NCBI GenBank assembly: GCA_029936395.1
Contig: JAPYSW010000005.1
Span: forward strand, 8,944 to 45,249
Length of the DNA stretch: 36,306 nucleotides
DNA from: Candidatus Poseidoniia archaeon
GTDB lineage: Archaea > Thermoplasmatota > Poseidoniia > MGIII > CG-Epi1
Direction: 5' to 3'
Shown here: positions 1-36,306 of the stretch, piece by piece
Layout: each line of letters starts with the position of its first letter
Numbering within the stretch: the stretch's first letter is position 1
Notes under the pieces: model-generated
Told to the model about the DNA's origin: nothing
Database searches by the model: none
Seen by the model: the letters and a program-made list of their open reading frames with translations, nothing else
Position numbers and translations under genes: made by a program

Positions 1-42
1 TGGGGAACTGATGAAGATCCTCGTAAAGAATTACATCAATAA
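1..42 (+). CDS. 3' end of an unidentified protein (partial)
   Basis: Reading from base 1 in frame 1 gives 13 sense codons ending in TAA at 40-42 (peptide WGTDEDPRKELHQ). The stop abuts the stop codon of the next leftward gene at 43, the same tail-to-tail packing seen at 14764/14765. Hydrophilic, charged C-termini of this sort are common, but 13 codons are too few to name a family. It could be a chance open frame; the support is the tight convergent junction and the absence of any other use for these bases. Confidence 0.4.
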   Translation, partial: WGTDEDPRKELHQ

Positions 43-408
43 TCATTCTGATTTAAATGCATACTCTTTAAATTTTTCTAATGTAACCATATCTAATGCA
101 GATTCATGTGTAGCTTCCAAAACTACATGAGGTGCCATTCCGGCATCGTAAGCTTCAACCCAACGTGATAAACAAAGACACCAACGGTCTCCTTCTTTCA
201 AACCAGGAAAATCTGAATTTGAAGTACTTAAATCATTTCCAGCACCTTTAGAAAATGCGAGAAAAACATCAGTCATTACTACACAAACTGTATGTCGCCC
301 AAAATCACTATTATCTGTATTACAACAACCATCTCTAAACCAACCAGTCATTGGATCTACTGAGCACGGTTCCAGTGTACTTCCTAGTACATTGATAGAT
401 TCTTCCAT
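43..408 (-). CDS. DUF2237 family protein
   Basis: Small soluble protein of 121 aa from the ATG at 408. It matches the DUF2237 family almost end to end: an N-terminal NVLGSTLEPCS segment, PMTGWFRDGCCNT, HTVCVVMTDVFL, GNDLSTS, GDRWCLCLSRW and VVLEATHESAL. These conserved Cys, Asp and His residues could suggest a metal or redox role, but the family function is not established and I do not assign one. The frame extends to a GTG at 429, which would overlap the upstream gene by 20 bases. I prefer the ATG at 408 because it lies one base after that gene's stop and gives the usual family N-terminus. It is the last gene of a leftward trio with the IscA-type gene. Confidence 0.85.
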   Translation of the reverse strand: MEESINVLGSTLEPCSVDPMTGWFRDGCCNTDNSDFGRHTVCVVMTDVFLAFSKGAGNDLSTSNSDFPGLKEGDRWCLCLSRWVEAYDAGMAPHVVLEATHESALDMVTLEKFKEYAFKSE

Positions 409-409
409 A

Positions 410-628
410 CTATTTTTCGCGATTTTCACGAAGATTTTCTATTATTGTAAAGGCCAATGCAGCCCTTTCATTACGAGATAATGCATTCTCTATTTCTTTA
501 AGTTGAGATTGTATCTTGTCTGAAGATTCCGGATCCTCTTTGGCTAGTCTCTGAGCATCACGCATTTGAGCCTCATTGATGCAATAAACTGACTCGCCAC
601 CTAATATTGAAATTGGACTTATGACCAT
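410..628 (-). CDS. Hypothetical protein, 72 aa, helical
   Basis: A 72-aa ORF, unrecognised. After a short hydrophobic start (MVISPISILGG) it is mostly charged and helix-forming, with a run of Glu, Lys and Arg to the end (ENLRENREK). No signal peptide, metal motif or membrane segment is evident. It sits two bases after the IscA-type gene and one base before the preferred start of the DUF2237 gene, so it is most likely translated from the same leftward message. The tight spacing is the main reason to believe it is real. The product may be a small cytosolic partner protein, but nothing in the sequence shows what it binds. Confidence 0.6.
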   Translation of the reverse strand: MVISPISILGGESVYCINEAQMRDAQRLAKEDPESSDKIQSQLKEIENALSRNERAALAFTIIENLRENREK

Positions 629-630
629 TA

Positions 631-987
631 TTATACCGAGAAGCTGGTTTCAGTGTTTACTTTAGGCTCAGTACTAAAACTAGAACCACAACCACATGAT
701 CCTTGTGCATTTGCATTTGTAAGTCTAAACCCAGGTTCTATCAAATCATTTGAAAAATCAATTGTAAGTCCATCCAAATGAACCGAACTTATTTTGTCTG
801 AAACAATACGGAGTTTATCATCTGTGTAATAAACATCATCAAATTCCTGCATGTTATCATCGAGAAGCGCATCATATGTATTCCCTGAACATCCTCCAGA
901 TTTAACACCTATTCGTAAAAATACCTCATCGGAGACTCCCATGTCATGTAATTTCGATTTTGCCATTTCAGTTACCTTAATATCCAT
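631..987 (-). CDS. HesB/IscA-type iron-sulfur cluster carrier
   Basis: A-type iron-sulfur carrier or scaffold that passes Fe-S clusters to apo-proteins in the cytosol. The three ligand cysteines of the family are visible: one in SGGCSGNTYD and the pair in GSCGCGSSFS near the C-terminus. The segments VFLRIGVKSGGCSG and LTIDFSNDLIEPGFRLTN follow the family pattern. From the ATG at 987 the protein is 118 aa, the usual length. The frame also reaches a TTG at 1050, adding 21 residues (MASLYDYSIEQV...). That longer form would leave 13 bases to the divergent cyclophilin gene, so I prefer the ATG. It is the first gene of a leftward trio. It could equally be called ErpA or SufA-like; the exact subfamily cannot be fixed here. 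Confidence 0.85.
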   Translation of the reverse strand: MDIKVTEMAKSKLHDMGVSDEVFLRIGVKSGGCSGNTYDALLDDNMQEFDDVYYTDDKLRIVSDKISSVHLDGLTIDFSNDLIEPGFRLTNANAQGSCGCGSSFSTEPKVNTETSFSV

Positions 988-1036
988 ACTATTCTTAATT
1001 TGACGTGGATTTAAGACTTGCTCTATACTATAATCG

Positions 1037-1043
1037 TATAAAG
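1037..1043 (+). promoter_or_regulatory. TATA box for the secreted cyclophilin gene
   Basis: TATAAAG lies 21-27 bases before the GTG at 1064. This is the distance at which transcription would begin at or next to the start codon, implying a leaderless message. It lies inside the possible 5' extension of the divergent IscA-type gene, another reason to prefer that gene's later ATG. Confidence 0.5.
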
Positions 1044-1063
1044 AAGCCAAAAATAGGCATTAT

Positions 1064-1861
1064 GTGAGAATATTAATTATTCTATTGGCAATGATGCTTT
1101 TCACGCCTACAGCTAAGGCTGAAGCAAGCCCAATGGAAGAATCATTCGTTGGAAATCCAATCGTAGTTATCAATTTGACATACGAGGCTGGAACCGGAGG
1201 AGGAAATGACTTTCAAGGAGAAATTGTATTAGAATTATTTTTGAATTGGGCTCCAATTACTGTAGAAAATTTTGTGAGCCTTTCTGAACAAGGTTTCTAT
1301 GATGGCATTTTCTTTCATAGAATTATTAATGATTTTGTAATACAAAGTGGCGACCCCACATGTACTGAAATCATAGCTTATCCTGGAACTAATCCTACAT
1401 GTGGAGACGGAGGCTCTGATAATACAATTCCATTAGAGATAAATGAGAATTTAACTCATATTAATGGGGCGATTGGAATGGCCAGAGGAACTGATCCAGA
1501 TTCCGCATCAAGCCAATTTTATATCTGTGATACCCCACAACATGGATTAGATAATGGAAATAGAACATTGGATGGAGATCCTGGTTATGCTGTATTTGGA
1601 GTGGTTAGAGAAGGTTTAGAATTAGTACAAGCTGCAGCAGGAGTTCCTACAACAAATGATGTAGACGGTGATGGTAGTATGCCAAGAGCTCAGGGAGGGC
1701 CTGATCGACCATTATATGAAGTTCACATAAATTCAATCACGCTAAGAGAATATCTAATATCTCCAGTGACAGAAATACAAGATAAAAAAGTACCTGGCTT
1801 CAACTTTAGCTTTGCTATTTTATCACTAGTTATAATGACTATTTGGCATCGTAAAAAATAA
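1064..1861 (+). CDS. Secreted, surface-anchored cyclophilin-type peptidyl-prolyl isomerase
   Basis: Peptidyl-prolyl cis-trans isomerase acting outside the membrane. Residues 1-20 form a signal peptide (hydrophobic MRILIILLAMMLF, then AKA/EA). The cyclophilin core spans about residues 30-225 with family landmarks GEIVLELF, APITVENFV, FFHRI (catalytic Arg), FVIQSGDP, GAIGMARG, SASSQFYI and YAVFGVV. The C-terminus carries a VPGF motif, a hydrophobic helix and a final HRKK: the layout of a PGF-CTERM sorting signal recognised by archaeosortase A. An archaeosortase fusion is encoded at 15562-17223. The GTG start sits behind a TATA box. A membrane protein follows after two bases. The isomerase call is firm; processing by the archaeosortase is inferred. 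Confidence 0.9.
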   Translation: MRILIILLAMMLFTPTAKAEASPMEESFVGNPIVVINLTYEAGTGGGNDFQGEIVLELFLNWAPITVENFVSLSEQGFYDGIFFHRIINDFVIQSGDPTCTEIIAYPGTNPTCGDGGSDNTIPLEINENLTHINGAIGMARGTDPDSASSQFYICDTPQHGLDNGNRTLDGDPGYAVFGVVREGLELVQAAAGVPTTNDVDGDGSMPRAQGGPDRPLYEVHINSITLREYLISPVTEIQDKKVPGFNFSFAILSLVIMTIWHRKK

Positions 1862-1863
1862 AC

Positions 1864-2565
1864 ATGGATTCAGTCATATTTCAGGCAAATGTAATCGGCA
1901 TGTTGATGTATATCATACCTGCAATGCTACTCTTTTTTTACATAATAAAAGGTCTAGAAGATAGACTTATGGAACGTAAACTCTACTTAGCAAGTGGAAT
2001 TGGAGTTGTTTTAGGTAGTATTGCTGAAGTAATAATGCTTTTGAGTGGGACTGAGTTGTATACTGATGTTGCTTATGCTTCGATGATTTTAGTTACTCCA
2101 TTCATCATAATGATGTTTATGTTTATAGGAGTTAATCTAAAGACATTCAAGGATGAACCTGCAGCCCCTTACTATTCGGCTGGATATGGATTATTCTTTG
2201 GAGGAACTATTGAATTTTGGAAATTGTTGATAACTGAAAGTCGATATTCAGATATGAGTATTGGAGATTTTTTAATTATTACTTTATTCGGTCTTGGTAC
2301 TGTTGTATTCCTTGGCGGAGCTGGAATGTGGATTGCTTATGCAATAAGAAATGATAATGGAATTCGCGTTACCGGTAGACTCGCATTTCTTTATCTTTTC
2401 TTACAATATTTGTATGCAAGTGCACTTGAGCATGTACATTATGGATTACATGATTTTACAATAATAATTGCTAGTATTATAGCCTTTTTTACAGCCTCTG
2501 GAGCGCTTTTCCATCAAGGTTATTTAAGATTACCAAAAATAGAAAAAACAATTGACGGTGAGTAA
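1864..2565 (+). CDS. Multi-pass membrane protein of unknown function
   Basis: 233 aa with about six or seven hydrophobic helices, roughly at residues 8-28, 41-61, 71-93, 105-120, 135-160, 172-190 and 197-216, joined by short charged loops. A central loop has GLFFGGTIEFWKLL and a later helix has ASALEHVHYGLHDF, whose His and Glu residues within or next to the membrane could bind a metal or proton. I do not recognise the family. It starts two bases after the cyclophilin stop, so the two are probably co-transcribed, and it may sit in the same envelope as that secreted isomerase. There is no signal peptide or sorting tail. It could be a transporter, a sensor or an assembly factor. Confidence 0.65.
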   Translation: MDSVIFQANVIGMLMYIIPAMLLFFYIIKGLEDRLMERKLYLASGIGVVLGSIAEVIMLLSGTELYTDVAYASMILVTPFIIMMFMFIGVNLKTFKDEPAAPYYSAGYGLFFGGTIEFWKLLITESRYSDMSIGDFLIITLFGLGTVVFLGGAGMWIAYAIRNDNGIRVTGRLAFLYLFLQYLYASALEHVHYGLHDFTIIIASIIAFFTASGALFHQGYLRLPKIEKTIDGE

Positions 2566-2585
2566 ATAATTTTTACAGTGAAACT

Positions 2586-2593
2586 CTATATCA
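2586..2593 (+). promoter_or_regulatory. TATA box for the S15-type hydrolase gene
   Basis: CTATATCA lies 20-27 bases before the ATG at 2613, consistent with a leaderless message. This indicates that the hydrolase gene has its own promoter even though it follows the membrane protein gene by only 47 bases. Confidence 0.45.
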
Positions 2594-2612
2594 AGGCCGT
2601 AAATAATCATCT

Positions 2613-4388
2613 ATGGAACAACGGATATTTGCAGGAATTACTGTAGCGATACTGCTTTTGTCATCTGTATTGCTTTATCTTACTGAAGATAATGAGGATA
2701 GTATAGATGACATAATATCAAGAAATGGACTAGTTCCGGTATGGGAAAGGGTGAATCAACCATTCAATACAACTGAATCTTACAGTTATACTCTTGAAAA
2801 AGGTGAATATGAAATAACAGGGCCTGAAAGTATTTTCGTGGAAGTCGATTTGCCTTCAAGTGAATTAGGATGTACTATTACTGATGATTGTAAAATACAC
2901 TTAGGATTATGGTTACCAAATGTTCCTAATGGAACTAAAATACCCGTTATTGCTGATGTTGGACCTTACTATGATGATGGTGATGTAGATGCTCTAACAC
3001 CTGCAAACCGTCTCGGGAAATTCTTAATTGAAAATATGGTCCCTCATGGTTATGCAGTTGCTCAAGTATCTGTTTTTGGAACTGGCATGTCAAATCATTG
3101 TATGGATTTTATGGGTTTAAGTGAACAAATGGGAATTGATGCTGCAGTTACGTGGTTGGGAACACAGGAATGGAGTAATGGCAATGTTGGAATTATAGGA
3201 AAATCGTACGATGGAAGCACCCCTTGGCAAGCTGCAATGTTTGGGAATCCACATTTAAAAACAATTATCCCAATTTCAGGACTTATTGGTGTTCATGACC
3301 TAATGTGGAGAAATGGATCGATGGAAGCGAGAGGGTTAGGAATGCATAATGGTGTTTATGGTTCATTTGGATGGGATGGTGATAGTGAAGATTGGCAAAC
3401 TGCCTGTAAAGGATATGCTGAAGGCTATGCCAATGGACCTGGAGCATACTTAGCAGGAGATGAAGTAAATTACGTAGGTAATACTTATTGGACTGATAGA
3501 CACTTTCTAGAAAGGGCCATGCAGAATTATAATGGTTCAATATACTTTATACACGGAATGCAAGATTGGAATGTGGATCCGCACATGGCTTTCCCCGCTT
3601 ACAAAGAGCTACAAACTGCTGGGTTCGAAATTAAGGGATTATTTGGTCAATGGGGCCATCACTATCCTGACAGGCCCGGTGATCAAAGCGGAATGTCGGC
3701 TGGAAGGGGGGCTGAAGCTTATCCTCAGTCCGTAAGATATGACTGGGCTCAAGATTTGTTAGAATGGTTTAATTATTACCTATATGAAGGAAATCTAAAA
3801 CCGGCATTACATGTAGAGATGCAAGATAATCTAGGAAGCTGGAGAGTTGAAGAAACATGGCCCTCAAATGACCGTGAATTCTTACAATTAGCAATTAGTG
3901 AAGGGCTTGCGGTCACTTCAGGTTCAGGATTAATAGGCCCAACGGGAACATTAACTCTTGAAACCGAGGTATTTGAGAATGAAACAAGAATTTCAGGAAT
4001 ACCTACTTTCCATGTAGAAGTTACTATTCCGCCAGGTCAAACCTCAGGTCACCTCTATGTTGAGCTATCTCTTGCTGGAGGAATACACCTTGGACACGGC
4101 GTAATGGATCTTAGATATTATCAAGGTGGAAGAGAATGTGGGCAACCATGTACAGTTACAGGAACTGTTAATGCTAAAATGCAATTATTTGCTATGGATG
4201 TTGTAATACCTGCAGGAAATGCTTTAGAATTAGTAATAAGTCAAACAAATGATGATTATGTTCCATCGCCGGTAAGTAGCGGATATGTAACTATTGGAAC
4301 TAACCAAAACAGTGTACTTACTCTTCCTATAATTCAAAGAAGTTCAGACGATTTGTTTACTCCACCTATCTGGTATACTGAAGAATAA
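2613..4388 (+). CDS. Secreted CocE/NonD (peptidase S15) family alpha/beta hydrolase
   Basis: 591-aa extracytoplasmic serine hydrolase of the X-Pro dipeptidyl-peptidase/cocaine-esterase type. Residues 5-23 are a hydrophobic signal or anchor helix. The alpha/beta-hydrolase domain runs to about residue 390: the nucleophile is Ser198 in GKSYDG, the acid is Asp318 in HGMQDWN, and the base is a His of WGHH (349-350). The rest is the all-beta C-terminal domain typical of S15 and CocE enzymes, with FHVEVTIPPG and GHLYVELSLAGG. The substrate may be a proline-containing peptide or an ester; the sequence does not decide. Unlike the cyclophilin and the giant surface proteins it has no C-terminal sorting helix, so it is either N-anchored or released. 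Its stop lies five bases from the convergent mscS stop. Confidence 0.85.
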   Translation: MEQRIFAGITVAILLLSSVLLYLTEDNEDSIDDIISRNGLVPVWERVNQPFNTTESYSYTLEKGEYEITGPESIFVEVDLPSSELGCTITDDCKIHLGLWLPNVPNGTKIPVIADVGPYYDDGDVDALTPANRLGKFLIENMVPHGYAVAQVSVFGTGMSNHCMDFMGLSEQMGIDAAVTWLGTQEWSNGNVGIIGKSYDGSTPWQAAMFGNPHLKTIIPISGLIGVHDLMWRNGSMEARGLGMHNGVYGSFGWDGDSEDWQTACKGYAEGYANGPGAYLAGDEVNYVGNTYWTDRHFLERAMQNYNGSIYFIHGMQDWNVDPHMAFPAYKELQTAGFEIKGLFGQWGHHYPDRPGDQSGMSAGRGAEAYPQSVRYDWAQDLLEWFNYYLYEGNLKPALHVEMQDNLGSWRVEETWPSNDREFLQLAISEGLAVTSGSGLIGPTGTLTLETEVFENETRISGIPTFHVEVTIPPGQTSGHLYVELSLAGGIHLGHGVMDLRYYQGGRECGQPCTVTGTVNAKMQLFAMDVVIPAGNALELVISQTNDDYVPSPVSSGYVTIGTNQNSVLTLPIIQRSSDDLFTPPIWYTEE

Positions 4389-4393
4389 TTTTA

Positions 4394-6190
4394 TCAATCT
4401 TCAGAGTTGCGTCTACCCTTTATGTCTTCAATTAATTTTCTTGTTACGGCTTCTTCAGCTTCTAATTTAGCTTTCTTTTCCTCAGCTATTTCGGCAGCTT
4501 TTTCAGCTTCCTTTCTTGCCTTTTCTTCTTCGACTAATATTGCCGCTTCTTCAGCTTCTCTTTGTGCCTTTTCTTCTTCAACCAATCTTGCCGCTTCTTC
4601 AGCTTCTTTTTCAGCCTGAAGACGTGCTTCTTCATCTTCAGCTTTTCTCGCAATTTCATTAGCCTCAATTTTAGCCATTTCTTCTTCAGCTTTTTTGGCC
4701 ACATCTTCAGCAATTTTTGCCTCTTTTACAGCTTTTTGAGATTTTTCTTCTTCCGCCTTTTTTGCAGCTTCTTCAGCCTGCTTTTTAGCTTCTTCAGCTT
4801 CTAACTGAGCTCTTTCTTCTTCAGCCTGTCTGGCCGATTCTTCAGCTTGCCTGACTTCTTCTTCGGCTTGCTTCGCTCTTTCTTGAGCCTCTTGTCTAGC
4901 TTTTTGACCTTCAATTAATTCTGCTTTTTTCTCAGGTTCTTCAACAACCTCTTCTATAACTTTTTTGGGAGCTTGTTTAGAAGGTTCATAAAGGTGTACA
5001 TCTCTTTGTGGGAAAGCTATTGTTATCTCTTCTTGAGCTAGTTTTCCAAATACTTCATGATGTAAATCAGAATTAATTTGCCTTATTTTAATTACATTCT
5101 TTATCCAAACAACCAATGCAAAATTTAATGCTGAATCTGCAAATTCTTGAAAACGGACTAATGGAAGCCTAGTTGGATCATCTTGTTCTATGTCCTTGTT
5201 TTGCTTAGCCACTTCTAACAGTGCCTTTTCAACTTTTCTAGGATCGGAACCATAAGAAGCTCCAACTTCTATTCTCAATCTATAGTAACGGTCTGGTTTA
5301 GTAAGATTTCGAATATTTTGATTTGCAAGAGAATTGTTTGGTATAATTATTATTACATGATTAATAATATCGTAAATTTTAGTTGAACGTAGACCAACCT
5401 CTCTAATAATACAGTAAGTATCCTCAAATTTAATCATATCTCCAGTCTTAAAACCTTGATCTAAAAGAAGTAAAATTCCTGAAAAGAAATTACTCAGTGT
5501 ATCTTGAGCCGCCAGCGCAATAACCAGACCAACAACCCCTACTCCAGCAAGTAAAACTCCAAAATCAACATGGAAAGTTGAAAGAAAATTAGTTACTCCA
5601 AATGTAATAATCAATAAAGAACCGATTATGTCTAAAATTGGACCATATTGAGTATCTGATTTTCCTACATGTAACCATTCAGACATTACAGGTACAAAGA
5701 AATTGGTATATGATCTTAATAAAAAGACCGTCAAAAATAAAATGAAAATTGAATCAACTATTGTAATTAAAATATCAACAAAATCTTCAAGATTCGGATT
5801 TGTATTTTTAATTTCAGTAAGAAATAAAGAGACTCCTCGTGTTGTAATTAACCAGAAGACTACAGTTGTAGGATCCCACTCCCAGGAACTTAATCCTCTA
5901 AAATGAAGAGTTAAAGGAATAATGAATAAAAATACTAAAACTGCCACATAAAGAATTAACAATAATATCCAAAGAGATAATTCTGTAAATATTATTAAAA
6001 TATCTCCGTCTGTGTTATGTAATGCATAAAAAGGCGCTCCATCAAGAACTATATCTATGTAGTATTCTTCAATAATTGACCTTGAAAAAAACATAAAAAA
6101 CAACATTCCAAAAAAGCCTAAAAATCTAGGATATGGAAAATCTTTTGAAAGTGTAAAACCAAAATTCATTGTTCGTTCAGAAGGTAACAC
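4394..6190 (-). CDS. MscS-family mechanosensitive channel with long C-terminal coiled coil
   Basis: Small-conductance mechanosensitive channel, which releases solutes when membrane tension rises. Hydrophobic helices lie near residues 21-40, 63-95, 140-165 and 184-206. The conserved pore helix and following segment run from about 211 to 245 (GVGVVGLVIALAAQDTLSNF), then the beta domain (GDMIKFEDTYCIIREVGLRST, IIIIPNNSLANQNI) and the alpha/beta domain to about 400. Residues from about 411 to 595 are a nearly uninterrupted Glu/Ala/Lys coiled coil with KAEEE-type repeats, resembling TolA-like tails and absent from ordinary MscS. The GTG at 6190 is supported by TTTATAAG at 6212-6219. The ATG at 6169 is an alternative. 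The channel call is firm; the role of the tail is unknown. Confidence 0.9.
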   Translation of the reverse strand: MLPSERTMNFGFTLSKDFPYPRFLGFFGMLFFMFFSRSIIEEYYIDIVLDGAPFYALHNTDGDILIIFTELSLWILLLILYVAVLVFLFIIPLTLHFRGLSSWEWDPTTVVFWLITTRGVSLFLTEIKNTNPNLEDFVDILITIVDSIFILFLTVFLLRSYTNFFVPVMSEWLHVGKSDTQYGPILDIIGSLLIITFGVTNFLSTFHVDFGVLLAGVGVVGLVIALAAQDTLSNFFSGILLLLDQGFKTGDMIKFEDTYCIIREVGLRSTKIYDIINHVIIIIPNNSLANQNIRNLTKPDRYYRLRIEVGASYGSDPRKVEKALLEVAKQNKDIEQDDPTRLPLVRFQEFADSALNFALVVWIKNVIKIRQINSDLHHEVFGKLAQEEITIAFPQRDVHLYEPSKQAPKKVIEEVVEEPEKKAELIEGQKARQEAQERAKQAEEEVRQAEESARQAEEERAQLEAEEAKKQAEEAAKKAEEEKSQKAVKEAKIAEDVAKKAEEEMAKIEANEIARKAEDEEARLQAEKEAEEAARLVEEEKAQREAEEAAILVEEEKARKEAEKAAEIAEEKKAKLEAEEAVTRKLIEDIKGRRNSED

Positions 6191-6211
6191 AAAGGTTGTA
6201 TCTTGAAATCG

Positions 6212-6219
6212 TTTATAAG
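6212..6219 (-). promoter_or_regulatory. TATA box for the mscS-type gene
   Basis: On the minus strand CTTATAAA lies 22-29 bases before the GTG at 6190. The distance fits a leaderless start at the GTG better than at the ATG 21 bases further on, and so supports the longer N-terminus. Confidence 0.5.
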
Positions 6220-6265
6220 TAGTTAAGGTGCCAAATTGTAAATAGCATAGTAGAGTTCATAATGT

Positions 6266-6562
6266 ATGTCTGAACTGTTGAGTGACAATGACTGTGAAAA
6301 AGCATTGGTAGGGCTTGATGGATGGACTTATAATGATGTTTACAAAAATATTGAAAAGACATTTTCTTTTAATAATTTTGAGGCTGCAGTAACTTTTGTT
6401 CAACACGTTGCAAGTATATCTATAGAAATTAATCATTGTCCCGATATTGCTATTGGGAATAATGGAACTGCTAAGATAACCTCAACGACTAATGATGTAA
6501 ATGGTGTAACTGAAAAAGATATTGCTCTAGCAGAGAGTATTGAAATCTTAGTTTCGGGATAA
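6266..6562 (+). CDS. Pterin-4a-carbinolamine dehydratase-like protein
   Basis: 98 aa, the standard length for the PCD/DCoH family, which dehydrates 4a-hydroxytetrahydropterin. Family signatures are LDGWTYN, IEKTFSFNNFEAAVTFVQHVA, IEINHCPD and GVTEKDIALAESIE. The usual catalytic trio is His-His in NHHP plus a His in a TH motif five residues before Gly-Leu-Thr. Here the first His is kept (His57), the second is Cys58, and the third position appears to be Asn76, so ordinary dehydratase activity is doubtful. It lies upstream of thyA and folA, which also act on pterin-type cofactors, but in a separate transcription unit. The family call is firm. The protein may have weak activity, or a moonlighting or binding role. 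Confidence 0.8.
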   Translation: MSELLSDNDCEKALVGLDGWTYNDVYKNIEKTFSFNNFEAAVTFVQHVASISIEINHCPDIAIGNNGTAKITSTTNDVNGVTEKDIALAESIEILVSG

Positions 6563-6570
6563 AGAAATAG

Positions 6571-6699
6571 TTAAGATATAGTTAATTCTTTGACTATATA
6601 ATCCTCAGAATTTTTGTCTATATATTCTATTAAATCAGATACATGTAGTGATTCAAGTAAAATTTGATTTGAGTCATGGTCAACTATACGAAAAGGCAT
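6571..6699 (-). CDS. Small hypothetical protein, 42 aa
   Basis: A leftward ORF reads from the ATG at 6699 to TAA at 6571. The peptide begins MPFRIVDHDSNQILLE and ends YIVKELTIS. It is acidic, with alternating hydrophobic residues that could fold as a short strand plus helix (HVSDLIEYIDKN). A strong TATA-like run on the minus strand (6719-6729) is centred 25 bases before the ATG, the spacing used by the leaderless genes here. It ends eight bases from the convergent pterin dehydratase-like gene. I recognise no family. Without the ORF the 215-base gap before thyA would be unusually long for this window. It could still be a chance frame. Confidence 0.5.
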   Translation of the reverse strand: MPFRIVDHDSNQILLESLHVSDLIEYIDKNSEDYIVKELTIS

Positions 6700-6718
6700 T
6701 CAATACACATTACAACAA

Positions 6719-6729
6719 TTTATATATAA
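6719..6729 (-). promoter_or_regulatory. TATA box before the 42-aa ORF
   Basis: TTTATATATAA on the plus strand reads as TTATATATAAA on the minus strand. It is centred about 25 bases upstream of the ATG at 6699. It may also serve thyA in the other direction, but the GTG at 6778 is more than 45 bases away, which would leave a leader of roughly 25-30 bases. Confidence 0.5.
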
Positions 6730-6777
6730 TTTTCGAAAATAGAACAACGCTTTAGGGGGCCTTCCTATTGGGATTAG

Positions 6778-7650
6778 GTGAAGCAGTACTTGGACTTAGT
6801 GAATGAGGTTTTAACTCGAGGAACTCGGAAAGAAAATCGAACTGGTATCGACACAATATCGGCTTTTAATCTAAATTATTCAATAGATCTTAACAATGGT
6901 TTTCCACTGCTAACAACTAAAAAAATTTCATGGAAAAATATAGTAATAGAAAACTTATGGTTTTTATCTGGAGACTTGCATATCGGACTATTAAAAAAGC
7001 ACGGCTGTAAATTTTGGGATCATTGGGCTGATGAAGAAGGATATGTACCTAGTGCATACGGTAATTTTTGGAGAAAATTTCCAGTACATGATAAAAAAGA
7101 ATTCAATGATCAAGTACGTTATGTATTAGATACATTACAAAAAAATCCTAATAGCCGTAGAATGGTGATTTCTGCATGGGCCCCTGGAAATGCACAAACG
7201 AGTAAACTTCCACCATGTCATCTTTTATTCATTTTTAATGTTCAATATGATGGAAATAATGAACCTCGTTTATGTGTTCATCTTACTCAACGTAGTTGTG
7301 ATGTAGCCTTAGGCGTACCTTACAATATTGCAGGTTATTCATTTCTTTTACATCTATTTGCACATTTATCTGGAATGAAAGTAGGTACCTTTGGTCATTC
7401 CTTAGTTGATGCTCATATTTATACAAAGAAAGCTAATGGGACTATGGAAGAATATGACCATATTCCTGGATTAAAAAAACAGTTACAAAGAGAAATTGGA
7501 ATCCTGCCTCAATTGACAATTGATCCAAGCATAAAAACTTTGGATGATGTGATGAATTTGCTTGATGCAGATACTGAAATAATCCTTTCGAAATTTAAAT
7601 TAGATAATTATAATCCCAAGACCTTTATTCCATTCAAGGTCGCTGTATGA
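6778..7650 (+). CDS. thyA: Thymidylate synthase (ThyA type)
   Basis: Methylates dUMP to dTMP with methylene-tetrahydrofolate, which is oxidised to dihydrofolate. The 290-aa protein has ThyA landmarks: RTGIDTISAF (phosphate-binding Arg), GFPLLTTKKISWKNI, NSRRMVISAWAPGN, catalytic Cys147 in LPPCHLL, QRSCDVALGVPYNIAGYSF and HIYTKKA. The start is GTG at 6778, directly preceded by an in-frame TAG, so no earlier start is possible. The end overlaps folA by four bases (ATGA), the classic arrangement for recycling the dihydrofolate product. Archaea often use ThyX or methanopterin-type C1 carriers; a ThyA-FolA pair points to folate use and probably to ancient gain from bacteria, which is inference. Confidence 0.96.
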   Translation: MKQYLDLVNEVLTRGTRKENRTGIDTISAFNLNYSIDLNNGFPLLTTKKISWKNIVIENLWFLSGDLHIGLLKKHGCKFWDHWADEEGYVPSAYGNFWRKFPVHDKKEFNDQVRYVLDTLQKNPNSRRMVISAWAPGNAQTSKLPPCHLLFIFNVQYDGNNEPRLCVHLTQRSCDVALGVPYNIAGYSFLLHLFAHLSGMKVGTFGHSLVDAHIYTKKANGTMEEYDHIPGLKKQLQREIGILPQLTIDPSIKTLDDVMNLLDADTEIILSKFKLDNYNPKTFIPFKVAV

Positions 7651-8111
7651 AAGGAATTTTAGTTGCAGTTTCTCCCGAAGGTATAATTGGAAAAGATAAT
7701 ACTATTCCATGGCATTATTCTGCAGACTTAAAACGATTCAAACGTTTGACTATTGGAAATACAATTATTATGGGCCGGAAAACTTGGGAATCTCTACCAA
7801 TAAAACCACTTCCTGAACGTAGAAATATAGTGATAACTAGGAATGATATTGACAATATAGAATGTTTTAGAAGTATCGATGAAGCTCTCGAAACCTGTGA
7901 AGGTGATATTTGGTTCATTGGTGGTGCAGGAATATACAGTGAAGCTATGAATAAGGCCGATATAATTGATATGACTTTAGTACCTGATAATATTAGTGGA
8001 GAAGGGTGCATATATTTTCCTAAAATTGGAAATGATTGGAAAGAAAGTGAGGCTATGCCTCTAGAATATGATGGAAGATTAAAGCATAAAAAATACTCTC
8101 GTAGAGAGTAA
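7647..8111 (+). CDS. folA: Dihydrofolate reductase
   Basis: Reduces dihydrofolate to tetrahydrofolate with NADPH, restoring the cofactor consumed by thymidylate synthase encoded just upstream. The 154 aa show the DHFR pattern: ILVAVSPEGIIGKDNTIPW (substrate loop and Trp), a Ser-Ala-Asp-Leu-Lys-Arg-Phe helix, TIIMGRKTWESLP (NADPH site), RRNIVITRN and DIWFIGGAGIYSEAM. The length is that of bacterial chromosomal FolA. Its ATG overlaps the thyA stop (ATGA), so translation is probably coupled. No frameshift or missing motif is seen. Confidence 0.95.
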   Translation: MKGILVAVSPEGIIGKDNTIPWHYSADLKRFKRLTIGNTIIMGRKTWESLPIKPLPERRNIVITRNDIDNIECFRSIDEALETCEGDIWFIGGAGIYSEAMNKADIIDMTLVPDNISGEGCIYFPKIGNDWKESEAMPLEYDGRLKHKKYSRRE

Positions 8112-8118
8112 ACACACC

Positions 8119-8126
8119 TTTATAAT
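8119..8126 (+). promoter_or_regulatory. TATA box for the 2202-aa surface protein gene
   Basis: TTTATAAT just after the folA stop is centred about 33 bases before the ATG at 8156 and about 13 bases before an in-frame TTG at 8135. The spacing decides for the ATG, since transcription would start downstream of the TTG. Confidence 0.5.
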
Positions 8127-8155
8127 CGGTAAGGTTGACCGTATTAGGAACGACC

Positions 8156-11100
8156 ATGACGAGAAAACTAACTGCTTTTCTGTTAGCCATATTAATGTTA
8201 CCTTTTTCAGCAATGAATACGTTGGCTGATGAAGGAGACCCTGATTTATCGATAAACGAAATAACATTTAGCGACGATTCACCAACTGGTGGAGACACAA
8301 TAATTATTACTGCCGAAATTGCAAACGATGGAGGATCCAGTGGATTGGTTAGTGTAACAACTAACGCTAGTTTTTACTGGGATGGAAACTATATTGGAAA
8401 AGATAGTATAACGGTCCCAGGTAGTAATACTGCAGATGCTGAAATAGAATGGAGAGCTGTTGGAGGTCTACACACAATTACAGTAATTGTTGATGAAGAA
8501 GAACAAATAAGAGAATCAAATGAAGATAACAATGAAGACACTCAAGACATATCGGTAGAATACCCTCTAATTCTCTTTCTGGATGATGATAATAGTAGTA
8601 ATAATGGAGGAACAAGAACTGAAACGGATGGATATTATTCTGCAGCTCTAGACAATATGTCTACAGGAATAGGATATGACATTATCCGAGTAGATAGTGG
8701 ACAAAATGCCCCTGATTATGATACATTAAGTCAATATAGCTTAATTATTTGGGCTTGTGGAGCTGATTATCAAAGCGGTGATACTGATGTTACTTTTACT
8801 AATGAAGATAAGACAAATGTAGCTAACTTCTTAGAAGATGGAGGTGCATTATGGGCTATTGGCCATGATATTCTTTATGACTTTGATTCAGCAGATGGTG
8901 AAAGAGGCGAAGGTGATTTCGAATATGATTATCTTGGTGTTGCATATGCAGATCACGATAGAACTACGCCTGCTATTCTATATGGTGTAGATGATGACCC
9001 AGTCTCTGATGGAGTTGAATACAATGCTGATGCGATATCTAGTGATTTCGGTGATGATATAAATCCACGAGATGGTTTTGAAAAAGTACTTAGTTCTGGA
9101 GCTGCAGATGATTACAATATTTCAACCATAAGAACGGAAGAAGATTTCAAACTAATTTTTATGGCTGTCGATTTTAGTTCAATTACTGAAAGTTCAGATA
9201 GAGATGAATTAATGGAGAATATAGTAGAATATCTCGTGGAGCAATTGGAAAATGATGTTGCCTTAGGTAGATTCAATACGCCTCTAGACGGGCATACTAT
9301 TGAACCAGATGTAACTAATCTAATCAATGTAACTGTAAGAAATAGAGGAACTGAAGACCAAAGCAATATTGAAGTAGATCTTGAAATTAGATGTTTGAAT
9401 AGCACCTACCGATTTACAGATACTGATACTATTTCTCTTAATGCTGGAGAAAGTGCATTCGTTGAATTTGAATGGGATACTCCTGATGATGAAGATTATG
9501 AATATGAAATAAAAACAACAGCAACAATAGCTAATGATGAAAAAGAAGATAATAATGATAAACAAATTGCAGTTAATACATATGTAAACTATGATGTCGA
9601 ACTATCAGAAGGTCATGTTAATCCTATGATTGCTGAAAAGGATACTGAAAGAAATATGAGTGTTCTTGTAACAAATATTGGTGATGTCACGATGAATTCA
9701 GATGTTATTGGTAAAGTATACGATGGCGCTGGAGGAGTTGTATACAATGGTGGTTCTCAAAATACTGATGATTTAAGCCCTGGGGAATCAATAACTCTAG
9801 ATTGGCAATGGGAAACTGACGAGTATGGAACATTCTGGTTTGAAGCCGAATTAGATGATGATAGTGATGAAATTCCAGAAAATAACCTTGTTTCTGTATT
9901 GATGAGAAGTGTAGACATAGAATTCTCAGATGACATGGAAGATGGTACCAATGGATGGACTAATTACAAATCTTTGAGCAATCCATGGCATATTATTGAT
10001 ACTGATGAAGATGAAAACCGTGAAGCTTCAAGCCCAACCCACGCAATGTGGGTTGGAGATGAATCTAAAGGAGACGGTGAATATGATAATAATTGGGATT
10101 TTGCGCTATATACTGCTAATGAACACACACTAGGTACAAATCCAACTTTGGTAGTAGATATTTGGTATAATACTGAATTTAGCTGGGATGGTGGAAATGT
10201 ACAAATCTCTACAGATAATGGAGAAAATTGGGAAGTAATTACGCCAGATAGTGGATACCCTGATGATGCTGTTGTTGGTTTAGATAATGAACCTGGTTAC
10301 ACCGGAAATTCAGGAGATGGTGAAACTAGTAGTTGGGAAACTGCAAATTTTAATCTAGGTGATTATTCTGGTGAAGATGTTAAATTCAAATTCCGTTTTG
10401 GAACGGACTCCTCAGTTAATACATATGAAGGATGGTACATTGATAATTTTCAAATTAAAGAAGGTATAACTACTGATTATGAAGACGATTTTGAAGATGG
10501 TGATGGAGACTGGGGATCTGATGTCGTCGAAAGTGAATGGAATTATTATAATATTGAAGAAGAACATGGAAATACCTATTCTGGAGATTATTCATGGTAT
10601 TTAGGAAATCCAGATACGGGAACCTATAGTCCTTCTTTGAATGACTCACTTGAAACCCCGATGATTGATTTGGGAGATGGATCTGAGAAATATGTTTCTG
10701 CAATGGTTTGGTTTGGAATAGCAGGCCCTGCTGATTCTGCGATACTTGAAATTAATATATCTGGTGAATGGGAAACATTTGGCTCATTCCCTGGAGATAA
10801 TGGAGAGTATTCAGAAGAATATGAAGATGCTGATGATAACGGATGGTTATACATAGAATTCGATGTTAGTGAATATGAAGGAGATGCGTCCTTTAGAGTC
10901 CGCTTTGTATCAGACACATATACTCAATATGATGGTTTATATGTTGATGATTTTACTTTGTATAGTTTACCACCAATTCCTAATGATGTCGGAACAAAGG
11001 ATTTGGATGCACCAGATACTGCTAAACCGGGAAGAGCTGTAGCATTCAGTTCTAATATCTATAACTTTGGAACTGAGGACCAAAATTCTTTTGATGTAAG

Positions 11101-14100
11101 AGGAACGGTAACAAAAGATGATGGAACTGAAGTTTATAATCAAACCCAGACTATTGGTGAACTTGAATCTAAAGATAATATTACACTTGATTGGGTTTGG
11201 GAAGGCGGTACAAATGGAACTTATACAATAAGAGTTGAAACTTTACTAGATGGTGATGAACGTGTAGGAAATAATCCTAAAGAATCAGATATAGATATTG
11301 CTGAAAGTGGATATAATATTGCATTAACTGTCGAAGAACAAGCCAAAGATGTATTATCTGGCGAATCAGTTATTTTTAATTTTACTGCAACAAATACTGG
11401 AGAAAATAGTGGATATTATGATATAACTGTTGACTATATTAGTGAGCCTGATGAATGGAAAATAATTTCGCATACTACTACAATTTATCTTTCATCGGGT
11501 TCAAGCTATAATTTTACTGTAGCTGTTATTTCACCAACTCTTGCATCTACTGGAGATGAACATCAATTTTCTGTTACTATAACAAGTCGTGATGATCCTG
11601 AAACTGAAGATAGTCAAGATATCTCTGTAACTCCATTCTATTATGATCAAGCTGGAGGTGACAAAGTTCTACTAATTGATGCTAACTTTGGTAAAAATAA
11701 CGGATATAATAATTACTATGATATTGATAAAATTGATACGCGAATGAAGTTAGCTCTTCAACAATATTTCAATAATGGAGAAAGTAGAGGTTATGATGTT
11801 TACACTATTCCATATGATATTGAAGCTGGTTCATATGGTGAATTACATCCTTATCCTACAAATGAATTGATGTCTAATTATGACGTCGTTGTCTGGGTTC
11901 AAGGGGACTACCGTCAACTAAACTTAACCAACTGGAAAGCCTGCATTGGTGATTATCTGGATGGTGGAGGAAGCATGTGGATAATGGGACAACAATTTAT
12001 GACTGCCCTGAATAGTTCTACAGGTTCAAGAGAAGAAGGAAGTTTTGAATATGATTATCTCAAAGTCCGATATGTTAGTGATGGTTCTGGAGTGCCAAAT
12101 CCATTAATTGGAGTTAATGATGATGAAATTTTTGGTGAAGCTGAATATGATATGAATGATCGCAGTATAATTGGATATGACTATACAGACTGGATTAGAC
12201 CAACTGATGATGCTGTCGGTGCTTTCTATACTGGTAATAGCAATTGGTGGCATATTGTAGACACCGAACAAGATTCTAACAGGAAAGCATACAGTCCAAC
12301 ACATTCTATGTGGATTGGGGACGAAAGTAAAAATAATGGTGAATATGAAAGTGGTTGGGATTATTCAATATATACTTCATCCGAATATGAACTAAGTACT
12401 GGCGGGCAATTGAAATTCCAGCACTATTATAGTACTGAAAGTTCAACCTATCCTTATGATGGAGGAAACGTTCAAATCACAACTAATGATGGTGAAGATT
12501 GGGAAGTAATTTATCCAAGTGGTGGATATCCTGGAGATTCGGTTTCTGGATTAGATGGGGAATCTGGATATTACGGCGATTCCGGAGGTTGGGTTGAAGC
12601 TTCTTTTGACTTAACCAATTTTTCTGGTGAAGATGTAAGATTTAGGTTTAGATTTGGTTCTGACAGTGTAACTGACAATTATGAAGGATGGTATTTTGAT
12701 AATGTAGAGTTAACTGATTCGATACATGGAACTCTATTATCTGATGATTTTGAAAATGGAAATACAAATTGGGATGATGCACCACAAGTATTCAATGTAT
12801 CACTCCACTATCAAGGTGATTACAGAGTAATTGTTTCTCCGTTTACATTTGCTTTTGTAAATAATAGTGAAGATAGAGAGGACATGGTAGGCCGTGCTCT
12901 TGATTGGTTAAGGGCTGCAGCTGCTGCAGATGATGTCGGTGTTGATTCATTGGACATTGAAACACCAACTAATGAAAATTCAACTATTGCTTTCTCAAGC
13001 GTTATCAAAAATTATGGTTCTGAAGATCAGACTGCATTCGAAGTTGAAGCTCGAGTTGAGGATGCTGAAGGAAATGAACTATGGTCTCAAACAAAAATAG
13101 TTACAAATCTTGAATCTGGTGAAGAAGAAACTTTAGACTGGGAATGGGAAAGTGAAAATCCTAGAGAAGTTACTTTTGTTGTTGAAACCCTCAAAGACGA
13201 TGAGAGTCATCGAAATAATCTAATGAAAGAAGATATTGAAATTGCAATGATATGTATTCCTGAAATAACTACATTCAATGACCACAAAGAAGGCGAACCT
13301 AGTGATGACATTATGTTTGATTTGATAATTAGTAATCGGGCAAGTGGTGACGATATTTTCGATATCGAGATGACTGGAAGTGCTGCTAGTTGGGGACAAA
13401 TTGCAAATCAATTAGAACTTCATAGTAACGAAAGCCGAGATCTTGAATTAGCACTAAAGATAGATGAAGACACTGAATTGGGTGATTATGATTTGATTAT
13501 TGTTATAGTTGCAAGTGATGGAACAACTGAAGAACTTGAATTACTAATAACCGTGACTGATAATCCCGTTAATTATGAAGTAGAAATCACACTAGACCCT
13601 ACAAATATAGAAACGATTGCAGGAAGAGATGTGGAAGTTGAGATAACTATCTATAATCATGGAGATGAACAAGATACTTTTGATCTCGAATCAAGAGGTG
13701 AAGAAGCTTCATGGGTTGCCTTTGAAGAAAATGGGATACTTATTGGAGCTGGAGGTGAAGATACTGTAACTGCAGTGATTAGTGTACCTGCTGATGCAGA
13801 TGAGGGGAATGCTTATGTTGAAATTTGGGCGACATCAAGAAATGACCAAAGTGCAGAAGATGATAAAACAGTTAAAGTAATTGTAGAAGAATTAACCATT
13901 GGTGCAACTCTTATACGAGATAGTAGCGGTCTAATGAATATTGCACCTGGAACTTCAGGAGACTTTGAATTTACCATATTAAGCGATAGTAATGGTGCGC
14001 AATTGCTAACGATTTTAACAGAAGGAAATGCTGGAGAATGGGCCACATTGGCAATAACCGAAATTGATTTAGAAGCTGAGGGGGCAACTAGTTTTACAGT

Positions 14101-14764
14101 AACTGTAACAGTGCCTCAAGAAACTGCAGAAGCCACATACCGACTAGAAGTCATACTTATGTTTGGTGATGATGAATTGGCTAAATCAGTTTCAAATATT
14201 GTTGTTCAGGCTCCATTTAAAGAACAGAAAGAAATTGAACTATGTTTAACATCAACTAATACCTGCTTTATTTCAAGTAATGGAAGGTCTACATTTGATA
14301 TAACTCTTGATATGGATTCTGATTCAATAACTAGTGAACAATTTGACTTTACAATCGAAAATTTAGGCAATGTTGATATGATAATCGGATTTGAACTAAA
14401 TGGTCCGAATGACATGACTACAAGCAGTATGCTAACTTATACTGACGGTGACGGAAAAACTCTTTGGATGGTGTCAATTATGCCTGAGGATGTTTTAAAC
14501 ATTCAAGAGGAAAACATGGAATTCGGAACCTTATCTATTCTTGCTAATAAACCAGAGCCTGGTGCATACACTTTCACCTTAGTTTGGATGGAAGTCACAG
14601 AAACGGATAGCAATGAGATGGGAGAAATTTCTGTAAATGTGAACATAGAAGGTGATGTTACTCCAGAAAGCACTACCGAAGAAGATGACTCCCTACTTCC
14701 GGGACCCTCTTTCATCTCTATTATTGCAATGTTAGCAATAATGGTGTATCGAAGAAAAAAATAA
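8156..14764 (+). CDS. Giant secreted multidomain surface protein with C-terminal sorting tail
   Basis: 2202 aa. Signal peptide at residues 1-24. In order: CARDB-like adhesion domain (28-135); glutamine-amidotransferase-like Rossmann domain (136-365); two CARDB-like domains (366-587); two MAM/jelly-roll domains (588-772, 773-938), each with a DDxEDG opening; CARDB (941-1048); a NEW3-like beta domain (1052-1162); a second amidotransferase-like domain (1162-1588) split by an inserted jelly roll (1362-1541); CARDB (1592-1695); then four further beta domains. The amidotransferase-like domains lack an obvious catalytic Cys and may be structural. The end is LLPGPSF, a hydrophobic helix and YRRKK, a variant PGF-CTERM-like signal. 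It is very acidic with many Asn-X-Ser/Thr sites. It abuts the operon encoding the fused archaeosortase, tail to tail. Likely a cell-surface or adhesive protein; the partner is unknown. Confidence 0.88.
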   Translation: MTRKLTAFLLAILMLPFSAMNTLADEGDPDLSINEITFSDDSPTGGDTIIITAEIANDGGSSGLVSVTTNASFYWDGNYIGKDSITVPGSNTADAEIEWRAVGGLHTITVIVDEEEQIRESNEDNNEDTQDISVEYPLILFLDDDNSSNNGGTRTETDGYYSAALDNMSTGIGYDIIRVDSGQNAPDYDTLSQYSLIIWACGADYQSGDTDVTFTNEDKTNVANFLEDGGALWAIGHDILYDFDSADGERGEGDFEYDYLGVAYADHDRTTPAILYGVDDDPVSDGVEYNADAISSDFGDDINPRDGFEKVLSSGAADDYNISTIRTEEDFKLIFMAVDFSSITESSDRDELMENIVEYLVEQLENDVALGRFNTPLDGHTIEPDVTNLINVTVRNRGTEDQSNIEVDLEIRCLNSTYRFTDTDTISLNAGESAFVEFEWDTPDDEDYEYEIKTTATIANDEKEDNNDKQIAVNTYVNYDVELSEGHVNPMIAEKDTERNMSVLVTNIGDVTMNSDVIGKVYDGAGGVVYNGGSQNTDDLSPGESITLDWQWETDEYGTFWFEAELDDDSDEIPENNLVSVLMRSVDIEFSDDMEDGTNGWTNYKSLSNPWHIIDTDEDENREASSPTHAMWVGDESKGDGEYDNNWDFALYTANEHTLGTNPTLVVDIWYNTEFSWDGGNVQISTDNGENWEVITPDSGYPDDAVVGLDNEPGYTGNSGDGETSSWETANFNLGDYSGEDVKFKFRFGTDSSVNTYEGWYIDNFQIKEGITTDYEDDFEDGDGDWGSDVVESEWNYYNIEEEHGNTYSGDYSWYLGNPDTGTYSPSLNDSLETPMIDLGDGSEKYVSAMVWFGIAGPADSAILEINISGEWETFGSFPGDNGEYSEEYEDADDNGWLYIEFDVSEYEGDASFRVRFVSDTYTQYDGLYVDDFTLYSLPPIPNDVGTKDLDAPDTAKPGRAVAFSSNIYNFGTEDQNSFDVRGTVTKDDGTEVYNQTQTIGELESKDNITLDWVWEGGTNGTYTIRVETLLDGDERVGNNPKESDIDIAESGYNIALTVEEQAKDVLSGESVIFNFTATNTGENSGYYDITVDYISEPDEWKIISHTTTIYLSSGSSYNFTVAVISPTLASTGDEHQFSVTITSRDDPETEDSQDISVTPFYYDQAGGDKVLLIDANFGKNNGYNNYYDIDKIDTRMKLALQQYFNNGESRGYDVYTIPYDIEAGSYGELHPYPTNELMSNYDVVVWVQGDYRQLNLTNWKACIGDYLDGGGSMWIMGQQFMTALNSSTGSREEGSFEYDYLKVRYVSDGSGVPNPLIGVNDDEIFGEAEYDMNDRSIIGYDYTDWIRPTDDAVGAFYTGNSNWWHIVDTEQDSNRKAYSPTHSMWIGDESKNNGEYESGWDYSIYTSSEYELSTGGQLKFQHYYSTESSTYPYDGGNVQITTNDGEDWEVIYPSGGYPGDSVSGLDGESGYYGDSGGWVEASFDLTNFSGEDVRFRFRFGSDSVTDNYEGWYFDNVELTDSIHGTLLSDDFENGNTNWDDAPQVFNVSLHYQGDYRVIVSPFTFAFVNNSEDREDMVGRALDWLRAAAAADDVGVDSLDIETPTNENSTIAFSSVIKNYGSEDQTAFEVEARVEDAEGNELWSQTKIVTNLESGEEETLDWEWESENPREVTFVVETLKDDESHRNNLMKEDIEIAMICIPEITTFNDHKEGEPSDDIMFDLIISNRASGDDIFDIEMTGSAASWGQIANQLELHSNESRDLELALKIDEDTELGDYDLIIVIVASDGTTEELELLITVTDNPVNYEVEITLDPTNIETIAGRDVEVEITIYNHGDEQDTFDLESRGEEASWVAFEENGILIGAGGEDTVTAVISVPADADEGNAYVEIWATSRNDQSAEDDKTVKVIVEELTIGATLIRDSSGLMNIAPGTSGDFEFTILSDSNGAQLLTILTEGNAGEWATLAITEIDLEAEGATSFTVTVTVPQETAEATYRLEVILMFGDDELAKSVSNIVVQAPFKEQKEIELCLTSTNTCFISSNGRSTFDITLDMDSDSITSEQFDFTIENLGNVDMIIGFELNGPNDMTTSSMLTYTDGDGKTLWMVSIMPEDVLNIQEENMEFGTLSILANKPEPGAYTFTLVWMEVTETDSNEMGEISVNVNIEGDVTPESTTEEDDSLLPGPSFISIIAMLAIMVYRRKK
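9916..12780 (+). repeat. Jelly-roll (MAM-like) repeats inside the giant protein, three copies
   Basis: Three copies of a roughly 170-180 residue beta domain, at about 9916-10470, 10473-10970 and 12240-12780. The first and third are closest: WHIIDTDEDENRE against WHIVDTEQDSNRK, SPTHAMWVGDESK against SPTHSMWIGDESK, GGNVQISTDNGENWEVI against GGNVQITTNDGEDWEVI, and YEGWYIDNFQIK against YEGWYFDNVELT. The second copy is more diverged. The pattern is protein-level duplication, with no near-identical DNA repeat visible. Confidence 0.75.
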
Positions 14765-15559
14765 TTATTCGTCGAAGGTCCCTTTGGCAATTAAAGCAGG
14801 CATTAGTGCAAAGTAGGACATGTAAAGTGCAAAAGCTAGATACCATATGGATTCCCATAAATCATTCTCAAAAAAACGAAATACTATAGTAATTATTAAA
14901 ATTATAATGCCAAATAATATTGGATTTCTAAAGCCAGCTCTAGCTTTGGCATAAGGAATGGTAGTTACAGTTAACAATGAAACTAACCCTATCGATATTG
15001 GAACTAAAATATTATTAAAATCATTAATTAAAGAATATTTAATTGAAATTACTACTATAAACATAGACAAACCAGGAGAAGGTAAGCCATGGAAATATTT
15101 GTTATCGCTCTGATTCCCTTGTGTAAATCTTGCCAATCTAAAAATGCTAAGTAAGAGAACCATTAATGAAGCTGAAATAGCAACTATATTTTCTAGATTA
15201 TATCTAAAATTAAAATTAAGATCATCATCTATTATGTCTATAGCTGGCCCTCGGCCTATATCATAATATAATGAATAAATCAAAATAGATGGAGCTAAAC
15301 CAAAACAAATCGAATCAGATATTGAATCTAAATATTTACCATAATCATGCTTTGTTCCAAATTTGCGTGCTAAAGCCCCATCCATTCCATCAATTATAGC
15401 TGAAATTGGAAGTAGCATCAAGGCTACAATATAACTCGAAACAGTACCATCAATTATGTACATAATTGCTAGAAAACCTAAAGCAGCGCTTGTGAAAGTA
15501 GCTATATCTGCATAAGAAATTAAGGTAACTGGCTTGAAAATTTGTTTCAATGTGGTCAC
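14765..15559 (-). CDS. pssA: CDP-alcohol phosphatidyltransferase, PssA type (archaetidylserine synthase)
   Basis: Membrane enzyme that would transfer a CDP-activated archaeal lipid to serine, giving archaetidylserine. The family motif is complete: Asp57-x2-Asp60-Gly61-x2-Ala64-Arg65 followed by Gly74-x3-Asp78-x3-Asp82 (DGMDGALARKFG, GKYLDSISD). Several hydrophobic helices follow to residue 255; 264 aa is a normal length. The PssA rather than glycerol- or inositol-phosphate assignment rests on KYLDSISDSICFG and on context: the gene begins two bases after the archaeosortase-PssD fusion, whose decarboxylase half would use the product. GTG start. The stop abuts the convergent giant-protein gene with no gap. 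Family firm; serine specificity probable. Confidence 0.85.
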   Translation of the reverse strand: MTTLKQIFKPVTLISYADIATFTSAALGFLAIMYIIDGTVSSYIVALMLLPISAIIDGMDGALARKFGTKHDYGKYLDSISDSICFGLAPSILIYSLYYDIGRGPAIDIIDDDLNFNFRYNLENIVAISASLMVLLLSIFRLARFTQGNQSDNKYFHGLPSPGLSMFIVVISIKYSLINDFNNILVPISIGLVSLLTVTTIPYAKARAGFRNPILFGIIILIITIVFRFFENDLWESIWYLAFALYMSYFALMPALIAKGTFDE

Positions 15560-15561
15560 TG

Positions 15562-17223
15562 CTAATCACCCTTATCTATTGCGGAGGCTTGAATTTTTGA
15601 AAGCAACCTTTTAGGACCTTCCATTAATTTTTCAGCAACTGAAAGAGATGACATGGGAGTGAATTCAGCTATTGTTTGTCCTGCTAAGATACGATCACCC
15701 TCTTTAATTTTTATTCTAATTCCTGAGGATTCAAAGTCTAAATCTACCCGTGAACCAAAATGAATTAGTCCGATACGCCCCCCTTTTTTGATGAACTCAT
15801 TCGGTTCGATGTAACTAACAATACGCCTAACTAAGAAACCGGCAATTTGTGTAATTTTGAAAATTCCAAGGTCGGTATCTAATTTAGTAATTAATCTCTC
15901 ATTCCTGTTTGAATCTTTAGAAAATGCAGGTAAATTCCCACCAGGTTTATGCCTTTGTGAAATTATTTTACCATCAATAGGTGAACGATTAACGTGTACA
16001 TTTTGAAGACCCATGAAGACTGAAATATGAACCATCCCTCGTTTAGTCTCTACCTTCTGGACTAATCCATCTGCAGAACTAACGATGCCCTCTTGAATTT
16101 CTCGATAAGGATCCCTATAGAAGCAAAGAAGAAATATAGATAAAATAATCAAAACTAAAGAGATTGCATACATCTCTTCAAGAGGCCAGTCAACTACAAT
16201 CCCTTGTTCACTAATAGAATTTGAAGAAACTCCAAATGGGAATAAAATTAAACCAGACACTATTACATAAATTACCATATTTGGCATATCTTTTGCAAAT
16301 GGGATTTTGGGAGCTCCTTCGGGCATTTCACGTAAAGGAAGATCTATAACACCTAATATTGAATCCTGCATTTCAGGTAGAAAATGAAAAACAGCTATAG
16401 CTAGAACTACAAGAGCAAGCAAACTACCAATTTTTGCATAAACGGCATGAGCCCAGAAGAATGTATCAACTCCCCACACATGCTCATATGTTAACCAAAT
16501 AACTACAGCATTACGGACTAAATTCAAAATATAAATTGGAGGTACTGTTACCAAAAATGCATTAAAACGGCGATTAAGAGGTGCCTTTGTACAAATGACA
16601 CCGCCAACAAAGATTATCATACTTTGAAGTGCTGTACAAGCAAGAACTATGTTTACAGAAGGTGCAAGTGGATTTTTCCAACTACCACCTTCAATAGAGA
16701 CTCGAACTTCTTCATGTTCTGAACCTGAACGATAAATCTTAGATCCTTCGCCATAATCTATCAAACCAAGTGTATTATCAACACCGAAAATATCAAGAAT
16801 CCATATTGACTGTTCTGCTACTAAATGTATTAACCAACCTGCGAGTAAAGGCACTCTTTCTACAAAGAAATAGATACCACCTGCTACAACAGTCATAGCT
16901 GCTAACCATCGCAAAGGTTCGTAGGCTGATTTCCAGATAATACTCAAATATTCATGGTAAGCTAAATATCCGAAAAAAGGAACTGCAGCTGCACAAATTA
17001 AAGCATTAACTGGATCTTTTATGAGTATGTAATATTCTACTTGAATCCACCAAAAAAAACCTAAGGATAACCACCCTAAAATACTAAATTGATTTCCTAT
17101 TTTTGTAGGAAACCGTTTTCCAAAGAATATATGATCTCTTTCTGAAAGATAATAACCTATAGCCAATAAAAATAATGAACTAATGACAAAAACTTCTCCA
17201 AGTAATGAAAAATCGGTTGCCAT
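15562..17223 (-). CDS. Archaeosortase A-phosphatidylserine decarboxylase fusion (ArtA-PssD)
   Basis: 553-aa membrane protein with two enzymes in one chain. Residues 1-290 are an archaeosortase/exosortase domain of about eight helices with the transpeptidase triad Cys196 (ACTALQSM), Arg237 (NLVRNAV) and His259 (WAHAVYAKIGS). Two linker helices (about 312-335, 352-368) lead to a phosphatidylserine decarboxylase domain, 368-545: FYRDPYRE, SSADGLV, HISVFMGLQNVHVNRSP, and FGSR, where Ser491 would become the pyruvoyl group by self-cleavage. Known for haloarchaea: ArtA cleaves PGF-CTERM proteins and joins them to lipid, and PssA and PssD are needed. Inference: this fusion makes an ethanolamine-type archaeal lipid next to the transpeptidase. 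pssA follows after two bases. A possible own TATA box is at 17245-17253. Confidence 0.9.
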   Translation of the reverse strand: MATDFSLLGEVFVISSLFLLAIGYYLSERDHIFFGKRFPTKIGNQFSILGWLSLGFFWWIQVEYYILIKDPVNALICAAAVPFFGYLAYHEYLSIIWKSAYEPLRWLAAMTVVAGGIYFFVERVPLLAGWLIHLVAEQSIWILDIFGVDNTLGLIDYGEGSKIYRSGSEHEEVRVSIEGGSWKNPLAPSVNIVLACTALQSMIIFVGGVICTKAPLNRRFNAFLVTVPPIYILNLVRNAVVIWLTYEHVWGVDTFFWAHAVYAKIGSLLALVVLAIAVFHFLPEMQDSILGVIDLPLREMPEGAPKIPFAKDMPNMVIYVIVSGLILFPFGVSSNSISEQGIVVDWPLEEMYAISLVLIILSIFLLCFYRDPYREIQEGIVSSADGLVQKVETKRGMVHISVFMGLQNVHVNRSPIDGKIISQRHKPGGNLPAFSKDSNRNERLITKLDTDLGIFKITQIAGFLVRRIVSYIEPNEFIKKGGRIGLIHFGSRVDLDFESSGIRIKIKEGDRILAGQTIAEFTPMSSLSVAEKLMEGPKRLLSKIQASAIDKGD

Positions 17224-17244
17224 TACAGCTAGGACAAAGTTGTT

Positions 17245-17253
17245 CTAAAAAAG
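17245..17253 (-). promoter_or_regulatory. Possible internal TATA box before the ArtA-PssD gene
   Basis: CTTTTTTAG on the minus strand lies 22-30 bases before the ATG at 17223, in the only sizeable gap (38 bases) of the four-gene leftward cluster. It is a weak match and could be a coincidence of AT-rich sequence. Confidence 0.3.
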
Positions 17254-17261
17254 CCCTCTGT

Positions 17262-17990
17262 TTAATTTGAAAGCCACTTTCGTGCAGTGTTATATGATTC
17301 TAAATCCCCAATATCATACCAAACACCTCGAAAAGAAACCGATTTTACATCTGCCTTTTGAATATGCCAAGCTAAAAAATTACCAAGAGCATCTCGATCT
17401 CCCCCAGAATTAATATAATCTAAAAAATTAATAATTCCCTTCTCGGACAATAACCAATAAGCTGTTGCAGCTAAAGTTGACTTCGGTTTACTTGGTTTTT
17501 CATGGAAATCAGTAATACTTTCGCTGTTTGTTTCTGCAATCCCATAAAGCCTCGCCAATTCAAGATCTTCAACATCATATAATCCAATAACGTCTTTCTT
17601 AGTTTCCTGATATCTTCTAACCATTTGATTTAAATCAAAATTAGAAAGATTATCGCCGCCTGCAATGAAAACTGGACCTTTGATTGAATATTCAGAAAAA
17701 AGCAAATTTAAGGCACCGAGGGCACCTAACTTTTCTTCTTCATTATTACTTGATTCCACAAATAATTCAAGATTTAATGGACCCACATAATTCTTTATAT
17801 AATTCTCAAAATTAGTTGCAAAAAAACTATTGACAGATACAATTACTCTTTCAGGATTTATTCTTTCTAAAGATTTGAGAACGTGTGTAAGCATTGGCTT
17901 GCCTGCTACATCTAATAATTGTTTAGGAGTGTTCTTAGTAAGAGGCCACATCCTTTTGGCAAATCCACCTGCCAATACTATTGAATCCAT
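17262..17990 (-). CDS. Sugar-1-phosphate nucleotidyltransferase
   Basis: Joins a sugar-1-phosphate to a nucleoside triphosphate to make an activated sugar for glycan synthesis. The N-terminus has the NTP-transferase signature LAGGFAKRMWPLTKNTPKQLL (residues 6-26), then GKPMLTHVL, a metal-binding Asp in FIAGGDNLSNFD, ITDFHEKP, and a C-terminal GVWYDIGDLESYNTARKW typical of RmlA and mannose-1-phosphate guanylyltransferase relatives. At 242 aa it is a single catalytic domain without the left-handed beta-helix acyltransferase tail. The sugar and nucleotide cannot be read from sequence. It overlaps the upstream coiled-coil gene by one base (TAATG) and precedes the archaeosortase fusion by 38 bases, suggesting a role in surface glycans or glycolipids. 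Confidence 0.88.
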   Translation of the reverse strand: MDSIVLAGGFAKRMWPLTKNTPKQLLDVAGKPMLTHVLKSLERINPERVIVSVNSFFATNFENYIKNYVGPLNLELFVESSNNEEEKLGALGALNLLFSEYSIKGPVFIAGGDNLSNFDLNQMVRRYQETKKDVIGLYDVEDLELARLYGIAETNSESITDFHEKPSKPKSTLAATAYWLLSEKGIINFLDYINSGGDRDALGNFLAWHIQKADVKSVSFRGVWYDIGDLESYNTARKWLSN

Positions 17991-18880
17991 TAAAGTGTGA
18001 TTTTGCCACCAGACAATAATTGTTGAAGTGCATCATCTGCAACATTATCTAATTTCTTTGGATCATATAATTCTTTCTTTATATTTTGACGATGATCCTT
18101 AACAACTTTCCAACGGGCTTGTCGTTCATCACTTTCACTTTTACGATGTGTACGTAATGTTTCAAGCATTTCCATAGCTTTAGCATGTTGATTATCTGCT
18201 TTCTTTCGACAGTCTACAAATTCTTTATGCTTTTTATCAGATTCAGTCGAAAGATGAGAAGCTTCCTTCATTAATACAGTAACTTTCTTATAAATTTTCT
18301 TATTCTGTCTAGCCATGTTTACGACAGACTTGTGCTCTTCATCAGCTCTAGAAAATTCTGAATCTATAGTTGTATCTAGCTCAGATACCTCTGCATTAAT
18401 ATGTTCTTGAGTGGATAATACTACTTCTTGATCACCTAAACTTCTTCTCAAAATAGCTAACTTATCCATTACTTCTCTTTCTTTGGAAATAGGCATCTCC
18501 GTAGTTTCTCTTCGCTTTTCTAAGTTAAGAATTTCAGAATGTAAAGCTTGAACTGTATCTTTTAGTGATTTTCCACCTCTTTTATCTTTCCTTTTTTGTT
18601 GCTTAAGTTCAATTAGTTGCTTAGCCTTTTCTTGAGCACTATTGCGTAAATTCTGATGCTTTACCTTAATAGTAGTATTTGCTTTCATCTCATCACGATG
18701 GGCCATAATTTCTTCCATGACCTTATTACGTTGATCATGCAACGAATTTCTTTCGTCTCTTAATGCTCGAGCTTCTTCATTGAGAGTATTTCGCTTACCT
18801 ACGCAATTTTGGAAACGTTCTTCAGCTAACTTAGTTTCCGATTTTGGCTTTCCCTGAGTTCTAGATTTTTTTTGAGCCAT
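17990..18880 (-). CDS. COG1340-like coiled-coil protein
   Basis: 296 aa, almost entirely charged coiled coil, with no membrane segment or signal peptide. Stretches such as EEARALRDERNSLHDQRNKV and a basic QQKRKDKRGGKSLKD hinge in the middle match the archaeal COG1340 family (MJ1322-like), whose function is unknown. The C-terminus ends in a short globular-looking stretch (DPKKLDNVADDALQQLLSGG). It heads a leftward cluster: its TAA overlaps the ATG of the nucleotidyltransferase by one base, so the two are translationally coupled, with ArtA-PssD and PssA further on. It could be a cytoskeletal or scaffolding component of envelope synthesis, but this rests only on neighbours. Confidence 0.8.
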   Translation of the reverse strand: MAQKKSRTQGKPKSETKLAEERFQNCVGKRNTLNEEARALRDERNSLHDQRNKVMEEIMAHRDEMKANTTIKVKHQNLRNSAQEKAKQLIELKQQKRKDKRGGKSLKDTVQALHSEILNLEKRRETTEMPISKEREVMDKLAILRRSLGDQEVVLSTQEHINAEVSELDTTIDSEFSRADEEHKSVVNMARQNKKIYKKVTVLMKEASHLSTESDKKHKEFVDCRKKADNQHAKAMEMLETLRTHRKSESDERQARWKVVKDHRQNIKKELYDPKKLDNVADDALQQLLSGGKITL

Positions 18881-18960
18881 CCTTAATTTATTATTGTATG
18901 TTTCTCATACCTCGGGATAATGTCAATTTTAAGGTTCGGATATAAAGTTGACTATTGAAG

Positions 18961-19923
18961 CTAATAAGCAAATGGATTTAATATAGAATATATAGATTTA
19001 TCAACAGGACCTACTTCAAGTTGCATTGGCTCTTCGGTAAATGACTCTACTACTTCCATATATCTAGCTGCAGCTTCGACTCTGAGCTTATCTGTTAATT
19101 TAGGTGGTTTTCCATCTCCAGTAAATCCTCTTTCGACTAACCAAGTTCTTACATATTCCTTATCTAATTTTCGTGGTTCTTCACCTTTTTCAAACCGCTT
19201 TTCGTAATCATCAGCCATCCAATAACGGCTTGAATCTGGAGTGTTTACTTCATCCATTAACATTATTTTCCCTTTAGAAATACCAAATTCATATTTAGTA
19301 TCAACAAAAATTAAGCCTTTATCAGCAGCTCTAGAAACTCCTCTTTCATATAATCGCATTGAAATTCTAGATAATTCTTTGAATAAAGCAGGATCAATTA
19401 CTCCTCTTTTATACAACTCAGAAGGTGTTACTGATTCATCATGTTCACCTTGAACTGCTTTAGTTGATGGAGTTATGATTGGTTCAGGTAATTTTTCATT
19501 CTTTCGCATCCCATTTGGTAACTCATTACCACAAAAATTACGATCGCCTTTCTCATAGGCTGTCCAAGCTGACGTTGATGTGACGCCTGTAATATATCCT
19601 CTAACAACCATTTCCACTTGTATCGGATCACATCTTCTAACGGTCCATACATTTGGATGGGGGCGTCTCATTACATGATTAGCAACAATATCAGCCGTTT
19701 CTCCAAACCACCAATCGGCTAATTCGACCAGTGCCTGTCCTTTGAAAGGAACTGTTCCTAGAACTCTGTCAAATGCTGATATTCTATCAGTAGTTACCAT
19801 TGTTATGGTATCTTCATTAACGTAATTGTCCCTAACTTTCCCTCTATAAAGTTCACCTTGGTCATCAAAATCGGTCCCTTCTAATGTATATTTCAATTGC
19901 TGTTTTAACAAGTCGCGGTCCAT
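18961..19923 (-). CDS. purC: Phosphoribosylaminoimidazole-succinocarboxamide synthase (SAICAR synthetase)
   Basis: Joins aspartate to CAIR with ATP to make SAICAR in purine synthesis. It belongs to the longer class of about 300 aa: LYRGKVRDNYV, MVTTDRISAFDRVLG, NVWTVRRCDPIQVEMVVRGYI, STSAWTAY, ITPSTKAVQGEHDESV, LIFVDTKYEFGI, MLMDEVNTPDSSRYW and SYDER-equivalent DDYEKRFEKG. I start it at the ATG at 19923 (MDRDLLKQQL, 320 aa). The frame continues to 19968, but the extra 15 residues (MGVVILVPCAISPLY) are untypical and would use up the divergent promoter region. purS and purL lie 1.2 kb away on the other strand. Confidence 0.95.
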   Translation of the reverse strand: MDRDLLKQQLKYTLEGTDFDDQGELYRGKVRDNYVNEDTITMVTTDRISAFDRVLGTVPFKGQALVELADWWFGETADIVANHVMRRPHPNVWTVRRCDPIQVEMVVRGYITGVTSTSAWTAYEKGDRNFCGNELPNGMRKNEKLPEPIITPSTKAVQGEHDESVTPSELYKRGVIDPALFKELSRISMRLYERGVSRAADKGLIFVDTKYEFGISKGKIMLMDEVNTPDSSRYWMADDYEKRFEKGEEPRKLDKEYVRTWLVERGFTGDGKPPKLTDKLRVEAAARYMEVVESFTEEPMQLEVGPVDKSIYSILNPFAY

Positions 19924-19950
19924 GTATAATGGGCTTATTGCGCAAGGGAC

Positions 19951-19958
19951 TAAAATAA
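19951..19958. promoter_or_regulatory. Shared TATA-like element between purC and the CDP-alcohol transferase gene
   Basis: TAAAATAA (TTATTTTA on the other strand) lies 25-32 bases before the rightward ATG at 19983 and 28-35 bases before the leftward purC ATG at 19923. It is the only AT-rich box at promoter distance in the 59-base divergent gap, so it may direct both genes. Confidence 0.4.
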
Positions 19959-19982
19959 CCACTCCCATGCCATATTAGCTAT

Positions 19983-20606
19983 ATGCTTAGTAAAACATTA
20001 AAAAATATTGCCGAACGTCTTTTAAAACCAATAGCAGTAGTTATAGGAAAAATGGGAATTAAACCAAACCATATTACTGTTATGGGACTTCTCCTAACTT
20101 TTTGGGCCTCATGGTTTATTTATAACAAAGATATCTATTTTGCTTTTCTTATTGGACTTCTTGCTTCTCTATTTGATGGAGCTGATGGGTTAGTTGCTAG
20201 AGCTACTGGAACTTCTTCAAAAAAAGGTGGATATCTTGATGCTGTTCTTGACAGATATGCCGATTGCCTCGCTTTTGGGGCACTGATATTAGGTGGATGG
20301 ATGAAACCAATAAATGGAATTGATTTTATCTCAGGTGAAATGTGGGCAATAGCTGCTTTGATTGGAGCTTTTCAAACCTCTTATGCGCGTGCTGCTGCAG
20401 AAAGATTAGGCATTTCACAAGAAGGAATTGGAATTATTGAAAGGCCTGAAAGATTATTTATTTTTGGAATAGGACTTTTAATTGGAGAACTAATGAATGA
20501 CGTCGAAATAATTATTACATTTGTTGTTGCATTCTTAGCCATATTGGGTAATCTAACTGTGATTCAAAGAATGGCACATTTTTGGAGAGAAGCTAAGGAT
20601 GAATAA
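19983..20606 (+). CDS. CDP-alcohol phosphatidyltransferase, probably archaetidylinositol-phosphate synthase
   Basis: 207-aa membrane enzyme that couples a CDP-activated archaeal lipid to a polar alcohol phosphate. The motif is complete: Asp65-x2-Asp68-Gly69-x2-Ala72-Arg73 and Gly82-x3-Asp86-x3-Asp90 (DGADGLVARATG, GGYLDAVLDRYAD). The N-terminus MLSKTLKNIAERLLKPIA and GIKPNHITVMGLLL, plus DAVLDRYADCLAFGALILGGW, resemble archaeal archaetidylinositol-phosphate synthases more than PssA or PgsA. About five or six helices follow. It overlaps the next gene, a PgpA-type phosphatase, by eight bases; a phosphatase is what a lipid-phosphate synthase needs to finish its product. The alcohol (inositol phosphate or glycerol phosphate) is inferred. 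Confidence 0.82.
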   Translation: MLSKTLKNIAERLLKPIAVVIGKMGIKPNHITVMGLLLTFWASWFIYNKDIYFAFLIGLLASLFDGADGLVARATGTSSKKGGYLDAVLDRYADCLAFGALILGGWMKPINGIDFISGEMWAIAALIGAFQTSYARAAAERLGISQEGIGIIERPERLFIFGIGLLIGELMNDVEIIITFVVAFLAILGNLTVIQRMAHFWREAKDE

Positions 20607-21087
20607 ATCGAAAGATTGGATCAATGAAAGTATTGTTTCATTCTTCTTTTTAGGAAGATCGCCAGTTGCTCCTGGGACTTTTGGAACTTTGGGATCGCTC
20701 ACATTAGCATATTTAATTGTTCAAAATATAGAACATTACGTAGGGCTGCTCTTAATTTGTATGAGTTTAATTATGTATTATGTTGGATTACAAGTTGCTC
20801 CATGGTGTGAAGAAAAATATGGAAAAGATCCGGGTATTTATGTACTTGATGAAGTTATTGGTTATTTAATTCCAATAAGCTTTCTAATAATTCTCAATAA
20901 TGAAATTACACAACAAATCTGGATTTTATCATTCATTGCCTTTAGAGTATTTGATGTTTTGAAAATATGGCCTGCAAAAGATTTAGAAAAAATTGAAGGC
21001 GGCCATGGGATTCTGCTAGATGACGTCGCCGCTGGATTTCAAACTTTAATTATAATTTTACTATGTTTGCAATTCAATTTCATTTAA
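20599..21087 (+). CDS. pgpA: PgpA-type lipid phosphatase
   Basis: 162-aa membrane protein of the phosphatidylglycerophosphatase A family. Signatures are FFLGRSPVAPGTFGTLGSL near residue 18, YVLDEVIGYLIP and FRVFDVLKIWPAKDLEKIEGGHGILLDDVAAG, which hold the acidic metal-binding residues. Four hydrophobic helices are visible. It would remove the phosphate from archaetidylglycerol phosphate or archaetidylinositol phosphate, the likely product of the gene it overlaps by eight bases. The family is firm; the natural substrate is inferred from the neighbour. Confidence 0.9.
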   Translation: MNKSKDWINESIVSFFFLGRSPVAPGTFGTLGSLTLAYLIVQNIEHYVGLLLICMSLIMYYVGLQVAPWCEEKYGKDPGIYVLDEVIGYLIPISFLIILNNEITQQIWILSFIAFRVFDVLKIWPAKDLEKIEGGHGILLDDVAAGFQTLIIILLCLQFNFI

Positions 21088-21141
21088 AATAAACTGCCGT
21101 TTAATTTTTATCCCGCTCTCAAACTGTTAGTTTAGAGTTTT

Positions 21142-21387
21142 ATGGTTACAGAAATAGAAATAAGAGTTGGTCTAAAAATGGGAATGGCAGATCCTGAAGG
21201 TGCTAATGTACAAAAAGCACTAAACCTTTTAGGGTTTGATAGTATAAATGGAGTCGAATCTGCAAAGTGTTATCGTATTATTATTGACAAAGAAGAAAAG
21301 GCTGCACTTGAATTGGCTGAAAAGATGTGCCGGCAATTATTAGCAAATCCAGTAGTTCATAATTATACAATATCGGTGGCTGATTAA
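21142..21387 (+). CDS. purS: Phosphoribosylformylglycinamidine synthase, PurS subunit
   Basis: 81-aa small subunit that bridges PurL and PurQ in FGAM synthase. Family features: TEIEIRVGLKMGMADPEGAN at the start, ALNLLGFDSINGVESAKCYRI in the middle and LAEKMCRQLLANPVVHNYTI at the end. Its TAA overlaps the purL ATG by one base (TAATG), so the subunits are made together. A TTTTTATCCC box at 21106-21115, like the one before the transporter gene at 23712, is the candidate promoter. The glutaminase purQ is not in this window. Confidence 0.94.
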   Translation: MVTEIEIRVGLKMGMADPEGANVQKALNLLGFDSINGVESAKCYRIIIDKEEKAALELAEKMCRQLLANPVVHNYTISVAD

Positions 21388-23678
21388 TGCTTGAACTGGT
21401 ACCCAAAACAAATAATGTATTTTACGTTAATTTAGATAGTGACTTAAGGGAAGTTGTAGATAAGTTAGGACTTGGTCTTTTACCGGATGAAATCTTAAAA
21501 GTAAAAGAATTTTTCCAAAAACAAGGAAGAAAACCAACCGATGTTGAACTTCAAGCTATTGACCAAGCTTGGTCTGAGCATTGTTGTTATAAATCTTCAA
21601 AACCTGTTTTAGAAGAAACGATTTTTGGATTAGAAACAACTAAAAAAGTAATTGCTAGGGAAGATGCCGGCATCATGGAATTTGACGATGAACATTACTA
21701 TGCTGTGGGACTTGAATCGCATAACCATCCTTCTGCATTAGACCCCTATGGAGGGGCTGCAACAGGCATAGGCGGAATCTTACGCGATGTTGTATGTATG
21801 GGTGCACAACCCATAGCTTTAGTTGACACTTTGTTTTTTGGAGATTTGGATACGCCTCAGGAAACTTTAGCAGACGGTGTAAAACATCCTAGGTATTTGA
21901 TGGGAGGTGTAGTTGCAGGAATACGTGATTACGGCAATAGAGTTGGAGTACCTACTGTGGCCGGCCAAGTATCATTCCACCCAAAATATACAGGCAATCC
22001 TCTGGTAAATGTAGGATGTATTGGATTAGTTCGTAAAGATTTAATGATACATAGTAAAGCCGGAGGTGTTGGAGACATCTATATTCTGGCAGGTGGAAGA
22101 ACTGGTCGTGATGGAATTCATGGCGTAACATTTGCATCTAGAGATTTAGATGCCGGATCTGGAGAGGATCTTGGAGCTGTTCAACTAGGTGATCCGATAA
22201 CTAAGGAACCGCTAATGCATTTATGTTTAGAATTAAATGAAATGAAGCTTTTGACAGGCATGAAAGATTTGGGAGGAGGGGGGCTTTCTTGTGTTGTAGG
22301 GGAATTAGCCCTGGATGCTGGATTTGGAGCTAGAGTTGATCTTGAAAAAGTTCTATTGAAAGTAGACAATATGCCGCCTTGGGAAATTTGGGTATCTGAA
22401 TCTCAAGAAAGGATGATGTTTACTGTCGAACCTGAAAATGTAGCGAAGGTACTAACAATATGTAAAGCATGGGATGTTGAAGCTGTAACCATTGGAGAAG
22501 TAATATTAGAAAAAACTAATATTGTACATTACAATGGTGTTGAAATTTTAAATCTGGATTTAGATTTTACAACTGGAGGGCCCGTCTACAAGAGACCGTA
22601 TAATCTACCAGAATATGAAACTGATAAAAGAAAAATACAGCCTGAATATCCTACTAATTTTAATGATGCTATCAATGAATTAATTGGAAAGCCCGAAGTT
22701 GCTTCAAAAGACTGGGTAATTCGGCAATATGATCACGAAGTACGTGGAAAGACGGTACTAAAACCAATTCAAGGACCGATTGGAAAGGATGTACCTGGCG
22801 ACTCTTCTGTGCTTAAACCAGTTGATAATTCTTGGAAAGGACTCGCCTTGACTTCGGATGTTAATCCATACTTAATGGAAGCAAATCCATACCACGGAAC
22901 TATGAGTGCTGTAGAAGAAGTGTGTAGGAATTTAGCGTCAGTCGGGGCCAGAATAGATTCTATAGCTGATTGTTTATGTTTTGGAAATCCGCGCAAACCA
23001 GACATTATGGGTCAATTCAGAGCCAGTTGTGAAGCTTTGAAAGATGCAGCTATTGCTGTTGATGTCCCATACGTTTCAGGCAATGTAAGTTTATACAATG
23101 AAACTATAGAAGGTGCAATTCCCCCAACGCCTGTTTTAATGGGTATTGGATTAGTAAAAGATATCAGAAAATGTACTACAAGTGACATGAAAAAAGAAGG
23201 AAGCATATGGCTTGTAGGTGAAACTAAAGAAGAGATGGGTGCAAGCTTGTATTATCGGAATTTAGAACTTGAAAGTGCAAATGTACCTACAACAAATTTT
23301 GAAAAATTTATGCCTCGAATGGAGCAATTAATTCAAGCCATTGAGAATGATGAGGTTGTTGCATGCCATGATATTTCAACTGGTGGATTAGCTATTTCTG
23401 TAATTGAAATGTGTATGAGTGGAATAGGTGCGAATATTGAGCTCACGAGTGAGTTAAGGGCCGATATTGAATTATTTAGTGAATCGAACGGCCGATGGGT
23501 TGTTCAGATTGCTCCAGGTTGTGAAGAAAAATTTGCTAATCGTTTTGATTTTGCAACGCAAATTGGAAATGTCAGTGATAACATTACATTTACGAAAAAC
23601 GATGAAATCCTTTCTAAACTAGATATCGATAAAACCAGAAAAACTTGGACTGAACCTATATGGAATCGATTGGCGTAA
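21387..23678 (+). CDS. purL: Phosphoribosylformylglycinamidine synthase, PurL subunit
   Basis: 763-aa ATP-dependent synthetase subunit converting FGAR to FGAM in purine synthesis, of the small, multi-subunit type. Motifs in order: [19 protein letters not shown] with the conserved His (about residue 63), [37 protein letters not shown]-type nucleotide site in the N-terminal half (key motif SHNHPSA), the GGGGLS loop in [18 protein letters not shown], and the second-half equivalents [13 protein letters not shown] and [13 protein letters not shown]. The ammonia would come from a PurQ subunit encoded elsewhere. It is co-transcribed with purS. Confidence 0.96.
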   Translation: [763 protein letters not shown]

Positions 23679-23680
23679 CC

Positions 23681-23689
23681 TTTTATCCC
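23681..23689 (+). promoter_or_regulatory. TATA box for the ArsB/NhaD transporter gene
   Basis: TTTTATCCC is centred about 27 bases before the ATG at 23712, the ideal place for a leaderless start. It sits directly after the purL stop. The same TTTTATCCC string occurs before purS (21107-21115), suggesting a shared promoter style. Confidence 0.5.
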
Positions 23690-23711
23690 ACTTCTAAGAT
23701 GAAATAATAAG

Positions 23712-25109
23712 ATGTCCATTGAAGCAATACTAATTCTGCTAATTTTCATAATTGCCTTTGCCTTAATTTTAGGAGAAATTGTTGACAGAGTTTTAGCAGC
23801 ATGGGGAGGTGCAGTAGGCATGCTTCTAGTTGGAACCTATTACCAGGCTCTTACTTGGTGTACCGGAGGAGGACACGGTGACGGTTGTGAAAACAACCTT
23901 TTCGAAGCAATTGATTTCAATGTAATTGGCCTATTATTAGGGATGATGATTTTTGCCGGAATGCTAGAAATTAGTGGATTTTTTGAATTTATAGCAATCA
24001 AAGCTACAAAATTATCTAAAGGAGATCCATGGCTTTTAGTTGTTTATCTAGGTACATTTACTACAATTATTTCAGTTTTTATTGATAATGTAACTGCATT
24101 AATTCTAATTGCTCCAGTTACTTTGAAAATATGCTCGAAAATAGAGATTAGTCCAATACCACCTCTAATTGCTCTCGCTATATTCTCTAATACTGGAGGT
24201 GTTGCCACTTTAGTTGGAGATCCTCCTAATGTTCTAATTGCATCTTACACTAGTGAACGAGGTTTAGGATTTAGTTTTATTAGTTTTATCGAACATCTTA
24301 CTCCTTTAGCAATTATTGCATGGGGTGCAACTCTAGGATACATGAGATACCACTATACTGAGTGGAGAGAAAAAACACCAAAAAATGTAGAAGAAATAAT
24401 GGCAGAAGATGAGTGGGCTGCTGTAAGTAATGATATTTTAATGTATAGAACCTTAGGCGCCTTGGCTGTAACTGTTATCATGTTTGCTGCAGTTGAAATT
24501 ATACACTTAAATTTAGAAATTTCAGCAGTATCTTTGGGTGGCGCTGGTATTGCAATGTCCATCAGTATGATTGGCGTTACTGAAGATAAACGTCTTGATA
24601 TTCATGAAGTAATACATAAAGTCGAATGGGCTGCGCTCCTATTCTTTGCCGGACTCTTTGTTATGGTAGGAGGTCTAGAAGCAATGGGCCATCTAGAATC
24701 AGTGGCTAACTGGATTTTCAATAATTTTGGCCCTGGAGGAAGTATATCACAAGATGAAGTTGTATTGGTAATTGTTCTTATCTGGGTTTCGGCTATTTCA
24801 TCTGCTATTGTGGACAATATACCATTTTGCGCAGCTATGCTACCAGTAATCAATCAATTGGGAGAACTTAGTGAAGAAGTTAATGTCATTCCTCTCTATT
24901 GGGCTTTAGCTATTGGTTGTGGATTTGGTGGAAATGCAACACCAATCGGCTCCAGTGCTAATGTCATGACAATTTCGATTAGCGAAAGAGGCGGACATAA
25001 GATTTCAACTAAAGAATGGTTGAGTGTAGGAGTTCCAGTAATGCTCATCACGTGTACTATTGCATCAATCATAGTGGCTATATTCTACGGACATTTTGAA
25101 ACTGCTTAG
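23712..25109 (+). CDS. ArsB/NhaD-family ion transporter
   Basis: 465-aa integral membrane protein with about eleven helices, of the ion-transporter superfamily that includes ArsB, NhaD and the eukaryotic P protein. Two inverted halves carry equivalent motifs: SVFIDNVTALILIAPVTLK with NTGGVATLVGDPPNVLIASY in the first, and SAIVDNIPFCAAMLPVI with GNATPIGSSANVMTI in the second. A non-conserved cytoplasmic loop lies near residues 215-240. It probably exchanges Na+ for H+ or exports an anion; marine life would suit a sodium antiporter, but specificity cannot be read here. Its own TATA box precedes the ATG. The 3' end overlaps the convergent rhomboid gene by four bases. Confidence 0.88.
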   Translation: MSIEAILILLIFIIAFALILGEIVDRVLAAWGGAVGMLLVGTYYQALTWCTGGGHGDGCENNLFEAIDFNVIGLLLGMMIFAGMLEISGFFEFIAIKATKLSKGDPWLLVVYLGTFTTIISVFIDNVTALILIAPVTLKICSKIEISPIPPLIALAIFSNTGGVATLVGDPPNVLIASYTSERGLGFSFISFIEHLTPLAIIAWGATLGYMRYHYTEWREKTPKNVEEIMAEDEWAAVSNDILMYRTLGALAVTVIMFAAVEIIHLNLEISAVSLGGAGIAMSISMIGVTEDKRLDIHEVIHKVEWAALLFFAGLFVMVGGLEAMGHLESVANWIFNNFGPGGSISQDEVVLVIVLIWVSAISSAIVDNIPFCAAMLPVINQLGELSEEVNVIPLYWALAIGCGFGGNATPIGSSANVMTISISERGGHKISTKEWLSVGVPVMLITCTIASIIVAIFYGHFETA

Positions 25110-26023
25110 TTCAAATAATTAGTACCACATTCCGAACATACACCCTTTGGAGTAATTGGTGTTTTACAATCTGGACACACTTGCGCTTCCCAAAATGTTT
25201 CGATCCAAGCATCTAATAACTCAGGCTCATCGGCAGTTTGCATCATCTCTAATTCATAATATCCTTTTTTTGTGATACTTGAAACTTTACGGAATTTATC
25301 AATATCTAAATTTAACTTAATTTCAACCGAAGTATCTTTAGATGAATAATACGGAGCTACAAAGACCCCGATAACAAATGAAGCCATGTGTGTCGTATGT
25401 CCAATGCCATCTTCAGTTCCCATTCCAACATAAAAAGTTTCCATGGCCACAAAAACTAATGTTGCAAGAAATACTGGCACTCTATGCATAAAAATAGGAC
25501 CTAGAAGCATCGGAATCTCATCTCTAGGGTAGAGTAAGGCAAAACCACCCATGATGCCGAAAACAGCCCCTGAGGCACCTATATTGATGGTTTCCAAGCC
25601 ACTTTGATTCAAAACTGAAATCCAACCAGTAATTAATGAACCAAGAATGCCACTTACTACATATATTCTTAAAAAAGAACGTGAACCGATACGATCTTCG
25701 AAAGGAACTCCCAATAAAATCAGGATAAGCATATTCAATAGCAAATGCATTGGACCTGCATGCATAAACATTGCACTCACTAATGTAAGTAATTCTATGC
25801 TCGGTGATTCTAAGTAAGCAGACTTGAACCCTAAACTAACAAAAGCATCTACAGCTATACTTGGTTTTAATAACAAAAGAATCCACCATGTGGCAAAAAT
25901 ACCAAAGTTGATGAAGACTAATGATTGTGAAACCATGAACTGATTGCGTTTGCAATAGTAGGACACTCCAATCCCGACTAAGACTAGAATCAGAATCCCC
26001 CAATAAGAAATTGGTTCTGACAT
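25106..26023 (-). CDS. Rhomboid intramembrane protease with C-terminal zinc ribbon
   Basis: 305-aa membrane protein. The rhomboid core spans roughly residues 70-230: HAGPMHLLLNMLIL (His88, His93 and Asn97 of the HxxxxHxxxN pattern), catalytic Ser151 in GASGAVFG, and catalytic His212 in HTTHMASFVIG. It cleaves transmembrane segments of substrate proteins. One or two extra helices lie before the core. The last 23 residues form a CPDC...CSEC zinc ribbon (Cys283, 286, 296, 299), which would sit on the cytosolic side and could bind a partner or regulate substrate entry. It overlaps the convergent transporter gene by four bases. Confidence 0.9.
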   Translation of the reverse strand: MSEPISYWGILILVLVGIGVSYYCKRNQFMVSQSLVFINFGIFATWWILLLLKPSIAVDAFVSLGFKSAYLESPSIELLTLVSAMFMHAGPMHLLLNMLILILLGVPFEDRIGSRSFLRIYVVSGILGSLITGWISVLNQSGLETINIGASGAVFGIMGGFALLYPRDEIPMLLGPIFMHRVPVFLATLVFVAMETFYVGMGTEDGIGHTTHMASFVIGVFVAPYYSSKDTSVEIKLNLDIDKFRKVSSITKKGYYELEMMQTADEPELLDAWIETFWEAQVCPDCKTPITPKGVCSECGTNYLN

Positions 26024-26078
26024 ATTACCTAGCTAATCCCTTATCGAATTAAAGCTGACGCTAATACTTTCCGTGATC

Positions 26079-26110
26079 GGATTAAGAGAGACTCAAAGCC
26101 TCTCTTATCC
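26079..26110 (-). terminator. Hairpin downstream of the 2384-aa surface protein gene
   Basis: GGATAAGAGAG (minus strand, 26110-26100) pairs with CTCTCTTAATCC (26090-26079) around a nine-base loop, eleven pairs with one bulged base. It begins about 19 bases after the stop of the giant gene. There is no long U tract after it, so it may protect or process the 3' end rather than terminate alone. The rest of the 26024-26128 gap shows nothing I can name. Confidence 0.45.
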
Positions 26111-26128
26111 TTCATTGACTTATTTCGT

Positions 26129-29100
26129 CTATTCTTCTTCTCTACGTAGAGATGCACCGATTGCTGCAACCATTGCTGCTACAGCCAAACCAATGATTCC
26201 TACTGCGAAAGATGGAGTAGATGCCTTGTTCTTGACGACGTTAATTTGACCAACTGCATCATTATCATCTTTTTGGTTAAGGTACTCGTCTTGAGCCTTA
26301 ATTCCGGCAAGCGTGTCTTCTTCTTCCGCTAGAGGATTGATTTCTGCATACATTTCAACTGTATCATAGTCTGAAACTGTTGTTCCTGGGATGAATACAT
26401 CGTCCCAAGTTGCTGTTGCAAATTCCCAAGTCTTATAGACGCCATCAGCTTCCAATACTGGCTTAGGAGCCATTACATCGATAGTTGTTGAAGCTACACG
26501 AGTCATACGATGAGTTCCTGTTGGAGTAGAGTATGCATCACCTGTAGGATCCATTACATAGAAGACAACCAATACATCAGATGCGTAGTTACCTTCATTC
26601 CATGCTTTGACTGTGATTTCTAAGGACTGCCCTTCGATTACACTTGCGCGGTCAAAGGTCATTTCACCAAGCACAAACTGTGAAGGTTTAATGAATAATG
26701 TTGCAGCTATAGGTTCTCTTAGAGATTCATCACCATACTGTCCATTGATTACAACATCGAACTTGCGGTTACCTGCTGGTTCACCAGATTCAGAATTATA
26801 ATCTGGAGCTACGAAACGGACTGTGACCATTGCTTCATCATCGGGATCCATTTCAAATTCATGAGTCCAAGTTCCATCTTCATTTTGTGATTTAGTAATA
26901 ACATCAAATGCTACACCATTCATCATAATATTGATGTCTATCTCGAAAGCTGGACCATCATATGCTTTACCTTGAGCATTCAAATCTGGAGTCATACTGA
27001 ATGAATTCGATACGGTTCCTATGTTCTTAACAAAGTAATCTATCTCAACTGCCAAACTTGGGAATATGTCATAAGTTAACGGCCAATCAGTATCCTTTGT
27101 CAAAAAGAATCCAGTATCAAGTGTTCGAATCACTTGAACTCCACCAATGTCTGCTGTACCTTCAACTCCGCGAGCACGGAAAACGAAAGAATATGCATTA
27201 TCATCGGATGGGTCATACGCAAGACTATTGTATCCTAGTTTCTTTGAATCTAAGGATATGTAGTATGGGTTCCAACCATTGGATGAATAAGCTAATGAAT
27301 CACCAACATCGCTGTGGTCAGTTCCATCAATTATTTTGAATCCGTTAGCAGACCATAGACCTAATGAATCTGAATCATCTAACGAGGATCCCTTCTTTTG
27401 TGCATATACGCTAATTGAACTGTCGTCTGACATATCAAAATTAGCCCAGAACACTAAGAATGATTCTTTAGACCATACTTCTACATAGTTTGTTCTAACC
27501 ATTTCATCTGCATCTTGACTGGAAACTACAGTAATTGAACCTTTCATCATTGGATGAAATTTACAATAATAACTGAAAGCACCAACTTCATTGAAAGTCA
27601 TTTCAAAACTTTCACCTGCAGCAATATCGAAAGAATCGAATTGTGAGTTCTCGTCAGTTACAGTATGAGTTACATCATCAGAATTAGTCCACTTGACTGT
27701 GGTTCCAAGCTGAACTGTTGGATCAGATGGAGTATATCCTACACCTGCTCCATCAATGCTTATATCCAAAGTATCAGTTGCAATACCTGTTTGATCCCAT
27801 GAAACGCTCATTGCGCCATCTCCGACATCGGAAGGTTCACTAACAGTAGCTGCCCAGTTTTCACCACCGGTTAGAACTGGATCGCCCATTGCTGCGCTCT
27901 TTCCTACTATCAACATGTGGCTTGCAACATTATTTGCCGCAAATAAATCAGCTAAATCAATTCCGTCTGAATCTGTTACTTTAACACCTGCGGTGTAAAC
28001 ACCTGCTGTGTCCATACCAGGATAAGTAAAGGTCATTACTGGAGAAGCTTCTCCGCCGTGTGTTATACTGCCTTCATAGTAAGCCATAGCCAAAGTACCT
28101 AGTGTCTGTTGTGAAGACCAAACTTCATTTCCTTCAATGTCATCAACAAATGCATATGCGTAAGCTGAAGATACTACTCCTGAAGGTCCTAAATCCCCTG
28201 CACCTTGATTCTTGAAGGAGGTTGTGAATGTTGATTCTTCACCTACTTCTAAAGTATAAGGACTTGAGTCAGAAGTCATAGCAAGGTCGAAACCAAGGCC
28301 ATAAATTCCTACATCATCTATTTCCCAAGATGAACCCCAGTTAGGGAATGCACTCCCTAATCGGAATCGGATTTGAATATTATCGAATCCATCTCCGGTG
28401 TATGCATCTAATCTACACTCAGTTGTTACAAAGGCACCACCTGAATCCATTGTAAAACCATCCAAACCACTTAGAGGATTTCCATAATATGCGTAGTTGT
28501 AAATAGTTCCGCGATACAATTCACCACCAGTTGGATTTAATCCAGACCAAGATTCTCCGGCATCTGTACTAATCTCAACTCTTGCACCATCATAGTAATA
28601 GTTACCATATGGATACTCGAAACCATAAAATGAATACTTATGACTGAATACTAATTTAGCTGAAGTAGCTTTGGAAAGATCGAAGACTGGTGAAATTAAA
28701 CTTGAGTCATCACCCGCATAAGGAACTCCATATGAATCCGTTCCAGCATCCCAAGTTGGTGATGTACTAGCTCCAGTTGTTGCTGAAGGCCTAAACAAGA
28801 AACTATCATCAGGTCCGCCATCTCTCTGAGCACTCCAACCAGATGAATACATCACTTTACTCTCATCATCAGGTTTCTTCTGAGTTGTTGTCTCATCTGC
28901 AGTAGTTCCTGCAACTAAAAACATAGTCTCTCTAGCTAACCCTAATGAATTATCACCTTCAAACTCATCGATACCAGATCCATGGTCTCCAATCCAGGTC
29001 TCAAAGATAATTTTGTATTGTCCTGGAACTTGGAAGTAATAATCAAGACCTACAGTTTGTGAAGCTCCGCTCATGAATTCACCAAGTGTTCCATCACCTG

Positions 29101-32100
29101 AAATTTCCCAAACCTGTTCTTTGGCTATAACGCCCATTCCAGTTCCTGTGAAACTCAATGAATCAATGTGCCAGTGTTCTCCATCTCCAGGCCATTGATA
29201 ACTGTACATACCTGTAACGAATTTGAGTCTGACATCATCCATTCCTGAATAAGCTGCCATATCAAAAGTAGAGGAAATATATTTATCTTTATCATCACCT
29301 GCTCCACCTGAAACTCCACTACAGTCACTACAGTGAACAAATCCTTTTTGACCATATAATGGATTGCCGTAACCTGCATAATTATACATTGTTCCAGGGT
29401 ATCCACCACTTGGTTCAATCATATCATATGTAGTTCCGCCATCGGTTGATATCTGTACTTGACCACCATTGTAGGATGTATATCCTGCATAATAATCGAA
29501 GTTATATCTGTGCTTTAATGTTAATAACAAATCAGATTCAGTACTAGAGAAATCCAAACTAGGAGTTACTACTTCAGTAGAACCTCCACCGTAATACATT
29601 TGGAATTCACTACCGTCTGAACCCCAAGAATTAGTTTCATCGCCATCACCTTCATCAGTATTCATAACGAAACCAGGATCTCCACCGTATGCTCCCCAGC
29701 TACCACATGAAGAGATGTTACAGTCATCACTAGTTGACCAACCTGCAGATACTGCTTCACCTTCGTTTGCATAAGACTCGAAATCATCTGAAGAGGCATA
29801 TGTTTCAATACCTAGAGGACCTAGCTGAAGTCTTACCTTTGTAGCTCCACTATCTTGATCCACTAAACCTGCATTGATTACATTGGTTTCTATTGTTACA
29901 GTTGAATCAACACCAAGTGGGTCTGGCAAATCAAATCCGTTGAGACCTACATTGTCGTTGTAAACTAATCCAGTAACTGCAAAATCATCAACACGCATGA
30001 AAGAATCATAGTAAACTTGGCTTGTTGGTATAGTACTCCAACCAGCTACAATTCGAACCTTTACAGCACTGTTACCACAATATTCATCTAAGTCAAATGT
30101 TGCCTTCTTGAATCCTTGTTGATATGGAGCATAAGAGAATCCTGTGGTTGAACCATACATGGAGTAACCTTTCTGGCCACGCAATGGATTGCTGTAATAT
30201 GCATAGTTGTAAATTGTTTGATATTGTTTCTCATTATCTGCATCTGGCGTTAGAACAGTCCATGTAGCTCCATTGTCTGGAGAAGCTTGAACTTGGTATC
30301 CATCATACGTATAATATCCATAATATGCAATATACATTTGTAATGAAGCTTCGACTGGAAGTGACAAATCCAGTGCTGGAGTTGCTGCGTAGTTATCAGC
30401 TGGAAGTGAAGTTTGATCATTTCTGTATCCACTGTCCATAGAATAACTACCTGCATAAGGGTCATCGTCAGCTACACCCCAAGAGTCGCCTGAACCATAT
30501 CTAATCTTACCATAAGACCAATCTGACCCATCTCCATCTTCAAAATTATCTGAGAAAATTACATACTTAACATCGCGGAATTGAACATCCCGATTATTAG
30601 TCATGTCTTGATCTAATCCGCCATTATTTTCAACTGAGATTAAAATTCCAACTTTAGCCCCTACTTTCAATCCTTCATCCATCGGTATGAATGGATTGGT
30701 TTCAAAGAAACTAACTGTAGTACTTGCTTTAAAGTCTAAAGAAGGAATCGTCTGTGTTTCGTCTGCATAAGTTACATCAGCAACCTTCAAAGTTACTGAA
30801 ACATCATCTAATCTGAAGAAGGAATCATAGTAATATGTATTATCATACGCATTATAACCTACAACCCATCGGAATTGAACTGCAGAATAACCTGCAAAAG
30901 AGGTTAAATCCAATGACTGAGTTTTCCATGGTGCTGTCTGTGTATTGTAAGTGTATGCACCATTTGTATTATAGTATGTCCATTGTTGTTTTGTAAAATC
31001 CGTTGGATTGTCATAATAATTGTACCCAGTTCCATAATATCCACCTTGACTAAAAGCTGTACTTGGAACGTAGTCCCAAGTTGCACCACCATCTATTGAA
31101 CTTTCCATTAATGCTCCTTCATACATGTAATAAAACTGATATGAAATCTTGAAAGTCATAGACATTCCTACTGCATCTGAGGTATCATATATTGGTGTTT
31201 TTAGCACTGCAAGACTTGCAGGGTTTGGTCCTAAAGTTTGTGAAGCAACCCAACTGTAATCTGAACCGCCAGTAGTTCCTTCATGGATGAATATCTTTTT
31301 ATCCCAATTTTGGAAACTGGAGTAAGAATATGCATAATTAGTTCCAACATATATATCACCAGAACTTGTTACAGCCATTGCACTTCTATATCCGTTAGTA
31401 GCATAAGAACTAAACAATGTCGCGACTGATCCACCGCTTGTTGATAGTCTCTTTACTCCACCATAATAACTGCTGTAGTAATATCCAGTAGTGTAAACAT
31501 AACCCTCTGATACCGTTACTGAACTGTGATATCTAGAATACATGTATGTTTGTGTATAATCTGTAGCTGAATAGTCTCCACTTCCGTCACGATGATATTC
31601 TCTTATTCTACCATTAAACTCTCTGTAAGCCAGATATAAATCTCCCGTATCTTGATCGACATCTATATCTTGTACGTAGTTATAAGCTGAAACTGCACTA
31701 GAATATGCGAAATCACCATTCTTAGTCAGAGTATCTGCATCTAAAATTATAACCTTTCGGTAAGATGAACTAGATGAAGTTTGTAAAGCAAATATTTCAC
31801 CATCATAATAAGTTAAAGCCGTTCCATATTTCACATTGGTAGAATTACAACCAGTAGGTTCTGAGGTATCAGACATAGCCCACTTACATACTTTAGTTGT
31901 AGCAGAATAAGTACCTGAAGTTCTTGCTAAAGTGTAATAATTTGTACCATCTTCAGTAACGTCAATTACCATATGTAAGTAAAGATGATATTCATCAATT
32001 ACATCAGTTACTGTACCAGTAGCTGTTGATATTTTCTTAACATTATCCCAACCAAAATTTGCAACTAAGACATCTGTACCATCATAATGTATTTTTTGAG

Positions 32101-33283
32101 GAACATCAAACAATCCACCTAATGTTCCAGATTTACGTCCGGATGACCAAGCACCATCATCGGTACCTTCATCTCCTTCGTTATGATTGCCTTTTCCATC
32201 ATTCAAAGCTTGTGTCCAAGCATCAGCACCTTGAATTGCTTCATGCGTAAATCCTTCAGGATCTGTTCGGTCATCAAAAGTATAGTCACTGGTTGCTTCT
32301 GCAATACTGAAAACTTTAGCCGTTACATCTATATCTGTTTCAGCTACTGGAGAACAATCTCCTGCTGTGTCACAGTTTACACCGTTGTTAGATACAGTTG
32401 CAGCTATTACATTACTCTTATCTAAAGAAATTGGATCTGGGACACTAGTTGATTTTAAGCGAATATCATTTCTTGCCGGAGGCGGTGCATAAAATTCTAC
32501 CGTTGATCCTCCATTATCATCAAGTGTATTGAAAGCAACAGGAGAATTTCGGTAAACATATTCTAAACCTGTTGAACTTCCACCCGGGGATCCTTGGATA
32601 CCTGTAGTAGCTTGTTCATTATCAGAACCGTAGCCACCATTAGTATCTTTGTAATTAACTGAAATTTTGTTTGAACCTTCATGTAATATAATTTGCCAAG
32701 TCAATGCGTCAGCTGCTGCTGCGCTAGGACATTGGTAAACTGAAGGGTACCAAGCACCTTGGTCTTGGTATTGAACAATGAATTCTCGGTTAGGAGTAGT
32801 TCCTATTGTATTGTAGTAAACACCTGCTGTTGGATTACTAGTTCTACAAAAACCACCATCAAACCAAGCTCCTGCCACTGCAGTATTACCTAATTGGGTA
32901 GCTGGAATGTGGTAAGAAGTCCATTGATTAGAAATTGCAACGCCTAGAGTAATATATCCATTATCTCCGCCGTTACCCCAAGAGGTAAATTCATTTTCAT
33001 ACATCTCGAAGGTAAAAGGAAGATCATATGGTCCTTGACCGCCATCAGTACTACTGCTCAACAAGGTTGTTGTACCAGCCGTACCAACTAATTCAGTCCA
33101 GGATGCATCTACTTCAGTTTCGCTGCTATCTTTAAAAGTATAACCGTAAGAATCGCTTCCGGTTCTTGCCGATGCCTCTGGAGCAAAGAGCACAAATGTG
33201 CTTCCTACCATTGACACGACGACCACGATAGCCATTAGCTTCGTAGCCCAATTTTGCTTGTTTACATTACTAGTTTCTTGCAT
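26129..33283 (-). CDS. Giant secreted surface protein with jelly-roll repeats and a blue-copper domain
   Basis: 2384 aa from the ATG at 33283. A signal peptide ends near residue 40 (hydrophobic LMAIVVVVSMVGSTFVLF, then EASA). In order: a nidogen-like beta domain (about 42-268), a CARDB-like stretch, a beta-propeller-like region rich in Tyr, Ser and Gly (about 385-678), four jelly-roll domains sharing an IYNYAYYGNPL-type signature, a plastocyanin-like domain (about 1850-1918) with His in DDVTHTV and Cys, His and Met in YYCKFHPMM, then CARDB-type domains. The end is STPSF, a hydrophobic helix and LRREEE, a variant sorting tail. The frame extends 44 codons upstream, but that part holds the leader hairpin and a Shine-Dalgarno site, so the ATG at 33283 is preferred. 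Probably an abundant surface protein; its function is unproven. Confidence 0.88.
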   Translation of the reverse strand: MQETSNVNKQNWATKLMAIVVVVSMVGSTFVLFAPEASARTGSDSYGYTFKDSSETEVDASWTELVGTAGTTTLLSSSTDGGQGPYDLPFTFEMYENEFTSWGNGGDNGYITLGVAISNQWTSYHIPATQLGNTAVAGAWFDGGFCRTSNPTAGVYYNTIGTTPNREFIVQYQDQGAWYPSVYQCPSAAAADALTWQIILHEGSNKISVNYKDTNGGYGSDNEQATTGIQGSPGGSSTGLEYVYRNSPVAFNTLDDNGGSTVEFYAPPPARNDIRLKSTSVPDPISLDKSNVIAATVSNNGVNCDTAGDCSPVAETDIDVTAKVFSIAEATSDYTFDDRTDPEGFTHEAIQGADAWTQALNDGKGNHNEGDEGTDDGAWSSGRKSGTLGGLFDVPQKIHYDGTDVLVANFGWDNVKKISTATGTVTDVIDEYHLYLHMVIDVTEDGTNYYTLARTSGTYSATTKVCKWAMSDTSEPTGCNSTNVKYGTALTYYDGEIFALQTSSSSSYRKVIILDADTLTKNGDFAYSSAVSAYNYVQDIDVDQDTGDLYLAYREFNGRIREYHRDGSGDYSATDYTQTYMYSRYHSSVTVSEGYVYTTGYYYSSYYGGVKRLSTSGGSVATLFSSYATNGYRSAMAVTSSGDIYVGTNYAYSYSSFQNWDKKIFIHEGTTGGSDYSWVASQTLGPNPASLAVLKTPIYDTSDAVGMSMTFKISYQFYYMYEGALMESSIDGGATWDYVPSTAFSQGGYYGTGYNYYDNPTDFTKQQWTYYNTNGAYTYNTQTAPWKTQSLDLTSFAGYSAVQFRWVVGYNAYDNTYYYDSFFRLDDVSVTLKVADVTYADETQTIPSLDFKASTTVSFFETNPFIPMDEGLKVGAKVGILISVENNGGLDQDMTNNRDVQFRDVKYVIFSDNFEDGDGSDWSYGKIRYGSGDSWGVADDDPYAGSYSMDSGYRNDQTSLPADNYAATPALDLSLPVEASLQMYIAYYGYYTYDGYQVQASPDNGATWTVLTPDADNEKQYQTIYNYAYYSNPLRGQKGYSMYGSTTGFSYAPYQQGFKKATFDLDEYCGNSAVKVRIVAGWSTIPTSQVYYDSFMRVDDFAVTGLVYNDNVGLNGFDLPDPLGVDSTVTIETNVINAGLVDQDSGATKVRLQLGPLGIETYASSDDFESYANEGEAVSAGWSTSDDCNISSCGSWGAYGGDPGFVMNTDEGDGDETNSWGSDGSEFQMYYGGGSTEVVTPSLDFSSTESDLLLTLKHRYNFDYYAGYTSYNGGQVQISTDGGTTYDMIEPSGGYPGTMYNYAGYGNPLYGQKGFVHCSDCSGVSGGAGDDKDKYISSTFDMAAYSGMDDVRLKFVTGMYSYQWPGDGEHWHIDSLSFTGTGMGVIAKEQVWEISGDGTLGEFMSGASQTVGLDYYFQVPGQYKIIFETWIGDHGSGIDEFEGDNSLGLARETMFLVAGTTADETTTQKKPDDESKVMYSSGWSAQRDGGPDDSFLFRPSATTGASTSPTWDAGTDSYGVPYAGDDSSLISPVFDLSKATSAKLVFSHKYSFYGFEYPYGNYYYDGARVEISTDAGESWSGLNPTGGELYRGTIYNYAYYGNPLSGLDGFTMDSGGAFVTTECRLDAYTGDGFDNIQIRFRLGSAFPNWGSSWEIDDVGIYGLGFDLAMTSDSSPYTLEVGEESTFTTSFKNQGAGDLGPSGVVSSAYAYAFVDDIEGNEVWSSQQTLGTLAMAYYEGSITHGGEASPVMTFTYPGMDTAGVYTAGVKVTDSDGIDLADLFAANNVASHMLIVGKSAAMGDPVLTGGENWAATVSEPSDVGDGAMSVSWDQTGIATDTLDISIDGAGVGYTPSDPTVQLGTTVKWTNSDDVTHTVTDENSQFDSFDIAAGESFEMTFNEVGAFSYYCKFHPMMKGSITVVSSQDADEMVRTNYVEVWSKESFLVFWANFDMSDDSSISVYAQKKGSSLDDSDSLGLWSANGFKIIDGTDHSDVGDSLAYSSNGWNPYYISLDSKKLGYNSLAYDPSDDNAYSFVFRARGVEGTADIGGVQVIRTLDTGFFLTKDTDWPLTYDIFPSLAVEIDYFVKNIGTVSNSFSMTPDLNAQGKAYDGPAFEIDINIMMNGVAFDVITKSQNEDGTWTHEFEMDPDDEAMVTVRFVAPDYNSESGEPAGNRKFDVVINGQYGDESLREPIAATLFIKPSQFVLGEMTFDRASVIEGQSLEITVKAWNEGNYASDVLVVFYVMDPTGDAYSTPTGTHRMTRVASTTIDVMAPKPVLEADGVYKTWEFATATWDDVFIPGTTVSDYDTVEMYAEINPLAEEEDTLAGIKAQDEYLNQKDDNDAVGQINVVKNKASTPSFAVGIIGLAVAAMVAAIGASLRREEE
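27530..27735 (-). other. Plastocyanin/amicyanin-like copper domain within the giant protein
   Basis: The segment begins near VGYTPSDPTVQLGTTVKWTN and holds DDVTHTVTDEN (first His ligand), then FDIAAGESFEMTFNEVGAFS, YYCKFHPMMKGSITVV (Cys, His and Met ligands in a Cys-x2-His-x2-Met loop, as in amicyanin). All four type-1 copper ligands are present, so copper binding and electron transfer are plausible. It is embedded in a surface protein rather than being free as usual. Confidence 0.82.
28290..31250 (-). repeat. Four jelly-roll repeats with a tyrosine-rich signature
   Basis: Four copies of a beta domain in the giant protein. Each has a (Y/G)GxxVEISTDGGxxW strand, then a signature YNYYDNP, IYNYAYYSNPLRGQKGY, MYNYAGYGNPLYGQKGF or IYNYAYYGNPLSGLDGF, and ends in a D(S/D)xxRxDDxxVTG-like strand. 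They resemble the MAM-like copies in the 2202-aa protein (GGNVQISTDNGENW, YEGWYIDNF) but have their own loop, so the two proteins share a fold and probably a history. Confidence 0.7.
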
Positions 33284-33290
33284 ATGTACA

Positions 33291-33297
33291 CACCTTG
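33291..33297 (-). promoter_or_regulatory. Shine-Dalgarno site for the 2384-aa protein
   Basis: CAAGGTG on the minus strand lies seven bases before the ATG at 33283 and contains AGGTG, complementary to the anti-SD end of archaeal 16S rRNA. It is one of few such sites in a window of mostly leaderless genes, and it decides for the downstream start. Confidence 0.55.
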
Positions 33298-33311
33298 GTT
33301 GAGTCCTTGTA

Positions 33312-33334
33312 TCAGTGGGCTTGCACCCATCTGA
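33312..33334 (-). promoter_or_regulatory. Hairpin in the 5' leader of the 2384-aa protein gene
   Basis: The minus strand reads TCAG-A-TGGG, loop TGCAAG, CCCA-C-TGA-type partner: TCAG pairs with CTGA and TGGG with CCCA, with one bulged A. The stem lies between the TATA box and the Shine-Dalgarno site. It may stabilise the message or control ribosome access. Confidence 0.4.
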
Positions 33335-33356
33335 AGGGTACCTACCATGACGCCAT

Positions 33357-33367
33357 TGTAATATAAA
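33357..33367 (-). promoter_or_regulatory. TATA box for the 2384-aa surface protein gene
   Basis: TTTATATTACA on the minus strand. Transcription starting about 25 bases later, near 33335-33340, gives a leader of roughly 50-55 bases before the ATG at 33283, unlike the leaderless genes around it. Confidence 0.5.
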
Positions 33368-33404
33368 GGTTAGTATTTTATTTTTTAAGAACGTATGAAC
33401 CTTC

Positions 33405-33411
33405 TTTAAAA
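33405..33411 (+). promoter_or_regulatory. TATA box for pdxT
   Basis: TTTAAAA lies 20-26 bases before the pdxT ATG at 33431, consistent with a leaderless message, back to back with the promoter of the giant protein gene. Confidence 0.45.
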
Positions 33412-33430
33412 CCAAGGTATTCGTCTATTA

Positions 33431-33967
33431 ATGGACATCGGTATTCTAGCCCTACAAGGTGCAGTTTCGGAACATAAAAGCTGTATAGAAAAAGCTGGGA
33501 TGAATGTTATAGAAGTTCGAACGCCTTCGGATTTACAAGGCTTATCTGGCTTGATTATGCCAGGTGGAGAATCTACCACTTTAAGGAACCTTTTGAAAAA
33601 TGCAGACTTATGGAAAGCAATTGATGAAAGTAATTTACCGATAATGGGTACTTGTGCTGGTGCCATTCTAATTGGAAAAGGCAAAGATGAAACCTTTAGT
33701 AAGATAAATATGGAAATTGATAGGAATTATTATGGAAGGCAGAAAGATTCATTTGAAAAAAATATTCTAATGGAAAATAAAGAAAAATTCAAAGGTATTT
33801 TTATCCGAGCGCCCGCAATTATATCAATAGGAGCCAAAACCAAACCAATTGCTTGGGTTGATGATAATATTGTTGGATGCATTGAAGGGAAAAATATGGC
33901 ATTGACTTTCCATCCTGAATTAACCAATGATTTAACATTCCATAAACTCTGGTTAAAGGAATTATAA
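33431..33967 (+). CDS. pdxT: Pyridoxal 5'-phosphate synthase glutaminase subunit
   Basis: 178-aa class I glutamine amidotransferase that supplies ammonia to PdxS for vitamin B6 (PLP) synthesis. Landmarks: GILALQGAVSEHKSCIEKAG, the PGGEST oxyanion loop, nucleophile Cys75 in GTCAGAI, and His161 and Glu163 in FHPELT. These match PdxT and not PurQ. No pdxS lies in the window, so the partner is encoded elsewhere. A 29-codon ORF begins in the last base of its stop codon. Confidence 0.94.
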   Translation: MDIGILALQGAVSEHKSCIEKAGMNVIEVRTPSDLQGLSGLIMPGGESTTLRNLLKNADLWKAIDESNLPIMGTCAGAILIGKGKDETFSKINMEIDRNYYGRQKDSFEKNILMENKEKFKGIFIRAPAIISIGAKTKPIAWVDDNIVGCIEGKNMALTFHPELTNDLTFHKLWLKEL

Positions 33968-34056
33968 TGAAATATCCAAAAGGACGAACTTCTATTGGAT
34001 TTGAAAAACATATTATTGAAGATGAAATAGTTGAAAGATGCGTTATTAAGCTGTGA
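33967..34056 (+). CDS. Possible 29-aa micro-protein coupled to pdxT
   Basis: The pdxT stop TAA overlaps an ATG (TAATG), the same coupling seen at purS-purL. The frame runs 29 codons to TGA at 34054-34056, giving a peptide starting MKYPKGRTSIGFEKHI and ending EIVERCVIKL, mixed charged and hydrophobic. It ends five bases before the tRNA-Leu CCA end. I know no family. It may be a real small protein or a chance frame in the pdxT trailer. Confidence 0.35.
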   Translation: MKYPKGRTSIGFEKHIIEDEIVERCVIKL

Positions 34057-34060
34057 AACA

Positions 34061-34147
34061 TGGTGCGGGGGGAGGGATTCGAACCCACGTACCACTAAGG
34101 ATCGGATTTTGAGCCCGACGCAATTGGCCAGACTATGCGACCCCCGC
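34061..34147 (-). tRNA. tRNA-Leu (anticodon CAA)
   Basis: Folds as a class II tRNA of 84 bases plus an encoded CCA (34061-34063). The acceptor stem is GCGGGGG with CCCCCGC and discriminator A. The anticodon arm is TCGGG, loop CTCAAAA, TCCGA, giving anticodon CAA, which reads TTG. A long variable arm (TCCTTAGTGGTAC) is as expected for Leu. The T loop is TTCGAAT. The T stem GTGGG with CCCTC has one U-U mismatch. No intron is seen. A TATA-like box lies 25-33 bases upstream. Confidence 0.93.
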
Positions 34148-34171
34148 ACTAATCTTTCCACCAAAGAAGCA

Positions 34172-34180
34172 CTATTTTAG
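34172..34180 (-). promoter_or_regulatory. TATA box for tRNA-Leu
   Basis: CTAAAATAG on the minus strand lies 25-33 bases before the first base of the tRNA, beside a GCGCGC run. It fits an archaeal tRNA promoter. The remainder of 34148-34249 holds nothing I can identify. Confidence 0.5.
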
Positions 34181-34249
34181 GCGCGCGGTTATTTGATTTT
34201 TAATGAACGTATATGGAGAAGCTTAGATCCAATACCAGTTACCTACTAA

Positions 34250-35110
34250 TTACTTGAATCTTTCTTGAGATTGCCAAACTGCACCAACTAAATGTCTAGT
34301 AATGCGGGCTGCGAGAGCTGAGGTATTACCATTATCATGAGGTGGGCAAACTTCAACGCAATCAAAACCAACGATTCTATCTGCGAAAAAATTAATTGTT
34401 TGTATTACCTCGTAAGGAGTCATACCAAATGGTTCAGGCGTACCCACACCTGGGGCAAAAGCCGGATCAATGGCATCCATATCAAGACTCAAGTATACTG
34501 GACCTTCTAAATCATCTATAACATCGGCTAAATACTCTCGTAATTCAGTCCAACCTGATTCTACAAATTTTAAACCAACTGAACGAGCCTCTGTAATTTC
34601 TGATTGTGAAACTGAACGAATACCTATTGGACGAACATTATCTACACCTACAATCTCACTTACTCTTTTAGTAACTGTGGCATGAGATTTCGTATTTCCT
34701 TCGTATTCATTTCTAAAATCTAAATGTGCATCTAAGATTACTACAGCTAAATTTGGATATTTAGTATGTGCTGCCTTAACTGCAGCTGGAGTCAAAGAAT
34801 GCTCTCCTCCTAAACCAATAGGGAACTTACCTTCATTAACAATTTTTAAAACCAAATCTTCCAACAACTTCTCATTCTTATCCTGATCCTCCGTAATAGC
34901 TAAATTTCCCCAATCATTTGCTAAAATATCAGATAAATCAATCCCTAATTCTAGTAAATATGTTTCAAAATTATAACTATTCTTACGAATTGCGTCGGGA
35001 GCTTCAGAACTTCCTTTACGGAAACAGGCAGTGCCATCAAACGGATAGCCATAGTAAACAAACCGAGCTTCATTGTAAGAAGATTCGGCATCAGCAAAGA
35101 ACTCTGACAC
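34250..35110 (-). CDS. speB: Agmatinase/arginase-family ureohydrolase
   Basis: 286-aa manganese enzyme that probably splits agmatine into putrescine and urea, a step towards spermidine. The metal-binding motifs are all present: GLGGEHSLT, VVILDAHLDFRNEY with the following SHAT, and YLSLDMDAIDPAFAPGVGTPEP. VGFDCVEVCPPHDNGNTSALAA completes the family pattern. GTG start. It begins one base after the aIF5A stop. Spermidine donates the aminobutyl group of hypusine on aIF5A, so the pair makes biochemical sense. Guanidinobutyrase or another ureohydrolase is possible, but agmatinase best fits the archaeal context. Confidence 0.88.
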   Translation of the reverse strand: MSEFFADAESSYNEARFVYYGYPFDGTACFRKGSSEAPDAIRKNSYNFETYLLELGIDLSDILANDWGNLAITEDQDKNEKLLEDLVLKIVNEGKFPIGLGGEHSLTPAAVKAAHTKYPNLAVVILDAHLDFRNEYEGNTKSHATVTKRVSEIVGVDNVRPIGIRSVSQSEITEARSVGLKFVESGWTELREYLADVIDDLEGPVYLSLDMDAIDPAFAPGVGTPEPFGMTPYEVIQTINFFADRIVGFDCVEVCPPHDNGNTSALAARITRHLVGAVWQSQERFK

Positions 35111-35111
35111 T

Positions 35112-35507
35112 TTAGTCTGTTACCAGTTTACGACCCATGGCTGAAAGAAAAACAATCTCATTACCAGGTTCCATGGCTGAATGGAATTTTTCAGGAATAT
35201 CTGCTAAAGGTACATTAAATGTTTCAAAGGTCTCAAGATCCATCATCTGAACTTCAGCACCCATGTGAGCTAAAATCTGAGCTTTACGCCTATCTACAAG
35301 TGGAACATGAACTTTATGCTTGACTGGATGTACTAGAGACCTTTTTTGACTATCAAAAAGACCGATAGCAACCATACGTGCCTTAGCTTCACCGTGTTTA
35401 CCAGGCTTAGAGGTAATATATTCTACCAATTTACAAGGCTCATTATCAATGACTATGTATCGCCCAACTTTTAATGTTCTTATTTCTCGAATTTCTGTGT
35501 CGCTCAT
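35112..35507 (-). CDS. Translation initiation factor aIF5A
   Basis: 131-aa factor that helps ribosomes through difficult peptide bonds. The hypusine site is clear: Lys37 in [13 protein letters not shown]. The N-terminal SH3-like part (about 10-70) and the C-terminal OB-like part ([23 protein letters not shown]) are of standard length. Modification needs deoxyhypusine synthase and spermidine, and an agmatinase gene follows after one base. Upstream, seven bases away, is an unlisted 57-aa ORF and then tbp, so transcription may come from the tbp promoter. Confidence 0.96.
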
Positions 35508-35514
35508 TTTTAAA

Positions 35515-35688
35515 TTACCATTCTAATTCTCGCCATTTATCATCTGAAAGGTACCCATAAAGAGTATTGCGTCCAGAAATATTACGGCGCATTTTATTAA
35601 ATAAATCAACTGTTATTTCAAGAGATTGATCTCCTGTATCTTCGTGTAAAACTTCTAACCTTTGAATTAACTGTTCAACAGTTATCAT
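35515..35688 (-). CDS. Small hypothetical protein, 57 aa, between tbp and aIF5A
   Basis: A complete leftward ORF runs from the ATG at 35688 to TAA at 35515. It begins five bases after the tbp stop and ends seven bases before the aIF5A start, filling the gap exactly. The peptide starts [20 protein letters not shown] and ends [12 protein letters not shown]; it is charged, helix-rich and has an aromatic C-terminus. The reading frame and its close fit between two highly expressed genes are strong signs of a real gene. I recognise no family. A role with transcription or translation is only a guess from neighbours. Confidence 0.75.
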
Positions 35689-35693
35689 CGAAC

Positions 35694-36245
35694 TTATGTC
35701 CTCATTAAACCTGCAGTCGTCAATTCTTCTTTAATATTTCTAACTGCATTCTTAATATCGTTTACTTCACGAGCACCTACACAAACCATCTTTCCACTTC
35801 CGAATAACAATAAGACAACTTTAGGATCGTCCATTCGATACACGAGTCCTGGGAAAGCTTCTGGCTCATATTCTACATTTTCAAAACCAAGAGACATTGC
35901 TATCTGAATTAAATTCAAGGTTGATTCGAGATTAGTTGTAGCTACAATATTTTGTATTACAATATCTGGTTCATCCTTCACAGGCATATCGAGAGCTCTA
36001 AGCTCATCAACTACTTTGTTAATTGCAACATGCACATCTGGTATTGATCTAGCTCCAGTACAAACTACTTTACCACTTCTAAAAATTAAAACTGCCGTTT
36101 TTGGTTCTGCTAATTTGTAAATAAGTCCTGGAAATCTATCCTGATCATATTCTGCACCTTCCAACTGGAATGCAATATCTTGTAGCATCAATTCTTTACC
36201 AATTGATGCACTTGCTACAACGTTAACTACTATTATTTCTGCCAT
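35694..36245 (-). CDS. tbp: TATA-box-binding protein (TBP)
   Basis: General archaeal transcription factor that binds the TATA box and recruits TFB and RNA polymerase. The 183 aa are two direct repeats of about 90 residues: FPGLIYKLAEPKTAVLIFRS with GKVVCTGA, and FPGLVYRMDDPKVVLLLFGS with GKMVCVGA. I use the ATG at 36245 (MAEIIVVNVVASASIG, the usual TBP start); a longer frame to 36284 adds 13 unlike residues and overlaps the promoter. An AGAGGT sequence precedes the start. It leads a probable operon with the 57-aa ORF, aIF5A and agmatinase. A perfect palindrome lies upstream. Confidence 0.96.
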   Translation of the reverse strand: MAEIIVVNVVASASIGKELMLQDIAFQLEGAEYDQDRFPGLIYKLAEPKTAVLIFRSGKVVCTGARSIPDVHVAINKVVDELRALDMPVKDEPDIVIQNIVATTNLESTLNLIQIAMSLGFENVEYEPEAFPGLVYRMDDPKVVLLLFGSGKMVCVGAREVNDIKNAVRNIKEELTTAGLMRT

Positions 36246-36272
36246 GTAAAATACCTCTGGTGGGAATCCTTC

Positions 36273-36280
36273 TATATAAA
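36273..36280 (-). promoter_or_regulatory. TATA box for tbp
   Basis: TTTATATA on the minus strand is centred about 31 bases before the tbp ATG, giving a short leader of only a few bases. It is a strong match, and TBP would bind its own promoter here. Confidence 0.5.
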
Positions 36281-36285
36281 GCACC

Positions 36286-36303
36286 TATTTAAAGGTTTAA
36301 ATA
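36286..36303. promoter_or_regulatory. Perfect palindrome upstream of the tbp TATA box
   Basis: TATTTAAA-GG-TTTAAATA is an exact inverted repeat with 8-base arms and a 2-base centre, ending five bases upstream of the tbp TATA box. The position fits a dimeric regulator site, a BRE/upstream element, or a second TATA box for an unseen divergent gene. Confidence 0.45.
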
Positions 36304-36306
36304 CTA

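Follow-up and report, generated by a model that had tools for sequence, protein, structure and literature searches.

The closest described system is that of Haloferax volcanii, in which the archaeosortase ArtA, PssA, and PssD provide three activities and act on proteins carrying a PGF-type signal. Deletion genetics revealed that ArtA does not cleave its substrate unless both HvPssA and HvPssD are present, in agreement with the link to ArtA-dependent anchoring drawn in the first-pass annotation of the DNA analyzed here, and all three proteins are located at midcell (PMC7157517). Archaetidylethanolamine has been put forward in that study as the resolving amine for the ArtA thioester, as a model only (PMC7157517), and the identity of the archaeosortase acceptor lipid is still a model based on deletion phenotypes in one haloarchaeon. 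In Methanosarcina, artA, pssA, and pssD lie together as three separate genes (PMC7157517, Fig. 1). The bacterial rhombosortase/GlyGly-CTERM system likewise removes a C-terminal signal, with the involvement of a glycerophosphoethanolamine-containing group (PMC7157517; PMC6219818). Here we describe a locus in a 36,306-nucleotide stretch of DNA (the window) from an archaeon of Marine Group III, a marine lineage without cultured members, in which an archaeosortase A and a decarboxylase of the phosphatidylserine decarboxylase (PSD) family form a single polypeptide, with pssA as the next gene.

Results

Archaeosortase A and a decarboxylase share one reading frame

The fused gene runs uninterrupted from its ATG to its stop codon on the minus strand of the window and has the following features:

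15562 to 17223, minus strand: fused gene, archaeosortase A - archaetidylserine (phosphatidylserine) decarboxylase, 553 aa
16342 to 17097, minus strand: archaeosortase A domain, residues 43-294 (TIGR04125, 148.6 bits)
16636 to 16638, 16513 to 16515, and 16447 to 16449, minus strand: archaeosortase A codons for Cys196, Arg237, and His259, respectively
16117 to 16281, minus strand: junction with its membrane hairpin of two helices, residues 315-369 (from hydropathy; model helices 315-339 and 348-368)
15664 to 16173, minus strand: decarboxylase domain, residues 351-520, with D385 and H410 (PF02666, 117.7 bits)
15751 to 15756 (GGT TCA), minus strand: predicted self-cleavage site between Gly490 and Ser491
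15568 to 15645, minus strand: amphipathic helix at the C-terminal end of the alpha chain, residues 527-552 (model helix 529-552)

Profile searches bear out the first-pass reading of a single protein with both domains. The TIGR04125 score lies above the curated cut-off of 75, which makes the N-terminal half a member of the archaeosortase A family, and the same residues match TIGR04178 with 60.2 bits (cut-off 23). The C-terminal half belongs to PF02666, the phosphatidylserine decarboxylase family, for which the gathering cut-off is 22. Several PSD equivalog models also match residues 351-520, each with a score under its own cut-off, including TIGR00164 (archaetidylserine decarboxylase; 138.4 bits, curated cut-off 230) and NF038088 ("protein sorting system archaetidylserine decarboxylase"; 156.7 bits, curated cut-off 240). 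With a score below the cut-off, the fused Psd is not assigned to NF038088, but it may still work in a similar manner.

The archaeosortase triad of Cys196, Arg237, and His259 and the FGS site with Ser491 are found where they had first been placed. Together with Asp385 and His410, the triad and Gly490-Ser491 are invariant in an alignment of 13 fusions that includes those of the more distant genus g2. The fusion is the one PF02666 protein in the window's genome. Its profile matched none of the sequences of solved structures, and a Foldseek search with the decarboxylase half returned Escherichia coli PSD (7cnx and 7cnz) as the best matches, with a probability of 1.00. In the AlphaFold model, confidence is limited to the Psd half, with pLDDT values below 50 at residues 99-314, so that no contact between the domains can be read from it.

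The fusion is genuine and under purifying selection

Most of the genomes involved are metagenome-assembled, which is the sole point in favor of an assembly join or a frameshift having brought two genes together. Against this, the frame is unbroken in all 16 genomes of the family in which the gene is complete and fused, spanning two Marine Group III genera. Public relatives bear the name Marine Group III euryarchaeote (CG-Epi1 and others); among them are the isolate records AG-343-N02, AG-343-J07, and AH-321-L02, of which those of the AG series (AG-343-N02 and AG-343-J07) are single-cell genomes. Insertions and deletions at the junction of the 13 aligned fusions comprise whole codons. When the window is compared with its nearest relative, a close species, dN/dS amounts to 0.031 for ArtA, 0.095 for the junction (residues 295-350), 0.089 for Psd, and 0.025 for the C-terminal tail; the junction is thus under purifying selection. 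The unbroken frames, whole-codon indels, and junction dN/dS exclude the frameshift or join near residue 300 that the first-pass annotation had raised as a possibility; the artifact reading, to which we give a negligible probability, is already refuted for Marine Group III.

Several apparent departures from this architecture were examined and rejected. Separate ArtA and Psd genes in genome G017 reflect contig ends, and a second Psd copy in G001 is a fragment at a contig end. A separate Psd translated from an internal start is unlikely: the ATG at residue 313 is kept in genus g1 and absent in g2, and it is not preceded by a properly spaced Shine-Dalgarno-like site. A triple ArtA-Psd-PssA fusion, suggested by listed open frames of 817-828 aa from three relatives, is contradicted by the sequence, which has an in-frame TGA between psd and pssA. 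At loci L009, L010, and L011, artA-psd and pssA are in the same frame with one TGA between them, which is near to a triple fusion, yet not one.

Fusion has occurred repeatedly in the phylum

To place the fusion in context, both families (ArtA and PF02666) were searched in 390 genomes of the phylum Thermoplasmatota. The usual state is separate genes in the order artA, psd, and often pssA, frequently overlapping; artA and psd are adjacent in 58 of the 66 genomes outside the class that were listed with both genes. Such artA-psd(-pssA) operons are present in families f4, f5, f15, f16, f20, f21, f23, f29, f32, f34, and f36, with no pssA detected beside psd in f5, f29, and f36. These separate operons likely represent the state before fusion.

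Among the matches listed, Psd is part of a long fused frame in three groups only: Marine Group III, family f13, and family f19. The latter two rest on few metagenome bins, namely one genome for f13 (G069; 429 aa, L097:1553-2839) and two for f19 (G076 and G084; 444-447 aa), all with ArtA followed by Psd. In f20, the sister family of f13 within its order, the genes are separate. On the tree built from the ArtA and Psd sequences of 35 loci, three changes are required to account for the fusions, and the starred branches force at least two. Approximately unbiased (AU) tests reject a single clade of all fusions (p-AU 0.018), as well as groupings of f1 with f13 (0.018) and of f13 with f19 (0.005). 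The ArtA-Psd fusion therefore arose at least twice, and probably three times, within the phylum.

Predicted topology places the two active sites on opposite sides of the membrane

The hairpin between the two domains has a counterpart at the N-terminus of unfused Psd proteins and is a membrane anchor contributed by the Psd part. It is retained in the Marine Group III and f19 fusions and missing from the f13 fusion, in which the last ArtA helix runs directly into FFRDPE, where the Psd domain starts. The number of helices between the last ArtA helix and Psd in the three fusions is thus two, two, and zero, an even number each time, which would keep Psd on the cytoplasmic side in every case. The charge distribution points the same way: loops 211-223 and 284-315 are positive, 243-262 contains no Lys or Arg, and 335-350 contains at most one. 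From this pattern, the ArtA Cys/Arg/His site is predicted to be outside and Psd in the cytoplasm, as for H. volcanii ArtA (PMC4343526) and E. coli PSD (PMC7952604), respectively. The first-pass proposal that the lipid nucleophile is produced at its site of use would consequently hold within the plane of the membrane but not across it; with Psd inside and the ArtA site outside, the lipid would still have to cross.

Self-cleavage of the ~62 kDa precursor should leave ArtA joined to the beta chain, as anticipated in the first-pass annotation, in a polypeptide of ~55 kDa, and yield an alpha chain of ~7 kDa (predicted residues 491-553). The release of the alpha chain anticipated alongside it is not expected. 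Because 29 of the 34 alpha-chain residues in E. coli PSD lie within the alpha-beta interface (PMC7952604), the small chain should stay bound non-covalently. The C-terminal helix of the alpha chain is strongly amphipathic (hydrophobic moment 0.59, shuffle p 0.002) and is specific to genus g1, being missing from the g2 fusions in the alignment; a contact with the membrane or with PssA is possible. This helix is also the part of the protein with the lowest dN/dS.

The surrounding genes include pssA and candidate substrates

The following genes of the window flank the fusion or carry putative sorting signals:

14765 to 15559, minus strand: pssA, CDP-alcohol phosphatidyltransferase, archaetidylserine-synthase-like, starting 2 bp past the fusion stop codon
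17262 to 17990, minus strand: sugar-nucleotidyltransferase-like gene directly upstream of the fusion (PF00483, 116.8 bits)
17990 to 18880, minus strand: coiled-coil protein with a weak DUF7121 match
8135 to 14764, plus strand: giant 2209-aa surface protein, encoded convergently to pssA, with the translated tail LLPGPSFISIIAMLAIMVYRRKK
1064 to 1861, plus strand: cyclophilin-type isomerase (PF00160), with a PGF-CTERM-like tail, VPGFNFSFAILSLVIMTIWHRKK, by inspection

The pssA product belongs to PF01066 (CDP-OH_P_transf; 53.5 bits, cut-off 22), and its best NCBIfam model is NF038087, archaetidylserine synthase, with 91.2 bits, under the cut-off of 240. The gene adjoins the fusion wherever the contig extends that far. 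On contig C11 of genome G003 (L004/L049), pssA is split into two frames by a sequencing error or as a pseudogene, and the upstream fusion is intact. On the other side, the sugar-nucleotidyltransferase-like gene adjoins artA in all three genera, and the coiled-coil gene is likewise a conserved neighbor in all three.

The C-terminus of the 2209 aa protein has the motif-helix-basic tail of archaeosortase substrates, and its gene is a conserved neighbor with a similar tail in g1 and g2. From these features, the protein is likely an ArtA substrate. The cyclophilin-type isomerase is a possible second one, judging by its tail, for which no sorting-signal model scored above its cut-off. In the window's genome as a whole, the PGF-CTERM model TIGR04126 has two matches above cut-off, plus weaker ones ending SPGFG...RR, and 11 of the 21 genomes of the window's family encode PGF-CTERM proteins above the curated cut-off.

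A second protein of the exosortase/archaeosortase family, outside all named subfamilies, is encoded on contig C40 of the same genome (L042:1450-2289; TIGR04178, 31.6 bits by hmmscan, cut-off 23), and a nearby open reading frame ends with the PGF-type sequence FLPGFDPIFTIFALGLVATALSRSRRD. Near the sorting locus, at positions 19983-21087 of the window, lies another CDP-alcohol phosphatidyltransferase gene with that of a PgpA-type phosphatase behind it, a pair that probably belongs to another head-group pathway (archaetidylglycerol). Further along are a rhomboid protease with a zinc-ribbon-like C-terminal tail, CPDCKTPITPKGVCSECG (25106-26023), and a giant surface protein of 2428 aa with M36-peptidase-like and cyanin-like matches (26129-33415), whose tail, TPSFAVGIIGLAVAAMVAAIGASLRREEE, resembles a PGF signal but is distinct from it.

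Some lineages retain ArtA without a decarboxylase

In family f3 of the same class, ArtA is nearly universal, and among genomes that are at least 85% complete, PF02666 is present in only 2 of 38, versus 45 of 50 genomes of family f2. Family f3 is likely Marine Group IIb; from class and kinship, we infer f2 to be Marine Group IIa. Family f3 thus keeps ArtA, and 36 of its 38 well-covered genomes lack any PF02666 decarboxylase. A similar arrangement is seen in Marine Group III genus g3, represented by one genome that is 79% complete (G015; L036/L019), where ArtA stands alone at the syntenic locus, which lacks psd, pssA, and the giant surface gene; neither psd nor pssA was found elsewhere in this bin. 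The g3 ArtA, apparently working without any Psd, is sister to the fused ArtAs in the tree (support 92/70).

Archaetidylethanolamine made by Psd cannot, therefore, be the universal ArtA acceptor. Given ArtA without Psd in most f3 genomes and, apparently, in g3, these lineages must have another lipid as the acceptor or a different route to it.

Discussion

We propose, with a probability of roughly 0.6, that the fusion is a bifunctional membrane enzyme, with archaetidylethanolamine produced in the inner leaflet and, once flipped, used for PGF-CTERM anchoring. The neighboring PssA would make archaetidylserine, and the cytoplasmic Psd domain, having cleaved itself at Gly490-Ser491 to form a pyruvoyl group, would convert this lipid to archaetidylethanolamine in the inner leaflet. 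On the outer face, the N-terminal ArtA domain would cleave secreted proteins at their C-terminal PGF-type signal via a thioester at Cys196, which would then be resolved by the amine of archaetidylethanolamine that has flipped to the outer leaflet, leaving the surface protein amide-linked to a membrane lipid. The fusion would fix the stoichiometry of the two enzymes and hold the lipid-making step beside the lipid-using step. We infer both activities, the self-cleavage, the topology, the lipid flipping, and the role of archaetidylethanolamine as acceptor; the sequences themselves show both domains with their conserved catalytic residues, purifying selection, the operon with pssA, the PGF-CTERM proteins, and the repeated fusion. 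The single Psd of the genome, the frequent adjacency of artA and psd outside the class, and the H. volcanii genetics also speak for the proposal. That independent fusions recurred supports the idea that the anchoring and lipid-making steps work together, and the sub-cut-off scores for NF038088 and TIGR00164 count against the proposal, as do the lineages that keep ArtA without Psd. An extended version, in which decarboxylase, hairpin, and archaeosortase form an obligate machine that carries archaetidylethanolamine from its synthesis in the inner leaflet to the active site outside, appears doubtful to us. If it were true, nearly all archaetidylethanolamine would go onto proteins, with little free in the membrane.

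The main rival to the bifunctional enzyme is that the fusion serves co-expression only, adjacent operon genes having merged by loss of a stop codon, with the two enzymes working as if apart and no local hand-over of lipid. Few steps would be needed, given how widespread the ancestral order artA-psd-pssA is in the phylum, often with overlapping genes, and almost no sequence was lost at the junction in g1 and g2; the need for the product to flip regardless also weakens the case for direct channeling. This reading fits less readily with fusions on at least two, probably three, separate occasions, always in the order artA-psd, when the equally adjacent psd-pssA pair has not been seen fused. Nor does it explain why the fusion has been kept over two genera with no reversion to separate genes, or why the f13 fusion deleted the Psd hairpin and left the last ArtA helix as the only anchor. 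On balance, we consider co-expression alone a tenable but distinctly less probable account.

Two further readings assign a function to only one half of the protein. If the Psd half supplied the bulk archaetidylethanolamine of the cell, with ArtA as a passenger or an anchor, this would agree with the fusion being the only PF02666 protein in the genome, from which any bulk archaetidylethanolamine must come. Such a role is improbable given that the ArtA catalytic residues are invariant and that ArtA evolves more slowly than Psd, and given the presence of PGF-CTERM substrates in the genome and of the giant surface gene beside the locus. The PSD scores below the equivalog cut-offs might instead point to one half being a scaffold or a regulator, such as a Psd that no longer cleaves itself and senses lipid for ArtA; with Asp385, His410, Gly490, and Ser491 unchanged in all aligned fusions, even in g2, we see very little room for a dead domain. 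The bifunctional enzyme hence remains our preferred reading. It offers a one-gene system whose two active sites can be inactivated singly, and the independent, repeated fusion constitutes separate evolutionary evidence that the product of the decarboxylase matters for sorting.

Compared with H. volcanii, where the three genes are separate and unlinked, the ArtA and PssD counterparts here form a single polypeptide, followed directly by pssA; the activities of the fusion, by sequence comparison, would be the same three together with PssA, and the PGF-type signal is alike. Methanosarcina has the same three genes together, but not fused in the published description (PMC7157517). The rhombosortase of the GlyGly-CTERM system is a rhomboid serine protease that is not homologous to ArtA and has no decarboxylase fusion. 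E. coli PSD shares the fold of the C-terminal half and a Gly-Ser self-cleavage site, but it is a monotopic protein with amphipathic helices, an LGST site instead of FGS, and no fusion partner (7cnx, 7cnz; PMC7952604). Within Thermoplasmatota, the artA-psd-pssA operons have the gene order and homologous proteins of our locus in separate, often overlapping reading frames, and the f13 and f19 fusions have the same domain order as in Marine Group III but are independent by the tree, with that of f13 lacking the Psd hairpin. In the open-access literature, of which our coverage was partial, we found no published ArtA-PSD fusion; the reports of a fusion with PssD mentioned in the first-pass annotation could not be traced there, and what has been published is the gene adjacency in Methanosarcina. 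We therefore regard the ArtA-Psd fusion as a variant of the known sorting system and not as a separate kind.
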